Part shown: positions 1-64,000 of the stretch, piece after piece
How the letters are laid out: the number at the start of each line of letters is the position of its first letter
Numbering within the stretch: position 1 is the first letter of the stretch
From: Gordonia sp. ABSL11-1
GTDB taxonomy: Bacteria; Actinomycetota; Actinomycetes; Mycobacteriales; Mycobacteriaceae
Length of the DNA stretch: 64,000 nt
Assembly (NCBI RefSeq): GCF_030315685.1
Contig: NZ_JASXSI010000028.1
Span: forward strand, 1-64,000
Direction: 5' to 3'
Made by a program: the position numbers and the translations under genes
The notes under the pieces: model-generated
The model's database searches: none
Told to the model about the DNA's origin: nothing
What the model saw: the letters and a program-made list of their open reading frames with translations, nothing else

Positions 1-231
1 GGCCCGGCCTGCACCGTTGTTGGCGACCGACGGGGCCGGCAGTGCCGACTCACCGCTACGCCAGGTCTGCAGCGACTCACCGTCGATGCCGGTGGCGTTC
101 TTGAAGCCATTGGGCAGCGGAGCCGCGCCCGCACCACCGGCGGTCATCGTGGCCAGGCCGACAACCGCGACCGCGGCGACGGCGCCCGCGCCGACGACAC
201 GACGCAGACCACGTTTGCTGAACTTGTTCAT
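1..231 (-). CDS. Secreted protein N-terminus, probable MspA-family porin (partial)
   Basis: Only the first 77 codons are inside the window; the gene continues beyond base 1. The protein starts with a basic segment (MNKFSKRGLRR), then a hydrophobic Ala/Val/Gly stretch of about 20 residues, and a likely signal-peptidase site near residue 36 (AGGAGA before APLPNG). The mature start (LPNG...GESLQTW, then SALPAPSVANNGAGRA) resembles the N-terminus of MspA-type outer-membrane porins of mycolic-acid bacteria, which form channels in the mycomembrane. That assignment rests on a short stretch, so another secreted protein is possible. The ATG is preceded on its strand by AGGGAGCGA, a good ribosome site. 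Confidence 0.5.
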   Translation of the reverse strand, partial: MNKFSKRGLRRVVGAGAVAAVAVVGLATMTAGGAGAAPLPNGFKNATGIDGESLQTWRSGESALPAPSVANNGAGRA

Positions 232-601
232 TCGCTCCCTCTCACAGGACTCGGTGTCATCGTGCGCAGTGCGCGCCACGGCGACGGTCGTGCAACAGAG
301 GAATCCAGCACCCATCGCGTATGGCGGCAGCGGAGACCGGCGCCTACTTCACTCCGATCAGCTTCGCGCAGCGCTCCGTACACTACAGTGCGGTCAGCGG
401 AGCCCGGCAATTGGGACCTGGCCGAGCGGAATGGGTTGCTTTGGCACGGTATTCGCGATAAAGGTCTGTGGAGAACCAAGGCCGACCGGACGTCGACCGC
501 ACTCCGTCACACGCCGAGCGCTGCTCGCGACGTTTGCGCCGACCGTGCCCAGATTCTCGCCGAGCGTTCCCAGATTCGCCGTCGACTCGACGCGCCGACG
601 A
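232..601. other. Intergenic region, no supported gene
   Basis: This 370-base gap separates two leftward genes. Open frames occur on both strands but none has a recognisable protein, a good ribosome site or a plausible start. It should hold the promoter of the leftward porin-like gene. Near 544-583 the sequence CCCAGATTC occurs twice about 22 bases apart. No terminator-quality hairpin was seen. Confidence 0.4.
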
Positions 602-1642
602 TCAGCCCGCGTCGACGATGAGCGACCAGAGCCCGTCAGCGCCGGCGTCTCCAGCCGCCTCGGTGACCACGCGCTCCCAGTCGTGCACCGACCCGAACTC
701 CGACCGCCACGCAAGGGCGGGCAGGGTGAACTCGTGCAGTCGATGCTCTCGGGTCGTGCCGATCGCGCCATGAACCTGATGGGCATTGCGTACGATGACT
801 GATGTGGCGCGACCTGTGCATGAGCGAGCCACCGCCACAAGGAATTCCAGCGTCGAGTCGGCCCAGTCGCGGTGGACGGCGGCGGCGAGCGCGCCCTCCG
901 TCGCGGCCTGCGCGAGCGACGTCTCCGCCGCGATGTCGGCGATCATCGACGTCACCGTCTGGAAGCGGACTAGTGGTCGGCCGAACTGTTCACGCTGACG
1001 GGCGTGGGTGACGGTCAGATCGAGTATCCGCTCGAGCGCCCCGCAGATCTGCGCCGATCTCGCCAGCGCACCGCGCAGTCGGAACCGTCGGATCGTGGCC
1101 GCGTCCACCTCGACACCGGTCAGGTCGTCGAGCCGTGCGCCGACGATGTCCCGGGGCTCGCCGGCCAGGTTCACACCCCGGTCGACCGTTAGGTCATCGG
1201 TGTCGACGTCGGCGACCATCCATGCGTCTCCCGACGGCCAGCCGACGACGACACGCTCTGCGCTCGAGGCCCATCCGACATCTCGGGCCGTTCCCGAGGT
1301 GTCGAGGACGCACGCCGATCGGCGTGTGTCGTCGACGGGAAGGCCGGCGTGGGTCAGCAGCCATCCGGCGAGCAGATCGTGCTCGACGACGGGCGTCGGG
1401 ACGGCGTGATGCGCTGCTGCGCGAAGCAATTCGGCGGCGGCGAACCAGTCGGCACCGCTGCCGCCGGAGCTCTCGCTCCCGGTCAGCCTGGCCAGTCCGA
1501 GCTCGCGGAGTTGCGCCCACAGCTCGAGATCTGCTGTGGTGTCGGTGTTCTCGGAGCGACTCTCGGACATGCGTGCCCGATGCGACGAGAACACCGCCGA
1601 CAACATGTCGACGAGCCCGCGATCGATGTGGTTGCCGCTCAT
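602..1642 (-). CDS. Acyl-CoA dehydrogenase, probable non-catalytic or partner subunit
   Basis: This 346-residue flavoprotein family member probably oxidises acyl-CoA to enoyl-CoA together with the gene upstream. The C-terminal half carries the family signature HQVHGAIG followed by an EHRLHEF segment, and an arginine-rich REQFGRPL segment typical of the fourth domain. The N-terminal half is divergent and short for the family (about 380 residues is usual). Its ATG overlaps the stop of the preceding dehydrogenase by one base (TGATG), so the two are translationally coupled. In actinobacterial steroid and bile-acid breakdown, such adjacent unequal pairs form alpha2beta2 enzymes with one active subunit; that parallel is inferred. 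The substrate cannot be told from the sequence. Confidence 0.85.
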   Translation of the reverse strand: MSGNHIDRGLVDMLSAVFSSHRARMSESRSENTDTTADLELWAQLRELGLARLTGSESSGGSGADWFAAAELLRAAAHHAVPTPVVEHDLLAGWLLTHAGLPVDDTRRSACVLDTSGTARDVGWASSAERVVVGWPSGDAWMVADVDTDDLTVDRGVNLAGEPRDIVGARLDDLTGVEVDAATIRRFRLRGALARSAQICGALERILDLTVTHARQREQFGRPLVRFQTVTSMIADIAAETSLAQAATEGALAAAVHRDWADSTLEFLVAVARSCTGRATSVIVRNAHQVHGAIGTTREHRLHEFTLPALAWRSEFGSVHDWERVVTEAAGDAGADGLWSLIVDAG

Positions 1643-2793
1643 CAGCGCACCCCCAATCCGCGGGCGATGACGCCGCGCAACACCTCGTTGGTGCCGCCGC
1701 GCAAGGTGAATCCCGGCCGCTGCACGACGGCTGCCTCGACGAGTCGGCGGTGCTCGGCGAGTGCCGGATCGGCGTCGTCGGTCAAGGTGTCGGAGAAGTC
1801 GGCGATGTCGCCCTCGCTCGTGGTGCCGAGCACCTTGACGACGGCTGCCGCGGTGTCCGCGGGTTCGCGTCGGGCGAGAGCGCCCGCGACGGCCGTGGAC
1901 ATCTGGTGCAGACCTGCGAGGCGTGCGACGTGCCGACCCAGATCGGGGTGGCGGGGGAGCGCGCCGGCCTGCATCTGTTCGGCGGTCTCCGCGAGCAACG
2001 GGAAGGTCGACAGGAAGCGTTCGGGGCCACTGCGTTCGAACGCGAGCTCGGAGGTGACCTGTGTCCATCCCTCGCCGATGGACCCGAAGACGCGCGCGTC
2101 AGGGACGAACACCTGGTCGAGGATCACCTCGTTGAAATGGTGGCGGCCGTCCATCGAACGGATCGGGCGGATGTCGACACCGTTGGTCCCGAGGTCCACG
2201 ATGAACTGGCTCAACCCGCGATGGCGATGTGCGGGATCGAGTGGCTCGGACCGGGTCAGGCAGATGAACGCCTCGGCACGGTGCGCGCCGGAGGTCCACA
2301 CCTTCGTGCCGGTGATCGACCAACCACCTTCGACCCGCGTCGCGCGGGTGTGGACACTGGCGAGGTCCGAGCCGGAGTCGGGTTCGCTCATCCCGATCGC
2401 GAAGAAGCAGGTGCCCGCCGCGATCCGCGGAAGATACTCGCGCTTCTGTTCGTCGGTGCCGTACTTGAGGAGCGACGGAACGATCTGGCGATCGGCGATC
2501 CAGTGCGCCGCGACCGGCGCGCCGGCGGCCAGCAGCTCCTCGGTGACGACGAACCGTTCGAGCGGACTCCTGCCGTGCCCGCCGTAGTCGAGCGGAACGG
2601 TCATGCCCAGCCACCCCTGCTCGGCCAGGGCGCGCGTGAACTCCTCGTCCCAGCCGGTCAGCCAGCTGTCGACCTCGCGGCGGATCCGACCCGACGCGCG
2701 ATGCTCGTCGATGAAGGCACGGACCTCCAGGCGCAGGGTGTGGTACTGAGCGGGGTCGTCGACGATCGGCGGTACCAGGCGGAGGTCGGGCAT
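1642..2793 (-). CDS. Acyl-CoA dehydrogenase
   Basis: A 383-residue acyl-CoA dehydrogenase, first gene of a two-gene leftward unit. Visible signatures are the flavin-contacting FFAIGMSEPDSGSD segment and the C-terminal RGGTNEVLRGVIARGLG typical of FadE enzymes acting on cyclic or bulky acyl-CoA side chains. The start is taken at the ATG (MPDLRL); a GTG nine bases upstream (VQVMPDL) is equally in frame. The gene is divergent from the DUF1214 gene with about 130 bases between. Coupling to a shorter, divergent partner downstream suggests a heteromeric dehydrogenase, as for ChsE-type enzymes. Substrate unknown. Confidence 0.88.
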   Translation of the reverse strand: MPDLRLVPPIVDDPAQYHTLRLEVRAFIDEHRASGRIRREVDSWLTGWDEEFTRALAEQGWLGMTVPLDYGGHGRSPLERFVVTEELLAAGAPVAAHWIADRQIVPSLLKYGTDEQKREYLPRIAAGTCFFAIGMSEPDSGSDLASVHTRATRVEGGWSITGTKVWTSGAHRAEAFICLTRSEPLDPAHRHRGLSQFIVDLGTNGVDIRPIRSMDGRHHFNEVILDQVFVPDARVFGSIGEGWTQVTSELAFERSGPERFLSTFPLLAETAEQMQAGALPRHPDLGRHVARLAGLHQMSTAVAGALARREPADTAAAVVKVLGTTSEGDIADFSDTLTDDADPALAEHRRLVEAAVVQRPGFTLRGGTNEVLRGVIARGLGVR

Positions 2794-2925
2794 GACCTGC
2801 ACGATAACCCGCGGTGCTGCTGCGGGATCGGCGAACTCCGGACACGTAGGGGAGATCCGGTGATCATGGAGTCACCGAGGTCGGTACGGAAACCGACGGG
2901 GACCGGAGACGAGGAAAGGTGGGCG

Positions 2926-4164
2926 ATGAACGGGCGGACGATCGCGACAACCGCGCTGGGACAGTTCAAGAAGGCCCGCGTGGCGTATCTGCGACTGCGT
3001 GGCCGGACTCTCGATGACGTGGCCGAGCAGCGCGTCGTCAGCGGCACATCCTGGGACGAGTTCTGCGACACGCTCAAATCGGCGGGCGCTGCCATCGTGT
3101 TCCCCGGGACCCCGACCGATCCGCTCACCCAGGCGGAGGGATACCGGTATCTGAGCCGACTCACCCGCGCGGGACTCGAGGCGTTCGTGGAGTACGCCGA
3201 TCCACACGCGCCGGTGTTACGGCGCATGATCCACGAGACCGCCAAGATGGGGTCCGACAACCCCGACAACCACTACCTGAACGCGTCGATCGACGGGACA
3301 CTCGATTATCGGATCATCGGCACCCGCGGCACCGTCGACTACCTGGGATTTGGGACGCAGGAGGGCAATTACGGTGAGGGCGGCCAGATGCCGACGACGG
3401 GGTATGTCGAGGCCGCCGACCTCGACATCGGGCCCGACGGTCGTTTCGAGCTCATCCTGAGTGCCGCCGAGCACGAGGGCAACTGGCTGCCGATGACCCC
3501 CGACACCGGGTTGCTGATCGTTCGTCAGACGTTCGCGGATCGGGAAACCGAGGTGCCTGCCGATCTGCGTATCGAGTTGCTGGAGGCGGCGCCGGGAGCG
3601 GGGCAAGCGGGCCGGGTGGCTCCGGCGCCGGGAGCGCAGCGAGTGACTCCCGCTCCGCTGACGCCGGCGCAACTCGACGCTGGGCTCGCCAAGGCGGGTC
3701 TTCTGGTGGCGGGCGCCTCCATGCTGTTCGCGAAGTGGGCTCGGGACTTCCAGAAGCACACCAACGAGTTGCCGATGTTCGATCCGGAGCGGTCGACGAA
3801 GGCGGGCGGAGACCCGAACATCATCTATTACCATAGCTATTGGCGACTCGGTCCGGAGGAGGCGCTGGTCATCGAGAGCGAGATCCCGGAGTGCGACGCC
3901 TGGAACTTCCAGCTCGACAATCACTGGCTCGAGTCCTTGGACTACCGCCACCACCGGATACATGTCAACAAGCACACCGCGAGCTACCGCCCCGACGGGA
4001 GTGTGCGGATCGTCGTCGCCCACCGGGATCCGGGTCTGCCCAACTGGATCGACACCGCTGGTCATGACTGCGGCGCGATGAGCTTCCGCTGGATCCGGGC
4101 CGCCACCCATCCCCAGCCGCGGACCCGAGTCGTGTCCACTGCCGAACTGGCACGGATGGATTGA
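2926..4164 (+). CDS. DUF1214 domain protein
   Basis: A 412-residue protein of the DUF1214 group, proteins of unknown biochemical role found in mycolic-acid actinobacteria, often beside sulfotransferases and lipid genes. The C-terminal part has the conserved aromatic pattern of the family (YYHSYWRLGPEEALVIE, then WNFQLDNHWLESLDY). The ATG at 2926 is chosen because GAGGAAAGG lies just upstream; an in-frame ATG at 2866 would add 20 residues. Residues about 225-245 are a proline/alanine-rich linker (APGAGQ...APAPGAQ). The stop overlaps the next gene by one base, so the sulfotransferase is probably co-translated. Function not known. Confidence 0.8.
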   Translation: MNGRTIATTALGQFKKARVAYLRLRGRTLDDVAEQRVVSGTSWDEFCDTLKSAGAAIVFPGTPTDPLTQAEGYRYLSRLTRAGLEAFVEYADPHAPVLRRMIHETAKMGSDNPDNHYLNASIDGTLDYRIIGTRGTVDYLGFGTQEGNYGEGGQMPTTGYVEAADLDIGPDGRFELILSAAEHEGNWLPMTPDTGLLIVRQTFADRETEVPADLRIELLEAAPGAGQAGRVAPAPGAQRVTPAPLTPAQLDAGLAKAGLLVAGASMLFAKWARDFQKHTNELPMFDPERSTKAGGDPNIIYYHSYWRLGPEEALVIESEIPECDAWNFQLDNHWLESLDYRHHRIHVNKHTASYRPDGSVRIVVAHRDPGLPNWIDTAGHDCGAMSFRWIRAATHPQPRTRVVSTAELARMD

Positions 4165-5393
4165 TGATGACCGACACGTTCACCCCGTTCCGGCGCCGCC
4201 CGATTCGCGTGATCAACCGGGTCGGCGAGGAGCTCCGAGCGCGTGGCGTGTCGGTGGTGGACCTCTCGGCGGACACTCTTCGTCGACGGGCCGAGAAGGC
4301 GACCGGGCTGGCATGGATCGCCGATCCGCAGGCCGACGAGGCGCTGGACGTGTTGTGCACCTCGATCGTCGAGGAGGCCGATCTGAGCCTGTTGGGGTCG
4401 TTCATCATCCGGGCCCGGATGCACGGGATCCTGTGTACCCGACTGCGGGTGGCCGAACTCATCCGGGCTGATCCGGAGATCACGAGTATGCCGATCGGGC
4501 CGCCGATCGTGATCGCGGGTCTGCAGCGCAGCGGGACCACCATGCTGCATCGCCTGATCGCGGCCGACCCGGAGGTGCGCGCCGTCGGGTCGTGGGAGGT
4601 CATACATCTGCTGCCCCGCAAGCACGAGAAGCCGGGTAGGCCGACGATCCGTGTCGCACAGACGACGATGGCCGAACTCGCGTTGCGCTATCTGAATCCG
4701 CGGTTCTTCGCGATTCACGCGGTGGAGGCCGACGGTCCCGAAGAAGACGTTCTGCTGCAGGAGTATTCGCTGTTGTCGCAGGTGCCCGAGGCCATGCTGA
4801 ACGTGCCGTCGTACTCGACCTGGCTCCGACGACAGGACATGCGCAGGTCCTACGAGTATCTCAAGACGCTGCTGCAGATCCTCCATGCGCAGAATCCCCG
4901 CCCACGCTGGGTACTGAAGACTCCCGCGCATCTGGAGAATCTGTCCGCGCTGCTCGACGTCTTTCCCGACGCCCTGATCGTGCAGACCCACCGCGACCCC
5001 GTCCGCACCACGGCGTCGTTCTCGAGCATGCTGGCCCATGGGCATTCGATGTTCAGTGATCGTGTCGACGCCGAGTCGGTCGCGCGGCACTGGCTCGGAC
5101 TCAACGGCGCCATGGTCGACCGCGCACTCGACGTGCGGGCGCAGCGCCCCGACGTCTTCGTCGACGTGCGCTATCCGGACCTCGTCGACGATCCACTCGC
5201 TGAGGTCGAGAGAATCTACACGGCAGCAGGTTTCGTTCTCACCGACGAGGTGCGTGCACGTATGGACGAGCATCGCGCCGGTCACGCTCAGTACGCGCAC
5301 GGCGTCCACACCTACGATCTCGAGGATTTCGGCCTGACCGCCGATGAGGTCCGCACGGTCTACTCGCGCTACCGGGCCGCGTTCGACCTGTGA
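4164..5393 (+). CDS. Sulfotransferase family protein
   Basis: A 409-residue PAPS-dependent sulfotransferase-like enzyme that would move a sulfo group to a hydroxyl or amine acceptor. The 5'-phosphosulfate loop is plain at residues about 115-125 (IAGLQRSGTTMLHR), and the second PAPS region (WVLKTPAHLENL, then IVQTHRDPVRTTASF) carries the conserved Arg and Ser. The gene begins in the stop codon of the DUF1214 gene (TGATG). A second ATG three bases on is possible. The pairing of DUF1214 and sulfotransferase occurs in other mycolic-acid bacteria, where lipid sulfation is suspected; the acceptor here is unknown. It ends 28 bases before the convergent SDR gene. Confidence 0.88.
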   Translation: MMTDTFTPFRRRPIRVINRVGEELRARGVSVVDLSADTLRRRAEKATGLAWIADPQADEALDVLCTSIVEEADLSLLGSFIIRARMHGILCTRLRVAELIRADPEITSMPIGPPIVIAGLQRSGTTMLHRLIAADPEVRAVGSWEVIHLLPRKHEKPGRPTIRVAQTTMAELALRYLNPRFFAIHAVEADGPEEDVLLQEYSLLSQVPEAMLNVPSYSTWLRRQDMRRSYEYLKTLLQILHAQNPRPRWVLKTPAHLENLSALLDVFPDALIVQTHRDPVRTTASFSSMLAHGHSMFSDRVDAESVARHWLGLNGAMVDRALDVRAQRPDVFVDVRYPDLVDDPLAEVERIYTAAGFVLTDEVRARMDEHRAGHAQYAHGVHTYDLEDFGLTADEVRTVYSRYRAAFDL

Positions 5394-5421
5394 GCGTCGC
5401 ACGCCACGGACGAAATACGCC

Positions 5422-6303
5422 CTACGCCGTGATCGTCGACGGCCATGTGGTGCCCGTCAGCTCCTCGGCCCTCGCCCACAGCGCGGCCGCGGCGTCGAAA
5501 TCACATGCCGCCGTGGACCGGCCGAACAGGACGGGCTGCCCACGCAGAGCCCAGACGCCGTCGACGCCGACATAACTCCCGGGCGCGATCGGATGCGTCA
5601 GACAGTACAGCGTGGTCTGCGCGCCGGCGTCGACGTCGTTCGCCAGCCGGGAGGCCGCACTCTGGACGATCTTGTGGGCGATCCTCAGGTGGGGCTTGTT
5701 GGAGATGTTCGACGCCACCCAGCCCGGTGTCGTCAGCATCGCGCTCACCGGCGACCTGGCGGCACGCAATCTCCGGTCCAGTTCCAGACCCCACAGCATC
5801 ACAGCGAGTTTCGAGCGCGCGTAGGCACGCGGTGGTGTCCAGCGCGTGCGGGACAGATCGAGATCGTCGGGCTCGATCTGCTTGGCGCCGCGGTGGGCGT
5901 CGGAGGCCACCGACACGATCTGACGCTCGATCCGCGGCAACAGCAGATTGGTCAACGCGAACGGACCGAGGAAGTTCGTGCCGATACCCATCTCGAAGCC
6001 GTCGGCCGTCCGACGACGTTGATGGGGAAACACCCCCGCGTTGTTGATGAGGTGATCGATGGGCCCCTCGAGTGCGTCGGCGAATGCACGCACCGACGAC
6101 AGGTCGGCCAGATCGAGATGCGCCACCTCACAGTCCCCGCCGAACTCGCGGGCCCGTCGAGCGCCCAGTTCGATGTCGCGCACGGCCAGCACCACCCGCA
6201 CGCCGGCTTGCGCCAGGGCGCGGGCGGTGGCCATGCCGAGTCCGTTGGTGGCGCCGGTGACGACGACCCGTTGTCCGGACAGGGTGCGCAGTGTCTCGTC
6301 CAT
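5422..6303 (-). CDS. Short-chain dehydrogenase/reductase (retinol dehydrogenase-like)
   Basis: A 293-residue classical SDR, NAD(P)-dependent alcohol/ketone oxidoreductase. The cofactor motif TGATNGLG is at residues about 16-23, the structural NNAG at about 88-91, the catalytic Ser in SVASDAHRG and the YARSK (Tyr-x-x-x-Lys) pair further on. Length and layout are those of the retinol-dehydrogenase-like group common in actinobacteria. It is transcribed divergently from the oxygenase at 6371, sharing a 67-base promoter region. Substrate not predictable. Confidence 0.88.
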   Translation of the reverse strand: MDETLRTLSGQRVVVTGATNGLGMATARALAQAGVRVVLAVRDIELGARRAREFGGDCEVAHLDLADLSSVRAFADALEGPIDHLINNAGVFPHQRRRTADGFEMGIGTNFLGPFALTNLLLPRIERQIVSVASDAHRGAKQIEPDDLDLSRTRWTPPRAYARSKLAVMLWGLELDRRLRAARSPVSAMLTTPGWVASNISNKPHLRIAHKIVQSAASRLANDVDAGAQTTLYCLTHPIAPGSYVGVDGVWALRGQPVLFGRSTAACDFDAAAALWARAEELTGTTWPSTITA

Positions 6304-6335
6304 GACCCCCGAGGGTAGGCAGCCGGGAACGATGA

Positions 6336-6370
6336 TTGTCCCCGGTGAGACGAATTGCTAAATTGGTCTC
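6336..6370 (+). promoter_or_regulatory. Sigma-70-type promoter giving a probably leaderless mRNA
   Basis: TTGTCC (6336-6341) and TAAATT (6359-6364) are separated by 17 bases and form a good vegetative promoter. The -10 hexamer ends seven bases before the ATG at 6371, so transcription should start at or next to the start codon. There is no ribosome site between them. Leaderless mRNAs are common in actinobacteria. Read directly from sequence; the start site itself is inferred. Confidence 0.55.
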
Positions 6371-7597
6371 ATGACGGCGACGACGGATTCCTCAACGGTT
6401 CTGCCCCGACGGCATCGGTCCGCCGACGCCCGGGGCCGTCAGATGGGCCGTCTGCTCCGTCTGTACTGGCATCTGCGCGAGCCGTCGGACGCCGAACTCT
6501 CCGCGCTGGGAGAGCGGTTGATGAAGCGGGACGAAACGGCTGCGGCGCTGGTGCGGGCGATGCGTCTGCCCAAGGACGATCCCGAACGCGTCAGCATGGG
6601 CCGCTTCCACCACGCGCTCGAAGCGGGCGTGTCCGAGGACGATCCGCGCGCGCTGCGCGACTTCTTCGCCCAGGTGGAGGCCACCCCGTCGTGGGTCGAC
6701 CGGGACCTCTGCGAGCGCGGCGCCACGGTCTTCCGCCGCTTCGGTCAGAACGCCGACGATGTGCTGCTCCAACTCTCCCTGATCGGCGGCTATCGGTTCG
6801 GCGGACCGGTCGACCTCCTCGCGGAGACCGGCGGGCTGTCGGGCTCCACCACCAAACGGCGTCTCGGTGAGACACAGACCTGGGCCATCGCTGTCGGTCG
6901 AGAGGGTGGGATGGATCGGCACGGGGAGGGCTGGAAGCTCACCGTGCACGTCCGACTGATGCACGCGCTCGTCAATGCGTCGTTCGAGCGCAACGGCCGA
7001 TGGGACAGCGCGGAGTGGGGGCTACCGATCAACCAGAGTGACCTCGCGTCGACGCTGAACCTCTTCAGCGGCGCCCTGATGATGGGAGTGCGGGCGCTCG
7101 GCGTGCCGATCAGTCGCGACGAGTCCCGGGCCATGATGCACCTGTGGAAGTACGTCGGATGGCTGATCGGGGTCGATGATGACTGGCTCTTCGACGACGA
7201 ACGCGACCAACACCAGTTGAGCTACGCGATCCTGCTGTCGCAGGCCGACGTCTCGGTTGCCGGACCCCAACTCGCCAATGCCCTCGTGGATGTCCAGCGA
7301 GACCTGCACTACCGGCACCTTCCCGCCGTGTCGGCCCGCTACACCCGCGAACGTCTCCTCAGCATGCTGGAGGGATTCCTGGGTGCCCGCGGCATGCGTG
7401 ATCTCGAACTGCCGCATCGACTTCCATGGGCGTTCGGGACGGCGTGGGTGCGCAATACGATCAGTTATCGACTCATCGGGCGAACGCCGGTCGGCGGCCA
7501 GTACCTGGAGTGGCGCGGCCGGCGGGCACGAGACCGCGCCCGGTACCGGCACTTCGGGGACGCCGGGGCCGAGATCGGTGCGCTGCCCACCGAATAG
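6371..7597 (+). CDS. Oxygenase of the MpaB/latex-clearing-protein family (DUF2236)
   Basis: A 408-residue protein of the DUF2236/MpaB oxygenase family, whose best known members are the b-type haem rubber oxygenases (Lcp) of Gordonia and Streptomyces. The core contains the family pattern KRRLGETQTW and, about 30 residues later, HVRLMHALVN with the candidate haem-ligand histidine. Length is near that of Lcp (about 400), but there is no Tat or Sec signal peptide, so this one is likely intracellular and may not act on rubber. Other family members cleave or hydroxylate unrelated substrates. It stands alone with its own promoter and ends at a strong hairpin. Confidence 0.75.
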   Translation: MTATTDSSTVLPRRHRSADARGRQMGRLLRLYWHLREPSDAELSALGERLMKRDETAAALVRAMRLPKDDPERVSMGRFHHALEAGVSEDDPRALRDFFAQVEATPSWVDRDLCERGATVFRRFGQNADDVLLQLSLIGGYRFGGPVDLLAETGGLSGSTTKRRLGETQTWAIAVGREGGMDRHGEGWKLTVHVRLMHALVNASFERNGRWDSAEWGLPINQSDLASTLNLFSGALMMGVRALGVPISRDESRAMMHLWKYVGWLIGVDDDWLFDDERDQHQLSYAILLSQADVSVAGPQLANALVDVQRDLHYRHLPAVSARYTRERLLSMLEGFLGARGMRDLELPHRLPWAFGTAWVRNTISYRLIGRTPVGGQYLEWRGRRARDRARYRHFGDAGAEIGALPTE

Positions 7598-7633
7598 GTG
7601 TGGTGCGGCGCGATACCAGAACGCGGGGGCAAC

Positions 7634-7694
7634 CACATGGGGAGCTGACATCCACACAGGTGATTCCCCGTGTGGATGGGCAGCTCCCCATGTG
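7634..7694. terminator. Bidirectional hairpin between convergent genes
   Basis: Outer arms CACATGGGGAGCTG (7634-7647) and CAGCTCCCCATGTG (7681-7694) pair perfectly over 14 bases, and inner arms ATCCACAC/GTGTGGAT add 8 pairs. It lies between the ends of a rightward and a leftward gene. A related but shorter hairpin with the same CACATG...CATGTGAATGCG edge is at 37674-37704. Confidence 0.8.
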
Positions 7695-7716
7695 AATGCG
7701 GGATGGTCGTGCGGCC

Positions 7717-8601
7717 TCAGCGATCTGCCGTGCGGTACTTGTCGACGTAGGCACGCATCGTCTCGAGCTGATAGCGCGACACCTCGGCGGCGTTCTCGTT
7801 CTCCGCGAACACCGACGACACCATCACCGTGTCCTCGCGATCGTAGAATCCGAGTCGTCCGAGTCCGCCGAAGAACTCGTCCCAGTCGACGTCGCCGTCA
7901 CCGATCTTGAGGTGCTGATGGACGCGAACCGCATTGCCGGGCGGGTTCGTGATGTAGCGCAGGCCGTGCGAGCGATGATGATCCATCGAGTCCGCGACGT
8001 GCACCAGGCGCAGACGGTCACCGGCCGCGGCCATGATCTCGGCCATGTTGCCACCCATGTGGAAGCTGTGGCATGCGACGTAGACCATGCCGATGTTCGG
8101 GGAGTTCACACCACGGATGATGCGGATGGCCTCGAGGCCGTCCTCCACGAAATCGTCTGGGTGCGGATCGATCCGGACGTCGATGCCCTCGCGCTCGATG
8201 ATCGGCACGAGTTCCTCCATCGACCGGAAGAATGCCCGCTCCGATTCCTCGGCACGCTCGGGACGACCGGAGAACTCGGTGTTGATGACGTTCACACCGA
8301 GATCGACGGTGATCTCGATGACGCGTTTCCAGTTGCGGACCGCGGCCTCGCGCGCATCCTCGTCCGGTCCCGACCACCGCAGCACCGGAAGAACAGACGC
8401 GATCTGCACCCCGGCATCGGAGCAGGCCCTCCGGAACTTCGCGACCAGATCGTCATCTGCGCGAGGGTGATTGAAGAACGGGATGAAGTCACGATGCGGC
8501 GTCAGCTGGAGGTACTCGTAGCCCAGGTCGGCGACGAGGGCCGGGAACTCGAGCAGCTCGTGGCTGTGATGGAACGGGGTCGGGTCGAGCGCGATCTTCA
8601 T
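7717..8601 (-). CDS. Sugar phosphate isomerase/epimerase (xylose-isomerase-like TIM barrel)
   Basis: A 294-residue TIM-barrel protein of the IolE/IolI-type AP-endonuclease-2 superfamily, which isomerises or epimerises sugars or ketoses with a divalent metal. Candidate metal ligands sit in the usual places: a Glu in NTEFSG, Asp/His in RIDPHPDDF, His in YVACHSFHMGG and HVADSMDHH. It is the last gene of a leftward four-gene operon; its ATG overlaps the stop of the binding protein gene by one base (TGATG). The operon suggests catabolism of an inositol- or rare-sugar-like polyol. Exact reaction unknown. Confidence 0.85.
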   Translation of the reverse strand: MKIALDPTPFHHSHELLEFPALVADLGYEYLQLTPHRDFIPFFNHPRADDDLVAKFRRACSDAGVQIASVLPVLRWSGPDEDAREAAVRNWKRVIEITVDLGVNVINTEFSGRPERAEESERAFFRSMEELVPIIEREGIDVRIDPHPDDFVEDGLEAIRIIRGVNSPNIGMVYVACHSFHMGGNMAEIMAAAGDRLRLVHVADSMDHHRSHGLRYITNPPGNAVRVHQHLKIGDGDVDWDEFFGGLGRLGFYDREDTVMVSSVFAENENAAEVSRYQLETMRAYVDKYRTADR

Positions 8602-9629
8602 CAGCGGGTTCCCTTCTCCGCGTAGTCGGCGATGGCGTCGATGTTGCTCTTGTCGATGAACGCCGGACCGGTCAGCGTGGGTAGACCACCACCGATCACA
8701 TTGCGGTTGTTGAGATACAGCCAGAGCGAGTCGATGGCGAGATAGCCCTGCAGGAACGGCTGCTGGTCCACCGCCCACTGCACCGAACCGTCCTTGATCG
8801 CGGTGACGAGCGCCGCGTTCGTGTCGAAGGTGGCGATCTTGGCGTCACTGCCCGCGTTGTCGGCGGACTTGACGGCGGTCAGCGCGATCGGCGCACCGAG
8901 GGTGATGATGTGATCGACGCTCGGATCCTCCTGTAACTTGGCCGCGATGGTCGACTGCACGCTCGGCATGTCGGTGCCGTTGACGTTGAGCGTCTCGACG
9001 ACCCCGCCCCCGGACATCCCGGCCTTGACACCGGCACAACGGGATTCGAGTGCGACGTTGCCCTGATCCTGGATCACGCAGACGACCTTCTTGGCACCCT
9101 CCTGCTTGAGTCGCTGGCCGGCCGCTTCGCCGGAGACCTGCTCGTCCTGTCCGAAGAAGGACTTGGCGCCCATCGCCTTCCACGCGTCGATACCGGCGTT
9201 GAACGCGACGACGGGAAGCCCGGCGTCGGTCGCCTTCGTGACGTTCGGGGCGAGAGCCTCCGGCTTGGCCAGGGTGACCGCCATGGCATCGACGTCACTG
9301 TCCAGCGCGTTCTGCACGAGGTTGGCCTGGTTGGGCGCCTCGAGTTCCGACGAGTACTTGAGATCGATGTTGTCCTTTGCCGCGGCGGTCTCCGCACCCT
9401 TGCGGATCAGATCCCAGAACGTGTCTCCGGGCGGACCGTGGGTGATCATCGCGACGGTGAACCGCGGGGTGTCGGCGGTCCCGGCGTTCATGCCGCCACC
9501 GCTCGAGTCGGGCTTGCCGCCCGTGCTCGAGCAGGCGGTCATCAGGGCCAGGATCGCGGCCGCGGTACCGGTGATGCGCACCAGTCGTCCTCGGCCAGAA
9601 CCTGTCTGCCGGGTGCGGGTGTTCGTCAT
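8601..9629 (-). CDS. Sugar ABC transporter substrate-binding lipoprotein (RbsB-like)
   Basis: A 342-residue periplasmic-binding-protein type 1 family member. A basic start, a hydrophobic segment and the lipobox LMTAC (Cys33) show a lipoprotein signal. The mature part has the fold landmarks of ribose-type binding proteins (FTVAMITHGPPGDTFWD, VDAMAVTLAKPEAL, GLPVVAFNAG, then a C-terminal QQPFLQGYLAID). It should bind a sugar or polyol outside the membrane and feed an ABC importer. No ATPase or permease gene lies in this operon, so the rest of the importer must be encoded elsewhere, or the protein serves as a sensor. It is coupled to the downstream isomerase gene. Confidence 0.88.
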   Translation of the reverse strand: MTNTRTRQTGSGRGRLVRITGTAAAILALMTACSSTGGKPDSSGGGMNAGTADTPRFTVAMITHGPPGDTFWDLIRKGAETAAAKDNIDLKYSSELEAPNQANLVQNALDSDVDAMAVTLAKPEALAPNVTKATDAGLPVVAFNAGIDAWKAMGAKSFFGQDEQVSGEAAGQRLKQEGAKKVVCVIQDQGNVALESRCAGVKAGMSGGGVVETLNVNGTDMPSVQSTIAAKLQEDPSVDHIITLGAPIALTAVKSADNAGSDAKIATFDTNAALVTAIKDGSVQWAVDQQPFLQGYLAIDSLWLYLNNRNVIGGGLPTLTGPAFIDKSNIDAIADYAEKGTR

Positions 9630-9656
9630 CGTTGACTCTTCTCGTGACGTCCGGCG

Positions 9657-10655
9657 TCAGCGCACCGGTGCGGAATTGGCAGATGTCAGACTCTCGGCGG
9701 CGACCCGCAGCCCGTCGAGTGCGTCGAACTCGACGTCTTCGTGTTCGATGTTGACCCACATCTCGGGGTCGACCTTCTCCAAGGCCTGCAGGAAACGGGT
9801 CCAGAAGTCGACGTCGTGACCGCGGCCGACGGCGACGAAGTCCCACGCGGAGTCCTCGGGCCACTTGTTGACCACGTGCTTGCCACCGAGCCCGGTCGGG
9901 TTCTGCGATGCCGGGATACGGGTGAACCGCTCATCGAGGACCCCGTAGATCTCACAATTCTTGTTGATACGGGTGTCCTTGGCAGCGGCATGAAACACCA
10001 ACGGACCCAACCACTCGATCGCCGCGACCGGGTCAATGCCCTGCCAGAACAGGTGCGACGGATCCATCTCGGCACCGACGTTGGTGGCGCCGGCCTTGTC
10101 GACGAGGCGCTTGAGCGTCGGCGGGTTGAACACCAGATTCTGCGGATGCATCTCGATGGCCACCTTCACCCCGTGCTCACGGGCCAGCGCATCGATCTCG
10201 GTCCAGAACGGCACCGCCACCTCATCCCACTGGTAATCCAACGAGTCCAGATAGCCCGAATCCCAGGTGTTCACATGCCAGGCCGGCCATTGCCCACCCG
10301 GATGCGCATGCGGCAACCCCGACATGGTCACCACCCGATCCACCCCGAGCAACCCGGCCACGCGGATCGCCTTGCGCAGATCCTCGGCATCCTCCGGACC
10401 GACCTCGGGATCCGGATGCAGCGGATTGCCGTTGCAGTTCAAACCCGCGATCGAGACACCGGTGCCGTCGAAGGTGGCCAGATACTCCTGCGGGGTCACC
10501 GCCCCCGACAACAGATCGTCGACCGGCAGATGCGGAGTCGGCAGGAACCCACCGGCATTGATCTCCGCACCCGTCAATCCCAGTGATCCGATGATCTCCA
10601 GAGCCTCACGCAACGGCTTGTCGTGCAGGATGGCGGTGTACACACCGAGCTTCAT
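9657..10655 (-). CDS. Sugar phosphate isomerase/epimerase
   Basis: A 332-residue TIM-barrel isomerase/epimerase, second gene of the operon. Likely metal ligands are Glu in VAIEMHPQN, Asp/His in GAEMDPSHLFW and Glu in NIEHEDVEF; HAAAKDTRINKNC is a common lid segment of this group. A ribosome site (GAAAGG) precedes the ATG. The first three quarters of the gene prefer GAT, CAT, GGG and GTG codons (for example around GVDRVVTMSGLPHAHPGG), whereas the last 75 codons and the neighbouring genes favour C-ending codons; this may mark a recombined segment. Substrate unknown, presumably a keto-polyol made by the dehydrogenase upstream. Confidence 0.87.
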   Translation of the reverse strand: MKLGVYTAILHDKPLREALEIIGSLGLTGAEINAGGFLPTPHLPVDDLLSGAVTPQEYLATFDGTGVSIAGLNCNGNPLHPDPEVGPEDAEDLRKAIRVAGLLGVDRVVTMSGLPHAHPGGQWPAWHVNTWDSGYLDSLDYQWDEVAVPFWTEIDALAREHGVKVAIEMHPQNLVFNPPTLKRLVDKAGATNVGAEMDPSHLFWQGIDPVAAIEWLGPLVFHAAAKDTRINKNCEIYGVLDERFTRIPASQNPTGLGGKHVVNKWPEDSAWDFVAVGRGHDVDFWTRFLQALEKVDPEMWVNIEHEDVEFDALDGLRVAAESLTSANSAPVR

Positions 10656-10696
10656 GATTCGTTGACCTTTCGAAAGTTGTGGAACGGTTGTGGTTC

Positions 10697-11878
10697 TCAG
10701 ATGACCTTGACGGTGGAACCGCCACCGAGGGCCGATTCGGTGATGGCGGCGACGGTGCGCATGCTGTGCACACCGGTGGCGAAGTCGGGCACGGGCGCAA
10801 GCCCGCCGTCGATCCCGGTCACCTGGTCGAGGAACGCCCGGGCCTGATAGGCGAAGAACTCGGCCTTGCCGTGGCCGACGCCGCCTGCGTCCATGGGGAG
10901 ACCGCCACGGATGTAGGGATGGTCGGGACCGATGATCACGCGACGTGGGCCCGCGAGCTCAGGGCGATCGCCGACCACGGAGATCTCGTATTCGCTGGCG
11001 CGAAAGAGCTGCCACGACGCCGATCCCCGCGAGCCGAAGAGCTCGAAGCCGAGTCCGTCCGGAAGCGCGTGCGCGACGCGTGAGGCGGAGAAGGTACCGA
11101 TGGCCCCGTTGGCGAAGGTGGCGGTGAAGGTGGCGACGTCTTCGTTCTCCACCGGTGCCATCTCTCCGGTCACCTCGGCCTTGGTGTGGCCGTAGGTGGT
11201 ACCCACCGGGACCGGACGCTCGGTGATGAGGGTGTGGAACGTGGCCCCGCTGACCTCGGTGATCGGACCGCACACGAACTCGGACAGATCGATCAGGTGG
11301 CTGCCGACGTCGGCAAGAGCGCCGGTTCCCGGTCCGCCGCGGTAGCGCCAGGTGATCGGTGACGACGGGTCGAGACCGTAGTCGCACCAGTAGTGGCCGT
11401 TGAAATGCACCAGGTCGCCGACGGTGCCGGCGGCCAGCTCGCGCCGGATCTGCTCGACGGCGGGCGAGCGCCGGTAGGTGTAGCCGACGCCCGCCACGCC
11501 CTCGGAGCGTTCCGCGGCGACGAGCATCGCCTCGGCATCGTCGGCCGAGCCCGCGAGGGGCTTCTCGCAGAGGACGTGTTTTCCGGCGGCCAGCAGACCC
11601 TCGACCATCTCGCGATGCAGGTGATTGGCGACGACGACGCTGACCACGTCGATGTCCGACGCCTCGGCGATCGCCGTCCAGTCGTACTCGGCGCGCTCGT
11701 ATCCGTAGCGCTTGGCGGTGTCGTCGGCGACGGCCCGGTTCGCGTCGGCGATCGCGACGAGTCGGACCCCGGGGCGATCGGTTCCGAACAGGGTGCTCGC
11801 CATCCGGTAGCCCGCGGCGTGTGCGCGGCCTGCCATTCCGCCGCCGATGACGGCGACTCCGATGGTTTTCTCGGTCAC
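10697..11878 (-). CDS. Gfo/Idh/MocA-family NAD(P) oxidoreductase
   Basis: A 393-residue sugar or inositol dehydrogenase-like enzyme, first gene of the leftward operon. The Rossmann motif VAVIGGGMAGRAHAAGY is at residues about 7-23 and the family signature LCEKPLAGS (catalytic Lys in EKP) at about 100-108, followed by the GVGYTYRRSPAVEQIRREL segment. The start is a GTG at 11878 with AAGGAG eight bases upstream. Enzymes of this family oxidise a ring hydroxyl of inositols, glucosides or amino sugars. Together with two isomerases/epimerases and a binding protein it suggests a polyol pathway under the divergent LacI protein. Confidence 0.88.
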   Translation of the reverse strand: MTEKTIGVAVIGGGMAGRAHAAGYRMASTLFGTDRPGVRLVAIADANRAVADDTAKRYGYERAEYDWTAIAEASDIDVVSVVVANHLHREMVEGLLAAGKHVLCEKPLAGSADDAEAMLVAAERSEGVAGVGYTYRRSPAVEQIRRELAAGTVGDLVHFNGHYWCDYGLDPSSPITWRYRGGPGTGALADVGSHLIDLSEFVCGPITEVSGATFHTLITERPVPVGTTYGHTKAEVTGEMAPVENEDVATFTATFANGAIGTFSASRVAHALPDGLGFELFGSRGSASWQLFRASEYEISVVGDRPELAGPRRVIIGPDHPYIRGGLPMDAGGVGHGKAEFFAYQARAFLDQVTGIDGGLAPVPDFATGVHSMRTVAAITESALGGGSTVKVI

Positions 11879-11947
11879 TGGGCCAGCTCCTTCGTGCTGA
11901 TGTCCGGTCTGGTTCCGGCGTGGTGGGCGTCTCAACTTGTCCGGTCT

Positions 11948-11963
11948 ACTAAACCGGTCTAGT
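11948..11963. promoter_or_regulatory. LacI-type operator in the divergent promoter region
   Basis: ACTAAACCGGTCTAGT is a near-perfect palindrome (one mismatched pair) centred on CG, the form usual for LacI/GalR repressors (AA-CCGG-TT core). It lies 70 bases upstream of the leftward operon and 80 bases before lacI, so one site could control both. Binding is inferred. Confidence 0.65.
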
Positions 11964-12043
11964 TCCGGTACTATGAACCCGGTCACACGGGTCTGTCAAG
12001 CCCCACGGGTGACGGCCGTCGTGCGAGAAAGGGATCGGAGTTG

Positions 12044-13045
12044 ATGAACGGGTCGAGTCGTCCGACGATGCAGGACGTCGCGGAGCGGGTGGGGGTGTCG
12101 AAGGCGACGGTCTCGTTGGTCTTCCGCAAGGCGCCCGGAGTGGGGGACAAGACCCGCGAGGAGGTGCTGAAGGCGGCCGAGGAACTCGGCTACCGGATGA
12201 ACCGCGCCGCCGCGCTGATGACGGCGCGTCGATCACATCTCATCGGCGTGGTCGCGCAGATCAGCAACAGCTTTCACGCCGAGATCGTCGAGAGTATCGT
12301 CGCCGCAGCCGATGTGGCTGGTTACGAGGTGGTCCTCGGCGCCGTCACGCCCACTCACGACGAGACGCGGGTCATCGAGACCCTGATCGATTTCCGTTGC
12401 GAGGGAATGCTGCTCGTCGGTCCGGAGCTGGATTCCGGGGTGATCTCCCGGCTCGGTGACCGGCTGCCGACCGTCGTCATCGGGCGTCGTGTCGGCGCGG
12501 CGTCGGTCGATGTGATCCGTACCGACGACGGCAAGGGGATCGCGGGGGTCGTCGACCATCTGTTCGGCCTCGGCCATCGACGGATCGTGCACGTCGCGGC
12601 CGGGCCGGGCGTGATCGCCAAGGACCGTCGCGCAGGGTTCGTGGCCGCCATGCGACGACACGACCTGCCGACTGAGCCCGCCGTCGTCGACGCCGGCGAT
12701 TTCACCGAGGAAGCGGGCATGGCGGCTGCCCGCCGAATACTGCGAGGTGATTCGCCGACCGCGGTGGTGTGCGCGAACGATCGCCTCGCCGTCGGCGTGC
12801 TCGACGTGCTGCGCCGCGCCGGCGTCGACGTGCCGGGCGACGTGTCGATCACCGGTTACGACGACAGTGTCCTGGCGCGCCTGTCGAACGTGGATCTCAC
12901 CACGGTCAGTCAGCAACCCAAGGCGCAGGCCGAGCAGGCGATCGAGGCGGTCGTCGGGCGGCTCGACGGTCAACGGACCGTCCGCGTCTCCTCCACCCTG
13001 ATCCCCGACCTGGTGGTGCGGGCGACGACCGCCCCCGCGCGCTGA
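12044..13045 (+). CDS. LacI/GalR-family transcriptional regulator
   Basis: A 333-residue repressor-type regulator. The N-terminal helix-turn-helix TMQDVAERVGVSKATVSLVF and the hinge helix region (NRAAALMTARRSHLIGVV) are typical, followed by a type 1 periplasmic-binding-like effector domain ending in PGDVSITGYDDS and the dimer segment. It is divergent from the polyol operon and an operator lies between them, so it probably represses that operon until a sugar or polyol binds. ATG at 12044 is used; a TTG three bases earlier is in frame and GGGATCGGAG precedes both. Confidence 0.92.
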   Translation: MNGSSRPTMQDVAERVGVSKATVSLVFRKAPGVGDKTREEVLKAAEELGYRMNRAAALMTARRSHLIGVVAQISNSFHAEIVESIVAAADVAGYEVVLGAVTPTHDETRVIETLIDFRCEGMLLVGPELDSGVISRLGDRLPTVVIGRRVGAASVDVIRTDDGKGIAGVVDHLFGLGHRRIVHVAAGPGVIAKDRRAGFVAAMRRHDLPTEPAVVDAGDFTEEAGMAAARRILRGDSPTAVVCANDRLAVGVLDVLRRAGVDVPGDVSITGYDDSVLARLSNVDLTTVSQQPKAQAEQAIEAVVGRLDGQRTVRVSSTLIPDLVVRATTAPAR

Positions 13046-13072
13046 CCCTCGACTCCTCCCTCTGCCCCTCTG

Positions 13073-13110
13073 CGGGCAGGGGCAGGCAGGGGCAGGCAGG
13101 GGCGGGGCGG
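13073..13110. repeat. Short GC-rich tandem repeat (GGGGCAGGCA units)
   Basis: Downstream of lacI the decamer GGGGCAGGCA is repeated about three times, preceded by the partly complementary CTGCCCCTCTGCGGGCAGGGGCAG, which can form a hairpin. It may act as the lacI terminator. No coding function. Confidence 0.5.
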
Positions 13111-13127
13111 AACCGGAGCGGGGTTGC

Positions 13128-13936
13128 GTGCGTCGAAGGAGGGTGAACATCTCTCCACAGCTCCGACGGTTCGCCCTGGATCGGGACGGTGTGCTCACGT
13201 CGCCGGATGCCTCAGCACACGGTCTGGACAACTCCGCGGTCCGACGACTCGTGAGCTCGGGCGTCTGGGTGCGGGAGGCGCATGGGATCTATCGCCTCGC
13301 CGATCATCCGCTCTCCGACTGCGCCCGTATTCGGATAGCGGTTCTGCGGGTGGGTGACACCGCCATCCTGAGCGCGCTTGCTGCGGCGTACTGGCACGGA
13401 ATAGTCGACACACCGCCGCCGGTCATCGCTGTCACGGCGACACCGGGCGGTCATGTGAAGCGGGTGCCGGGTGTCCGTGTCGTACGCCGCTCGCTCGACG
13501 CCGCCGACGTCGTCGACCGCTCTCACCTCCGTGTGACGGCTCTGCCGCTGTCGGTTCTCGAGGGCGCCGTCGAGCGTGACGTGGCCGTGCTCGACCGTGC
13601 GCTGCTGCTGCGTCGGGTGTCGGAGAAGCAGCTGCACGCTGCGTACCGAAGGCGACGGGGAACGATCGGCGCGACCGCGATGGGGAAGCTGCTCGACGGC
13701 ATCGGATCCGGTGCGCGGTCGGCTGCGGAGAGGCTGACGGTCCGGCTGTTCCATGACGCCGGGATCACATGTTGGGTCGCCGGTCATCCCTGCGGGAGAT
13801 ACGCCATTGACTTCGCATTCGTCCGAGAGCGCGTGGCCGTGGAGATTGACGGCATGACCTATCACCGTGGGGCCCAAGAGTTCCAGCACGACCGAACTCG
13901 CCGCAATGACCTGATCGCGGCCGGGTGGACCGTGGG
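13128..13936 (+). pseudogene. AbiEi/DUF559-type protein gene, 3' end lost
   Basis: The reading frame encodes a winged-helix N-terminus (LDNSAVRRLVSSGVWVREAHGIYRL), a middle domain and the start of the DUF559 (Vsr-like endonuclease fold) domain up to DRTRRNDLIAAGWTV. In intact members this continues with an LRF-x-W segment and about 20 more residues. Here the frame instead runs into sequence that is antisense to other genes, with no stop for over 1 kb, so the 3' end appears deleted or replaced near 13935. Such proteins are common in Gordonia and relatives; their function is unsettled. Start is GTG at 13128, with another GTG at 13143. Confidence 0.6.
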
Positions 13937-14266
13937 TCAGGGTGAGCAGGACGGATCGGCCGACGACGGGCGTAGGTGGGTGTGGGCGAGTGGATCGTGG
14001 TGGGCGTCGACGACCAGATTCCGCATCACCCGCGCGGTGAACGCGGACGGCGCGAGGTACCGACCGCCTGCACACGCCGTCGGTGACGGATTCGTCTGCA
14101 CGACAGGCATGATGTCGGCCGAACGCTCACCGTCGTCGACACCCGTGATGATCCACGGGGAGCAGCCGACGACGGCCACCGCGATCACTCCGACCAGCAC
14201 CACCGGACCCGACCGGACCCGGTGCGCGGGCGTTCGCGCGGGTAGGAGCGGGGCGTCGACGGTCAT
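13937..14266 (-). CDS. Hypothetical small protein with one hydrophobic segment
   Basis: A 109-residue frame starting MTVDAPLLPARTPAHRVRSG, followed by a hydrophobic stretch (VVLVGVIAVAVVGC) that could be a signal anchor or a lipoprotein signal with Cys35. The rest (SPWIITGVDDGERSADIMPVV...) matches no family I recognise. Its last 35 codons lie just past the break in the DUF559 frame on the other strand, so it too may be truncated. No convincing ribosome site. Could be a relic or not a gene. Confidence 0.35.
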   Translation of the reverse strand: MTVDAPLLPARTPAHRVRSGPVVLVGVIAVAVVGCSPWIITGVDDGERSADIMPVVQTNPSPTACAGGRYLAPSAFTARVMRNLVVDAHHDPLAHTHLRPSSADPSCSP

Positions 14267-14354
14267 GTCCGAACGCTGGGCCGACGACGTGCCGCGGCCA
14301 CGCGTAGCAGGCACCCGAGTCCGGGGAACTCGGGCACTCGCCGGTCGGTGTGCG

Positions 14355-16046
14355 CTACTCGACGGCGGAGAGATCACGCACGGCCACGCCGCGTGCTCCC
14401 GCTGCCTGATGCCGAGCCGTCCCGTCGCCGACGATGCTGTCGCCGACGATCTCCTCGACGAGGTCGGTGGATACCTGCTCCTGTGCACGGCGCTGCTCCT
14501 CGCCGCTGAGCGTGTTCAATGCGATCTCCTTGATGAACAGGATGGCGACCAGGCTCAGCGCGGCCATCACACCGGCGACCAGGAAGATCCGGGCGGTGCC
14601 GTCTCCGTAGGCGCCACGGACGATGTCGGCGATCGGGCCGGGCAACTCGTTCAGGTTCGCCAGCCCAGCACTCGATCCGCCGGTCTGGGCGGCCCCGATC
14701 CCCATCGCGGACAAGCCCTTCGCGATCAGGTCGGTGACGTGATTGCTGAGAACCGCGCCGAGCACGGAGACGCCGGCGGCACCACCGAGCGACCGGAAGA
14801 ACGCGACCGTCGACGTCGCGGCCCCGAGGTCGTCGGGGCCCACGTTGTTCTGCACCGCGAGGACGAGGTTCTGCATGGTCATACCCATGCCGACGCCGAG
14901 GATGAACAGGAATCCGCCGAGCAGCACCATGTCGGTGTGCGCGTCGATCGTCGAGAGCAGTCCGAAACCGAGCGTCATCATCGCCGCACCGACGACGAGG
15001 TAGATCTTCCACCGGCCGAACCGCGTGATGAGCGCTCCCGACACCCCGGCCGACAACATCGAACCGATCACCATCGGCAGCGTCAGGAGGCCGGCTGCGG
15101 TCGGTGAGTACCCTCGTGCGATCTGGAAGTACTGACCGAGGAACACGGCACCGCCGAACAGCGCGACGCCGACGGCGATGCTCGCGAGGGTGGCCAGCGT
15201 GGTCGTGCGGTCGCGGAACAGGTACAGCGGGATGATCGGATCCTTGACCTTGGTCTCGGCGAACACGGCGGCGGCCAGCAGCACCACACCCAGCGCGACC
15301 AGACCGAAGGACATCCCGGACACCCACTCGAAACTCTTGCCTGCCAAGGTGACCCAGATCAGCAGGGTGCTGACACCGCCGGCGATGAGCAGCGCACCGA
15401 CGTAGTCGATGCTGACGTTCTTCCGGATCACCGGCAGGTTCAGCGTGCGCTGGATGACCAGCAGGGCGATGACGGCGAGCGGCACGCAGACGTAGAAGGT
15501 CCAGCGCCAGCCGAGCCAGCTGGTGTCGACGATGACGCCGCCGATCAGCGGGCCGGCGACGGTGGCGATCGACATCACCGCAGCGATCGGGCCCTGATAG
15601 CGGCCGCGTTCGCGCGGGCTGAACATCGACGCGATGACGATGACGACGAGAGCCTGCAATCCGCCGAGCCCGAGTCCCTGGATCGCGCGGAACCCGATCA
15701 GCATGCCGACCGATTGGGACAACCCGGCCAGGATCGATCCCAGTGTGAACAGGGTCAGCGACATCTGGACCAGCAGCTTCTTGCTCATCAGATCTGACAA
15801 TTTGCCCCAGATGGGGGTGGTCGCCGTCGAGGCGAGCAGGGTCGCGGTGACCACCCAGGTGTACTGATCCTGGGTGCCGTGCAGATCGGTGATGATCACC
15901 GGCAGCGCATTGGACACGATCGTCGACGACAGGAACGCGACGAACATCCCGAGCAGCAACCCGACGAGCGCTTCCAGGCGTTGACGGTGCGTCATCGGTG
16001 AGTCCGGGGCCGGCGCCGAGACGGGCGGGACAGCGGTCGTACTCAT
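14355..16046 (-). CDS. MFS multidrug exporter, DHA2 (EmrB/QacA) family
   Basis: A 563-residue membrane protein with 14 predicted transmembrane segments, the size of DHA2 drug:proton antiporters. Family landmarks are the first-helix ...TIVSNALPVIITDL region, WVVTATLLASTATTPIWGKLSDLMSKK (motif A), a GFRAIQGLGLGGLQALVVIVIASMFSPRERGRYQG segment (motif B-like) and GPLIGGVIVDTSWLGWRWTFYVCVP (motif C). It should export hydrophobic or cationic compounds. GAGGAGG lies seven bases before the ATG. A MarR regulator gene sits just upstream on the same strand with a 200-base gap containing operator-like repeats, the usual layout for an inducible efflux pump. Confidence 0.92.
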   Translation of the reverse strand: MSTTAVPPVSAPAPDSPMTHRQRLEALVGLLLGMFVAFLSSTIVSNALPVIITDLHGTQDQYTWVVTATLLASTATTPIWGKLSDLMSKKLLVQMSLTLFTLGSILAGLSQSVGMLIGFRAIQGLGLGGLQALVVIVIASMFSPRERGRYQGPIAAVMSIATVAGPLIGGVIVDTSWLGWRWTFYVCVPLAVIALLVIQRTLNLPVIRKNVSIDYVGALLIAGGVSTLLIWVTLAGKSFEWVSGMSFGLVALGVVLLAAAVFAETKVKDPIIPLYLFRDRTTTLATLASIAVGVALFGGAVFLGQYFQIARGYSPTAAGLLTLPMVIGSMLSAGVSGALITRFGRWKIYLVVGAAMMTLGFGLLSTIDAHTDMVLLGGFLFILGVGMGMTMQNLVLAVQNNVGPDDLGAATSTVAFFRSLGGAAGVSVLGAVLSNHVTDLIAKGLSAMGIGAAQTGGSSAGLANLNELPGPIADIVRGAYGDGTARIFLVAGVMAALSLVAILFIKEIALNTLSGEEQRRAQEQVSTDLVEEIVGDSIVGDGTARHQAAGARGVAVRDLSAVE

Positions 16047-16163
16047 GCGGAAACCTCCTCAGGTCATGGCGGGACCCGCGCGGACATCGCCGCGAGGGTG
16101 GGTGGGCACGGGTCACAGTGCGTGCCGGATGTCGTACAGCGCCGTAGGCGGGCACGAACCTAA

Positions 16164-16213
16164 TAGTTGATGTGTGCAACCATACGGTCAGATAGGTGCA
16201 ACTCGCAACTATC
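16164..16213. promoter_or_regulatory. Operator-like repeats upstream of the MFS exporter
   Basis: Two similar elements lie upstream of the exporter gene: TAGTTGATGTGTGCAAC (16164-16180) and GGTGCAACTCGCAACTATC (16195-16213). Both contain GTTG/CAAC half-sites and share TGCAAC. The spacing and A/T content fit a promoter controlled by the adjacent MarR protein. Inferred only. Confidence 0.4.
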
Positions 16214-16245
16214 TCGGAGTATTCCCCCGCGGCAAACCGATCTGA

Positions 16246-16677
16246 TCAGCGGGTGCTCTCGGAGAGGCGTCGCAGCAACTGGGCGAGTTGGCGCACGTCG
16301 GCCGGGTCCCACCGTGACAACCGCTCGCGCCACTCGCTCAGTGCGGTCGCGTTGACCTCTTCGAGTCGCCGCCGGCCGCTGTCGGTGAGTGCGACGAGCC
16401 GTGCGCGGGCGTCGTCGGGATCCGGATGCCGCTCGACGAGTTCGAGGCGTACGACGGAGTCGATCTGCCGGGTCAGCGTCGACTTCTCCAGCCCCAATTC
16501 GGTCAGGAGGTCGGACATGGGCATCGCATCACGACGGGCGAGCAGTACGAGCAGGGGATAACAGGTGGGATCGAGTCGGGGGTCGATGATGCGGACGCGG
16601 TCTCGGATCTGGATGCGGCCGCGGCGCCAGATGTCGACGAGTTCGGTCTCCAGATCGGTGATCGGATCCGAGCCCAT
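16246..16677 (-). CDS. MarR-family transcriptional regulator
   Basis: A 143-residue winged-helix regulator. The recognition region PMSDLLTELGLEKSTLTRQIDSVVRLELVERHPDPDDARARLVALTDSGRRRLEE is diagnostic for MarR, including the wing DxRxxxxxLT pattern. It lies directly upstream of the drug exporter and probably represses it. The ATG at 16677 is chosen for the AAGGGAGG eight bases upstream; an ATG at 16698 would add seven residues. Confidence 0.9.
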   Translation of the reverse strand: MGSDPITDLETELVDIWRRGRIQIRDRVRIIDPRLDPTCYPLLVLLARRDAMPMSDLLTELGLEKSTLTRQIDSVVRLELVERHPDPDDARARLVALTDSGRRRLEEVNATALSEWRERLSRWDPADVRQLAQLLRRLSESTR

Positions 16678-16977
16678 CGTCGTAGCCTCCCTTCGCATCA
16701 ACACCCGCCGCCTCGACACCCGCCGCCTCGACACCCCGTGCCGGGCCCGCGGTTCCCGAGCTGTCGGCGTCCTCGACCCGTCGGCCGATCAGTCCGGGGA
16801 CAGCGTACCGAGGTGTGTGCCCGACGGCCGCGTGCTCTCCTCGAGGTGTCCGGCGAGGCGGCGTCGCCGGGCCGCGGAACAGCGGCGGAGCGTCGCGCGT
16901 TGCACCTGCCGTGTTGTCGGCGGGCCGTCCGTCGGCGAGGGGACTGCCGGTACGGCCGGCGGGAAGGACTGCCCGCG

Positions 16978-17700
16978 ATGAGTGTCACGGTCGACATCTG
17001 GACCGACATCAACTGCCCGTTCTGCTATCTGGGCAAGCGACGTTTCGAGGCGGCTCTCGATGAGTTCCCGCAGCGCGACGACGTGCGCGTGGTGCACCGG
17101 TCCTTCGAGCTCGACCCGACCCTGTCGCACGACGCGAGCGGCCCGGTGGCCGAACACATCGCGCAGAAGTACGGGATCTCCGTCGATCAGGCCCGTGCCA
17201 GCGAGCAGGGCATCGCCGCCCAGGCGGCCGAGGTCGGTCTGCCGTACCGGACCGAGGGCCGCGACTTCGGCAGCAGCTTCGACATGCACCGCCTGCTTCA
17301 CCACGCACTCGCCGTGGGCAGCCAGGACGCACTGCTCGACGCCCTTTACGCCGCGAACTTCGCCGACGACTCCGCATTGTTCGGCGACACCGATCGCCTC
17401 GTCGAGGTCGCCGTCGGTGCGGGTCTCGACGAGTCCGAGGTGCGGCGAGTGCTCGACGACCCGGACGCATATGCCGATGCGGTACGTCGCGACGAACAGC
17501 AGGCCGCCGCGATGGGCGCCAATGGTGTGCCCTTCTTCGTCTTCGCCGGGAAGTACGCGGTGTCCGGGGCGCAGCCGACCGAGACCTTCGCCCGGGCATT
17601 GCAACTTGCCTGGGGTGAGCAGATCGTGCCGATCGGGACCGAATCCGCCGGCGCGTGCGGCCCCGACGGTTGCGCTGTACCAGCGGCATCCGACGACTGA
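16978..17700 (+). CDS. DsbA-family oxidoreductase (FrnE-like)
   Basis: A 240-residue cytoplasmic thioredoxin-fold protein of the FrnE/2-hydroxychromene-2-carboxylate isomerase-like group. The active-site dithiol CPFC is at residues about 13-16 after the first strand (VTVDIWTDINCPFC), with a helical insertion and the cis-proline GANGVPFFVF near residue 180. The tail has a CGPDGC pair. Members act as disulfide oxidoreductases in stress or polyketide metabolism. No signal peptide. GGGAAGGA precedes the ATG. It stands alone between MarR (divergent) and the OPT transporter. Confidence 0.88.
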   Translation: MSVTVDIWTDINCPFCYLGKRRFEAALDEFPQRDDVRVVHRSFELDPTLSHDASGPVAEHIAQKYGISVDQARASEQGIAAQAAEVGLPYRTEGRDFGSSFDMHRLLHHALAVGSQDALLDALYAANFADDSALFGDTDRLVEVAVGAGLDESEVRRVLDDPDAYADAVRRDEQQAAAMGANGVPFFVFAGKYAVSGAQPTETFARALQLAWGEQIVPIGTESAGACGPDGCAVPAASDD

Positions 17701-17853
17701 CATGGCCGCGTGACCGCAGCGTAGAACGGACATTTCGCCCCCTGGCGACGGTGACGCGGCCGATGCCTGGAGGAATCCCTGCGGATCCCCCACCCCGCTC
17801 CTACAGTTGGGAGAGTTCACAACGCCGTACCAGTCGGGTAAGGGGTCGTAGTC

Positions 17854-19875
17854 ATGTCCACACCAGGGTCGATCATGAAGGGTTCCAGTTCCGCAGGGCT
17901 GCGCGAACTCACCATCCGCGGAATCGTCCTCGGCGGTCTGATCACCTTGGTGTTCACCGCTGCCAACGTCTATCTCGGACTCAAGGTCGGGCTGACGTTC
18001 GCGACCGCGATCCCGGCCGCGGTCATCTCGATGAGTCTGTTGCGCTACTTCGCCGATCACTCGGTGGTGGAGAACAACATCGTGCAGACGATCGCCTCGG
18101 CCGCGGGGACATTGTCGGCGATCATCTTCGTGTTACCCGGTCTGATCATGATCGGCTGGTGGACGGGCTTTCCCTACTGGACGACGGTGGCCGTCTGCAT
18201 GATCGGCGGGATCCTCGGTGTCATGTACTCGATCCCGTTGCGGCGGGCGTTGGTGACGGGATCCGATCTGCCCTACCCCGAGGGTGCGGCGGCGGCCGAG
18301 GTCCTCAAGGTCGGTGACACCGCCGAGGGTGCGGAGGAAAATCAGCGCGGGCTGCGCGTCATCGTGGTGGGCAGTGTCGTGTCCGCGATCTTCTCGATCC
18401 TGACGCAGACCAAGCTCATCGCCGGGACGATCTCCGGTTTCGTCCGGATCGGTCAGGGCGGCACCATGTTCGGCGCCGGCCTGCTGTTCTCGCTGATCGG
18501 CGTGGGTCACCTGGTCGGTATCACCGTCGGAATCTCGATGCTGATCGGACTGTTCATCTCCTACGGCGTCCTGCTGCCGATCCGCACGTGGAACGACCTG
18601 CCCGCCAGCGGATCCATCGACGACATCGTCAGTGACACCTTCACCAACGACGTCCGGTTCATCGGCGCCGGTGCCATCGCGATCGCCGCGGTCTGGACCC
18701 TGATCAAGATCATCGGCCCGATCGTCCGTGGCATCAAGGACGCCATCGTCTCCACCCGCGCACGCCGGGCGGGCACCACGGTCGACCTGACCGAGCAGGA
18801 CCTGCCCGTGACCATCGTCTCCGGGGTCATCCTCGCTTCGCTGATCCCCATCGGATTCATGTTGTGGGACTTCGCGAGTGGGACCGTGCTGCACGGCAGT
18901 GCGGCGGGGATCATCACCGTGAGCATCGTCTTCGTGTTCGTGATCGGACTCATCGTCGCGTCCGTGTGCGGGTACATGGCCGGTCTGATCGGATCGTCGA
19001 ACAGTCCGATCTCCGGCGTCGGGATCGTGGTCGTCCTCATCGCGGCGGTCCTCATCAAGATCACCTTCGGGTCGGCCGACGACTCGCAGTCGACGGCCCT
19101 CGTCGCCTACACACTGTTCACCGCCGCGATCGTGTTCGGCGTCGCAACGATCTCGAACGACAATCTGCAGGACCTCAAGACCGGCCAACTGGTCGGCGCG
19201 ACACCGTGGAAACAGCAGGTGGCCTTGGTGATCGGCGTCGTCTTCGGATCGGCCGTCATTCCGCCGGTCCTCCAGCTGATGCAGACCGCATTCGGATTCG
19301 TCGGCGCTCCGGGTGCCGGGGAGGACGCGCTGCCCGCCCCGCAGGCCGGGCTGATCTCATCGCTGGCCGAGGGAGTCTTCGGTGGCGACCTGGATTGGGC
19401 CCTCATCGGGGTCGGTGTCCTCATCGGCGCTGCGGTCATCCTCGTCGACGAGGTGCTCGGCCGCACGACCGGCAAGCTGCGTGTCCCCCCGCTCGCCGTC
19501 GGTATGGGTATGTATCTGCCGATGTCGATCACCCTGATCATTCCGATCGGCGCCTTCATCGGTCTCTGGTACAACAAGTGGGCCGAGCGTTCGGGCCGAA
19601 ATGTGGGGCGCAAGAAGCGAATGGGCGTTCTCCTGGCCACCGGACTCATCGTCGGAGAGAGCCTGTGGAACGTGGTCTTCGCCGCCATCGTGGCCGCAAG
19701 CGGCAACGACGCCGTGCTGAACCTGCCGTTCATCGGGGACGGTTGGGAGGCCGGGTCGGAGATCCTCGGCGTCGTCCTGTTCGTCGCGGTGCTCGCCTGG
19801 CTGTACAAATGGACGCAGAACTGGGCGTCGAGGGAGACGGTCCGCAAGGACGCGGATCCCACCGCGCAGGCCTAG
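17854..19875 (+). CDS. Oligopeptide transporter, OPT superfamily
   Basis: A 673-residue integral membrane protein with about 15 hydrophobic segments. It begins ELTIRGIVLGGLITLVFTAANVYLGLKVGLTFATAIPAAVISM, the strongly conserved N-terminal block of bacterial OPT transporters, and has YPEGAAAAEVLK, a second hallmark. The family imports small peptides or, in the yellow-stripe-like branch, metal chelates, using the proton gradient. Its stop is two bases from the stop of the convergent decarboxylase gene, with no terminator between, so the two transcripts should overlap. Confidence 0.9.
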   Translation: MSTPGSIMKGSSSAGLRELTIRGIVLGGLITLVFTAANVYLGLKVGLTFATAIPAAVISMSLLRYFADHSVVENNIVQTIASAAGTLSAIIFVLPGLIMIGWWTGFPYWTTVAVCMIGGILGVMYSIPLRRALVTGSDLPYPEGAAAAEVLKVGDTAEGAEENQRGLRVIVVGSVVSAIFSILTQTKLIAGTISGFVRIGQGGTMFGAGLLFSLIGVGHLVGITVGISMLIGLFISYGVLLPIRTWNDLPASGSIDDIVSDTFTNDVRFIGAGAIAIAAVWTLIKIIGPIVRGIKDAIVSTRARRAGTTVDLTEQDLPVTIVSGVILASLIPIGFMLWDFASGTVLHGSAAGIITVSIVFVFVIGLIVASVCGYMAGLIGSSNSPISGVGIVVVLIAAVLIKITFGSADDSQSTALVAYTLFTAAIVFGVATISNDNLQDLKTGQLVGATPWKQQVALVIGVVFGSAVIPPVLQLMQTAFGFVGAPGAGEDALPAPQAGLISSLAEGVFGGDLDWALIGVGVLIGAAVILVDEVLGRTTGKLRVPPLAVGMGMYLPMSITLIIPIGAFIGLWYNKWAERSGRNVGRKKRMGVLLATGLIVGESLWNVVFAAIVAASGNDAVLNLPFIGDGWEAGSEILGVVLFVAVLAWLYKWTQNWASRETVRKDADPTAQA

Positions 19876-19877
19876 TG

Positions 19878-21230
<1,353 letters not shown>

Positions 21231-21310
21231 TCAACGGTACGACCGGAGGAGGGGCCGGCGCCTGCCGTGTCGCCCATGCGCCGGTTCGATGGTGCGCCGG
21301 GGTCGTAGGG

Positions 21311-21329
21311 TGCAGGGGAGTCCCCTGCA
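21311..21329. promoter_or_regulatory. Perfect 19-base palindrome between dgdA and the crotonase gene
   Basis: TGCAGGGGA-G-TCCCCTGCA has perfect 9-base arms around one base, too tight for a hairpin but ideal for a dimeric repressor. It lies 20 bases upstream of the crotonase GTG and 84 bases upstream of dgdA. The cognate regulator is not evident in the window. Confidence 0.6.
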
Positions 21330-21349
21330 TCTCGAGAAAGGCCGGATAC

Positions 21350-22126
21350 GTGAGCGAACCGCTCGACATCATGGTCGCCGACGGAGTGGCCGTCTGGACG
21401 CTCGACCTCCCGAAGGTGGGCAACGCCATCACCGGCCATGATGTGATCGCGGCATTCGAGCGGGCCGTCGACGACGCGAACGCGAACGACGAGATCCGTG
21501 TCGTCATCCTGACGGGGTCCGGGAGGTTCTTCTCGGCGGGCGGCAACGTCCGGGAGATGGCCGACGAGGAGGGCCTGTTCGGGCTCGATCCCGTCGACCA
21601 GCGTCACGGCTATGCCGATGGTATCCAACGGATACCGCGCGCGATGCAGCGTTGCGAGGTGCCGGTCATCGCGGCGGTCAACGGAGCCGCCATCGGTGCC
21701 GGCTGCGACCTGGCGATGATGTGCGATCTGCGCATCGCCGCCGAATCCGCCTTCTTCGCAGAGAGTTTCGTTCAGCTGGGGCTGATCCCTGGTGACGGCG
21801 GGTCGTGGTTCCTGCAGCGGGCCATCGGGTATGAGCGCGCCGCGGAGATGACATTCACCGGCGATCGGGTCGACGCCGCCACCGCTCTCGAGTGGGGCAT
21901 GGTGAGTCGGGTGTCGTCGGACGACGCGCTCCTCGACGACGCTCGTGACGTGGCCGCGCGCATCGCGAAGAACCCGCCGCACGCATTGCGTATGGCCAAA
22001 CGTCTGCTCATCGAATCACGCACCAGCTCACTGGATTCCGTGCTGAATCTCGCGGCCGCCATGCAGCCGCTGGCCCATCAGACCGCCGACCACAAGGAAC
22101 GGGTCGCACAGTGGAGCAGGCGATGA
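21350..22126 (+). CDS. Enoyl-CoA hydratase/isomerase family protein
   Basis: A 258-residue crotonase-fold enzyme acting on acyl-CoA. The oxyanion-hole segments are visible (SGRFFSAGGNVREM and VNGAAIGAGCDLAMMCDLRIA). The first catalytic glutamate of rat crotonase (Glu144) is not conserved; the segment reads AESFVQLGLIPGDGGSW, as in PaaG-like isomerases, while the AEM glutamate matching Glu164 is present. It may therefore be an isomerase or a variant hydratase. The start is GTG at 21350, with GAGAAAGG eight bases upstream. A palindromic operator lies between the ribosome site and the divergent dgdA gene. Confidence 0.87.
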   Translation: MSEPLDIMVADGVAVWTLDLPKVGNAITGHDVIAAFERAVDDANANDEIRVVILTGSGRFFSAGGNVREMADEEGLFGLDPVDQRHGYADGIQRIPRAMQRCEVPVIAAVNGAAIGAGCDLAMMCDLRIAAESAFFAESFVQLGLIPGDGGSWFLQRAIGYERAAEMTFTGDRVDAATALEWGMVSRVSSDDALLDDARDVAARIAKNPPHALRMAKRLLIESRTSSLDSVLNLAAAMQPLAHQTADHKERVAQWSRR

Positions 22127-22199
22127 CCCCCGCTCCTCGAGGAGCGAGCCGAGGTCATCCGGTCCTGAGGAGCGAGCGTGCGAGCGTCACGAAGGGCCC

Positions 22200-23060
22200 T
22201 CACCCGCCACGTGGTCGCGCGACAAGGGCTGTCGCCGCAGCAGCGGCCTGTCGCGCGGCCGCGTCCAGATCCGAGCCGTGAGCGAGATGTGCGGCCAGCG
22301 TTCCGGCGAAGGCGTCGCCGGCGCCGGTGGTGTCCACCGCCCGAACCTGCTCGACCGCGATCCTCTCGACCGAAGCGTGATCGGCGACGACCACCCCGTC
22401 GGCGCCCAGCGTGATCACCGCTGACCGGGCGACCTCGAGCAGCCGACGCGCGACGACATCCGGATCATCGCCCTCGACGCCCGCGTAGAACGCGGCCTCG
22501 CCCTCGTTGACCACCAATGGGTCCGCTGCGCCGACGATCGCGTCGTCGAGCGCGTCCACCGGGCTCGGATTGAGCAGCAGTCGTCGCCGGTTCCGAATAC
22601 ACCATCCCGCCACCGCCTCCGTGACCGCCGTCGGCGACTCGAGTTGTGTCAGAACGACCTTCGGATCGAGCGCGTCGAGCGCGTCCTCGACAACGACCGG
22701 GGTCAACGCGGCGTTGGCCCCCGAGAGCACGACGATCCGGTTCTCGCCGGCGTCGTCGACCTCGATGATGGCCTGACCGCTGCGCTGTCCGGGTACCTGC
22801 ACGACATGCGTGACGTCGACGCCTCCGTCGCGCACGGCCGACCGCATCCCGGTGCCCGGTTCGTCGTCGCCGACGGCGCCCACGAGAGCTGTGGTCGCCA
22901 GAGCGGCGGCCGCCAACGCCTGATTGAAGCCCTTGCCGCCGAGACGTTCCGACATCGAGTGACCGAGGACGGTCTCGCCCGGTGCCGGCAGACGGTCGAC
23001 CCGAACGACAACGTCGACATTGAGTGTGCCGACCACGGCGACATCCACGGAGGTGCCCAT
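22200..23060 (-). CDS. rbsK: Ribokinase (PfkB family)
   Basis: A 286-residue sugar kinase that phosphorylates ribose or a similar sugar with ATP. Signature 1 is seen near the start (GHSMSERLGGKGFNQALAAA) and signature 2 as DTTGAGDAFAGTLAAHL near residue 245, with the catalytic Asp of GAGD. The N-terminal VVGTLNVDVVVRVDRLPAPGET is typical of ribokinases. It stands alone; no ribose transporter is adjacent. Specificity among ribose, deoxyribose or nucleosides cannot be settled here. Confidence 0.85.
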   Translation of the reverse strand: MGTSVDVAVVGTLNVDVVVRVDRLPAPGETVLGHSMSERLGGKGFNQALAAAALATTALVGAVGDDEPGTGMRSAVRDGGVDVTHVVQVPGQRSGQAIIEVDDAGENRIVVLSGANAALTPVVVEDALDALDPKVVLTQLESPTAVTEAVAGWCIRNRRRLLLNPSPVDALDDAIVGAADPLVVNEGEAAFYAGVEGDDPDVVARRLLEVARSAVITLGADGVVVADHASVERIAVEQVRAVDTTGAGDAFAGTLAAHLAHGSDLDAAARQAAAAATALVARPRGG

Positions 23061-23116
23061 GAGACGAGTATCCACCGTCGCTCGGTGCTCATGAAGGCAT
23101 CTGTCGGCGATGCTCC

Positions 23117-23734
23117 TCAGTGACCGTCCTTCTCGAGGAACCGCGGATGGTCCAGGCGCCAGGTGACCACGGCGATGGCAACAGCGACCGCGGCAAGTGT
23201 GAGAAGCGAGTTCCGCTCGTCGAATGCGTTGAAGAGAAGGCCACCGACGCCTGCCCCGAGCAGGAATCCGGCGTACGTGCTGGCGTGGGCGACCCATCCC
23301 CAGCGCTTCTTGCCCGCGATGTGCAATCCGACGCCCTGGCCGATCTTGACGAGCGTTCCGGTGACGTACGACAGCGGCATCACGACCTCACCCTTGCGAC
23401 TGATGGAGGTGTTGAGGGCGCCGAGTCCGAAGGCGAGGCACAGGACCGGGGCGATGCCGAACTCGTCCTTGGGTGAGCTGAAGGCGGCATCCGATGCGGA
23501 GGCGGCGACCGTCGACGTGGCGGTGAGGACCGTGGCGCCGTGACGGGCCTTCGTCCAGACGTAGAGCCGGGCGAGTGTCGCCACGATGACGCCGAGGACG
23601 AACGTCAGCACAGTCACCAGAGCCGAGATACCCAGGGCATGAGCACCTTTGATGTGTTGGAGGATGATCCGCTCGGTGTTGCCGGTCATGAATGTGACGT
23701 ACCAGCCCGACGAGTACAGAAGTTCTCTGCTCAT
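23117..23734 (-). CDS. DUF1275 (YoaK-like) membrane protein, N-terminus apparently shortened
   Basis: A 205-residue membrane protein with the DUF1275 landmarks YVTFMTGNTERI near the start, then GALNTSISRKGEVVMPLSYVTGTLVKIG and a C-terminal pair of helices ending in RLDHPRFLEKDGH. In ordinary members the FMTGN motif follows a 30-35 residue first helix. Here the ATG at 23734 leaves only about 15 residues before it, and the upstream frame (to an ATG at 23971) shows no family resemblance. The first helix appears to be lost or replaced, so the protein may be non-functional. Function of the family is unknown; some members influence permeation. Confidence 0.65.
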   Translation of the reverse strand: MSRELLYSSGWYVTFMTGNTERIILQHIKGAHALGISALVTVLTFVLGVIVATLARLYVWTKARHGATVLTATSTVAASASDAAFSSPKDEFGIAPVLCLAFGLGALNTSISRKGEVVMPLSYVTGTLVKIGQGVGLHIAGKKRWGWVAHASTYAGFLLGAGVGGLLFNAFDERNSLLTLAAVAVAIAVVTWRLDHPRFLEKDGH

Positions 23735-23972
23735 CTCGGTGGTGGGTGAGGCGTTGATGGTCGCCACGTGTCGACTCCAGTCGTGATCGATGATCGAACG
23801 GCGGTCCTCACCAGCCCACCCGAAGGCCCGGCGGTATGCCACGTGACTCCGGGCACAAGCGCGGCCGGTAGCAACACTGGTCACGTCCACCTGGGGTGAA
23901 TCATGTTTTACATCGGTAAACGACCGCGTCATCGCCACGTAACACCCGGTGGGTTTCATGAGGACGAACAAA

Positions 23973-23987
23973 GTCTACTGATGTTAG
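23973..23987 (+). promoter_or_regulatory. Candidate operator upstream of the N-demethylase operon
   Basis: GTCTACTGATGTTAG lies 40 bases before the cupin start codon. It matches 11 of 15 positions of the inverted repeat GTCTACTCGTTGTAG upstream of gmaS (37766-37780), and its first nine bases occur again on the minus strand 36 bases upstream of hutD (36677-36685). A common regulator is possible; GTCTACT also occurs by chance elsewhere. Confidence 0.35.
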
Positions 23988-24027
23988 CCACCGATGTGGT
24001 GGGCCGAACAACGATCTGGAGGACGAC

Positions 24028-24414
24028 ATGACCGTCGAGAGCACCGATACCGCCACACCGTTCCTGGTGACCGGCGGCGCGTGGGAGAACCTGCCCCGCA
24101 TGGCCGAGTCAGAGTATCCCGGAACCGAGGGATTCATCGGCGACGTCTACGAGAACCCCCAGGGCAGCGTCATGTGCTCCGGATACTTCGAACTGCGTCA
24201 CACCGACGCCCCCCTCTACTACGAATACGAGTACGACGAGATGAAGGTCGTTCTCGAGGGCGAGTTCCTCCTGGAGAACAAGGAGACCGGACAGACCCGG
24301 ATCGCCAAGGCCAAGGACGCGATCTTCTTCCCCAAGGGCTCGAAGATCTACTTCAGTACCCCGAGCTATGCCCTGGCGTTCTACGCCGGGCACCGCGACG
24401 CCGACCTCCTCTGA
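24028..24414 (+). CDS. Cupin-domain protein (EutQ-like)
   Basis: A 128-residue single-domain cupin resembling EutQ. The beta-barrel core reads YYEYEYDEMKVVLEGEFLLEN, then GQTRIAKAKDAIFFPKGSKIYFSTPSYALAFYAG. The usual two-histidine metal site is not present: glutamates and tyrosines occupy those positions, as in EutQ-type proteins. It is the first gene of the demethylase operon, six bases before the DmmA-like gene, with TGGAGG upstream. A role as small-molecule-binding or accessory protein for methylamine breakdown is inferred from position only. Confidence 0.75.
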   Translation: MTVESTDTATPFLVTGGAWENLPRMAESEYPGTEGFIGDVYENPQGSVMCSGYFELRHTDAPLYYEYEYDEMKVVLEGEFLLENKETGQTRIAKAKDAIFFPKGSKIYFSTPSYALAFYAGHRDADLL

Positions 24415-24420
24415 GGGGCC

Positions 24421-24975
24421 ATGTCGCAGATCGCATTCTCGAGCATCCCGACATGGGCCCGCCCCGGGGTCTCGGCCGACGACACCGAGCTGCCGCCACT
24501 GTCGGGCCGGTCGTACATCCTGCTCGGCGTCGGGGCCGCGACGGGCGACGGCCTCCGGCGATGGGTGGACGCCCTCCCCGACGAGATCGCCCTGCGGACC
24601 CTCACCTTCGACGACGCGGACTCCGCCGCCCAGGCACTGCGCGATGAGCTGTGGCGTGCGCGCGTCGGGGTCCGGCTCGTGATCGTCGCTCCTGCCGGCG
24701 CCGCTCTGGCGTTGCGCGGGGTGGCGACCTCCGCCGGGCTCGAGGATGACGAGATCCACGTGACGACGGTCGGCGCAGGGGCCATCGAGATCTTCTGTTC
24801 GCACTGCCGCGCAATCACATCCGCAGTCGCCGCGGTCGACGACATCGTCGACTGCGGCGGCTGTGACCGTCATCTGCTCGTCTATCACCACGTCTCGCGT
24901 CGAAGCGGCCGCTACCTCGGCTTCATGGTCGACGCCGAGGCGTCGCCTCCGACCGCCGGAGGTTCCCAGTCATGA
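24421..24975 (+). CDS. dmmA: DmmA-like dimethylamine monooxygenase subunit
   Basis: A 184-residue protein resembling the small DmmA subunit of bacterial dimethylamine monooxygenase. It has an alpha/beta N-terminal part (SYILLGVGAATGDGL, VRLVIVAPAG) and a C-terminal four-cysteine knuckle, Cys126-x2-Cys129 and Cys145-x2-Cys148 (FCSHC...CGGC), that could bind zinc or iron. The end (LLVYHHVSRRSGRYLGFM) is conserved in the fused copy of the same domain in the demethylase at 25958. Its stop overlaps the reductase start by four bases (ATGA), so it should be produced with the oxygenase parts. Confidence 0.75.
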   Translation: MSQIAFSSIPTWARPGVSADDTELPPLSGRSYILLGVGAATGDGLRRWVDALPDEIALRTLTFDDADSAAQALRDELWRARVGVRLVIVAPAGAALALRGVATSAGLEDDEIHVTTVGAGAIEIFCSHCRAITSAVAAVDDIVDCGGCDRHLLVYHHVSRRSGRYLGFMVDAEASPPTAGGSQS

Positions 24976-25961
24976 CAGCCACCATTCCCGGTGCACCCGT
25001 GGACGAGGCACGAACCCCGAATGTGCGGCGCACGCTCGTCGTCACCGACATCGTCGACGCCGCAACCGGAATCCGCAGTTTCACCTTCGCGGCGCCCGAT
25101 GGCTCGCTGCTGCCGGGATTCGTGCCGGGCAGTCATCTGATCGTGGGTGCCGGCGATCGCACCAATGCCTACAGTCTGACCAACGACGGTGTCGCACCGA
25201 CGACCTATCAGATCTCGGTGTTGCGCCTCGCTGACGGCAACGGCGGATCGTGCTGGATGCACGACATGCTGTCGGTGGGAGACCCGGTCGAGGTCGAGCT
25301 GCCGCGCAGCGCATTCCCACCGGCCCCGCGGGCGATGAAGCATCTGCTCGTCGCCGGCGGCATCGGGGTGACTCCCATCCTGTCCCATCTGCGGGCGGCA
25401 CATCGCTGGAACCGAGACGTCCAGCTCCTCTACACCTTCCGGCCCGGCTGCGGCGCGCACGTCGACGACGTCATCGCTCTCGCAGGTCGGCAGGCCGAAC
25501 TGTTCGTCGACCAGTCCGGGTTCACCGAGCGGCTCGCCGCAACCCTGGCCGATCAGCCGATCGGCACGCACCTGTACATGTGCGGGCCGCCCGGCATGAT
25601 CGATCATGTCGTCACGACAGCGCAGGATCTGGGATGGCCGGAGTCGCGGATTCATCTCGAGCGGTTCGGGGCGGACGCGCTCGACGCCGGGGAGCCATTC
25701 GTCGTGCGCCTCACCGAGTCGGATCTGACGCTCGACGTGCCCTCGGGAACATCGGTTCTGGAAACACTGGAGCACAACGGGATCACGGTGGCCAATCGCT
25801 GCCGCCAGGGTGTCTGTGGAGAATGCCGAATCCCCTTGTCCTCGGGCGCCGCCGATCACCGTGACCTGTACTTGACCGACGACGAGAAGTCCGCCGGCGA
25901 CGCATTCATGCCATGCGTCTCGCGGGCGGCCGCCGGCTGCATCCTGGAGGTACCCCTGTGA
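24972..25961 (+). CDS. dmmB: N-demethylase reductase (FMN/NAD and 2Fe-2S), copy 1
   Basis: A 329-residue reductase of the phthalate-dioxygenase-reductase/VanB type. In order: flavin domain (GSHLIVGAGDRTNAYSLTN), NAD domain (LLVAGGIGVTPILSHL, then YMCGPPGMID) and a C-terminal plant-type ferredoxin with Cys277, Cys282, Cys285 and Cys315 (CRQGVCGEC...C, 29 residues between the last two). It would pass electrons from NAD(P)H to the haem demethylase encoded next. The following gene begins inside its stop codon (GTGA). A second reductase at 27523 is about equally related in layout, so each oxygenase may have its own reductase. Confidence 0.88.
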   Translation: MTATIPGAPVDEARTPNVRRTLVVTDIVDAATGIRSFTFAAPDGSLLPGFVPGSHLIVGAGDRTNAYSLTNDGVAPTTYQISVLRLADGNGGSCWMHDMLSVGDPVEVELPRSAFPPAPRAMKHLLVAGGIGVTPILSHLRAAHRWNRDVQLLYTFRPGCGAHVDDVIALAGRQAELFVDQSGFTERLAATLADQPIGTHLYMCGPPGMIDHVVTTAQDLGWPESRIHLERFGADALDAGEPFVVRLTESDLTLDVPSGTSVLETLEHNGITVANRCRQGVCGECRIPLSSGAADHRDLYLTDDEKSAGDAFMPCVSRAAAGCILEVPL

Positions 25962-27523
25962 CCATCACATCGCCGCACACGCCCGATTCGGACACCGTGC
26001 CGCTCGAGCCCGAACTCGTCGCCGGCTTCCCGTTTCCCTTCGTCGACGATCATTACCGGTACAGCACCAACGTCGAGCCCGCCCATCAGCCCGTGGCGAC
26101 CGCCGCCGGGCAGTGGGGCGATCGGGTGATCGACGTCGACAGTGAGTACCGGCATGAGATCACCGAGCGTGCAGCTATTCTCGCCGACGACGACACCCGG
26201 CACGCGGTCCTCCCACACATGCGCCCTGCCATCTGGGACGCGATGGTCACGATCATGACCGAACTCGCCACCGCCTACCCCGACCGGTTCACGCTGCAGC
26301 GCGATGGAGACGAGTGGCGTTGGGAGAACTCGCCGCTGGGGATCGAGCAGGCCTTCGTCTACGGCGACGACTCGACGCTGCCCACCGATCCGCTCGACTA
26401 CATCTGCGGTCAGATCCAGGAGGACGTCGTCCTGCTCGATCAGCGTGACGGGCAGTTGTTCGCCGACGCCGGCGTGGTCACGTTCGCGGCGGACTGGAGT
26501 TTCGGGTTCGACGTCGGGATGAGCTTTCTCGAGATCCACGGACCCGTTCCCCGGGTGCGCCGCGACGGCGTGATCACCCGCGCACACGAGTTCATCAAAC
26601 GGCTGCAACCGCATCGACCGTACCGCCGTACCAACTGGACCCTGACGATCGGCCGTCGGCTCGATGTGTCGACCGAGCGGTACCCCGAGTGGGGACCGGA
26701 TCGTGAGACCATCCAACAGGTCGACGATGAGACCTTCGGGCGCCTCGTCCACCTGCGCGTGGAGGTGCAGCACCTCATCCGGCTCCCGGATTCCGGAGCT
26801 GTGATGTTCCTGATCCGCACCTACATGCTGCCGCTCGAAACACTCGCCACCATCGACCCGTGGCGGCTCCGGGCCGCAGAGGTGTTCGACGAACTGCCCG
26901 ACGACATGGCCGATTACAAGGGCGTCATCAAGTATCGGGGACGCGCCGCGCAGTGGCTCCGCGATGCCGGACCGGCCCACCCGGCCGGGAGTGCCGCTCG
27001 TGACGAACGGCCCGGCGAGGGCCTGCCGCTCTGGCCTGCAGTACCCGAGGCCGTCGATGAGTCCGGCGCCTCGTTCCTGGTCGTCGCGATCGGTGGGGAG
27101 CCGATGGTGGGGCAGGTGTCCCGCGGCTGGGTCACCGCCGCGGAGTCGATCGGTCCGACGCGGCTCGTCGTCTTGGACTCGCTGTCCTCGCCCGCCGACA
27201 AGATCGCCCTGGCCGAGGCTTTGGCGTCCACCACCACCGGTGTGCGCATCCATGTCGTCGGCGGCCAGTACGACGTCATGACCACACTGTCGACTGCCCG
27301 GGACCACGGAGCGGTCGCCGCAGAGTTGTCCGCATTCGTCGTGCACACCCGCGACCTCCCGCTGTACTGCGCCCACTGCCGGGACACCTTTCGCGTCGAC
27401 GGCATGCCCGGGGCCGTCGTCGAGTGCCCGGGATGCGCCCGACGAGTCGAGATCCACACCCATCACTCCGCCACGCGCGGAGGCTTTCTCGCCTCCGCCT
27501 CCGACACGGAGGTCGAAGAGTGA
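25958..27523 (+). CDS. dmmC: Haem-dependent oxidative N-demethylase (DUF3445) fused to a DmmA-like domain
   Basis: A 521-residue two-part protein. Residues 1-335 are a complete DUF3445 domain, the PAS-like haem domain of oxidative N-demethylases that split dimethylamine to methylamine and formaldehyde. Family pieces include FRYS/YRYS-x-N-x-EP near residue 34, WSFGFDVGMSFLEIHGPVP at about 180 and LRVEVQHLIRLPDSGAVMFLIRTYMLPL at about 267-293. After a Pro/Gly-rich linker, residues about 370-510 repeat the DmmA-like domain, with Cys471-x2-Cys474 and Cys490-x2-Cys493 and an IHTHHSATRGGFL end. The ordinary subunits are separate proteins, so this is a fusion. Start is GTG with GGAGG upstream, overlapping the reductase stop. 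Confidence 0.82.
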   Translation: MTITSPHTPDSDTVPLEPELVAGFPFPFVDDHYRYSTNVEPAHQPVATAAGQWGDRVIDVDSEYRHEITERAAILADDDTRHAVLPHMRPAIWDAMVTIMTELATAYPDRFTLQRDGDEWRWENSPLGIEQAFVYGDDSTLPTDPLDYICGQIQEDVVLLDQRDGQLFADAGVVTFAADWSFGFDVGMSFLEIHGPVPRVRRDGVITRAHEFIKRLQPHRPYRRTNWTLTIGRRLDVSTERYPEWGPDRETIQQVDDETFGRLVHLRVEVQHLIRLPDSGAVMFLIRTYMLPLETLATIDPWRLRAAEVFDELPDDMADYKGVIKYRGRAAQWLRDAGPAHPAGSAARDERPGEGLPLWPAVPEAVDESGASFLVVAIGGEPMVGQVSRGWVTAAESIGPTRLVVLDSLSSPADKIALAEALASTTTGVRIHVVGGQYDVMTTLSTARDHGAVAAELSAFVVHTRDLPLYCAHCRDTFRVDGMPGAVVECPGCARRVEIHTHHSATRGGFLASASDTEVEE

Positions 27524-28569
27524 TGCTGCTGTCCGACACGCCGCGAGCTGTGGGCGAACGATCGGTGACATCACCGGCGGATCAGCAGTCCGCCCATCGG
27601 CACCCGGGCCACCAGCACCCGGGCTACAGCACCGGTCGTCGGACGATGCGGGCCGTCGAGGTGACAGCTCTGACGGCGGAGATCAATCACGTCCGGCTGG
27701 TGTCCGCCGACGGATCAGCACTGGCGTCGTACCAACCGGGCAGTCACCTGATCGTGGAGGCGGGTGCGCATCGCAACGCCTACTCGCTCGTCGACGACGG
27801 CATCCTCCCGTCGAGTTACGGCATCTCGGTGCTCCGGCGCGGAGCGGGCGGCGGCTCGGACTGGCTGCACGACAACCTCGTCGAGGGCGGACTCCTCGAT
27901 GTCGAAGGGCCACGGTCGATGTTCGCACCGGTCTGGGATCAGCGACACGCCCTGCTGGTGGCCGGCGGGATCGGGATCACTCCGATCCTGTCGCACGCAC
28001 GATCGCTGGCCCGCCGGGGCGGAACAGCAGACATCGTGTATTCCTACCGGCCGGGTCACGCCGCCCATCTCGACGAGTTGCGTTCCCTTGCCGAGTGTTC
28101 TGATCTGACCCTGTTCGAGGTGTCCGGCGCTGATGACACGAGATGGCTGCTCGCCGAACGGTTCGGCGCTCAACCGCTGGGTACCCACGCCTATGCCTGC
28201 GGCCCTGCGGGCATGCTCGACACCTACACCGCGGTCGCGGAACTCGCCGGCTGGCCGTCGGCACGCGTGCATCTCGAACGCTTCTCCGCGCCCGAACAAG
28301 AACCGGGAGAACCGTTCTCGGTGCGTGTCGCCTCGACAGGTGCGGTGATCGACGTACCTGCCGGGGTGTCGCTGCTGCAGCGGATGCTCGATCACGGGCT
28401 CCCGGTTCCGAACCTGTGCAGACAAGGAGTGTGCGGCGAATGCCGCATCGGAATTCGTTCCGGCGACGTCGAACACCGGGACTTCGTGTTGACCGACGAG
28501 GAGCGGGCGGCCGGCGACAGCATGCTGTGCTGCGTCTCCCGCGGCGAGAACATCGAGGTGGACTTATGA
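27523..28569 (+). CDS. dmmB: N-demethylase reductase (FMN/NAD and 2Fe-2S), copy 2
   Basis: A 348-residue paralogue of the reductase at 24972 with the same three domains: flavin (GSHLIVEAGAHRNAYSLVD), NAD (LLVAGGIGITPILSHA, YACGPAGMLD) and ferredoxin with Cys299, Cys304, Cys307 and Cys337. It differs by a 35-residue N-terminal extension with a His/Pro-rich stretch (AHRHPGHQHPGY), which could be unstructured or bind metal. The ATG sits in the stop of the fusion gene (TGATG). Its stop overlaps the next demethylase (ATGA). It probably serves that second oxygenase. Confidence 0.88.
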   Translation: MLLSDTPRAVGERSVTSPADQQSAHRHPGHQHPGYSTGRRTMRAVEVTALTAEINHVRLVSADGSALASYQPGSHLIVEAGAHRNAYSLVDDGILPSSYGISVLRRGAGGGSDWLHDNLVEGGLLDVEGPRSMFAPVWDQRHALLVAGGIGITPILSHARSLARRGGTADIVYSYRPGHAAHLDELRSLAECSDLTLFEVSGADDTRWLLAERFGAQPLGTHAYACGPAGMLDTYTAVAELAGWPSARVHLERFSAPEQEPGEPFSVRVASTGAVIDVPAGVSLLQRMLDHGLPVPNLCRQGVCGECRIGIRSGDVEHRDFVLTDEERAAGDSMLCCVSRGENIEVDL

Positions 28570-29606
28570 CTATCACCACCGGACGTGTCGGCGCGACCGA
28601 CCGTGATCCCTCCGATCGCGACGCGACCGCCAGGGTCGACCACCTGGCGAATCTGCCCTGGCCCTTCCCGGATGAGCTCGAGGAGTTCCGTTACAGCGTC
28701 AACGTCGAGCCCGCGCGAATTCCCCGCGCGACCCGCGGTGGCGAATGGGGAAGGCATATCGTCGATCTCGGTGGTCGCGAGTACCCGATGATCATGGCCG
28801 AGCGCCGGCGCATCCTCGATGCTGACCCGCACCGCGTCAAGGTCCGGCCCGGAATGGAGCTCGCCTGCTGGGACCTGCTGCTCTACTACCTCCGCGACCT
28901 CGCACTGAGCAATCCCGGCACCATGCACCTCACCGAGTACGGAGATGCCCGATTCCACTGGCGGAATGATCTTCTCGGCACCGATCAGTACTTCGTGCTG
29001 GGTGTGGACGACTCGGTGCCGAATGGTCCGCTCGACTTCCTCGCCCGCGAGGTCCCCGACGATCTGCTCCTGGTGATCGAACGTGATGGACACCTGTACT
29101 TCGATGCCGGCGCCGTGACCTTCGCGGCCGCCTGGTCGGTGTCCTTCGATGTCGGTATGGACATGTACGAGATCCACGCCCCGGTACCGGGTCTCACCCG
29201 GCAGGGGATCGTGGCCCGGGCCGAACATTTCCTCCGGCGCCTTCCCGCCGATCAGGTGTACCGCCGGGTCAACTGGACACTGTCCGCATCGGACTCGCCG
29301 AAACTCGATGTGAGCCTGGAGGAGCTGCCGGAATGGGCCGACGACATCCCGCAGATGCTGCGGGACAGAGACTTCGATCGGGTACACCTGCGCATCGAGC
29401 TCGAGCACTTCATCCGGCTCCCGATGTCCGGGGCCGTCACCTTCAACATCCGCACCTTCATGGCCTCCCTCGCGGAGATCCGGCGGATACCGGAATGGGC
29501 CGGTCAGCTCGCCACCGTCATCGAGACCCTCAGCGAGCCCATCGCCGCCTACAAAGGCTTTCTCGAGTACCGCGACGACGTCGTGGCACATCTTCGTGGA
29601 CAGTGA
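28566..29606 (+). CDS. dmmC: Haem-dependent oxidative N-demethylase (DUF3445), stand-alone copy
   Basis: A 346-residue DUF3445 protein of ordinary length, paralogous to the first 335 residues of the fusion at 25958. Matching blocks are FRYSVNVEPARIPRATRGGEWG, FAAAWSVSFDVGMDMYEIHAPVPGL, YRRVNWTLS and HLRIELEHFIRLPMSGAVTFNIRTFM. It should form an N-demethylase with the reductase encoded just before it. Two paralogous oxygenases in one operon may attack different methylated amines, or act as unequal subunits of one enzyme. The ammonium transporter follows after 61 bases. Confidence 0.85.
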   Translation: MTITTGRVGATDRDPSDRDATARVDHLANLPWPFPDELEEFRYSVNVEPARIPRATRGGEWGRHIVDLGGREYPMIMAERRRILDADPHRVKVRPGMELACWDLLLYYLRDLALSNPGTMHLTEYGDARFHWRNDLLGTDQYFVLGVDDSVPNGPLDFLAREVPDDLLLVIERDGHLYFDAGAVTFAAAWSVSFDVGMDMYEIHAPVPGLTRQGIVARAEHFLRRLPADQVYRRVNWTLSASDSPKLDVSLEELPEWADDIPQMLRDRDFDRVHLRIELEHFIRLPMSGAVTFNIRTFMASLAEIRRIPEWAGQLATVIETLSEPIAAYKGFLEYRDDVVAHLRGQ

Positions 29607-29667
29607 CGTCCGCCTCGCTTTTTCTCTCCGATTTGTCTGTCCCACAACATTACCCGAGGATTCTAGA

Positions 29668-31017
29668 ATGGAACCGATACTCGCCGCCAACGCCGACCTG
29701 GCGTGGATGCTCGCGGCCTTTGTCTTCGTGCTGCTGATGTTCCCCGGCCTTGCCCTGTATTACGGGGGCATGGTCGGGTCACGCAATGTCCTGAACATGA
29801 TGACCATGGTGATGGTCACCCTGGGCATCACGAGCGTGCTCTATGTGCTCTACGGCTATGGCCTCGTGTCGGGGCCGTCGCTGAACGATTGGGGCATCAT
29901 CGGTAATCCGATGGACTACATAGGCCTCGGATCGAACATGGCCGACGACGGCTCGGGCAGCACGCAGGTGCTGTACTTCGCCGCCTGGTTCATCCTCTTC
30001 GCGGCGATCACCATCGCCATTGTCGCCAGCGGTGCGGCGGGCCGGATGAAGTTCTCGGCCTGGTTGGTGTTCGCGCCCATCTGGCTGACGCTGGTGTACT
30101 TCCCGGTTGCACACTGGGTGTTCGCCGCCGACGGTGACGGTATCAGTGGTGGGTTCCTGCTGAACGACATCGGCATTCACGATTACGCCGGTGGCACGGC
30201 CGTCCACATGAACTCCGGTGTGGCGGCCCTGGCCCTCGCCATGGTGCTCGGGGCGCGCCGCAAGAGGATGGAGCGCCCGAACAATGTCCCGATGGCGTTG
30301 CTCGGCGGTGGCATCCTCTGGTTCGGCTGGTTCGGATTCAACGGCAGCTGCGCCCTCGGGGCCAGCTTCCTGACCCAGGTCGTCATCCTCAACACCCTGC
30401 TTGCCGGGAGCGCCGGCATGATCGGCTTCTGCCTCATCGAGAAGTGGCGCGAGGGTCACGCCACCTCACTCGGCCTGATCACCGGTGCCGTCGCAGGACT
30501 CGTCGGAATCACCCCGGCCGCCAACACGATGACGCCGCTCGGTGCGCTGGGCGTCGGCCTGCTCGCGGCCGCCGTCGTCGCGCTTCTGCTCAGTTTCAAG
30601 AGCAAGTTCACGGTCGACGACACCCTGGACGCGTTCGCCGTGCACGGCGTCGGCGGCATCGTCGGCACCCTGTGCATCGTGCTGTTCGCCTCGGAGTCGG
30701 CTCCCGCCGGAGTGCAGGGCATCCTGTTCGGCGGTGACATCGGCATCCTGTGGAGGGAGCTCGCGGGCATCGTCATCACCTGCACCTACTCCTTCGTCGT
30801 GACCTGGCTGATCGCCAAGGGCCTCGACAAGGTGATGACCCTGCGTGTCGACGAGGAGACCGAGATGAACGGCCTCGACTCGACCGTTCATGCGGAGACC
30901 GCTTACGAGATCCCGGCAGCCGGTGTGGGACATGCACCGGGTCTGGTCGCGACCGTTCCGCCGAAGGTCGGTCCGGCGAATGCGGGAGCGGCGGAGCCGG
31001 TGCCGGCATCCACCTGA
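29668..31017 (+). CDS. amt: Ammonium transporter Amt
   Basis: A 449-residue membrane channel of the Amt/Mep/Rh family with about 11 helices. Family blocks are MFPGLALYYGGMVGSRNVLNMM, the twin-His pore histidine in YAGGTAVHMNSGVAALALA, GILWFGWFGFNGSCALG and FAVHGVGGIVGTLC. The extreme C-terminus is a proline/alanine-rich tail. The start at 29668 follows GAGGA and a short A/T-rich leader. Placed last in the demethylase operon, it may take up ammonium or methylammonium, which Amt channels also conduct. Methylamine supply is an inference from context. Confidence 0.92.
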   Translation: MEPILAANADLAWMLAAFVFVLLMFPGLALYYGGMVGSRNVLNMMTMVMVTLGITSVLYVLYGYGLVSGPSLNDWGIIGNPMDYIGLGSNMADDGSGSTQVLYFAAWFILFAAITIAIVASGAAGRMKFSAWLVFAPIWLTLVYFPVAHWVFAADGDGISGGFLLNDIGIHDYAGGTAVHMNSGVAALALAMVLGARRKRMERPNNVPMALLGGGILWFGWFGFNGSCALGASFLTQVVILNTLLAGSAGMIGFCLIEKWREGHATSLGLITGAVAGLVGITPAANTMTPLGALGVGLLAAAVVALLLSFKSKFTVDDTLDAFAVHGVGGIVGTLCIVLFASESAPAGVQGILFGGDIGILWRELAGIVITCTYSFVVTWLIAKGLDKVMTLRVDEETEMNGLDSTVHAETAYEIPAAGVGHAPGLVATVPPKVGPANAGAAEPVPAST

Positions 31018-31072
31018 TCCGCGTCCATCGCAGCCACGTCGGCGGGGACGACATCCAGCGGGGGTTCACCGG

Positions 31073-31666
31073 TCACGGTGGGCCCTCGCCCGCGTCTGCC
31101 GAACTCAACGCCCGAAACAGCGGCACCACACAGACGCCGACGATCTCGGCGATCCCCGCGTCATCGAGCGACCGCCGTAACAGTGTCTCGTTCCGCAACA
31201 GGTCCATGGGCAGTGCGAGTGCGCGTGTCGGGATCGGGGATGGACCGAGTTCGCCTCTCGCACGGGCGTGTTCGACGATCGGGCCGACCACATCGGCCGA
31301 CCGTCGGAAGATGACCTCCCGCATAGCCTGGGCAGTCGTCTCGTCGGCACCGGAGAGGATGCCGAGGATCATGCCGCGGCCACGGTGCATGAAGAGCTCG
31401 TTGCCGTCGCGCAGCAGCTGCGTGAGGTCGTCGACGAGCGAGCCGGTGTCGGGGGTGTGCAGCGGGGAGGAGTCAGCGCCGACCATCGAGGCGAACACCA
31501 TCGAGGCTTTGGTCGGCCACCGCCGGTACAAGACGGCCTTACTGGTCTCCGCGGCTGCGGCCACACCCTCGAAGGTCAGCTGGGCGTAGCCGTGTGCCAT
31601 CAGTTCGCTCTGCACGGCGGCGTGGATCGCGGCCTCGAGATCGGCGCCCCGGCGTCGTGTCGCCAC
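31073..31666 (-). CDS. TetR-family transcriptional regulator
   Basis: A 197-residue repressor with the TetR helix-turn-helix YAQLTFEGVAAAAETSKAVLYRRWPTKASMV and a C-terminal ligand domain of the common actinobacterial type (TetR_C_33-like). Start taken at the second GTG (VATRRRG) because AGGAG lies five bases upstream; GTG at 31672 is also possible. It is divergent from the ABC-2-like membrane gene, and two identical operators fill the 84 bases between them, so it almost certainly represses that gene and itself. Confidence 0.9.
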   Translation of the reverse strand: MATRRRGADLEAAIHAAVQSELMAHGYAQLTFEGVAAAAETSKAVLYRRWPTKASMVFASMVGADSSPLHTPDTGSLVDDLTQLLRDGNELFMHRGRGMILGILSGADETTAQAMREVIFRRSADVVGPIVEHARARGELGPSPIPTRALALPMDLLRNETLLRRSLDDAGIAEIVGVCVVPLFRALSSADAGEGPP

Positions 31667-31681
31667 CCTCACTCCTCGTAA

Positions 31682-31736
31682 GAAACGTTGCGTTTCCTAG
31701 AACGATAGCCTACCGTTTTAGGAAACGTACCGTTTC
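31682..31736. promoter_or_regulatory. Twin TetR operators GAAACG-N3-CGTTTC
   Basis: GAAACG-TTG-CGTTTC (31682-31696) and GAAACG-TAC-CGTTTC (31722-31736) are perfect inverted repeats with identical arms, 40 bases apart centre to centre, in the promoter region shared by the TetR gene and the membrane gene. Two dimers on nearly the same face of the helix are expected. Confidence 0.8.
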
Positions 31737-31749
31737 TTAAGGACTTGAC

Positions 31750-32781
31750 ATGGCAATGCTGTCCCCGGCAGGCGGAACCGCCGCCCGTCCGAATCCACGC
31801 ACCGTCATCGGACTCGTCGTGGGTGTCGCCGCGCTGCTGGCTGCGATGGTCACCGCGTTCGCGCTCCCCGCGGCCAACTCCGGACCGCACGACGTCCCGA
31901 TCGGGGTGGTCGCGCCGGCGGCGCAGGCCGATCGTCTGAGTCAACAGCTCGACGGCTTCGATGTCACCCGCTACGACAGTTCCGAGGCCGCACGCGAGGC
32001 GATCGAGCACCGCGACATCTACGGGTCGCTGATCGTCGAGGGCCGAAACGTCGACGCGATGGTCGCTTCGGCGGCGAGTCCCACTGTGGCCACGGCCATC
32101 TCGGCGATCGGAAGTCGCGTGTCGCAGACTGCCGGTGGGACGTCGCAGACCGTCGACATCCGATCATTCCCACCAGACGATCCCAAGGGCGCCGGGCTCG
32201 CCGCCGGTGCATTGCCGCTCGCGCTGGGTGGCTGGATCAGCGCGATGGTCATCATGCTGCTGATCCATACCCCGGGTGCCCGGGTGCTCACCGCTCTCGG
32301 CGTCTCGGTGGTGGGCGGATTGGTCCTCGTGGCCACCCTGACCTACGTCATCGGCACGTTTGACGGCAACTACTGGGTGACCAGTCTTGCCGCGATGCTG
32401 GGTATCGCCGCAACGTGTTTCGCGGTTCTGGGATTACGTGAGCTCCTCGGCGGGGCCGGATTGGGTATCGCAGCGATCCTGTTGATCTTCCTCGGGAACC
32501 CGTTGTCGGGGTTGGCGAGTGCACCTGAGATGATCCCCACGCCCTGGGGCCGCATCGGTCAGCTCCTGCCACCCGGTGCCACCGGCACCATGCTGCGAGA
32601 CGTCGCATTCTTCAACGGAAACGGGGCCCTTCACGCGATCGTGGTGCTGGTGTGCTGGCTGGTCGGCGGCCTCGCGTTGTACGTGCTGGGCGTCTGGCGG
32701 AACCGGCGTTCCCACGAGGTCGACGAGGACGAGATCCACATCGGACGGCATGCGGTCGACGACGGTGTCGTGACCTCGTAG
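31750..32781 (+). CDS. ABC-2-type/YhgE-like membrane protein
   Basis: A 343-residue membrane protein: one N-terminal helix (VIGLVVGVAALLAAMVTAFALP), an outer domain of about 130 residues (PIGVVAPAAQADRLSQQLDG...DPKGAGLAAGALPLALGGW), then five or six helices and a charged acidic tail. This plan is shared by ABC-2-type permeases and YhgE/Pip-like efflux proteins. There is no ATP-binding partner gene next to it. The adjacent TetR regulator with twin operators suggests an inducible export role, for example against a toxic compound. Substrate unknown. Confidence 0.7.
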   Translation: MAMLSPAGGTAARPNPRTVIGLVVGVAALLAAMVTAFALPAANSGPHDVPIGVVAPAAQADRLSQQLDGFDVTRYDSSEAAREAIEHRDIYGSLIVEGRNVDAMVASAASPTVATAISAIGSRVSQTAGGTSQTVDIRSFPPDDPKGAGLAAGALPLALGGWISAMVIMLLIHTPGARVLTALGVSVVGGLVLVATLTYVIGTFDGNYWVTSLAAMLGIAATCFAVLGLRELLGGAGLGIAAILLIFLGNPLSGLASAPEMIPTPWGRIGQLLPPGATGTMLRDVAFFNGNGALHAIVVLVCWLVGGLALYVLGVWRNRRSHEVDEDEIHIGRHAVDDGVVTS

Positions 32782-32808
32782 CCTTCGATGCCTGCGTGGA
32801 TCCGTGGA

Positions 32809-33207
32809 TCACTGTGCGGGTGACCATGTGGGGTAGCCGACGTGGACGCATCCCTTCAACAGCCGGCGGTCGTAAGCGAGCACACCGGTGAGTTGCTCGC
32901 CGATGTGGGCGGCCGATGCGAGGTGGATGGCGTCCAGTGAACGCAGGGTCGATGGACCGATAGTCTCGGCGCGCGTAATGACGGCCTCGGTGATGGGGAT
33001 GATGTCGATGCCGTCGAGCACTTTGCTCGCGCGATCCACCAGTCCGCTGCTTCCGTCGCGAACTGCGGTGCGCATCAGTTCGACTCGTGTCAACGCGCTG
33101 GTCACGAGGTTCTCATCGGCATGCTGCCGTAGCCAGGCGATGAGTGCAGATGTCTCGGCCTCGGACACGACGAGTTTGACGATGGCAGAGGTGTCCGCGT
33201 AGATCAT
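32809..33207 (-). CDS. vapC: PIN-domain toxin (VapC)
   Basis: A 132-residue PIN-domain ribonuclease, the toxin of a VapBC pair. The acidic residues of the fold are visible: Asp5 in MIYADTSA, Glu in LTRVELMR, Asp in SLDAIHLASA and Asp in LAYDRRLLKG. VapC toxins cut tRNA or rRNA when free of antitoxin. Its ATG overlaps the antitoxin stop by four bases (ATGA). The gene is the second of a two-gene leftward operon. Confidence 0.9.
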   Translation of the reverse strand: MIYADTSAIVKLVVSEAETSALIAWLRQHADENLVTSALTRVELMRTAVRDGSSGLVDRASKVLDGIDIIPITEAVITRAETIGPSTLRSLDAIHLASAAHIGEQLTGVLAYDRRLLKGCVHVGYPTWSPAQ

Positions 33208-33476
33208 CGTTCGTCGCGCACGCGGTCGAGCTCCGACGTCAGGTCTCCGACGGGCAGGTCCTCGACCGCGATCATGTGGAGAGAGCCGGGGCTCCGCGCG
33301 GGCGTGAGAACACCGGTCCTGATCAAGGCCTCGCGTCCGGAGGTCTCGGTAGAGACCGGCACGAGTCGTGCCACCGTCTTGCCGCGATTGGTGATCGAGA
33401 TCTCTTCGCCCGCTTCGACCTGCGCGAGGTAGCGAGAGGCATGCTGGCGAAGCTCGCGGACACCGATGGTCGTCAT
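33204..33476 (-). CDS. vapB: Phd/YefM-type antitoxin (VapB)
   Basis: A 90-residue prevent-host-death family antitoxin. The N-terminal DNA-binding fold MTTIGVRELRQHASRYLAQVEAGEEISITNRGKTVARLVP is characteristic; the remaining 40 residues would wrap the PIN toxin. ATG at 33476 is used because the family begins with this segment. A 19-base perfect operator lies just upstream, fitting the usual autorepression by the toxin-antitoxin complex. Confidence 0.9.
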   Translation of the reverse strand: MTTIGVRELRQHASRYLAQVEAGEEISITNRGKTVARLVPVSTETSGREALIRTGVLTPARSPGSLHMIAVEDLPVGDLTSELDRVRDER

Positions 33477-33486
33477 GGAGGCGAGC

Positions 33487-33505
33487 GTAGCACACGATGT
33501 GCTAC
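33487..33505. promoter_or_regulatory. vapBC operator palindrome
   Basis: GTAGCACA-CGA-TGTGCTAC, perfect 8-base arms around three bases, begins 11 bases upstream of the antitoxin ATG. Its position fits autoregulation of the toxin-antitoxin operon. Confidence 0.75.
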
Positions 33506-33517
33506 TCTTGCTCGTGT

Positions 33518-33534
33518 GGCTCAGTGGCTGAGCC
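33518..33534 (-). terminator. Short hairpin after the FAD oxidase gene
   Basis: GGCTCA-GTGGC-TGAGCC forms a six-pair stem immediately after the stop of the leftward FAD oxidase gene and before the vapBC operator. A weak terminator is likely. Confidence 0.5.
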
Positions 33535-34728
33535 TCATCGCATCTCGCCTGCCCCCTCATACGGATTCAGGCTCAGCAGGAGATCGCCCTCGGCGAATCG
33601 CGAGTACCGGAAGTCATGCGGATCGACGTTCTTCAGTGTCGTCGAACCGCTGAGCAGGAGGTCGGCGACGAGTTTGCCGACGGCGGGGGAGATCTTGAAT
33701 CCGTGACCGGAGAAACCGGTCGCCAGGAACAGGCCGTCGACCGGTGACGGCCCGATGATCGGGTTGTAGTCGGGGGTGACGTCGTAGGCGCCGACGTAGC
33801 TGCTCGTGATGCGCGGGTCGGGCATGTCCGGCAGGCGATGACCCATCTTCATGATGATCTTGTCGATGGTGCTCTCATCGGCGCGGTTGATGTAGTTGTC
33901 GGGGTCGATGTACTGCGGCACAGCATGATCGGAGTTGCCCACCAGCAGTTCGCCGTTGGGCTCGCGGCACACGTACGAGAGTCCGGCCAGATCGGACAGG
34001 ACGGGAACCACCGGGGTCGGCTCGCCCTGGTCGATCAGTACGAGCTGCGCCCGCTGGGCCCGGACGTCCACGGGCACGCCGACGGGTTCGGTCAGCGCGG
34101 GTGTCCACGGACCTGCCGCGACGATCACGGTCTCCGCATGGATGGTGCTGCCGTCGGCGAGTTCGGCACCGATGACCCGATCGTCGTCGCCCTGCAGGAG
34201 CTTCGTGACAGTGGTCGACTGGCGGACCTTCACGCCGAGCTTGCGGGCGGCGGCGGCGAAGGCCATGCCCGCCATGTAGGCCTCACCGCGACCACCGAGT
34301 GGTTCGTAGGCGAACGCGGCGAAGTCATCGAGGTGCAGACCGGGCCAGAGCTCAGTCATCTTGTCGTGGCCGATCAGCGAGACGTCGATGCCGAGGCCTT
34401 GCATCAGCTCGACGTTGGCGTTCAACGGGGCCACGTTGTTCTCGCCGACGCCGACGACATAGCCACACTGCTGGAACGCCATGTCGTCGCCGAAGAGTTC
34501 GGTCGCGCGGGTGAAGACGTCGACGCCGTACCACGACATCGCGGCGAGCGACGGATTGCCATAGTGGCAGCGCACGACGCCGCTGGACTTTCCGGTCATG
34601 CCGGAGCACAGAGTGTCGCGTTCGACGACGAGGACGTCGGTCTCGCCCTGATCGGCGAGCGACCAGGCGATCGCGAGTCCTTCGAGTCCGCCGCCGACGA
34701 TGAGAAAGCGGGTGGTGGTGGAGGTCAT
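33535..34728 (-). CDS. FAD-dependent amine oxidase, sarcosine-oxidase-beta-like
   Basis: A 397-residue DAO-family flavoenzyme related to the beta subunit of sarcosine oxidase and dimethylglycine oxidase. The FAD-binding dinucleotide fold is at the N-terminus (RFLIVGGGLEGLAIAWSLADQG), the GxSSGVVRCHYGNP segment follows, and FLATGFSGHGFKISPAVGKLVADLL is the typical C-terminal signature. Such enzymes remove N-methyl groups from secondary amino acids. It ends an operon with HutD and an M20 hydrolase, next to the N-methylglutamate synthase genes, making N-methylglutamate a candidate substrate. The canonical four-subunit MgdABCD is absent here. Sarcosine or another N-alkyl amino acid is the alternative. 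Confidence 0.8.
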   Translation of the reverse strand: MTSTTTRFLIVGGGLEGLAIAWSLADQGETDVLVVERDTLCSGMTGKSSGVVRCHYGNPSLAAMSWYGVDVFTRATELFGDDMAFQQCGYVVGVGENNVAPLNANVELMQGLGIDVSLIGHDKMTELWPGLHLDDFAAFAYEPLGGRGEAYMAGMAFAAAARKLGVKVRQSTTVTKLLQGDDDRVIGAELADGSTIHAETVIVAAGPWTPALTEPVGVPVDVRAQRAQLVLIDQGEPTPVVPVLSDLAGLSYVCREPNGELLVGNSDHAVPQYIDPDNYINRADESTIDKIIMKMGHRLPDMPDPRITSSYVGAYDVTPDYNPIIGPSPVDGLFLATGFSGHGFKISPAVGKLVADLLLSGSTTLKNVDPHDFRYSRFAEGDLLLSLNPYEGAGEMR

Positions 34729-34779
34729 GTCGGGTTCACTTTCGGTGGATGAGGATGGGAGAGGTTTTGCGGAGCAGCG

Positions 34780-36030
34780 TCAGTTGACGTCGCCCGGCTG
34801 GGTGAGCAGTTCGGCGAGCACGGCGGCGAGAGCATCGCCACCGGCATCTGCATCGGGGTCCTCGACGTACTCGTCGGGGGAGTGCGAGATGCCCGTCGGG
34901 TTGCGCACGAACAGCATCGCGGTGGGGATCTCCTCCTTGAGCACGCCGGCGTCGTGGCCGGCGCCGGTGGGAAGGATGGGTGCGTCGGGCAGGATCGTGG
35001 AGAGTCGGCCGCGCAGACCGGGATGGAAGTCCACGCGTGGACTCATCGACGCCTCGGTGAGGATCATCGCGCAGTTCTCGGCGGCGGCATGTTCCCTTGC
35101 GGCGGCGGCGATGTCGGCGACCAGTGCGGCGACCACGGCGTCGTCGGAGTGGCGGACATCGAGCCAGACGTCGACGCGGGAGGCGATCACATTGCTGCCA
35201 CCCGGCACGGGGTCGAGTTTTCCGACGGTCGCGCGCGCGCCGTCGACCATCCTGCCGAGGCGCCGGACATCGAGGACTGTGGCGGCCGCGGCCAGCATCG
35301 GGTCCCGGCGGTCGTCCATCAGGGTGGTGCCCGCGTGATTCCCCTGGCCGCTGAACGACAGACGCCACCGTCCGTGCCCGAGGATCGACGAGCCGATCGC
35401 GATGGCACGGCCCTGGTCGATCAGTCCGCGTCCCTGCTCGACGTGGAGTTCGACGAAACATCCGATCTGTGAGAGTCGTTCGTCGTCGCGACCGATGGCG
35501 CGCGGGTCCAGACCGTTGCGGGATGCGAGGTCGGCGAAGGTGGTGCCGTCGGCGTCGACGAGCGCGGCGGCCCGTTCCGGCGTGACAGCCCCGGTCATCA
35601 ATTGCGAGCCGAGGCAGGCCAATCCGTATCGGGAGCCCTCCTCCTCGGGGAAGACCGCGAGAGCGAGCGGCCGGTCCGGGCGGATGCCGCCCGCCTGGAG
35701 TGAATCGATGGCGGCGAGCGCGGAGGCGACGCCGAGCGGGCCGTCGAAGGCTCCGCCGCCGGGGACCGAGTCGAGATGGCTTCCGGTGACCACGGCGTCG
35801 GCGAGTGGCAATCCTGCGGGATTCCACCAGGCCCAGATGATCCCGTTGCGGTCGGTCTCGATCTCGAGCGAGCGCTGCGCGGCGGCCGCCGTGAACCACT
35901 CGCGCAGTTCGAGTTCAGCGGTCGAATAGACGGGGCGGCTGTAACCACCTCGGGCGCTGTCGGTTCCGATCTCGGCGATCTCGGCGAGCAGGCCGCTCAC
36001 CGAGGTGGTGCGGGTGAGTGATTCGGTCAC
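34780..36030 (-). CDS. M20-family Zn amidohydrolase (allantoate amidohydrolase/N-carbamoylase type)
   Basis: A 416-residue metallohydrolase of the hydantoinase/carbamoylase branch of M20 peptidases, which cleaves N-carbamoyl amino acids, ureido acids or allantoate. The two-metal site ligands are visible: VVTGSHLDSVPGGGAFDGPLG, the PEEEGSRYG pair, ELHVEQG, and the late IPTAMLFVRNPTGISHSPDEY histidine. Start is GTG overlapping the HutD stop (GTGA). Grouped with an N-methyl amino acid oxidase it could release sarcosine or a similar amino acid from an N-carbamoyl compound, or open an amide of the methylamine pathway. Substrate unproven. Confidence 0.87.
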   Translation of the reverse strand: MTESLTRTTSVSGLLAEIAEIGTDSARGGYSRPVYSTAELELREWFTAAAAQRSLEIETDRNGIIWAWWNPAGLPLADAVVTGSHLDSVPGGGAFDGPLGVASALAAIDSLQAGGIRPDRPLALAVFPEEEGSRYGLACLGSQLMTGAVTPERAAALVDADGTTFADLASRNGLDPRAIGRDDERLSQIGCFVELHVEQGRGLIDQGRAIAIGSSILGHGRWRLSFSGQGNHAGTTLMDDRRDPMLAAAATVLDVRRLGRMVDGARATVGKLDPVPGGSNVIASRVDVWLDVRHSDDAVVAALVADIAAAAREHAAAENCAMILTEASMSPRVDFHPGLRGRLSTILPDAPILPTGAGHDAGVLKEEIPTAMLFVRNPTGISHSPDEYVEDPDADAGGDALAAVLAELLTQPGDVN

Positions 36031-36641
36031 GGCAAGCTCTCCTCTGTAGACGGGTGGATGTGGGCGACGGCGACGGTCGCGGCTCCGGTGACGTCGCGCG
36101 GCGAACCTTCGAGAAGCAGGCTGTCCCAGCGCCGTAATTCCTTGCCGTCGATCTCGAGGGAACCGGCGAGCACGGTCAACACGGCGTCGTCGTCGGGGCC
36201 GATCGTGTGAGCGCCGCGCAGATTGCGCAGCGTGAGGGTGCCGTCGCAGGTCTCGCGGCGGGCCATCAGGTTGAGCAATCGCGTGGGGCGTCGAGCCGGG
36301 GTGGCGCGGACGTCGTCCTCGCCGTCGAAGCCGATGCGGTCGAGCAACGCGAGGGTGTGGGTCGTCCCGTTGACGGTGAGGTCGACCGGGTCGTCACCGA
36401 CGACTACCGCAGTCCGCCGCATCCCCGGGAACAGCGAGAACGCGCAGTCGGTCTCGATGTCCGCGAGGCTCAGCGTCCAGTCCGGGTGGTCGGTGCTGCG
36501 CGAGGCGATTGTTCCCGAGGCGATGCGCCGGGTGACACCCGCACCGTTGCGCCACGGCGTCGGCGGGAGCGTCGACGCGCGAACGACCGGTCCGGTCGGT
36601 GGAGCCATCGGGTGGTCGAGGGGAATGTGATCGATCGTCAT
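36027..36641 (-). CDS. hutD: HutD family protein
   Basis: A 204-residue cupin-fold HutD protein: TPWRNGAGVTRRIASG near residue 28, then FSLFPGMRRTAVVVG and FDGEDDVRATP. In pseudomonads HutD accompanies histidine utilisation and is thought to tune it, but its biochemistry is not known. No hut genes lie here. It is first in a three-gene leftward operon with an M20 hydrolase and an FAD oxidase, divergent from the LysR gene. Confidence 0.85.
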   Translation of the reverse strand: MTIDHIPLDHPMAPPTGPVVRASTLPPTPWRNGAGVTRRIASGTIASRSTDHPDWTLSLADIETDCAFSLFPGMRRTAVVVGDDPVDLTVNGTTHTLALLDRIGFDGEDDVRATPARRPTRLLNLMARRETCDGTLTLRNLRGAHTIGPDDDAVLTVLAGSLEIDGKELRRWDSLLLEGSPRDVTGAATVAVAHIHPSTEESLP

Positions 36642-36676
36642 GAGAGTGATCCGTCCGCGGTGATGTCGGTGGATCT

Positions 36677-36685
36677 TCAGTAGAC
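36677..36685 (-). promoter_or_regulatory. GTCTACTGA motif upstream of hutD
   Basis: On the minus strand GTCTACTGA lies 36 bases upstream of the hutD start. It repeats the first nine bases of the site before the N-demethylase operon and is close to the half-site before gmaS. A shared regulator is possible but the motif is short. Confidence 0.3.
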
Positions 36686-36726
36686 GACGCAGATTGTGAA
36701 AACTCCAATATGTATTTGACTGTGAT

Positions 36727-36745
36727 TATTCTGCTTTTGAGAATA
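36727..36745. promoter_or_regulatory. LysR-type inverted repeat upstream of lysR
   Basis: TATTCT-GCTTTTG-AGAATA, perfect six-base arms around seven bases, ends six bases before the LysR ATG in an unusually A/T-rich stretch. The form (TTCT-N7-AGAA, containing T-N11-A) suits LysR regulators, and the place suits autoregulation plus control of the divergent hutD operon. Confidence 0.6.
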
Positions 36746-36751
36746 GTCATC

Positions 36752-37639
36752 ATGGAGCTCCGTCACCTGCGCTATTTCCGCGTCCTCGCCGACGAACTGC
36801 ACTTCGGACGGGCGGCCGCCCGCCTGCACATCTCTCAGCCTCCGCTCACCGCGCACATCAAGGATCTGGAACGTGAAGTCGGTGCACGCTTGTTCGACCG
36901 CACCACCCGACGCGTAGCGCTGACCGGCGCCGGGGAGGTGTTCGCCGAACGGGTGGGTGAGTTGCTCGAACGACTCGATGATGCGGTAGTCGAGGCGCGC
37001 GACCACGCGGAGGGTCGTCGCGGGCGCATCCGGGTGGGTTTCGTCAGCTCGGCCAGCGGCACAGTGCTGCCTCCCGGGCTGCGGATCTTCCGGGAAATCC
37101 ATCCGCACGTGCGCGTCGACCTGTCGCCGCTGACGACCCGCGAACAACTCGATGCGCTCGCGGCGGGATCACTCGACGTCGGGCTGATCCGATCCGGGGG
37201 CGCAGAGCCCGGTCTCGGGGTGGAACCGTTGTTCTCCGAGCCGATGGTCGCCGTCCTCCCGGTCGAGCACCCGCTGGCTCCACGCGACAACCTCCGGGTC
37301 GATGACCTGGTCGACGAACGACTGATCCTTTTCCCGAATGATCTGATGCCCGCCTACGTCGCGCAGATCTGGGCGATGTTCGCCGCGATCGGCGCCGAAC
37401 CCCTCGTCGTCCAGGAGGCGATCCACCACGAGACCGTGGCCGGGTTGGTATCCGCCGGGGTGGGCATTTCCATCCTCCCGGCCTCGGTGTCGCGATTCCG
37501 GCCGACCGATGTCGTCATCCGTCCCATCGACGGCGCGCCGACGACGGCGCTGCTGATCGCGCGTCCCGAGGAGTCGTCGAATCCCGCCGTTGACGGGTTC
37601 GTCGAATGTCTGCGGGCCGCGCAGCGAGTGGATGGGTGA
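36752..37639 (+). CDS. LysR-family transcriptional regulator
   Basis: A 295-residue LysR regulator. The helix-turn-helix MELRHLRYFRVLADELHFGRAAARLHISQPPLTAHIKDLE is typical, followed by the two-lobed effector domain (IRVGFVSSASGTVLPPGL...HPLA...ILPASVSRF). The start is the ATG at 36752, where the conserved region begins. It lies between the hutD-M20-oxidase operon (divergent) and the gmaS-mgs operon (downstream, same strand), so it is the best local candidate for controlling one or both. The effector is unknown. Confidence 0.92.
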   Translation: MELRHLRYFRVLADELHFGRAAARLHISQPPLTAHIKDLEREVGARLFDRTTRRVALTGAGEVFAERVGELLERLDDAVVEARDHAEGRRGRIRVGFVSSASGTVLPPGLRIFREIHPHVRVDLSPLTTREQLDALAAGSLDVGLIRSGGAEPGLGVEPLFSEPMVAVLPVEHPLAPRDNLRVDDLVDERLILFPNDLMPAYVAQIWAMFAAIGAEPLVVQEAIHHETVAGLVSAGVGISILPASVSRFRPTDVVIRPIDGAPTTALLIARPEESSNPAVDGFVECLRAAQRVDG

Positions 37640-37673
37640 GGGGCCGGGTAGTCCCGTCAAACGGCATCTGTGG

Positions 37674-37716
37674 CACATGTCGGGATGCCCGCCATGTGAA
37701 TGCGCACATCGTGCGC
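37674..37716. terminator. Hairpins after the LysR gene
   Basis: CACATG-T-CGGG-ATG-CCCG-C-CATGTG (37674-37698) forms a stem with one mismatch 35 bases after the lysR stop. GCGCAC-ATC-GTGCGC (37702-37716) follows. The CATGTGAATGCG edge is the same as that of the hairpin at 7634-7694. Confidence 0.6.
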
Positions 37717-37764
37717 GATCGACACACAGGACTCACGACGTCGTAACAGGGTGGAAATAATCGG

Positions 37765-37783
37765 GATGTCTACTCGTTGTAGA
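37765..37783. promoter_or_regulatory. Inverted repeat operator upstream of gmaS
   Basis: TGTCTAC-TCGTT-GTAGACA has perfect seven-base arms and lies 59 bases before the gmaS ATG. It contains TTGTAGACAA, a form seen in GntR-type operators. Eleven of 15 core bases match the site before the N-demethylase operon. Confidence 0.6.
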
Positions 37784-37841
37784 CAAAGTTTCCTAGCAGC
37801 AGACATACTGATCTCGACACCCTCACCGACGGAGAACCACC

Positions 37842-39188
37842 ATGACCGACCGCAACGAACTCGCCGACCTGTGTGCGGCCTCGGGGACGAAGTTCATCCT
37901 GGCCCTGTTCGTCGACCTCCGCGGCAAGCCCTGCGCCAAGCTCGTGCCCGTCGAGGCCGTCGACGAATTGGCGACCGACGGAGTCGGTTTCGCCGGCTAC
38001 GCGGTGGGTGCCATCGGCCAGGAGCCGAAGGACCCCGACCTCATTGCCATCCCCGACATCGCGTCCTTCACACCGATCCCGTTCATCAAGGAGGGGCTGG
38101 CCGTCGTCCACTGCGATCCCCACGTCGAGGGCAAGCCGTGGCCGTTCGCGCCGCGCAACATCCTCAAGTCGCTCGTCGCGCAGGCCGCCGACGCCGGCTT
38201 CGAGCCGTGGGTCGGCGCCGAGGTGGAGTACTTCCTGCTCAAGCGCGCTGCCGACGGGTCACTCGTGACCGCCGACGATGCCGACGATTCGAATCAGCCC
38301 TGCTACGACGTTCGCGGCCTGACCCGCATGTACGACCATCTCACCGCGGTCTCCACGGCGATGAACCAGCTCGGGTGGAGTAACTACGCGAACGACCACG
38401 AGGACGGCAACGGTCAGTTCGAACAGAACTTCAAATATGCCGAGGCCCTCACCACCGCCGATCGCGTCATCACGCTGCGTTACCTGCTCTCGACGATGGC
38501 GGCCGAGCGCGGCATGGTCGCCACGTTCATGCCCAAGCCGTTCGCCGAGCGCACCGGCTCCGGTCTGCACTTCCATCTGTCACTGACCTCCGGCGGTACC
38601 CCCGTGTTCCCCGACGCCGCAGATGAGGATGAGCGTGGTCTCGGATTGTCGCCGACCGCATACGGATTCGTCGGCGGCATCCTCGAACATTCGTGTGCCC
38701 TGCAGGCTGTGATGGCCCCGACGGTCAACTCCTACAAGCGAACCGGCGCCACCGCGACACGTTCTGGCGCTTCGTGGGCTCCTCGACGTCCCACCTACGG
38801 CGGCAACGACCGGACTCATTTCGTGCGGGTGCCCGATGAGCAGCGCGTCGAACTCCGTGGCGGAGATGGTTCCGCCAACCCGTATCTGGCGATCGCGGCC
38901 GCGCTCGGCGCCGGGCTCGACGGCGTGAAGCGCAGTCTCGACCCGGGCGTGATCGGTGGATGTCCCGAGCACATCGAGTCGCTACCGCTCACGCTGCTCC
39001 ACGCGGTGGAGGCGCTCGACGCGGATCCGGTCATCTCCGGCGTCCTGAACGCCGCAGTGCCCGAGGCCGGGTCCGGCGATGCCGGACTCGTCTCCGACTA
39101 CTTCTCTCGACTCAAGCGCGAAGAGTTCTTCGCGTGGCACTCCGCGGTCTCCCCCTGGGAGATCGAGAACTACCTGACCGCCTTCTAA
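37842..39188 (+). CDS. gmaS: Type III glutamine synthetase-like, probable gamma-glutamylmethylamide synthetase
   Basis: A 448-residue member of the glutamine synthetase superfamily in the GlnT/GmaS branch. It opens with FILALFVDLRGKPCAKLVPVE, the branch signature, has the Mg-binding VGAEVEYFLL and GLHFHLSL segments, and ends with RTGATATRSGASWAPRRPTYGGNDRTHFVRVP and RVELRGGDGSANPYLAIAAALGAGLDG. GmaS ligates methylamine to glutamate using ATP, giving gamma-glutamylmethylamide. The order gmaS-mgsA-mgsB-mgsC downstream supports this over a plain ammonia ligase, although sequence alone does not separate the two. GGAGAACC precedes the ATG and an operator-like repeat lies upstream. Confidence 0.8.
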   Translation: MTDRNELADLCAASGTKFILALFVDLRGKPCAKLVPVEAVDELATDGVGFAGYAVGAIGQEPKDPDLIAIPDIASFTPIPFIKEGLAVVHCDPHVEGKPWPFAPRNILKSLVAQAADAGFEPWVGAEVEYFLLKRAADGSLVTADDADDSNQPCYDVRGLTRMYDHLTAVSTAMNQLGWSNYANDHEDGNGQFEQNFKYAEALTTADRVITLRYLLSTMAAERGMVATFMPKPFAERTGSGLHFHLSLTSGGTPVFPDAADEDERGLGLSPTAYGFVGGILEHSCALQAVMAPTVNSYKRTGATATRSGASWAPRRPTYGGNDRTHFVRVPDEQRVELRGGDGSANPYLAIAAALGAGLDGVKRSLDPGVIGGCPEHIESLPLTLLHAVEALDADPVISGVLNAAVPEAGSGDAGLVSDYFSRLKREEFFAWHSAVSPWEIENYLTAF

Positions 39189-39240
39189 CCCGCCTGATCA
39201 GACAGCCGCTACTCTCAGACAGACAAGGACTACAGACGAC

Positions 39241-40146
39241 ATGTGCGGAATCGTCGGGTTGCACCTGCGCAACCCTGAACTCCATCCTCGCCTCGGTGAG
39301 CTTCTCGGCCAGATGCTGGGCGAGATGCAGGACCGAGGCGCCGATTCGGCCGGCATCGCCATCTACGGCGATCCGACCTGGTCACCTGCCGGGCAGGGTT
39401 GCGTGTCGCTGCTCGAAACCGGCATCGGTGCAGATGAACTGGACGCCGCGACCATCGCCGTCGGCACAGCACTGGGAAGCGAGGTCACGGGTCGGCTCGT
39501 CGACGCCACACTCGTGCTCAGCGCCGAGGTCGACTCGGAGACCCTGCTCGCGACGGCCACCACGGTGTACCCGGAGGCGCTCGTAGCCGGCTTCGGCGCC
39601 GACATGACGGTCCTCAAGGGCGTCGGTGCGCCGCGTGATCTGGTGCGGGCGTGGGGATTGTCGAACGCGAGCGGCTGGCAGGGTGTCGGACACACCCGTA
39701 TGGCCACCGAGTCTGCCGTCACCCCATCGGGCGCACACCCGTTCGCCGTCGGACCCGAGCAGTGCCTGGTGCACAACGGCTCGTTCTCCAATCACGCGAC
39801 GATCCGCCGCGAACTGCGCGCCGAGGGCGTGTCGTTCGACAGCGAGAACGACACGGAGGTGGGAGCGCGCTTCGTCGCGCACCAGCTCGCGCAGGGTAAG
39901 GATGTCGAGACCGCGCTGAAAGAGGTGTGCGCCACCTTCGACGGTTTCTACACCCTGCTGGTGTCGAATCACGATTCGTTCGCGGTGGTTCGTGACGCCA
40001 TCGCCTGCAAGCCGGCGGTCATCGCCGAGACCGACGACTGGGTCGCCATGGCCAGCGAGTACCGCGCACTGGCCCACCTGCCCGGCGTCGCCGAAGCCCG
40101 AATCTGGGAACCCGAGCCGGAGGTGGTCTACGCATGGACACGCTGA
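39241..40146 (+). CDS. mgsA: N-methylglutamate synthase subunit A (glutamine amidotransferase class II, GlxB-like)
   Basis: A 301-residue class II glutamine amidotransferase. Cys2 (MCGIVGLHL) is the nucleophile; other landmarks are QDRGADSAGIAIYG, GVGHTRMATESAVTP and LVHNGSFSNH. It would hydrolyse the amide of gamma-glutamylmethylamide and pass methylamine to the synthase subunit. Compared with glutamate synthase it is a free domain, as in GlxB/MgsA. It overlaps the next gene by 13 bases, so the subunits are co-translated. Confidence 0.85.
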   Translation: MCGIVGLHLRNPELHPRLGELLGQMLGEMQDRGADSAGIAIYGDPTWSPAGQGCVSLLETGIGADELDAATIAVGTALGSEVTGRLVDATLVLSAEVDSETLLATATTVYPEALVAGFGADMTVLKGVGAPRDLVRAWGLSNASGWQGVGHTRMATESAVTPSGAHPFAVGPEQCLVHNGSFSNHATIRRELRAEGVSFDSENDTEVGARFVAHQLAQGKDVETALKEVCATFDGFYTLLVSNHDSFAVVRDAIACKPAVIAETDDWVAMASEYRALAHLPGVAEARIWEPEPEVVYAWTR

Positions 40147-40829
40147 ACCCCAACCACACGTTCGACCTCGCCACCACGTCTCTGCGAGACGTCAACGGGG
40201 CCTTGCACAGTGACGACGTGTCCGGCGAGATCGTGATCGACAACCCGTCCGGTGCGCACAGCGTCGCCGCCGGGGTCAACGCGCCGGTCAAGATCACCGT
40301 CAACGGACATGTCGGCTACTACGCCGCGGGGATGAACCAGCAGGCCGAGATCACCATCAACGGCAACGCGGGAACGGGTGTCGCCGAGAACATGATGAGC
40401 GGCACCGTCGTCGTCAAGGGCAACGCCTCACAGTCGGCAGGCGCGACCGCGCATGGTGGTCTCCTGGTCGTCGAAGGCGACGCAGCGGCGCGCTGTGGGA
40501 TCTCGATGAAGGGTGTCGACATCGTCGTCGGCGGCGACGTCGGCCACAACAGCGCATTCATGGCGCAGGCCGGTCGTCTCGTCATCCGTGGCAATGCCGG
40601 TGACGGTCTGGGCGATTCGATCTACGAGACACGGATCTACGTGCGCGGTGACGTCGGCTCCCTCGGTGCCGACTGCATCGCGAAGCCGATGCGTGCCGAG
40701 CACCTCGACGAACTGGCCGGCCTGCTCAAGGCCGCCGGGTTCAAGGACGACGACCCGACGGACTACACGCGATACGGGTCGGCCCGCGAGCTCTACCACT
40801 TCCACGTCGACAACACGTCTGCCTACTGA
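40134..40829 (+). CDS. mgsB: N-methylglutamate synthase subunit B (GlxC-like beta-helix)
   Basis: A 231-residue homologue of the C-terminal beta-helix domain of glutamate synthase. The Gly-rich rungs are clear: HVGYYAAGMNQQAEITINGNAGTGVAENM, then GDAAARCGISMKGVDIVVGGDVGH and GNAGDGLGDSIYETRIYVRGDVG. In MgsB/GlxC proteins it is a separate structural subunit. It starts inside the end of mgsA and is followed 17 bases on by mgsC. Confidence 0.85.
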   Translation: MDTLNPNHTFDLATTSLRDVNGALHSDDVSGEIVIDNPSGAHSVAAGVNAPVKITVNGHVGYYAAGMNQQAEITINGNAGTGVAENMMSGTVVVKGNASQSAGATAHGGLLVVEGDAAARCGISMKGVDIVVGGDVGHNSAFMAQAGRLVIRGNAGDGLGDSIYETRIYVRGDVGSLGADCIAKPMRAEHLDELAGLLKAAGFKDDDPTDYTRYGSARELYHFHVDNTSAY

Positions 40830-40846
40830 GGACCTCGGAGAACACC

Positions 40847-42208
40847 ATGACCGACAATCTGTCCGTCGAACACCGCGGGCTCCGCGAGTCCGCCACCTTC
40901 GACCGCACCACCATCGCCGCCATCCAGCGGGCCGCCGACACCGGGATCTACGACATCCGCGGCTGGGGAGCCAAGCGCAAGTTGCCGCATTTCGACGATC
41001 TGCTCTTCCTGGGCGCCTCGATGTCGCGGTATCCATTGGAGGGATACCGCGAGCGGTGCGACACCGACGTCGTGCTCGGCGCGCGGAATGCCAAGTTCCC
41101 CTTGCACCTCGACACCCCGGTCACCATTGCCGGGATGAGCTTCGGCGCGTTGTCGGCGGGCGCCAAGGAGGCGTTGGGTCGCGGCGCGTCGGAGGTGGGG
41201 ACGTCGACGACCACCGGTGACGGCGGGATGACCCCGGAGGAGCGTGGTCAGTCGAAGAACCTGGTCTACCAGTATCTTCCGTCGCGTTACGGGATGAATC
41301 CCGACGACCTGCGTCGCGCGGACGCGATCGAGATCGTGCTGGGACAGGGGGCCAAACCCGGCGGCGGTGGAATGCTGCTGGGCCAGAAGATCTCCGAGCG
41401 TGTCGCGTCGATGCGCACTCTGCCGGAGGGGATCGATCAGCGCAGCGCCTGCCGGCATCCCGACTGGACCGGGCCCGACGATCTCGCGATCAAGATCAAC
41501 GAACTGCGTGAGATCACCGACTGGGAGAAGCCCATCTACGTCAAGGTCGGGGCGACCCGCACCTACTACGACGTGAAGCTGGCGGTGCACTCGGGCGCCG
41601 ACGTCGTCGTCGTCGACGGCATGCAGGGCGGCACCGCTGCGACCCAGGACGTGTTCATCGAACATGTCGGCATCCCGACGCTCGCTGCGATCCCGCAGGC
41701 GGTGCAGGCCCTGCAGGAGTTGGGAGTTCACCGACGCGGGGCGAGCGGAGCGGCGGGGGATTCTGGAGTCCAGCTCATCGTGTCGGGTGGCATCCGTAAC
41801 GGTGCCGACGTCGCCAAGGCCATGGCCCTCGGTGCCGACGCCGTCGCGATCGGTACCGCCGCGCTGATCGCCCTGGGCGACAATGATCCACGATACGCAG
41901 CCGAGTACGAGGAACTGGGTTCGGCGGCGGGCTTCTACGACGACTTCCACGAGGGTCGGGACCCCGCGGGTATCACCACACAGGACCCGGAGCTCTCTGC
42001 GCGGTTCGATCCGGTCGAGGGCGGCAGTCGGCTTGCGAACTTCCTGCGTGTGATGACGATGGAGGCCCAGACCATCGCGCGTGCCTGCGGCAAGGCGCAT
42101 CTGCAGCACCTCGAGCCGGAGGACCTCGTGGCGATCACCATCGAGGCGTCGGCGATGGCCCGCGTACCGCTGGCCGGCACGAGTTGGATTCCAGGGCAGG
42201 GGTTCTGA
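40847..42208 (+). CDS. mgsC: N-methylglutamate synthase subunit C (FMN glutamate synthase domain, GlxD-like)
   Basis: A 453-residue FMN-binding central domain of glutamate synthase. Landmarks are PVTIAGMSFGALSAGAKEALGRGASEVGTSTTTGDGGM, EIVLGQGAKPGGGGMLLG, KVGATRTYYDVKLAVHSGADVVVVDGMQGGTAATQ and LIVSGGIRNGADVAKAMALGADAVAIGTAALIALG. It would reduce the imine of 2-oxoglutarate and methylamine to N-methylglutamate. A glycine/alanine-rich stretch, RRGASGAAGDSG, appears inserted just before the LIVSGGIR strand; its DNA is a run of GCGGGGCGAGCGGAGC-like sequence. Last gene of the gmaS-mgsABC operon. Confidence 0.85.
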   Translation: MTDNLSVEHRGLRESATFDRTTIAAIQRAADTGIYDIRGWGAKRKLPHFDDLLFLGASMSRYPLEGYRERCDTDVVLGARNAKFPLHLDTPVTIAGMSFGALSAGAKEALGRGASEVGTSTTTGDGGMTPEERGQSKNLVYQYLPSRYGMNPDDLRRADAIEIVLGQGAKPGGGGMLLGQKISERVASMRTLPEGIDQRSACRHPDWTGPDDLAIKINELREITDWEKPIYVKVGATRTYYDVKLAVHSGADVVVVDGMQGGTAATQDVFIEHVGIPTLAAIPQAVQALQELGVHRRGASGAAGDSGVQLIVSGGIRNGADVAKAMALGADAVAIGTAALIALGDNDPRYAAEYEELGSAAGFYDDFHEGRDPAGITTQDPELSARFDPVEGGSRLANFLRVMTMEAQTIARACGKAHLQHLEPEDLVAITIEASAMARVPLAGTSWIPGQGF

Positions 42209-42239
42209 TCGGTTGGTGAGGGTCGTCCGGCAAGCTCTT

Positions 42240-43097
42240 CCGGGGCGCATTCCCGGGTGGAGGGACGGAATGCGACGATGTGCCGGGTCAGCCTCATCTA
42301 TCCACACGAGGGTGTGCATTCGCGCGTCACACGCTATGGACGCCGGCACTCCCATGATCGGTGCCGACGCTACGGACGGCCGACGCCGGCAGTCGGCGCG
42401 ATCGACGATGTGGTGACCGCGCTGCACTACGCCGCGCGGTGTTGTTCCGCCAAGGATTTCGTGATCCTGTGCGATTCGGCGATGAATCACGGGAAGCTCA
42501 CAGAAGCGCAGCTGAGGACCGAATTCCGGCATTCCCCGCACTCGATACGTCGGCTGATCGACAAGTGCGACAAGTTGGCCGGATCCGGCACCGAGACCGC
42601 GGCGCGGCTCAGGCTGCGCGCGGCCGGGGTGACCGTCGAGGTCCAGCATCATGTCCCCGCTGTCGGGCACATCGATCTGCTCGTCGGGGAGCGTCTCGCG
42701 GTCGAACTCGACAGCCGCGACCATCACACGGGTGTGACGAACTACGAATCCGACCGTCGGCGGGATCGGTTGTTGGTCGCGGATGGCTACATCCCGCTCC
42801 GCCTTACCTATGGTCAGGTCTTTCGGCACTGGGAGGCCACCTACGCCGACATCCAGCGGATCATGCGGCAGCGGATCCATCGCCGTCGGGCGGGCTGATC
42901 GCGGACGTCGTATCTGATGAGTGCCGGCAAGATCGTGGCGCTGGGAAATGCTCCTGGGAAACGCTCCCTGGGAAGCCGCTCTTCAGCTGCGGCCCCCGGG
43001 AATGCGCCCCGGAGATGCACCTCCTGCAGCGAGCCCGTCGACACAGGGTCGATGCCTCCGCTGAGTCGGGCGCATTTCCGGGGTGCATTTCCCCGGG
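42240..43097. repeat. Dispersed CCGGGGCGCATTCCCGGG elements and short tandem repeats
   Basis: The 18-mer CCGGGGCGCATTCCCGGG occurs at 42240-42257 and, perfectly but inverted, at 42995-43012; a 20-base variant CCGGGGTGCATTTCCCCGGG is at 43078-43097. Between them, 42941-42981 holds three 13-14-base tandem units of the form CTGGGAAAYGCTC. The copies bracket the DUF559 gene. Their origin is unknown; they could be remnants of a small mobile or palindromic element. Confidence 0.65.
42278..42898 (+). CDS. DUF559 (Vsr-like endonuclease fold) protein, N-terminus possibly lost
   Basis: A 206-residue protein whose C-terminal 110 residues are a good DUF559 domain: SGTETAARLRLRAAGVTVEVQHHV, VGHIDLLVGERLAVELDSRDHHTG, then YESDRRRDRLLVADGYIPLRLTYGQVFRHWEA, with the acidic pattern of the PD-(D/E)xK fold. 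Related actinobacterial proteins are near 290 residues with an N-terminal winged helix, missing here. The first 45 residues are Arg/His-rich and unlike the family. It may be a 5'-truncated copy of the gene type at 13128. GGAGGGA lies upstream of the ATG at a long distance. Confidence 0.6.
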   Translation: MCRVSLIYPHEGVHSRVTRYGRRHSHDRCRRYGRPTPAVGAIDDVVTALHYAARCCSAKDFVILCDSAMNHGKLTEAQLRTEFRHSPHSIRRLIDKCDKLAGSGTETAARLRLRAAGVTVEVQHHVPAVGHIDLLVGERLAVELDSRDHHTGVTNYESDRRRDRLLVADGYIPLRLTYGQVFRHWEATYADIQRIMRQRIHRRRAG

Positions 43098-43115
43098 AGC
43101 GGCTTGGCGACTGTT

Positions 43116-43165
43116 CCAGGAACCCAGGAACCCAGGAACCCAGGAACTCAGGAACCCAGGAACCC
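43116..43165. repeat. 8-base tandem repeat (AACCCAGG units)
   Basis: Five units of AACCCAGG (one with a T for C) run from 43121 to 43160, flanked by partial units CCAGG and AACCC. The array ends exactly where resemblance to an IclR regulator begins, so slippage or end-joining may have produced it. Confidence 0.85.
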
Positions 43166-43406
43166 GACCGCACATCGGCTGGTCCGCGAACTCGAGACCT
43201 GGGGAGCGCTGACCCGCCGCCCCGACAACACCTTCGTCGTCGGACGCCGGATGTGGGACCTCGGGCTGCTCGCCCCGATCCGGTCCGGCATCCGGGAGGT
43301 CGCCGCCCGGGGTGGTCCCGACGCCCGGCCGCAATCGGCCGTGGCCCGTCGTCGCGGCTCAGGTGGCGGCCCAGGGTGTCGGACGCGTGCTGCAGGACGT
43401 TGCTAG
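43164..43406 (+). pseudogene. IclR-family regulator remnant
   Basis: The frame encodes PTAHRLVRELETWGALTRRP, DNTFVVGRRMWDLGLL, then APIRSGIREVAA, which is the second half of an IclR winged helix and the start of the linker. The first half of the DNA-binding domain is replaced by the 8-base repeat array, and the 180-residue effector domain is missing; the frame ends 80 bases later at a TAG. It is therefore a broken gene of about 60 recognisable residues. Found next to repeats and a second odd gene, it marks a rearranged spot. Confidence 0.7.
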
Positions 43407-44467
43407 TCCGTCGGATCGTCCAGCGCCGTCAGGAACTCGTCGATCCGGGGCCAGGTGTTGGCTGCCGCGTCGGTGCCGGCGATGAGACCGAGATGACTGC
43501 TCTCGACCGTGGTGAAATGCACCTGCGGGGAGTCGGCGAACAACTCGACGCCATGCCGGGCCCCGGCCCAGCTGACGATCGCGTCGCGATGGCTGCCGAA
43601 CAGCTGGATCGGCACCGCGATGGACGTCAGATCGACTGTCCGGTCGCCGAAATCGAGCACGCCGCGGGCGATCTCGTCACGGTAGACGAGGTTGACCCAC
43701 ATCTGCTCGGCGAGCTTGCCCGGATATCCGGGCATCGTGTCCTGGAACCAGTCGATGACCTGCATCCGTGCCAGCGCCTCGGTGTTGTCGGCGTTGCGCA
43801 TGATGTAGCCGGGCTTCTTGATCTCCCGCTGCCACGCGGTCGCCCGGTAGGCGACCCGGACCAGTGGTGCCGGGATGCCGCCGAGCGCCTTGAGGCCGTA
43901 GCGCACCGGACTGGCCCCGATCGGTCGGACGACCTGCTTGACCAGCGGATAGGGCGGTATCAGCGAGTAGTTGAGCGGGGTCGCCACCGCGGTGATCGAC
44001 CGTACCGGCAGTTCGGGGTGTGCGCCGGCGGTGAGGAACGAGACCGTCCCGCCGAGACTCCAGGCGACGAGATCGACCCGCGTGCCGGCGATCCCGTAGT
44101 CGTCCACGACGTTCTCGATCGCCTCGGGAACGATGTCGTCGAAGAAGTCCTCGAACCCGAGATGCCGGTCGGCGTAACCCATCTCGCCGAAGTCGATCAC
44201 ATAGGGGACGCGCCCGGTCGACAGCAGAAACGCGACGACGGACATGTCCGGCGACAGGTCATAGCAGCGGGCAGGGACGGCAAGCGGCGGCACGAGGAGA
44301 ACAGGAGCGCGACCTGCGGCCCGAGCGGCCACGAGGTCGTCGTAGGAGCCGTGGCGACGGAGGTGCCGATGCGGGTCGTCGGCGATGAGCGTATGCGGCG
44401 TCGGCTGATCCTCGGCCACGCGCTCACCCCGGGTCAACCGGTACAGCGTACGGACTCCGTCGAGCAT
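43403..44467 (-). CDS. Alpha/beta hydrolase, PHA-synthase-like
   Basis: A 354-residue alpha/beta-hydrolase resembling class III poly(3-hydroxyalkanoate) synthase subunits (PhaC). The nucleophile elbow is VAWSLGGTVSFL with serine, where true PhaC has cysteine. PVLLVPPLAVPARCYDLSP at the N-terminus, YVIDFGEMGYADRHLGFEDFFDD, an Asp in FGSHRDAIVSWAGA and a late His in SSHLGLIAG complete the triad. Lipase or thioesterase activity is more likely than polymer synthesis. Its stop shares bases with the end of the IclR remnant. Confidence 0.75.
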   Translation of the reverse strand: MLDGVRTLYRLTRGERVAEDQPTPHTLIADDPHRHLRRHGSYDDLVAARAAGRAPVLLVPPLAVPARCYDLSPDMSVVAFLLSTGRVPYVIDFGEMGYADRHLGFEDFFDDIVPEAIENVVDDYGIAGTRVDLVAWSLGGTVSFLTAGAHPELPVRSITAVATPLNYSLIPPYPLVKQVVRPIGASPVRYGLKALGGIPAPLVRVAYRATAWQREIKKPGYIMRNADNTEALARMQVIDWFQDTMPGYPGKLAEQMWVNLVYRDEIARGVLDFGDRTVDLTSIAVPIQLFGSHRDAIVSWAGARHGVELFADSPQVHFTTVESSHLGLIAGTDAAANTWPRIDEFLTALDDPTD

Positions 44468-44558
44468 GCGTGTCTCCCCCTCGAATGATCTCGACGGGCG
44501 ATCCTACGGGATCGGTGCGCCGGGCGATCGGCCCGCGTTCGGGTGCCCCGGTGACCCC

Positions 44559-45710
44559 TCAGGTGCCGAGGGAAGCGAAGATCGCGTTGGCGTATGCGGC
44601 CGACCGCTCCGACCCGATGATGCCCGGCGCCATCTTGTTCATCACGTAGGAGATGGTCATCTTCTGCAGGGGGAACATGATGGTCATCGACCCGCCCCAG
44701 CCACCCCAGAAGCAGATCCGCTCGTCGGGCAGGTAGGGCAGGGTCGCCGGTTCGGGCAGGCCGAAGCCGATGCCCCAGCGCAGCGGGACGCCGAGCACGA
44801 GGTCGACGCCCCGCACCTGTTCGTCGAAGATCTGGTCGATGGTCTTGTCCGACAACAGGTTCACTCCGTCGACGGTGCCGCCTCGGGAGATCACCGACAA
44901 CGTGCGGGCAAGGGCGCGGGCGTTGGTGTGCCCGTTGAGCGCGCCGAGATCCGCGCGGCGCCATTCGATGGTGTTCGCCGCCGCAGCACTCGCGGCCGGG
45001 CCGGTGAATGTCTTGACCATGGGTGAGTCGGGGGAGACCGTGCTGAGATCGAGGTCCAGCGGTGGTGGCGGGATGATCTCGGCGATCCGGTCATCGTCCT
45101 CGGGACCGGCGCCGATCTGGAGGTCGGTGCCGAGCGGCCCGGCGATCTCGTCGGCGACGAACTGTTTGAGATGTTCGCCGGTGACCCGCCGGACGATCTC
45201 GCCGAGCAGGTGTCCCTGGTTCTGCGCGTGATAGCCGGACGCGGTCCCCGGCTCCCACCACGGCGCCTGGCGGGCCAGGTGTTCCACCGACGAGTCCCAG
45301 TCGTACATGTCGGGGACGGTGAACGGCTGATCCCACCCGGAGACGCCGGAGGTGTGCGCCATGATGTGGCGGACCTCGATGTCCGCCTTGCCGTTCTGGG
45401 CGAACTCGGGCCAGTACGTCGCCACCGGAGCATGCAGGTCGACGAGGCCTCGTTCGACGAGCACGAGCACCGCGAGGGCGGTGATCTCCTTCGTCGTCGA
45501 CCACACGTTGACGATGGTGTCGCGTTCCCATGGCAGCGTGCGGGCCGCGTCGCGGTGGCCGCCCCAGATGTCGACGACGACCTCGCCGTCGATGTCCACC
45601 GCGATGGCGGCGCCGAGTTCCTCACCGGATGCGAGCTGCTCTGCCAGTGCGTCACGGACACTGTCGAATCGCGGGTCGGTGTCGCCGCGGACCTCGGGCA
45701 TCTCGGTCAT
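44559..45710 (-). CDS. Serine hydrolase of the beta-lactamase/EstB family
   Basis: A 383-residue esterase-type member of the class C beta-lactamase fold. The SxxK nucleophile is STTK in VNVWSTTKEITALAVLVLVERG (residues about 70-75), followed by HIMAHTSGVSGW, a Tyr in GYHAQNQGHLLGEIVRRVTG, and a late WGGWGGS segment. No signal peptide, so it is an intracellular esterase, not a secreted lactamase. GAGGAG lies eight bases before the ATG at 45710. It follows the terminator of the ligase operon and may be transcribed alone. Confidence 0.88.
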   Translation of the reverse strand: MTEMPEVRGDTDPRFDSVRDALAEQLASGEELGAAIAVDIDGEVVVDIWGGHRDAARTLPWERDTIVNVWSTTKEITALAVLVLVERGLVDLHAPVATYWPEFAQNGKADIEVRHIMAHTSGVSGWDQPFTVPDMYDWDSSVEHLARQAPWWEPGTASGYHAQNQGHLLGEIVRRVTGEHLKQFVADEIAGPLGTDLQIGAGPEDDDRIAEIIPPPPLDLDLSTVSPDSPMVKTFTGPAASAAAANTIEWRRADLGALNGHTNARALARTLSVISRGGTVDGVNLLSDKTIDQIFDEQVRGVDLVLGVPLRWGIGFGLPEPATLPYLPDERICFWGGWGGSMTIMFPLQKMTISYVMNKMAPGIIGSERSAAYANAIFASLGT

Positions 45711-45777
45711 GGGATCACTCCTCGTCGGGCGATGTCGCCTCGCCGTCTGGGCTGACGGTAGATCACCGTGCGCGTCG

Positions 45778-45821
45778 CCGGTTGTGGTTTGCGTCGGAAA
45801 GCGGACGCAGACCACAACCGG
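45778..45821 (-). terminator. Strong hairpin after the acyl-CoA ligase gene
   Basis: CCGGTTGTGGTTTGCGTC (45778-45795) and GACGCAGACCACAACCGG (45804-45821) pair over 18 bases with one wobble. It lies 35 bases after the stop of the leftward ligase gene. Confidence 0.8.
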
Positions 45822-45855
45822 TCACGATCAGCGAGTGTCCCTCAGCGTCGGCCCG

Positions 45856-47514
45856 TCACCTCTGGTCGCGGAGCTCGCGTCGGAGGATCTTGCCGGTGAC
45901 GGTCTTCGGGAGCTCGCCGACGATCTCCACCTCGCGCGGGTACTTGTAGGCGGCCATCTGCTCCTTGCAGAACGCGATGAGTTCCTCCGGCTCGACGGCT
46001 GCTCCGTCCTGCAGGGACACGTATGCCTTGACCGACTCGCCCCGGTAGTCGTCCGGCACGCCGACGACGGCGGCCTCCCGCACGGCGTCGTGGGTGTACA
46101 GCACGTCCTCGACCTCGCGCGGCCACACCTTGTATCCGGACGCGTTGATCATGTCCTTCTTGCGGTCCACGACGTAGAACCAGCCGTCGGGATCCATGAA
46201 GCCGACATCACCGGTCCTCAGTTCGCCGCCGGGGAGCGACTCGGCCGTCTTGTCGGGCTTGTTCCAGTACCCGCGCACGACCTGTGGCCCGGACGTCGCG
46301 AACTCGCCGATCTCGCCGACTCCGACGTCGTCGCCGTCCTCTCCGACGACCCGCACGATCGTGTTGAACACCGGAACCCCGACCGACAGCGCGCCCGATG
46401 TGGGGTCGACCGGCGCCCGGACACCCAGTGGCACCCCGTGCGACGGCGACGACGTCTCGGTCAGCCCGTAGATGTTGTGGATGTAGGCGCCGAACACCTT
46501 CTCCAGGCGATCCGCCATGGCCGGTGCGATCGGCGCACCGCCCGAATACAGCACGCGCAGACTCTCGAAGTCGGCCGGCGTTGCGCCCGGTGCGGCCGAC
46601 AGCGCGTTGAACGCCGTGATCGCCGCGACGGTGAACACCGGCCGGCGTTCGCGGATCGCGTCGAGAGTGACGTCGGGCGCGAACCGGTGGGTCAGGGTGA
46701 GCGGCGCGCGCACCAGCATCGACGTCATCACATGACCCACGAGACCGGTGATGTGGAACAGCGGCGCGACACCCAGCACGCCTTCACCGGGTTTCAGCCC
46801 GGTCCAGTCCCGGTACGTCTGTGCGTTGAACGCCAGATTCCCGTGGGTGTTCATCGCGCCCTTGGGTTCTCCGGTCGTGCCCGAGGTGTAGGTGAGCACG
46901 GCGATGTCGTCGGCGGTCGGCGACGGAGTCGGCGGCGGCGTGCCGTCGAACCGGTCGATCGTCTCGACGAGGTCGAGAGTGCCGGCGGAGCGTCGTCGTT
47001 GCGCACCGGCGAACAGCCGCGGATCGTCGCGGGTCTGGAAATCCAGCGGTGACGTCGTGACGACCGTCCGCACCGCCGTCGTCCCGGTCCCGATCACCGG
47101 CTCGGCGACGTCGACGTACAGATCGTCGAGTGTCAGCAATGCCGTCGCGCCCGAGTCGGTCAGCATGTAGGTGAGCTCACGCTGCTTGTTCATCGGGTTG
47201 ATCGCGACCGCGATGCCGCCCGCCTTCCACGCCGCGACGATCCCGATCACGAACGCCGGATTGTTCTGGACATAGACCGCCAGCCGATCACCGCTGCCGA
47301 AACCCTCGGCCACCAGCCTGGCGGCCAACGCGTCCGCGGCCGAGTTCACCTCCTCGAACGTCAGCGTCGCATCGAAGTAGTGCAGGAAGGCGGAGTCCGG
47401 CTCCGCCGCGACCGCCGCATCGAAGACGGCGAGGGCGGTGGGGTGTTCGACCTCGATGTCGGCCGGGCTGCCCGCCGGATAGCGGGCGAGCCACGGCCGG
47501 TCCGCGTAGGTCAC
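45856..47514 (-). CDS. Acyl-CoA ligase (AMP-binding, FadD-like), copy 1
   Basis: A 552-residue adenylate-forming enzyme that activates a carboxylic acid to its CoA thioester. The P-loop-like motif YTSGTTGEPKGAMNTH, GLTETSSPSHGVPLG, the GELRTGDVGFMDPDGWFYVVDRKKDMIN hinge and the catalytic Lys in LPKTVTGKILRREL are all present. Start is GTG overlapping the cyclase stop (GTGA). The protein at 49582 is a close paralogue across its full length, facing the other way. With the cyclase-family hydrolase it suggests ring-opening and activation of an alicyclic acid; the substrate is not known. Confidence 0.9.
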   Translation of the reverse strand: MTYADRPWLARYPAGSPADIEVEHPTALAVFDAAVAAEPDSAFLHYFDATLTFEEVNSAADALAARLVAEGFGSGDRLAVYVQNNPAFVIGIVAAWKAGGIAVAINPMNKQRELTYMLTDSGATALLTLDDLYVDVAEPVIGTGTTAVRTVVTTSPLDFQTRDDPRLFAGAQRRRSAGTLDLVETIDRFDGTPPPTPSPTADDIAVLTYTSGTTGEPKGAMNTHGNLAFNAQTYRDWTGLKPGEGVLGVAPLFHITGLVGHVMTSMLVRAPLTLTHRFAPDVTLDAIRERRPVFTVAAITAFNALSAAPGATPADFESLRVLYSGGAPIAPAMADRLEKVFGAYIHNIYGLTETSSPSHGVPLGVRAPVDPTSGALSVGVPVFNTIVRVVGEDGDDVGVGEIGEFATSGPQVVRGYWNKPDKTAESLPGGELRTGDVGFMDPDGWFYVVDRKKDMINASGYKVWPREVEDVLYTHDAVREAAVVGVPDDYRGESVKAYVSLQDGAAVEPEELIAFCKEQMAAYKYPREVEIVGELPKTVTGKILRRELRDQR

Positions 47515-48467
47515 TTGATCACCACCGGGTTCACCGGCGCGCCGGTGGCGCGATGGATCTTCAATGGCGCTGCGACGTAGAAGAATTCGTACACACCGTC
47601 GGCAGCGCAGTCCTCGGCGAGCTTCTCCAGGTCGCAGATCTCGGTGAAGGCGATGCCCAGGTTGCGCATCAGGGCGTTGTGCAGCACGAGAGCGACACCC
47701 GAGTGTGGATCGGTGGTGACCTCGTTCGCGATCGTGTCGGTGACCAGATTCGGGATCTCCTTGTCCTGGAACCAGTTCACCAGTTCGGGCGAATACACCA
47801 GGCCGGGTTCGCAGAAGTCGCCGTAGAACGCCGACTCGTCCTCGAAGAACAAATCGAGATGGTTGGTGCGAATCAGCAGGATGTCGCGTGGCTTGATCTC
47901 GATTCCCTGTGCGGCGGCGCACTTCTCGAGATCGGTGTGGTCGAAGGTCCGCCGGGCCTCGAGATGGGCGACGCCGAGATGTCGGGCCATGTCCAGAAGC
48001 ACGGCACGGCCGGCGACACCGCGCTGGGCGATGGGCTCGACGCTGGCCTTCTCCAGTCCGCCCACGGTGGTGCGGGCGTCGTAACCGTTGTAGATCTGCC
48101 CGTCGTACCAGACGTGACCCAGGGCGTCGTACTGCGTCGATCCCTGGAGGAACGCATTGATCTTGTCGTCGGCGTAATGCAGACCGCCGGGGAAGGCCGG
48201 TCCGTCGCCACCCTCGTCCCAGTTCGACTCGTCCAAGATCATCTCGCGCGTGGCCGGACTGCGCCCCGGCCACACCGGGTCGCCGTTGGGATCACCGATG
48301 AGTCGCTGCAGGGTGAACAGTTCGCCCTTCTTGATCAGTCCGACACCGGCGAGCACCTGCCCGGCGGTCAGATAGTTGAGGCTGCCGACCTCGTCGTCGG
48401 CGCCCCACTTGCCCCAGTTCGACGGGGATCCGGCAAGGAGTTCGGTGAGATCGGGTGCGGTGGTCAT
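47511..48467 (-). CDS. Cyclase-family hydrolase (kynurenine formamidase-like fold)
   Basis: A 318-residue member of the putative cyclase family (Pfam-type Cyclase), metal-dependent hydrolases that act on amides, esters or rings. The metal motif appears as GSTQYDALGHVWYDG, the STQ-x-D-x-L-x-H variant found in actinobacterial members instead of H-x-G-T-H-x-D. Other blocks are SNWGKWGADDEVGSLNYLT near the start and RDILLIRTNHLD. First gene of a two-gene operon with the ligase, and preceded by a large palindrome. Confidence 0.8.
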   Translation of the reverse strand: MTTAPDLTELLAGSPSNWGKWGADDEVGSLNYLTAGQVLAGVGLIKKGELFTLQRLIGDPNGDPVWPGRSPATREMILDESNWDEGGDGPAFPGGLHYADDKINAFLQGSTQYDALGHVWYDGQIYNGYDARTTVGGLEKASVEPIAQRGVAGRAVLLDMARHLGVAHLEARRTFDHTDLEKCAAAQGIEIKPRDILLIRTNHLDLFFEDESAFYGDFCEPGLVYSPELVNWFQDKEIPNLVTDTIANEVTTDPHSGVALVLHNALMRNLGIAFTEICDLEKLAEDCAADGVYEFFYVAAPLKIHRATGAPVNPVVIK

Positions 48468-48496
48468 GGGCGCCTCTCCAGTGAGTCGTTTCGCGG

Positions 48497-48532
48497 ACTG
48501 AACGGTTCGAGCGAACGTTCGGAATGTTCAGT
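48497..48532. promoter_or_regulatory. Palindromic operator region upstream of the cyclase-ligase operon
   Basis: The 36-base stretch starts with ACTGAAC and ends with GTTCAGT (perfect outer arms) and contains the inner palindrome CGAACGTTCG (48512-48521) plus GGTTCGA. It lies 30 bases upstream of the cyclase ATG. Nested arms suggest two overlapping sites for a TetR-like repressor. Confidence 0.65.
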
Positions 48533-48614
48533 GAGACGAGGATCACAGGTATCGGGGCGCACGTCAAGGGCTTCGCCGAAATCGAAAATGGCTGTCGGGC
48601 AAACGCTTTCCGGT

Positions 48615-49454
48615 TCAGCCCGGCTGAACTCGCATGAGCGCCCCGGCGTGGTCGGCGTACTCGCGGGCGACATCGGCCGGGGCCAGCGGCCCGGAGGGTG
48701 AGAACCAGTACGGCAGCGCCATGCACATCGTCGCCACGACGCGGGTCGCGCTGCGGGGATCCGGGGTGGCGAACGTGCCGTCGGCGGCGGCGCCGAGGGC
48801 TGCGTCGTCGAGGCGTCGTTGCAGGCGCCGCCGTGCCGCGATGATGTCGCCACGCGTGGGCTCTTCGAGGCTACGCATCTCGGTGGCGGTGATGAACGCG
48901 AGGTCTCGGCGGACAGCGTGGCACAGCGCCAGCGCCTCGACCATGAGGGCGAACCTCTCCGCCGGGGTGTCGCCGTCGGCCTCCGCGGCGACGACCCGCC
49001 ATTCGATGTCCTCCATGGTGCGGGTCATCAGTGTGGCGAGGAGGTGCTGCTTACTGCGGTGATAGTGGTAGATCCCGGCGACGCTGCTGTCGGCGGCGGT
49101 GGCGACCAGCCGCATCGTCGCTCCGTGATAGCCCAGGTCGGTGAACACCTCGACCGCCGCACGCAGAGCCGGGTCGAGGTCGAGATCGGTGAAATGACGC
49201 CAGTCGCCGGCGGCGGGCACCGGGTCCACCGGGGCGGCTGGCTGCGGTTGCGGGCTCAGCAGGGATGCCGGGGTGACACCGAGATGTTCCGCGATCTCCT
49301 GCAGCCGGTCGATGGTGAGCGCGACCTTGCCGTTCTCGATCGCACTCATCGTCCCGACACTGACTCCGATCCCCGCAGCCAGCCCGCGCAAGGTCAGTCC
49401 GGCTCGGACGCGGGCTTGGCGGACCGCGGGACCGGTCGGGGAGGGTTCGGCCAT
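48615..49454 (-). CDS. Fusion regulator: XRE helix-turn-helix plus TetR domain
   Basis: A 279-residue regulator with two DNA-binding modules. Residues about 10-65 are an XRE/Cro-type helix-turn-helix (VRQARVRAGLTLRGLAAGIGVSVGTMSAIENGKVALTIDRLQEIAEHLGV). After a proline-rich linker, residues about 88-140 are a TetR head (AAVEVFTDLGYHGATMRLVATAADSSVAGIYHYHRSKQHLL) followed by a TetR ligand domain. ATG at 49454 is used; TACCGT seven bases upstream suggests a leaderless message. It sits between the two paralogous ligase genes and probably controls both sides. XRE-TetR fusions are uncommon. Confidence 0.88.
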   Translation of the reverse strand: MAEPSPTGPAVRQARVRAGLTLRGLAAGIGVSVGTMSAIENGKVALTIDRLQEIAEHLGVTPASLLSPQPQPAAPVDPVPAAGDWRHFTDLDLDPALRAAVEVFTDLGYHGATMRLVATAADSSVAGIYHYHRSKQHLLATLMTRTMEDIEWRVVAAEADGDTPAERFALMVEALALCHAVRRDLAFITATEMRSLEEPTRGDIIAARRRLQRRLDDAALGAAADGTFATPDPRSATRVVATMCMALPYWFSPSGPLAPADVAREYADHAGALMRVQPG

Positions 49455-49491
49455 ACTGAACACGGTAGCGCCGCGTCCCCTCGGTCGTAGA

Positions 49492-49513
49492 CTGCAGCCG
49501 ACAACGGCTGCAG
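49492..49513. promoter_or_regulatory. Perfect palindrome in the divergent regulator-ligase promoter
   Basis: CTGCAGCCG-ACAA-CGGCTGCAG has perfect nine-base arms around four bases, 38 bases upstream of the fusion regulator and 69 upstream of the ligase. It differs from the TGAAC-type palindrome at 48497, so the two DNA-binding heads of the fusion regulator might recognise one each. Confidence 0.65.
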
Positions 49514-49581
49514 ATACGGGAGCGCGCAGTGATTCGAGTGCGGCGCGGTGAGGAACCGGTCGGGAACGGGGTGGAGGTCGG

Positions 49582-51237
49582 GTGAGCGCATACGACGACC
49601 GGCCGTGGCTCGCGCACTACGGTGACCGGCCGGCACACCTCCGGGTGGAGCACGGCACCGCGATGGACATGTTCGATACCGCCGTGCGCGCCGCTCCCGA
49701 CGATCCGGCGCTGCACTATTTCGGCACCACGACGACATGGTCCCAGCTCGACCGGGCGTCGGACGCTCTCGCGACTCTCTTGATGATGCGCGGATTCCGG
49801 GCGGGCGACCGGTGTGCGCTCCAGGTCCAGAACGATCCGGCCTTCGTGATAGGGCTCGTCGCCGCGTGGAAGGCGGGCGGAATCCCGACCGCCATCAGCC
49901 CGATGAGCACGGCCGACGACCTGGGCTGGTTACTCCGCCGGTACGAACCCGCCGCCCTGCTGGTGCTCGACGAGCTGTACGCCGACGTCGTGCGACCCGT
50001 TCTCGCAACCGATTCCGATGTCTCGATCCCGGTGGTGGTCACCGCATCGGGCCTCGACGGTCAGACTCGCGACGACCCCCGGGTGTTCGACGGAGTGCGG
50101 CGACGTCGGCCGGCCGACACCATCGACCTGGCCGAGTTGGTGGCCGGCCACGACGGATCGGCGCCGCGGCGTCGTCCGGTCGGTCCGGGAGACGTCGCCG
50201 CACTGCTGGCGACCTCCGGCACCACGGGGTTCCCGAAGGGCGCCCGCATCAGCCACGCGAACCTGACGTTCAACACGCAGACCTACCGTGACTGGACCGG
50301 CCTGCGGGACGGCGAGCCGATCCTGGCGCTGGCGCCGATCTTCCACGTGACCGGACTCGTCGGGGCGGTGACACTGTCGATGTTGCTGCGGTCCCCGGTC
50401 GTTCTCACCCACCGCATCCATCCGGGCGTGGTCGCCGATGCGATCCGTGAGTACCGGCCGGCGTTCTCCGTCGCGGCGATCACCGCCTACATCGGTCTCG
50501 CCGACGAGTCCGACATCACACCCGCCGAGATGTCGTCCCTGCGATTGCGGTACTCCGGTGGCGCACCGATCGATCCGGTCGTCGCCGAACGTCTGGAGGA
50601 GGCCCTCGGCGGGTATGTCCACAACATCTACGGTCAGACCGAGACCACCTCGCCATCACACATCGTGCCCGCCGAACTGCGTGCACCGGTGGACGACGAG
50701 ACCGGTGTCCTGTCGGTCGGGCTCCCGGTGTCCAACACGGTGGTCCGGGTCGTCGACGATCACGGCCGCGATCTCCCGGTCGGGGAGATCGGTGAGCTGA
50801 TCACGAGCGGTCCGCAGGTGATCGGCGGGTACTGGGACGATCCCGAGGCCACCGCGGCAGCGCTGACTGGCGGCGAATTGCGCACGGGGGACATCGGATT
50901 CATGGATGCCGACGGCTGGTTCTACGTCGTCGACCGGAGCAAGGACGTGATCAACGCGGCCGGTTACAAGATCTGGCCGCACGAGGTGGAGTTGGTGCTC
51001 GGCCGTCATCCCGACGTCGCGGAGGCCGCCGTTGTCGGCATACCCGACGACTATCGCGGTGAGACGGCCAAGGCGTATGTGGTGCCACGGCCGGGCGCGA
51101 CCGTCACCGAGGCGGATCTGGTCGGGTACTGCCGCGAGCGGATGGCGGCCTACAAGTATCCGCGTGAGGTCGAGCTCGTCGGCTCGCTGCCCCGGTCGGC
51201 GACCGGGAAGCTGTTGCGGCGCAAGCTTCGCGGATAG
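49582..51237 (+). CDS. Acyl-CoA ligase (AMP-binding, FadD-like), copy 2
   Basis: A 551-residue paralogue of the ligase at 45856: both begin (T/S)-Y-x-DRPWLA-x-Y and share the blocks DPALHYF, VQNDPAFVIGLVAAWKAGGIP, RDWTGL, IYGQTETTSPSH, LRTGDIGFMDADGWFYVVDRSKDVIN and LVGSLPRSATGKLLRRKL with the catalytic Lys. The SGTTGFPKGARISH motif is intact. Start is GTG with GGAGG four bases before. It is divergent from the fusion regulator and ends at a perfect terminator. A recent duplication with separate substrates is the simplest reading. Confidence 0.9.
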   Translation: MSAYDDRPWLAHYGDRPAHLRVEHGTAMDMFDTAVRAAPDDPALHYFGTTTTWSQLDRASDALATLLMMRGFRAGDRCALQVQNDPAFVIGLVAAWKAGGIPTAISPMSTADDLGWLLRRYEPAALLVLDELYADVVRPVLATDSDVSIPVVVTASGLDGQTRDDPRVFDGVRRRRPADTIDLAELVAGHDGSAPRRRPVGPGDVAALLATSGTTGFPKGARISHANLTFNTQTYRDWTGLRDGEPILALAPIFHVTGLVGAVTLSMLLRSPVVLTHRIHPGVVADAIREYRPAFSVAAITAYIGLADESDITPAEMSSLRLRYSGGAPIDPVVAERLEEALGGYVHNIYGQTETTSPSHIVPAELRAPVDDETGVLSVGLPVSNTVVRVVDDHGRDLPVGEIGELITSGPQVIGGYWDDPEATAAALTGGELRTGDIGFMDADGWFYVVDRSKDVINAAGYKIWPHEVELVLGRHPDVAEAAVVGIPDDYRGETAKAYVVPRPGATVTEADLVGYCRERMAAYKYPREVELVGSLPRSATGKLLRRKLRG

Positions 51238-51240
51238 GTG

Positions 51241-51269
51241 AAGGGTGTGCCGGAATCCGGCACACCCTT
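51241..51269. terminator. Perfect bidirectional terminator
   Basis: AAGGGTGTGCCGG-AAT-CCGGCACACCCTT has perfect 13-base arms and a three-base loop, placed between the stops of the convergent ligase and acyl-CoA dehydrogenase genes. Confidence 0.9.
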
Positions 51270-51294
51270 CAACGGGTCTTCATGTGGGGAGCGG

Positions 51295-52446
51295 TTACAG
51301 CCCCAGATCCCGACCGATGATGTCCTTCATGATCTCGGTGGTTCCGCCGAAGATCGTCTGGATGCGGGAGTCGGTGTAGGCGCGGGCCACCCGGTACTCG
51401 TTCATGTAGCCGTAGCCGCCGTGCAGCTGGACGCACTGGTCGATGACCTTCTTGGCGAGTTCGGTGCACCACCACTTGGCCTTCGATGCGTCGACGGCGG
51501 TGAGCTCACCGTCGACGACGGCCTGCAGGCAGCGGTCGAGGTACTGCTCGGCGATGTCGAGCTCTGTGGACTGCTCGGCGACGACGAATCGGTTGTGCTG
51601 GAAGGTGCCGATCGGCCTGCCGAAGGCCTTGCGGTCCTTCACGTACTGCAAGGTCTCCTCGTGCACCGCACGGGCGCCCGCGATCGCACCGATCGCGATC
51701 GAGAGGCGCTCCGACGGCAGGTTGTGCATCAGGTGGTAGAAGCCCTTGTTCTCCTCGCCGAGCAGGTTCTCCCGCGGCACGCGCACGTCGGTGAAGTGCA
51801 GCTCCGCGGTGTCGGCCGCCTTGAGGCCCATCTTGTCGAGTTTGCGGCCCCGCTCGAAGCCCTCCATGTCCCGCTCGACGACGAGCAGCGAGAAGGCCTT
51901 GTGGCCCGCCGAGGGATCCGGGTTGGTGCGGCAGACCACCACGACGAGGTCGGAGTTGATACCGGCCGAGATGAAGGTCTTGTTACCGTTCAGGATGTAG
52001 TGGTCGCCGTCGAGCTTGGCGGACGCCTTGATGCCCGCCAGGTCGCTTCCGGCGCCGGGCTCGGTCATCGCGACGGCGAGAATCGTCTCGCCCGTTGCCA
52101 TTCCGGGCATCCAGCGCTTGCGCTGCTCCTCATTCGCGAGGTTGAGGAAGTAGGGGACCAGGACGTCGTTCTGCAGACTCAGGCCGGGGGCCGCGCCGCC
52201 GAAGCGCGCGAACTCCTCGACGACGACCGCATTGAACCGGAAATCGTCGGAAACGCCGCCGCCGCCGTACTCCTCGGGGATGTTGAAGCCGAGCAGCCCC
52301 GCCTCGCCGGCCTTCAGGTAGGACTCGCGGTCCACCTGGCCTGCGGCGTCCCACTTCTCGACGTTCGGGGCGCATTCGCGGGCGAGGAACTCGCGCGCGC
52401 TCGCGCGGAGCTGTTCGTGCTCGGGTTCGAAGACTGTGCGCTTCAT
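51295..52446 (-). CDS. Acyl-CoA dehydrogenase
   Basis: A 383-residue complete acyl-CoA dehydrogenase. It shows VAMTEPGAGSDLAGIKASA (flavin and substrate contact), LNGNKTFISAGINSD, the candidate catalytic Glu in NLPSERLSIAIGAIAGAR (long-chain/isovaleryl type), QLHGGYGYMNEY and the C-terminal FGGTTEIMKDIIGRDLGL. It is the last gene of a leftward group with TetR and thiolase, 66 bases after the TetR gene. A beta-oxidation role in the same pathway as the ligases is inferred. Confidence 0.92.
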   Translation of the reverse strand: MKRTVFEPEHEQLRASAREFLARECAPNVEKWDAAGQVDRESYLKAGEAGLLGFNIPEEYGGGGVSDDFRFNAVVVEEFARFGGAAPGLSLQNDVLVPYFLNLANEEQRKRWMPGMATGETILAVAMTEPGAGSDLAGIKASAKLDGDHYILNGNKTFISAGINSDLVVVVCRTNPDPSAGHKAFSLLVVERDMEGFERGRKLDKMGLKAADTAELHFTDVRVPRENLLGEENKGFYHLMHNLPSERLSIAIGAIAGARAVHEETLQYVKDRKAFGRPIGTFQHNRFVVAEQSTELDIAEQYLDRCLQAVVDGELTAVDASKAKWWCTELAKKVIDQCVQLHGGYGYMNEYRVARAYTDSRIQTIFGGTTEIMKDIIGRDLGL

Positions 52447-52512
52447 GGTTCGCTCCTCAGATGGGTGTCTCGGTGTTGTCGTCGATCATCGGTTGTGCTT
52501 GTTCGACGGTGG

Positions 52513-53193
52513 TCAGTCTCGTTGCGGCGGTTCGGCTCCGACCGCTCGGAGCGATGTCGCCGCGTACGAGGTGGCGATCTCCGCCGGGGTGCGGGGGCCG
52601 CCGTGGTGATACCAGGTGGTCACCTCCTGGCAGGCGCCGAGAAGGTAGCGCAGGACTTCCTTGACGTCGTCGTCCAGGTGGAAGTCACCGGAGGACATGC
52701 CGTCGCGGAGCACACCTTCCAGCAGATCCTCGACCTCGGTGCGCATGCCGACGTAATGACGGCGATGCTCGTTGTCCGCGTCGAGGTAGCGCAGCTCCCT
52801 TGCGACACTGGCCAATTCGAGGTCCGCGGTCATGTGCAGGACGATCGCCTCGATGGCGTTCGACAACTGCTCGGTGGGTGTCGCGCCGTCCGCGATCGCC
52901 GCACGCACGCGCCGCAGCACCGACGTCATGCCCGCTTCGAGGAGTGCGACGAGGATGCCCTGCTTGTTGTCGTGGTGATAGTAGAGCGTCGGCAGCGACA
53001 CCCCGGCCCGTGACGCGATGTCGCGGATCGAGGTGCCGTGGAAGCCGCGGTTGTGAAACGACTCCTTGGCGGCTGCGAGCGTGACCGGCAGGGTGATCGG
53101 TACGATCACCCGCCAGTCGTCGAGGGTGTCGTCGGCGACTGCGGGTCCTGTGGTGGCAGAGACGGTGTCAGACACGTTCGATGATCGTGGCAT
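52513..53193 (-). CDS. TetR-family transcriptional regulator
   Basis: A 226-residue TetR regulator: FHNRGFHGTSIRDIASRAGVSLPTLYYHHDNKQGILVALLE is the DNA-binding head, with a ligand domain resembling KstR2-like acyl-CoA sensors (AELRYLDADN region). The ATG at 53193 overlaps the thiolase by 26 bases; a GTG at 53175 would overlap by eight. Being inside the thiolase-dehydrogenase operon, it probably reports on an acyl-CoA intermediate of the same pathway. Confidence 0.88.
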   Translation of the reverse strand: MPRSSNVSDTVSATTGPAVADDTLDDWRVIVPITLPVTLAAAKESFHNRGFHGTSIRDIASRAGVSLPTLYYHHDNKQGILVALLEAGMTSVLRRVRAAIADGATPTEQLSNAIEAIVLHMTADLELASVARELRYLDADNEHRRHYVGMRTEVEDLLEGVLRDGMSSGDFHLDDDVKEVLRYLLGACQEVTTWYHHGGPRTPAEIATSYAATSLRAVGAEPPQRD

Positions 53194-54361
53194 TCGCCAT
53201 GCCCGCGCCTTCGCACATGGTCTGCAGCCCGTAGCGGCCGCCGGTCGCCTCGAGGTGGTTCACCAGTGTCGCGAGCAGTCGCGTGCCCGACGAGCCGAGC
53301 GCGTGGCCGAGGGCGATTGCACCGCCGCGCGGGTTCAGCTTCGCCGGGTCGGCGCCGAACTCGTGGGCCCAGGCCAGCGGCACCGACGCGAACGCCTCGT
53401 TGACCTCGTAGGCGTCGAGGTCGTCGACGGACAGGCCCGACCGTTCCAGGATCTTGCGCGTGGCCGGGATGGGCGCGGTGAGCATGAAGATCGGGTCGTC
53501 GCCGGCCAGCGCGAACGAGTGGAACCGTGCGCGCGGGGTGAGGCCGAGCTTGGCGGCCATCGTGTCGCTCATGATCAGGGCGGCCGACGCTCCGTCGGTG
53601 AGCGGTGACGAGTTGCCGGGCGTGATGTGCCAGTTGATCTCCGGGAATCGCTGCGCGCTCTCCTCGGAGTGGAAGGACGACTTGAGCCCGGACAGGCCCT
53701 CGGTCGTGGTCGACGCGCGGACGGTCTCGTCGACGGTGTGGGTGATCTGCGCACCGTCGGCGTCGGTGACGTCGATCGGGATGATCTCGCGGTCGAAGAA
53801 TCCGTCCGCCGCCGCCTGCGCGGCCCGCTGGTGGGATTGTGCGGCGAATGCATCGAGGGTGTCGCGGTCGAACTTCCACTTCGCAGCGACCAGTTCGGCC
53901 GAGATGCCCTGTCCGACAAGGCCATCGGGGTAACGGGCAGCGATGCTCGGGCCGTACGGGCTGCGCCCGACGGTGGTGAAGCCCATCGGTACCCGGCTCA
54001 TGGATTCGACGCCCGCGGCGATCACGACGTCATACGCGCCGGCGATGACGCCCTGGGCGGCGAAGTGGGCGGCCTGCTGGCTGGATCCGCACTGCCGGTC
54101 GACCGTGGTGGCCGGCACGGACTCGGGGAACCCGGCGGACAGCAGCGCGGTCCGCGAGATGTTCAGCGCCTGCTCGCCGGCCTGGCCGACGCATCCGCCG
54201 ATCACGTCGTCGACGAGGGCGGGGTCGAGGTTGTTGCGCTCGACCAGGGTCTTGAGCACATGTGCCAACAGCTCGACGGGCTGCGTCTCCGAGAGGGCGC
54301 CGCCGGGCTTTCCCTTACCGGACGCGAGGCGGGCGACGTCGACGATGACGGCTTCAGGCAT
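53168..54361 (-). CDS. Thiolase (acetyl-CoA acetyltransferase, FadA5-like)
   Basis: A 397-residue thiolase that cleaves 3-oxoacyl-CoA to acetyl-CoA. The nucleophile is the Cys in TTVDRQCGSSQQAAH (near residue 93), the His lies in GGAIALGHALGSSGTRL and the second Cys in GLQTMCEGAGMANATIIERV. INEAFAS-type VNEAFASVPLAWA is present. The sequence pattern is close to the steroid thiolase FadA5 group. First gene of the operon; a GC-rich upstream gap of 164 bases shows only a weak AACG-CT-CGTT repeat. Confidence 0.9.
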   Translation of the reverse strand: MPEAVIVDVARLASGKGKPGGALSETQPVELLAHVLKTLVERNNLDPALVDDVIGGCVGQAGEQALNISRTALLSAGFPESVPATTVDRQCGSSQQAAHFAAQGVIAGAYDVVIAAGVESMSRVPMGFTTVGRSPYGPSIAARYPDGLVGQGISAELVAAKWKFDRDTLDAFAAQSHQRAAQAAADGFFDREIIPIDVTDADGAQITHTVDETVRASTTTEGLSGLKSSFHSEESAQRFPEINWHITPGNSSPLTDGASAALIMSDTMAAKLGLTPRARFHSFALAGDDPIFMLTAPIPATRKILERSGLSVDDLDAYEVNEAFASVPLAWAHEFGADPAKLNPRGGAIALGHALGSSGTRLLATLVNHLEATGGRYGLQTMCEGAGMANATIIERV

Positions 54362-54525
54362 GAGGGTCCTCCCAGGGTGGTGTTGACCGGAACGGGCTGA
54401 TCATCGGCGCAGACCATCGGTGCGACGTCAACGTGACAGCGCCGATCTAACGCTCGTTCTACTTGTCTAGCACGCCAGAACCCGCGGAATCAACAGTCCG
54501 CAGGTTCGCCTCGTGCGGCCTCGTC

Positions 54526-54846
54526 CTAGAGGGCGCCTTTGTCACCGTCACCCGCGGGCACGGCGCTGAACGTCTTGACATCGAGCGGACCCGCGAGCAG
54601 GGAGCCGATCGCCTTGCCGAGTTCAGTCAGCGCTGGTGCGCCGCCGTGGGTGGCGAGAGCCTCCATCGATTCCCACTTCTCGATCATCACGAGGTCGGTC
54701 GAATCGCCGGTGGCCTCGTGCAGGGCGTAGGTGTCGCAGCCGGGCTCGCCGTGTACCTGCGGGATGGCGGCCAGGACGGCGTCCCGGACGGCTGCCTCCT
54801 CGCCGGGCTTCGGTGAGATGGTGGCGACGACGATGACTGCTGACAT
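54526..54846 (-). CDS. Antibiotic biosynthesis monooxygenase (ABM) domain protein
   Basis: A 106-residue dimeric alpha/beta-barrel protein of the ABM/quinol monooxygenase type: MSAVIVVATISPKPGEEAAVRDAVLAAIP, then EPGCDTYALHEA and MIEKWESMEALATHGGAPAL. Such proteins oxidise quinols or aromatics without cofactors, or degrade haem; the substrate is unknown. GGGAG precedes the ATG. It is a single gene between the thiolase and the TetR gene at 54982. Confidence 0.85.
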   Translation of the reverse strand: MSAVIVVATISPKPGEEAAVRDAVLAAIPQVHGEPGCDTYALHEATGDSTDLVMIEKWESMEALATHGGAPALTELGKAIGSLLAGPLDVKTFSAVPAGDGDKGAL

Positions 54847-54981
54847 GTGTGGTACTCCCTGTTCTGATGGGTCGGTCGGGGATCGGTGATGAGTCGATCC
54901 GCTCACCGACGGTAGGTGACGACGCCCCGCCGGTGACCCTGATTCGTCGAACCGGGGCCGAGTGCCCATCTCGAGTGGGCG

Positions 54982-55611
54982 TCAATCCCGAACGGGCTGT
55001 TCCAGATACGCGACGATTGCGCCGGCGAATCCGCGGCGGGCGAGTGCGTCGTCCTGGTAACTGCCCAACCGTGCCTCCGACACCAAACCGCGCATCGCGC
55101 CCGGGATGAATGCCGCAACGTCCCGAACGCGGCCGGGGTCGACCTCGAGATCGGCGAAGGCCTTCTGACACGCCCGGGCCCATGAGTGATTCCAGGAGGC
55201 GAACTCGGCGGCGGTCTGCGGGTAGAGCCGTTCGAGTTCGGCGTGATCACGCGGCAGCGCCGCGCGCAGGTTCTCGATCGCGCGGGAGTCGACGGACGTG
55301 AGCCCGAGGAACAGCGTCTCGACGATCTCGATGACCCGTTCGCGCAGCGGGGCGGTGTTGTTCTCGCGATAGGGGAGTTCGCCGCGGCGATCGGCGGTCC
55401 TGCGCAGCACCGCCGCCCACAGTCCGTCGACGTCGCCGAACTGGTACTTCACCGTCCCCCACGTGGCGCCGATGTCCTTGGCGATGCGGTTGGCCGACAC
55501 CGACCCGGGATCACCCGAGGCCAGGGCGGCCAGCGCGGCATCGAGCATCGCCTCACGGGTTGCGAGTCCGCGACGGTTCGTGCGACGTCCACCGACGGCG
55601 TCGAGGGTCAT
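54982..55611 (-). CDS. TetR-family transcriptional regulator
   Basis: A 209-residue TetR regulator with a slightly atypical head (LATREAMLDAALAALASGDPGSVSANRIAKDIGATWGTVKYQFGDVDGLWAAVL). It is divergent from the Rieske oxygenase gene. A perfect inverted repeat and a partial second copy lie just upstream of its ATG, so it most likely represses itself and the Rieske operon. Confidence 0.88.
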   Translation of the reverse strand: MTLDAVGGRRTNRRGLATREAMLDAALAALASGDPGSVSANRIAKDIGATWGTVKYQFGDVDGLWAAVLRRTADRRGELPYRENNTAPLRERVIEIVETLFLGLTSVDSRAIENLRAALPRDHAELERLYPQTAAEFASWNHSWARACQKAFADLEVDPGRVRDVAAFIPGAMRGLVSEARLGSYQDDALARRGFAGAIVAYLEQPVRD

Positions 55612-55641
55612 GACTCCCGATCCTAACCGCGACCGAAGTTT

Positions 55642-55684
55642 TTCACAGAGCCCACTGTGAATCTTTCACAGAACCCACTATGGT
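55642..55684. promoter_or_regulatory. TetR operator TTCACAG-N6-CTGTGAA with a second half copy
   Basis: TTCACAG-AGCCCA-CTGTGAA (55642-55661) is a perfect inverted repeat. A second TTCACAG-AACCCA-CTATGGT (55665-55684) follows exactly 23 bases later, its left arm intact and its right arm degraded. Two helical turns of spacing suggest cooperative binding over the promoter of the Rieske operon. Confidence 0.75.
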
Positions 55685-55752
55685 TTTTCGACAGGACTCG
55701 CGTTCCCGGACGGGAGCACGCAGCAGCCAGGACGTGCGAGAGGAGTTCGGAG

Positions 55753-56802
55753 ATGGCCAGGACCCCGTTGTCGATGGAGCCCACCGGCTGGTTCCAAGTG
55801 GCGTGGTCGGCGGAGATCGGCGAACGCGCCGTCCACCGGATGACGTACTTCGGGCGGGAGATGGTGGCGTGGCGGTCGGCGTCGGGGCAGGTCTCGGTGT
55901 TCGACGCCTACTGCGAGCATCTGGGCGCGCACCTCGGATACGGCGGCCACGTGGAGGGTGAGAACCTGGTGTGCCCGTTTCACGGGTGGGAGTGGAACAG
56001 CAACGGACGCAACGTCTGCATCCCGTATGAGAACCATCCCAATCGAGGCCGGCGCATCCGGAGTTATCCCGTCGTCGAACGCAACGAGGCCGTCTGGCTC
56101 TGGTACGACGCCGCGAACCGTCCGCCCCACTTCGACGTGCCGGACATCTTCGCCGACTTCGGGGACGACCGCACCGCCGACGACTACTACCCGCCGGTGC
56201 CGGCCGCGACCCTGTTCCGACCCGGCCTCGAGATCCACCCGCAGTACATCATGGAGAACGGCGTCGACTTCGCCCACTTCACGTTCGTGCACAAGACTCC
56301 GTTCATGCCGGAGTTCACCCGCCAGGACTTCTCCGGACCGGTCTCCTACGTCGACTTCACCATCGCCTTCGACGAGGGCGCCACGCTCGAGAACGCCACC
56401 AGCGGAGTCGAATCCATCAACGCCGGTCTGGGATGTTCGATCACCAAGAGCCGGGGGATGGTCGACAACCGGACGATGCCGGCGGTCACGCCCGTCGACG
56501 ACCACACCTCCGACATCCGGTTCACCGTGTGGATCGGCCGCAAGGCGGGCGAGGAGCACGGCGACCTCACCCCGTACGGAAAGGCGATGGCGGACTTCGT
56601 CATCGAACAGTTCGAAGCCGACATCACCATCTGGGCGCACCAGCGTTACTCGGACCCGCCGGCGTTGTCGCGCAAGGAGTACGCGGGCTTCACCGCCCTG
56701 CGGGACTGGGCCCGCCAGTTCTATCCCGACGGCGGTCCCGCCGGCGTCGACCCCACCCGTCAACCCCAGAGCGGCGCGGTCATCCCCGCGTCGAGTCGCT
56801 GA
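55753..56802 (+). CDS. Rieske 2Fe-2S oxygenase, KshA-like
   Basis: A 349-residue oxygenase subunit resembling 3-ketosteroid 9-alpha-hydroxylase (KshA). The Rieske cluster ligands are YCEH...17 residues...CPFH (about residues 56-79); the mononuclear iron motif is N-G-V-D-F-A-H-F-T-F-V-H near residue 175, and the C-terminal FVIEQFEADITIWAHQRY...RDWARQFY segment matches KshA. It would hydroxylate a ring carbon using electrons from a separate reductase, which is not encoded here. AGGAG lies seven bases before the ATG. First gene of a rightward operon under the divergent TetR. Confidence 0.88.
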   Translation: MARTPLSMEPTGWFQVAWSAEIGERAVHRMTYFGREMVAWRSASGQVSVFDAYCEHLGAHLGYGGHVEGENLVCPFHGWEWNSNGRNVCIPYENHPNRGRRIRSYPVVERNEAVWLWYDAANRPPHFDVPDIFADFGDDRTADDYYPPVPAATLFRPGLEIHPQYIMENGVDFAHFTFVHKTPFMPEFTRQDFSGPVSYVDFTIAFDEGATLENATSGVESINAGLGCSITKSRGMVDNRTMPAVTPVDDHTSDIRFTVWIGRKAGEEHGDLTPYGKAMADFVIEQFEADITIWAHQRYSDPPALSRKEYAGFTALRDWARQFYPDGGPAGVDPTRQPQSGAVIPASSR

Positions 56803-56821
56803 TTCAGGAGAACAGATCACG

Positions 56822-57907
56822 ATGACCACCTCGACGCCGATCCGGGTCTTCCAGGTCGCCACCGGCAACCTCGGCACGGAGATGATCGGTCGGATACGAA
56901 GCCATCCGGACCTCGAACTGGTCGGATTGCACTGCTACACAGCGGAGAAGATCGGACGCGACGTGGGCGAGATCGTCGGTCTGGAGCCCATCGGCGTGAT
57001 CGCCACCGGATCGGTCGACGAGATCATCGCCGCCCGCCCCGACGTGCTGACGTTCCACGGCGTGTTCCCCGACGAGGGCCTCTACGTCGCGGTACTCGAA
57101 GCGGGCATCGACGTCGTCACCACCGCCGACTGGATCACCGGCTTCCACCGCGACACGAATCATCCGCACGCCAGCGGCCGCAAGGTCTCCGAGGTGATCG
57201 CCGACGCCTGCCGGCAGGGCGGATCGACGTTCTACGGCACCGGCATGAATCCCGGTGCCTGCCAGATCATCGGAGTCGTCCAGTCCATGGACGTCGCCGA
57301 CATCGAGAACGTCACCGTGACAGAGTCCGTCGACGTCTCCTGCCATCACTCGGTCGACACCTGGAAGGCAGTCGGATACGGACGGCCCGTCGACGACCCG
57401 TCGATCCCCGAGTCGCTCCGCAAGTACACCGAGGTGTTCGCGGACTCGGTCTACCTGATGGCCGACTGTTTCGACCTCGAACTCGACGAGGTCGCCTTCA
57501 GCTACGAACTCGGCGCCTGCACCAAGGACATCGACCTCGGCTGGTACACCCTCCCGCAGGGCTCGCTGGGTGGCAGCTACATCAAGTACCAGGGCATGAT
57601 CGACGGCGTCGCACGGGTGGAGTCGCACCTCGAGTGGCAGATGACGCCGTACACGGATCCGTCGTGGGACATCAAGGGCTGCTACATCACCCACATCACC
57701 GGCGACCCGTCGGTGTACAGCAAGCACATGATTTTCCCGAAGGCCGGGGTGGATCTGTCGAACCCGGACTCGTTCGCATCGATCGGCATGACCGTGACCG
57801 GGCTGCCGGCCCTGAACTCGATCCGGTCCGTCGTCGCCGCCCCGCCGGGAATCCTCACCAGCGCCGACCTCCCTCTGCGGGGATTCGCGGGACGCTTCAA
57901 GCTCTGA
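56822..57907 (+). CDS. Dihydrodipicolinate reductase-like NAD(P) dehydrogenase
   Basis: A 361-residue Rossmann protein of the NAD(P)H-dependent amine-dehydrogenase/DapB-like family: IRVFQVATGNLGTEMIGRI at the N-terminus, VLTFHGVFPDEGLYVAVLEAGIDVVTTADWITG and GTGMNPGACQ in the middle. Similar proteins occur in actinobacterial steroid and terpenoid gene clusters; their reaction is usually not established. It follows the Rieske gene by 19 bases and is probably co-transcribed with it. Confidence 0.8.
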   Translation: MTTSTPIRVFQVATGNLGTEMIGRIRSHPDLELVGLHCYTAEKIGRDVGEIVGLEPIGVIATGSVDEIIAARPDVLTFHGVFPDEGLYVAVLEAGIDVVTTADWITGFHRDTNHPHASGRKVSEVIADACRQGGSTFYGTGMNPGACQIIGVVQSMDVADIENVTVTESVDVSCHHSVDTWKAVGYGRPVDDPSIPESLRKYTEVFADSVYLMADCFDLELDEVAFSYELGACTKDIDLGWYTLPQGSLGGSYIKYQGMIDGVARVESHLEWQMTPYTDPSWDIKGCYITHITGDPSVYSKHMIFPKAGVDLSNPDSFASIGMTVTGLPALNSIRSVVAAPPGILTSADLPLRGFAGRFKL

Positions 57908-57908
57908 G

Positions 57909-57997
57909 CCGCTCGCTGCGCTCCCGGCGTCGGTGTCATGCGACCCGCTCGCTGCGCTCCCGGCGTCGGCGTACTGTCGGCGACTACTGTCGGCGAC
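57909..57997. repeat. Direct repeats upstream of the PPOX gene
   Basis: A 25-base direct repeat beginning CCGCTCGCTGCGCTCCCGGC lies at 57909-57933 and 57945-57969. It is followed by a perfect 13-base tandem repeat TACTGTCGGCGAC at 57972-57984 and 57985-57997, whose second copy ends directly at the ATG. Confidence 0.85.
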
Positions 57998-58483
57998 ATG
58001 GCCAGAACCGTTGCGAAAGCCGATGTCGTCGACCGTATCGCGCTGCTGGACTTCATCCGTCCTCGGCACCACATGATCCTGAGCACCACCCGCGCCAACG
58101 GGAGTCCGCAACTGTCACCGGTGACCGGCGGCGTCGACGAGGCGGGCCGCATCGTGATCTCGACCTACCCCGGTCGCGCCAAGGCGACGAACCTGAAGAA
58201 CACGCCCGTCGCGAGCGTCGTCGTCCTGTCCGACGAATGGAACGGTGCATGGGTGCAGGTGGACGGTGACGCCGAGGTGCTCGACATGCCCGACGCCGAG
58301 GATGCTCTCGTCGACTACTTCCGCAGCATCTCCGGTGAGCATCCCGACTGGGACGACTACCGCGCGGCGATGCGGACGCAGGGCAAGTCGCTGATCCGGA
58401 TCACGCCGACCCGATGGGGTCCCATAGCGACCGGCGGCTTCCCCGCCGACGTGGCCGAGCGCCTCGATGCCCAGGACGGCTGA
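57998..58483 (+). CDS. PPOX-class split-barrel flavin or F420-dependent protein
   Basis: A 161-residue pyridoxamine-phosphate-oxidase-fold protein of the class common in mycobacteria: LDFIRPRHHMILSTTRANGSPQLSPVTGGVDEAGRIVISTYPGRAKATNLKNTPVASVVVL. Members reduce substrates with F420 or bind FMN or haem. The ATG follows a tandem repeat and no ribosome site is seen; TACTGT in the repeat could be a -10 element, giving a leaderless message. It may be the last gene of the Rieske operon or have its own promoter. Confidence 0.85.
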   Translation: MARTVAKADVVDRIALLDFIRPRHHMILSTTRANGSPQLSPVTGGVDEAGRIVISTYPGRAKATNLKNTPVASVVVLSDEWNGAWVQVDGDAEVLDMPDAEDALVDYFRSISGEHPDWDDYRAAMRTQGKSLIRITPTRWGPIATGGFPADVAERLDAQDG

Positions 58484-58518
58484 CTCGCTCGAGAGTTGCG
58501 GCCCGCGGTGCAGGCGCC

Positions 58519-59082
58519 TCAGGCCCGAGACTTCGCGAATTCGATGATCAGCGTCGCGGTGAAGGCGGGGAGGTCGTCGGGGTTTCGGCTGGTGATGAGG
58601 GTGTTCGGGCCCGATCGGTCCACGACGACCTCCTCGTCGACCCACGTGGCGCCGGCGTTGCGGAGGTCGGTGCGCACACTCGGATACGACGTGAGCGTAC
58701 GTCCCTTCACGACGTTTGCCTCGACGAGTGTCCACGGCGCGTGACAGATGGCCGCGACCGGTTTGCCGGCGTCGACGAATGCCTTGATGAAGGCGACCGC
58801 CGCGTCGTCGGTGCGCAGGAAATCAGGATTGGCGACGCCGCCCGGCAGGACGAGGGCATCGAAATCGTCGACGGAGGCGTCGGCGACGGTGACGTCGACC
58901 GGGAAGGTGTCCGCCTTGTCCAGGTGATCGAAGGCCTGGATGGTGCCGCCGTCGGTCGAGACGAGTTTCGGTGCGCCACCGACGGCCTCGACGGTCTTCC
59001 ACGGCTCGGTGAGCTCCACCTGCTCGGTGCCCTCGGGCGCGACGAGGAAGGCGATGGTGTGGTTGTTCAGTTCCTCTGGCAT
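58519..59082 (-). CDS. DJ-1/PfpI-family protein
   Basis: A 187-residue class I glutamine amidotransferase-like protein of the PfpI/YhbO type. The nucleophile Cys is in PVAAICHAPWTLVEA, with the preceding DALVLPGGVANPDFLR and the Glu in LVAPEGTEQVELTEPWK. Members act as glyoxalases, chaperones or deglycases under stress. It is a single leftward gene, divergent from the FAD oxidase at 59203. Confidence 0.9.
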   Translation of the reverse strand: MPEELNNHTIAFLVAPEGTEQVELTEPWKTVEAVGGAPKLVSTDGGTIQAFDHLDKADTFPVDVTVADASVDDFDALVLPGGVANPDFLRTDDAAVAFIKAFVDAGKPVAAICHAPWTLVEANVVKGRTLTSYPSVRTDLRNAGATWVDEEVVVDRSGPNTLITSRNPDDLPAFTATLIIEFAKSRA

Positions 59083-59202
59083 GGCAGTCCTTCCGTCAAC
59101 TCGATCGCACGTTCTGGTTGCAGGTGTACCCGTGCCGTCCAGTGGGCAAACACGGGCGCCGACTGCGCTGTGGTGTGCGAACGGCGGCGGTAGCGTCGGG
59201 GC

Positions 59203-60369
59203 ATGTCCGTCAGCACAGCCGTCTCCTCCGACGTGACCTCCGACGTCGCCGTGATCGGGGCCGGGATCATCGGTCTGTCCGCGGCGCATCATCTTGCTCG
59301 ACAAGGGTTCACGGTCACCGTCTACGAGTCGGGTCGGCCCGGATACGGACAGTCCGCCGGCGAGTCGAGGATCTTCCGGCACGCCCACGACGATCCGCGC
59401 CTGGTCGCCCTCGCGGTACGGGCCCGGGAGCAGTGGCGGGAATGGTCGGACGAGGTGGGGACACCGCTGATCTCCGCGGACGGCGCGGTGGCGTTGGGAC
59501 CGGCGGTGCCGGAGCGATCGACGATCCTGCAGCAGCAGGGCGTGGCCGTCGAGAAGCTGGATCCGTCGGCGTTGCGTGACGTCCTGCCGATCCTCCGCGA
59601 ACCGGACGACACCGGGTGTGGCGGCTCCGCGATGTTCGACGGCTCCGCGATGTTCGACACCGCCGCGATGCTTGACGTCGACGGCGGATCGATCGACACC
59701 CGGTCCGCCATCACCTGGTTGGCGGACCGGTTCGCCGATGTGACCGTCGGCGAACAGGTGATCGCGTTGCACCACTCGGAGAACGGGGTGACCGTGCGGA
59801 CACCGACGACCGTGGGAAACCATGGGGCTGCGGTCATCTGCGCGGGACGCGGCACGGCTGCGCTCGCCCGGGGCGTCGGGCTGTCGGTTCCCGTGCAGCT
59901 CGGCGCACACGTGCGCGTGTCGTTCGCCGTGCGCGACACAGGGATACGCATGCCGACGGTGCAGGACGGCAGCGGGGTGTTCGGGGCCAGGGGAGTGTAT
60001 GCGGCCGTCTATCCGGATCGGTCCGGATACGGCCTCGGCATGGCTGGGAGCGTCGACGCCCACGACGACGGTGCGATCGACGACGGCGCCGGACTCGCGG
60101 ATCTGGCCGGTGCCGCAGCCGAATACGTGGCCGCCGCGCTGCCCGGCCTCGACCCCACACCCCGAGATGTCGTGCACTGTTGGGTGACCAGCCTGCCCTG
60201 GGGCGACGACGGCATGGCGATCTGGCGGTCGGGTCCGATCGTCGCGTTCGCCGGCCACAACCTGTTCAAGCATGCGCCGCTGATCGGCCAGACGTTGGCC
60301 GACACCGTCCGGTCCGGGCAGGTGCCGGCCGCGTTCGCCCCCGAGGCCCGTCTGGGTGCCGCAGACTGA
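59203..60369 (+). CDS. FAD-dependent oxidase, monomeric sarcosine oxidase/N-methyltryptophan oxidase-like
   Basis: A 388-residue DAO-family flavoenzyme. The N-terminal VAVIGAGIIGLSAAHHLARQGFTVTVYE binds FAD; GQSAGESRIFRHAHDDPR is the segment typical of monomeric sarcosine oxidase, and WVTSLPWGDDGMAI...FAGHNLFKHAPLIG lies near the C-terminus. The covalent-FAD cysteine usually found near the end (K-x-C-x-Y-T region) is not in its normal context. A perfect 18-base tandem duplication repeats GSAMFD once. It is isolated from the methylamine genes by about 17 kb. Substrate unknown. Confidence 0.8.
   Translation: MSVSTAVSSDVTSDVAVIGAGIIGLSAAHHLARQGFTVTVYESGRPGYGQSAGESRIFRHAHDDPRLVALAVRAREQWREWSDEVGTPLISADGAVALGPAVPERSTILQQQGVAVEKLDPSALRDVLPILREPDDTGCGGSAMFDGSAMFDTAAMLDVDGGSIDTRSAITWLADRFADVTVGEQVIALHHSENGVTVRTPTTVGNHGAAVICAGRGTAALARGVGLSVPVQLGAHVRVSFAVRDTGIRMPTVQDGSGVFGARGVYAAVYPDRSGYGLGMAGSVDAHDDGAIDDGAGLADLAGAAAEYVAAALPGLDPTPRDVVHCWVTSLPWGDDGMAIWRSGPIVAFAGHNLFKHAPLIGQTLADTVRSGQVPAAFAPEARLGAAD
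59623..59658. repeat. 18-base tandem duplication inside the FAD oxidase gene
   Basis: GGCTCCGCGATGTTCGAC occurs twice back to back (59623-59640, 59641-59658), in frame, adding six residues to a surface-type segment. Confidence 0.85.
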
Positions 60370-60409
60370 CGTCACCGACCGAAGGGATTGCAGGCCGGCA
60401 GTTGTCGGG

Positions 60410-61630
60410 TCAGCGACGGTCGGTCGGTCGCCACCGTAAGACCTCGAGTGCCGCTGCGACGTCGACGAGGTTCTCCCCGATGGGCCGGGGCAGGAGCTCC
60501 TCGGCGCGGGCGAGTCGTCGGATCACGGTGTTGCGGTGTGCATACAGACATTCCGCGGTTCGAGACGTGTTGCACTGCTCGGCGATCCACGTACGCACGG
60601 TCTCGACCGTGTCCGGGTCTGCCGCCGCAAGATGGCCGAGGGTGTCGGCGACGAACTCGTCCGTCGCGGTCGGATCGGCAGTCAGCAGCGCGACCAGCCG
60701 CACATCCTCGTACCGTGTCACGAGCTGGGGTGAGGCGAGTTGGGCGACCAGTCGCTGCGTGGCCAGGGCCTGGAAGTGGCTGCGCCGGAAGCCGTCCAGG
60801 TCGTCGCCGGGGTGGCCGAACGCCACCCGCACGGTCGGGTGATCGGGTATCCGCCGGATCGGCGGCACCTCCGACGTCGACAACCAGACCCACAGCGCGC
60901 CCGCGCTCGCGACGACCGTGAGCCGTTCCCGTCGTGTGGTGGTCTTGGTGATGATGTCGGCGACGGCCTCGAGTTCCTGCGCGGTCGTCGCCCCGGCGTC
61001 GGCCCAGATCACCGCCGCCACATGGGGGCCGTTCAGCCGGTAGCCGAGCTGGGCGGTCGCCCGGCCGGCGGGGATCGGCGCACCTTCGAGGAGGAGGGCC
61101 ACCGTCTGCCGACGTTCGGCGTGGGTGCCGCGGGTGAGGTCGGCCCGTTCGGACTCCATGCGTTCCGACATCGCCGACACGGTGTCGTCGATGAACGTGG
61201 AGATCGACAGGGACGACACCTCCAGCAGCTCACGGAGTTCGGCCGGGTCGTCGGTGAGGGAGAAGCAGATGTCCATCCACCGACGCCACGCCACGCTCTG
61301 CGCCGTGCGGTACGAGTCGAGCGACGATTCCCCGAGGCCGCGACGCACCAGGTCGCGCGCGGTGTCCAGGACCTCGCCGGTCAGGTTCACCGGTACCCGC
61401 CGACCGGGGTCGCGGACGTTGGCCGCGGCCCAGTGCAGCATGTTGGCGATGTTGGTGCGTCGGGCGCCCTCAGCGAGCACCGGGTCGTCGGCGACGGCGG
61501 TCATCCGCACGCCGCCGAGCGCGGCGTCGTGCATCTCCTCGATCCACTCCTCGGGTGGGCTCAGGGCGATCTCCGCACCGCGGCGCAGGAGTTCCCGGAT
61601 CCGCTGCGAAGGGTGCGGCCAGTCCGACAT
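60410..61630 (-). CDS. PucR-family transcriptional regulator
   Basis: A 406-residue CdaR/PucR-type regulator: an N-terminal sensory region, a GGDEF-like middle domain (QLGYRLNGPHVAAVIWAD) and a C-terminal helix-turn-helix TVRTWIAEQCNTSRTAECLYAHRNTVIRRLARAEELL. ATG at 61630 is used; an ATG at 61648 adds six residues. The longer open frame upstream is antisense to the monooxygenase gene. It is divergent from that EthA-like gene with about 100 bases between, so it is the likely activator of the monooxygenase. Confidence 0.88.
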   Translation of the reverse strand: MSDWPHPSQRIRELLRRGAEIALSPPEEWIEEMHDAALGGVRMTAVADDPVLAEGARRTNIANMLHWAAANVRDPGRRVPVNLTGEVLDTARDLVRRGLGESSLDSYRTAQSVAWRRWMDICFSLTDDPAELRELLEVSSLSISTFIDDTVSAMSERMESERADLTRGTHAERRQTVALLLEGAPIPAGRATAQLGYRLNGPHVAAVIWADAGATTAQELEAVADIITKTTTRRERLTVVASAGALWVWLSTSEVPPIRRIPDHPTVRVAFGHPGDDLDGFRRSHFQALATQRLVAQLASPQLVTRYEDVRLVALLTADPTATDEFVADTLGHLAAADPDTVETVRTWIAEQCNTSRTAECLYAHRNTVIRRLARAEELLPRPIGENLVDVAAALEVLRWRPTDRR

Positions 61631-61747
61631 GCGCACATTCTGCACCATGCGGCAACGGCCGCAGTTGCAGATTGTCCCTGGCGTCGGGCGGCGCAGCTGA
61701 GCATCCTGGTAGGTATCCGCATCCGCGACGAACCCCGAGGAGCTCTC

Positions 61748-63241
61748 GTGACCTCTCCGACCACCACTGATCGTGTCGACGTGCTCATCATCGGCGCAGG
61801 CATCTCGGGCATCGGCGCCGCCCGCTATCTGCGCACCGAACACCCGTCGAAGTCGTTCGCGATCGTGGAGGCGCGCTCGACGTCCGGGGGCACCTGGGAC
61901 CTGTTCCGCTATCCGGGTATCCGCTCGGATTCCGATCTGCACACCTTCGGCTACGCGTTCAAGCCGTGGACGGACAAGCAGGCGATCGCCGATGCGCCGC
62001 GCATCCTCGACTACCTGCACGAGACGATCGACGAGAACGAGCTCACCGACCGCATCCGGTACGACCACAAGGTCGTGTCAGCGGCGTGGTCGTCGGACGA
62101 CGCGCGCTGGCAGGTGGAGATCGACCGCACCGACACCGGTGAACGGGTCCGGATCAGTGCCGGCTGGATCTTCTGCGGCTCCGGCTACTACGACTACGAC
62201 CAGGGGTTCAGCCCGGACTTCGCCGGGCGTGAACGGTTCCGGGGGCAGATCGTGCATCCGCAGCACTGGCCCGAGGACCTCGACTACGCCGGCAAGCGGG
62301 TGGTGGTCATCGGCAGTGGTGCAACCGCCGTCACCCTGCTGCCCGCGATGGCCGACGACGCCGAGCATGTGACGATGCTGCAGCGTACGCCGACCTACAT
62401 CATCCCGTTGCCGCGTGAGGACGCGATCGCCAACACCCTCAAGAAGGTGCTGGGTGACGAACGTGGATACGCCCTGACCCGGCAGAAGAACGTCGCGCAG
62501 CAGCGGCTGTTGTTCGAGCTGTGCCAACGCTTTCCGTCGGTGGCCCGTCGGATGATCCGTAAGATCAACGAATCCCAGCTGCCCGAAGGCTATCCGGTCG
62601 ACAAGCATTTCAATCCGCCGTACAACCCGTGGGATCAGCGGCTGTGCGTCGTGCCCGATTCCGATCTGTTCCGCACCATCCGCAAGGGCAAGGCGTCGAT
62701 CGTCACCGACCGCATCGCGTCGTTCACCGAGAACGGCATCCTGCTGGAGAGCGGCGAGGAACTCGAGGCCGACATCATCGTCACCGCCACGGGACTCAAC
62801 ATCAAGATCATCGGCGGCATCGAACTCACCGTCGACGGGCATCCGGTGTCGTTGCCCGACACGGTCGTCTACCGCGGCATGATGCTGTCGGGTATCCCGA
62901 ACTTCGCCCTCGCGATCGGCTACACCAACGCGTCGTGGACGTTGAAAATCGGTCTGTTGTGCGAGTACTTCTGCAAGCTCCTCACCTACATGGACGCCCA
63001 CCGCCACGACAGCGTGTGGCCCGTGGCCGACCCGACGATGCCCACCCGGCCGCTGCTGGATTTCGGTGCGGGATATGTGCAGCGGGCCCTGGCGACGTTG
63101 CCGAAGCAGGGCGAGAAGGCGCCGTGGGTGATGTCGATGAGCTACTACGCCGACCGGCGGGTACTGCGCGGCGATGTCGCCGACGAGAACCTCCACTTCG
63201 CGCGGGCGCGTGACCGGGCGGCCGGAGCGGTCGGGGTCTGA
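61748..63241 (+). CDS. ethA: Baeyer-Villiger/flavin monooxygenase, EthA-like
   Basis: A 497-residue FAD/NADPH monooxygenase closely following mycobacterial EthA: DVLIIGAGISGIGAARYL, GGTWDLFRYPGIRSDSDLHTFGY, the Baeyer-Villiger fingerprint FRGQIVHPQHWP, VVVIGSGATAVTLLPAMADDA and HFNPPYNPWDQRLCVVPDSDLFR. Such enzymes insert oxygen into ketones to give esters and oxidise thioamides. Start is GTG at 61748 with GAGGAG upstream. In mycobacteria ethA is paired with a TetR gene (ethR); here a PucR gene takes that place. Ketone breakdown is the likely normal role. Confidence 0.88.
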   Translation: MTSPTTTDRVDVLIIGAGISGIGAARYLRTEHPSKSFAIVEARSTSGGTWDLFRYPGIRSDSDLHTFGYAFKPWTDKQAIADAPRILDYLHETIDENELTDRIRYDHKVVSAAWSSDDARWQVEIDRTDTGERVRISAGWIFCGSGYYDYDQGFSPDFAGRERFRGQIVHPQHWPEDLDYAGKRVVVIGSGATAVTLLPAMADDAEHVTMLQRTPTYIIPLPREDAIANTLKKVLGDERGYALTRQKNVAQQRLLFELCQRFPSVARRMIRKINESQLPEGYPVDKHFNPPYNPWDQRLCVVPDSDLFRTIRKGKASIVTDRIASFTENGILLESGEELEADIIVTATGLNIKIIGGIELTVDGHPVSLPDTVVYRGMMLSGIPNFALAIGYTNASWTLKIGLLCEYFCKLLTYMDAHRHDSVWPVADPTMPTRPLLDFGAGYVQRALATLPKQGEKAPWVMSMSYYADRRVLRGDVADENLHFARARDRAAGAVGV

Positions 63242-63295
63242 GGGGCGGGTTCTGACGGGCGGGTTCGGCGTCGGGAGGACCCGGTCGCGACATGC

Positions 63296-63838
63296 TCAGT
63301 GGCTGTGCGCGAGCACCTGGATCGACAGCACGACGAGTCCGATCAGTACGAGGGTGATCAGTGCGGCGAGTTTCTGCCACCAGGTGATGTCGGCCCGGCG
63401 GACCGCGAGCCATCCGATCAGCCCGAGCGTGCCGATGTAGATGTAGCCGGCGATCAGCAGGGCCGTCTGGAGTTTCAGCACGTCCAGCCAGGCCAGCGTG
63501 ATCATGCCCAGCGGTAGCAGCAGCGTGCCGAGACCACTGGCCGCGACGCGGAGCAACGTGCGCAGGTCCTCGCCATGCGGGAAGGTGCGGTGCACCGCCA
63601 GGTGCGCGATGCCGTCGGAGGCGAAGCCGGCCAGCACGACGGCGAACACACCGAGCAGCAGGATCTCGAATGCGTATGCGGCGGAGTGATGGCCGGTCGA
63701 GGTGTAGACGACCAGCACGATCGCGAGTCCGGTGAACGTCGCGTAGACGCGCTCCTTCAGGAACATCACCGCGACGGTCTTGGGTACGTCTGCGATGTCG
63801 TCGGACTCGGCCTGATGGGCGCCACCTGCCTCGGTCAT
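63296..63838 (-). CDS. Hypothetical membrane protein
   Basis: A 180-residue protein with five hydrophobic segments (for example VYATFTGLAIVLVVYTST, EILLLGVFAVVLAGFASDGIAHL, LITLVLIGLVVLSIQVLAHSH). I do not recognise a named family with a function. The helix with DGIAHLAVHRTFPHGED has several histidines. ATG at 63838 is used; ATGs at 63844 and 63847 are in frame. It is divergent from the partial gene at the window end. Confidence 0.7.
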   Translation of the reverse strand: MTEAGGAHQAESDDIADVPKTVAVMFLKERVYATFTGLAIVLVVYTSTGHHSAAYAFEILLLGVFAVVLAGFASDGIAHLAVHRTFPHGEDLRTLLRVAASGLGTLLLPLGMITLAWLDVLKLQTALLIAGYIYIGTLGLIGWLAVRRADITWWQKLAALITLVLIGLVVLSIQVLAHSH

Positions 63839-63868
63839 GGCCATCATTGTGGGCCTACTGTGATCGGA

Positions 63869-64000
63869 ATGAGCATCAACCCGACAGTTGTGGTGTCCTC
63901 GGCCGGTCTGATCGGTGGCTATTCGGCCGCACGATTCTCCGGCCGTCGCGAACTCGGCGGCGTGGTCCTCGCCGCGGCGGGCGCCTGGTGCACGCGCGAG
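63869..64000 (+). CDS. Hypothetical membrane protein N-terminus (partial)
   Basis: The first 44 codons only. The start (MSINPTVVVSSAGLIGGYSAARFSGRRELGG, then VVLAAAGAWCTRE) looks like the beginning of a small two-helix membrane protein widespread in mycolic-acid bacteria, of unknown function. Cut by the window edge. Confidence 0.5.
   Translation, partial: MSINPTVVVSSAGLIGGYSAARFSGRRELGGVVLAAAGAWCTRE

Follow-up and report, generated by a model that had tools for sequence, protein, structure and literature searches.

On the forward strand of the window, as we call the whole 64,000-nucleotide stretch of a soil Gordonia analysed here, seven genes lie between positions 24028 and 31017, in the order cupin, DmmA, DmmB, a DmmC-DmmA fusion, DmmB, DmmC and Amt. 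Together these form two full dmmABC modules, of which the second DmmA is joined to the first DmmC. This agrees, in both gene coordinates and profile matches, with the order of the original prediction (cupin, DmmA-like, reductase, DUF3445/DmmA fusion, reductase, DUF3445, Amt), while the two reductase-oxygenase pairs it described are indeed doubled but extend to DmmA, making two complete modules. Domains were called by Pfam and NCBIfam profile searches, which bear out the DUF3445 (PF11927, curated cut-off 25 bits) and DmmA assignments.

Genes and protein models of the doubled operon

The operon starts with a small EutQ-like cupin (24028..24414; PF06249, 1.7e-12), followed after a gap of 6 bases by the DmmA of module I (24421..24975; NF041259, 8.8e-32, 109 bits against a cut-off of 60), which consists of a reductase-like domain and a four-cysteine ribbon. 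Next are the DmmB of module I, a flavin/2Fe-2S reductase (24972..25961; PF00111, PF00175 and PF22290), and the fusion of a type I DmmC with the DmmA of module II (25958..27523; PF11927, 1.7e-67, 228 bits; NF041259, 1.6e-25, 89 bits). The DmmB of module II (27520..28569; PF00111 and PF00175) has an alternative ATG start at 27523 and falls on the module II side of the DmmB tree; profiles and the DmmA and DmmB trees show that both modules encode DmmA and DmmB alongside DmmC. A type II, HODM alpha-like DmmC (28566..29606; PF11927, 6.2e-57, 194 bits) completes module II, and its clade has an SH-aLRT of 100. The ammonium/methylammonium transporter Amt (29668..31017; TIGR00836, 400 bits), which is the last gene of the operon in all 31 doubled loci of the genus, follows after 61 bases. 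The predicted overlaps of 1-4 bases therefore hold for the four junctions A1/B1, B1/C1, C1-A2/B2 and B2/C2, at 4 bases each, and not for those of the cupin with A1 and of C2 with Amt. A promoter scan found no site.

Within the fusion, the HODM alpha match (26120-26941) and the second DmmA (about 27053-27520) are separated by a disordered linker, of which residues 342-353 fall below a pLDDT of 50 in an AlphaFold model with a mean of 88.2. The first domain is 47% identical to HODM 5LTE over 324 columns, and the model matches that structure with a TMt of 0.89 (E 4.5e-35), as well as the dimethylamine complex 5LTH. Both window DmmCs belong to the family of HODM alpha (PDB 5LTE/5LTH/5LTI) and share its fold, which is assigned to C1 by model comparison with 5LTE and to C2 by sequence alone. 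By bits to 5LTE in a sequence search, 320.1 for C1 and 224.9 for C2, type I is the closer of the two. The PDB matches contain one HODM sequence, whereas the window pairs two ancient types, one of them fused to DmmA. The DmmA of module I is modelled with a pLDDT of 91.8, and the four cysteines of DmmA are kept in 115/115 rows.

The cupin matches EutQ 2pyt (phmmer, 8.6e-11) and passes the Pfam EutQ cut-off (47.8 bits versus 21), but stays below the NCBIfam equivalog cut-off for the EutQ acetate kinase (48 bits versus 193). Where metal cupins carry HxH, it has the motif YxYxYDE, as judged from conservation over 95 cupins. The original prediction left it without an assigned part in the pathway. 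A precedent near methylated-amine genes does exist, as cupins of this sort have already been reported from Arthrobacter and Mycobacterium, in gene clusters for methylotrophy in which they were proposed to take part (PMC5023230). The likeness is one of description: in those clusters, as far as they are described there, the small EutQ-like cupin adjoins the Tmo and Mao genes of methylated-amine oxidation, whereas here it is the first gene of a dmm operon (PMC5023230).

Methylated-amine context and proposed function

Separated from Amt by 6.8 kb that include other genes, the window carries on the forward strand a type III glutamine synthetase family gene resembling gmaS (37842..39188; TIGR03105, 600 bits against a cut-off of 469.6), side by side with genes for an MgsA-like glutamine amidotransferase domain (39241..40146; PF13522), an MgsB-like GXGXG protein (40134..40829; PF01493, 2.5e-10) and an MgsC-like glutamate synthase domain (40847..42208; PF01645, 4.5e-87), which together span 37842-42208. 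Counted by hand, a GmaS match below 1e-90 is present in 32/33 dmm-bearing genomes of the genus versus 1/26 of those without dmm. Since gmaS-mgsABC make up a methylamine route, their presence downstream, absent from the original prediction, strengthens its methylated-amine reading, and such a role for the operon is well supported by gene content, although the distance between Amt and gmaS weighs against it. On the reverse strand, a sarcosine-oxidase-beta-like FAD amine oxidoreductase (33535..34728; PF01266, 1.2e-61), with a homologue in 27 of the 31 doubled stretches of the genus, the window's included, is possibly an N-methylglutamate oxidase. A SoxD search of the genome itself, aimed at MgdABCD, gave no match, and neither did its control.

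The DmmA-DmmB-DmmC order is common to the window and the dmmDABC clusters of Ruegeria pomeroyi, Paracoccus aminophilus and Rhizobium, and in Rhizobium lentis dmm also adjoins a type III glutamine synthetase and an FMN glutamate synthase. Those clusters have a single module and a folate-binding DmmD (PMC5520151, PMC4543880), whereas the window has two modules, a cupin in first place and no DmmD in the operon. None of the operon's genes encodes this GcvT-type protein, and the best matches in the genome are distant relatives at 31% and 27%. According to these reports, dmmABC converts dimethylamine to methylamine in E. coli with DmmD dispensable for activity (PMC5520151), and in Paracoccus aminophilus deleting any dmm gene abolishes growth on dimethylamine (PMC4543880).

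We consider it fairly probable that the locus is a methylated-amine catabolic operon, whose two complete dmmABC modules of different ancient type are separate N-demethylases tethered through the fusion. In each module, DmmB would hand electrons from NAD(P)H via its flavin and 2Fe-2S cluster to a heme in DmmC, which together with O2 would demethylate a small amine and release formaldehyde. A further subunit, required in vivo, would be DmmA. Module I would thus turn dimethylamine into methylamine, from which the downstream GmaS/MgsABC would form N-methylglutamate, while module II would be a second N-demethylase for another small N-methyl amine. In the genus of the window, the DmmC-I-DmmA-II polypeptide may then tether both modules.

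Pairing and inheritance of the two DmmC types

Among 59 genomes of the genus, 33 bear HODM, and the doubled order recurs in 31 of these, so that it cannot be put down to chance. Among genomes of this genus that bear dmm, the doubled arrangement, which the original prediction had called unusual and proposed to look for across Mycobacteriales, is thus the norm; as it is also found in Nocardioides, Prauserella, Millisia and others, the word needs limiting. Of the loci read, only the doubled ones of the window's GTDB genus have the fusion, which spans the module border, and there it is present in 31/31. In trees, each of the 38 typed doubled loci carries one type I and one type II copy (29 as I-II, 9 as II-I). 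For the genus, 12 of its 31 doubled loci were placed in the DmmC tree, which also includes selected singles and omits rows below 200 residues, so that L091 and L119 are each represented by a single row; the other 19 were typed by phmmer, from the best score alone. The types are separated by a branch of 1.09 changes per column. A recent tandem duplication was rejected, as I and II are deep separate branches that are found in both orders. These results add to the family of heme N-demethylases a second branch that, in the loci typed, almost always stands beside the known one.

DmmA and DmmB largely follow the DmmC subtype: 38/39 DmmA rows and 30/31 DmmB rows assigned to module II by position lie on one side of their trees, and the two exceptions are numbering effects. 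Yet seven loci with two DmmA-DmmC pairs carry a single DmmB, and in L081, L111 and L119, where type II stands alone, DmmB belongs to the opposite side of its tree, which means that module II is not always self-contained. Together with the fusion, the one-reductase loci allow for a physical association of the modules.

Could the two modules then form one hetero-oligomeric enzyme, with type I and type II DmmC as unequal alpha subunits held by the fusion, one or both of them active? The strict one-to-one pairing, the fusion across the module border and the single reductase shared by two oxygenases would all suit such an arrangement, which had been offered beside separate enzymes in the original prediction. 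Against this, type II is missing from 33 of the 59 HODM-bearing genomes in the family sample, a further 18 doubled loci have the dmm genes unfused, and Gordonia 'Campus' (L045) has lost module II save for a 3' relic of C2 (80% over 112 columns) and retains C1, Amt and gmaS-mgs. We therefore regard a hetero-oligomer as unlikely; the joint passage of DmmA, DmmB and DmmC subtypes, and the survival of module I in 'Campus', fit two separate enzymes better than an obligate hetero-oligomer.

If the modules are indeed separate enzymes, they might still be kinetic isozymes for dimethylamine, for instance forms of high and low affinity. This would suit the shared fold family, operon and core columns. 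Type II occurs without type I in just one typed genome (G080), however, and the depth of the split and the many fixed type-specific differences likewise tell against isozymes; we think this quite unlikely.

Residue changes and the substrate of module II

As a reference we used the 71 columns that are constant across type I (in at least 72/73 rows) and have the same residue in 5LTE and in two proteobacterial rows, with L096, L078, L200 and L077 omitted from the counts. Type II keeps 50 of these in both of its subgroups, and 53 in that of the window C2; of the remaining 21, eleven have lost the old residue entirely from the window's subgroup. In 5LTE chain numbering, Tyr36, Asp61, Gln154, Asp161, Gln162, Tyr242, Arg249 and Gln268 are changed throughout type II, while the subgroup with C2 also changes His87 and Asp179. 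These changes would fit a changed substrate, but lost activity as well, and module II, which is broken in L091 and can be lost as in 'Campus', might be a non-catalytic paralogue, in decay or with a structural or regulatory part. We hold this to be improbable. C2 retains the sole histidine common to both types and three outside rows, its dN/dS of 0.05-0.14 is lower than that of C1 in all five comparisons, and module II keeps its own reductase and DmmA in 31/33 dmm-bearing genomes of the genus. As judged from tree and rates, module II forms a separate branch of long standing and evolves under purifying selection.

For module II as a second N-demethylase, trimethylamine is the leading candidate substrate, as suggested by the rarity of trimethylamine monooxygenase (Tmm) in genomes with both types: 2/58, versus 25/59 with type I only. 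The raw contrast (Fisher p 3.4e-7 over 117 genomes) falls to p 0.067 in the family sample without Gordonia and to a one-sided 0.07 when stratified by genus with G080 counted as bearing type II, and is not significant in an independent-pairs test on the tree; accordingly, we do not claim trimethylamine as a shown substrate. The 117 genomes omit L168, L188, which has the DmmC sequence of the G085 locus, and G080, which has type II only and no Tmm; the tree step additionally omits L096, L117 and L200. The Tmm searches compared used different E limits (1e-20 and 1e-80), and that of the family scored only the best few candidates per genome. The neighbours of lone type II loci indicate no clear substrate. 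Tentatively, and with some doubt, module II could be a trimethylamine heme N-demethylase, so that two heme enzymes would lead from trimethylamine to dimethylamine (II) and on to methylamine (I). Such a pathway would need neither the flavin trimethylamine monooxygenase nor the demethylase for trimethylamine N-oxide, and the C-I-A-II fusion would hold its consecutive steps together. If module II does act on trimethylamine, this abundant nitrogen compound would have a flavin-free route in soil Actinomycetota. Gordonia sp. 'Campus', being without module II only, provides a matched natural comparison.

Composition and predicted structure of the operon

Profile searches across the whole operon (24028-31017, forward strand, cupin to Amt) show, in gene order, an EutQ-like cupin, DmmA, the flavin/2Fe-2S reductase DmmB, the HODM alpha subunit DmmC (PF11927), a second DmmA that continues the open frame of this first DmmC, then another reductase, another HODM alpha and finally Amt. 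The unit is therefore cupin-A-B-C=A-B-C-Amt, i.e. two complete dmmABC modules, of which the second has its A at the tail of the first C; no DmmD was found within the operon. This bears out the HODM/DmmC (DUF3445) and DmmA family calls of the original prediction. Both of the reductase-oxygenase pairs it described are indeed present, but pairing is an incomplete description, as DmmA is doubled too.

In the AlphaFold model of the C=A fusion (mean pLDDT 88.2), residues 342-353 form a disordered linker that joins two well-folded parts, the first of which matches the HODM alpha crystal structure 5LTE (TMt 0.89), as well as the dimethylamine complex 5LTH. DmmA alone is modelled with a pLDDT of 91.8; its top structural match, phthalate dioxygenase reductase 2pia, is weak (E 6.6e-3), and none reaches 0.001 or better. 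Four Cys of DmmA are present in 115/115 A rows.

The cupin is conserved across 95 loci, with each residue of a YxYxYDE motif present in 92 of them, at the place where metal cupins have HxH. In the profile search it falls below the EutQ equivalog cut-off. The original prediction gave it no assigned part; PMC5023230 describes Arthrobacter and Mycobacterium EutQ-like cupins that adjoin Tmo and Mao, for which it already proposes a part in methylated-amine oxidation.

Two types of DmmC and their distribution

In a tree of 120 C proteins, the DmmC of module II (C2) sits in a 42-row clade (type II; SH-aLRT 100) that a long branch parts from all others (type I). All 38 doubled loci with both C rows in the tree carry one of each type, in the order I-II in 29 and II-I in 9. 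The A and B trees split in the same way: module II rows, assigned by position, lie on one side of their own tree for 38/39 A and 30/31 B, the exceptions being the sole A of the truncated locus L178 (L178_A1) and L150_B2, whose position is shifted by an extra upstream reductase. In the lone type II loci L081, L111 and L119, the A is of type II, but the B groups on the opposite side of its tree. Between its B and A (13741-13917), L119 also has a short piece that matches type I C and may be what is left of a lost C-I.

Two further loci were noted. L077 (genome G064, 5353-14514) is a very divergent HODM module of order B-A-C, basal to the type II clade, and adjoins a Rieske oxygenase, a spermidine/putrescine-like ABC transporter and an aminotransferase, neighbours hinting at a larger amine substrate. 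On the Mycobacterium methanotrophicum plasmid NZ_CP097321.1 (L043, L206), about 24 kb that include transposase genes separate a type I module from a DmmA and a type II-like C match; neither C match has an annotated gene beneath it.

The neighbourhood check for the doubled arrangement was run on 136 non-redundant loci, each picked for holding HODM. The fused doubled form occurs in 31, all from the window's GTDB genus, whose loci share C sequences with named Gordonia records. A doubled form with separate genes occurs in 18, plus the truncated L178, and is found in Nocardioides, Prauserella, Millisia, one Mycobacterium and Gordonia jinhuaensis (L076/L175; Gordonia by NCBI name, under a different genus code here). 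Seven loci are A-B-C-A-C with one reductase, and the remainder are mostly single. Of the 59 genomes in the window's genus, 33 have HODM, 31 of them with two genes. In a family-wide sample that takes in Gordonia, HODM is present in 59 of 251 genomes: 25 with both types, 33 without type II and one (G080) with type II only. The matches listed in full-text searches of the open PMC library included no paper describing either the doubled arrangement or the fusion.

The reference for residue retention was a set of 71 columns, each fixed across type I (in at least 72 of 73 rows) and with the same residue in 5LTE and two proteobacterial rows. Type II keeps 50 of these in both its subgroups, and 53 in the subgroup of C2. 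The only His retained throughout is His194 (5LTE chain numbering), within HxPVP, and we infer that it binds the heme. Tyr36, Gln154, Gln162, Arg249 and Gln268 are among the residues altered in all type II rows counted. In five Nei-Gojobori comparisons, dN/dS of C2 was 0.05 to 0.14, each time below that of C1. Type II is thus under selection and clearly different from type I, and may be catalytic.

Two probable enzymes, and their link to methylamine

Whether the modules form two enzymes or one hetero-oligomer had been left as alternatives. Gordonia sp. 'Campus' (L045/L145) carries cupin-A-B-C-Amt plus gmaS-mgs, and its stretch before Amt has 80% identity over 112 columns to the C2 end and 3' spacer of a relative. 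'Campus' has lost module II and retained module I, which argues for two enzymes. The C=A fusion, in turn, argues that these two enzymes are still close together physically in the window's genus.

Downstream of the operon lie gmaS and mgsABC (37842-42208). Read by hand, 27 of the 31 fused loci have gmaS directly after Amt; other genes intervene in the window, L050 and L056, and the L069 stretch ends before the position of gmaS could be read. Counted by hand over the genus (59 genomes), GmaS is matched below 1e-90 in 32/33 dmm-bearing genomes and 1/26 without dmm; the dmm-bearing exception, G042, has a 735-base match adjoining its operon. This co-occurrence, with gmaS-mgsABC downstream, ties the operon to methylamine use. 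R. pomeroyi dmmABC in E. coli converts dimethylamine to methylamine (PMC5520151), and in P. aminophilus mutation of a single dmm gene abolishes growth on dimethylamine (PMC4543880).

The block separating Amt from gmaS in the window (31073-36641) encodes a TetR, an ABC-2 membrane protein, an FAD amine oxidoreductase, an allantoate-amidohydrolase-like M20 enzyme, HutD and, assigned by eye, a small toxin-antitoxin-like pair; parts of it are common to L050, L056 and L069.

A candidate substrate for module II

A trimethylamine monooxygenase (Tmm) from Rhizobium lentis served as query; its top matches in the PDB are bacterial FMOs, one of which bears the name trimethylamine monooxygenase. The query matches 11 of the 59 genomes of the genus and none of the 33 with dmm. 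Over 117 genomes, Tmm occurs in 2/58 with both types versus 25/59 with type I only, a scarcity compatible with module II replacing Tmm. Much of this contrast is driven by near relatives (one-sided p 0.07 within genera), and on the tree it is not significant, with an average of 0.8 of 8 independent contrasts in the same direction and 1.9 in the opposite one. Trimethylamine is put forward as a lead for the module II substrate. In G455 the end of a Tmm match lies 93 bases from that of an untyped HODM match on the opposite strand (contig 24, 5086-7326).
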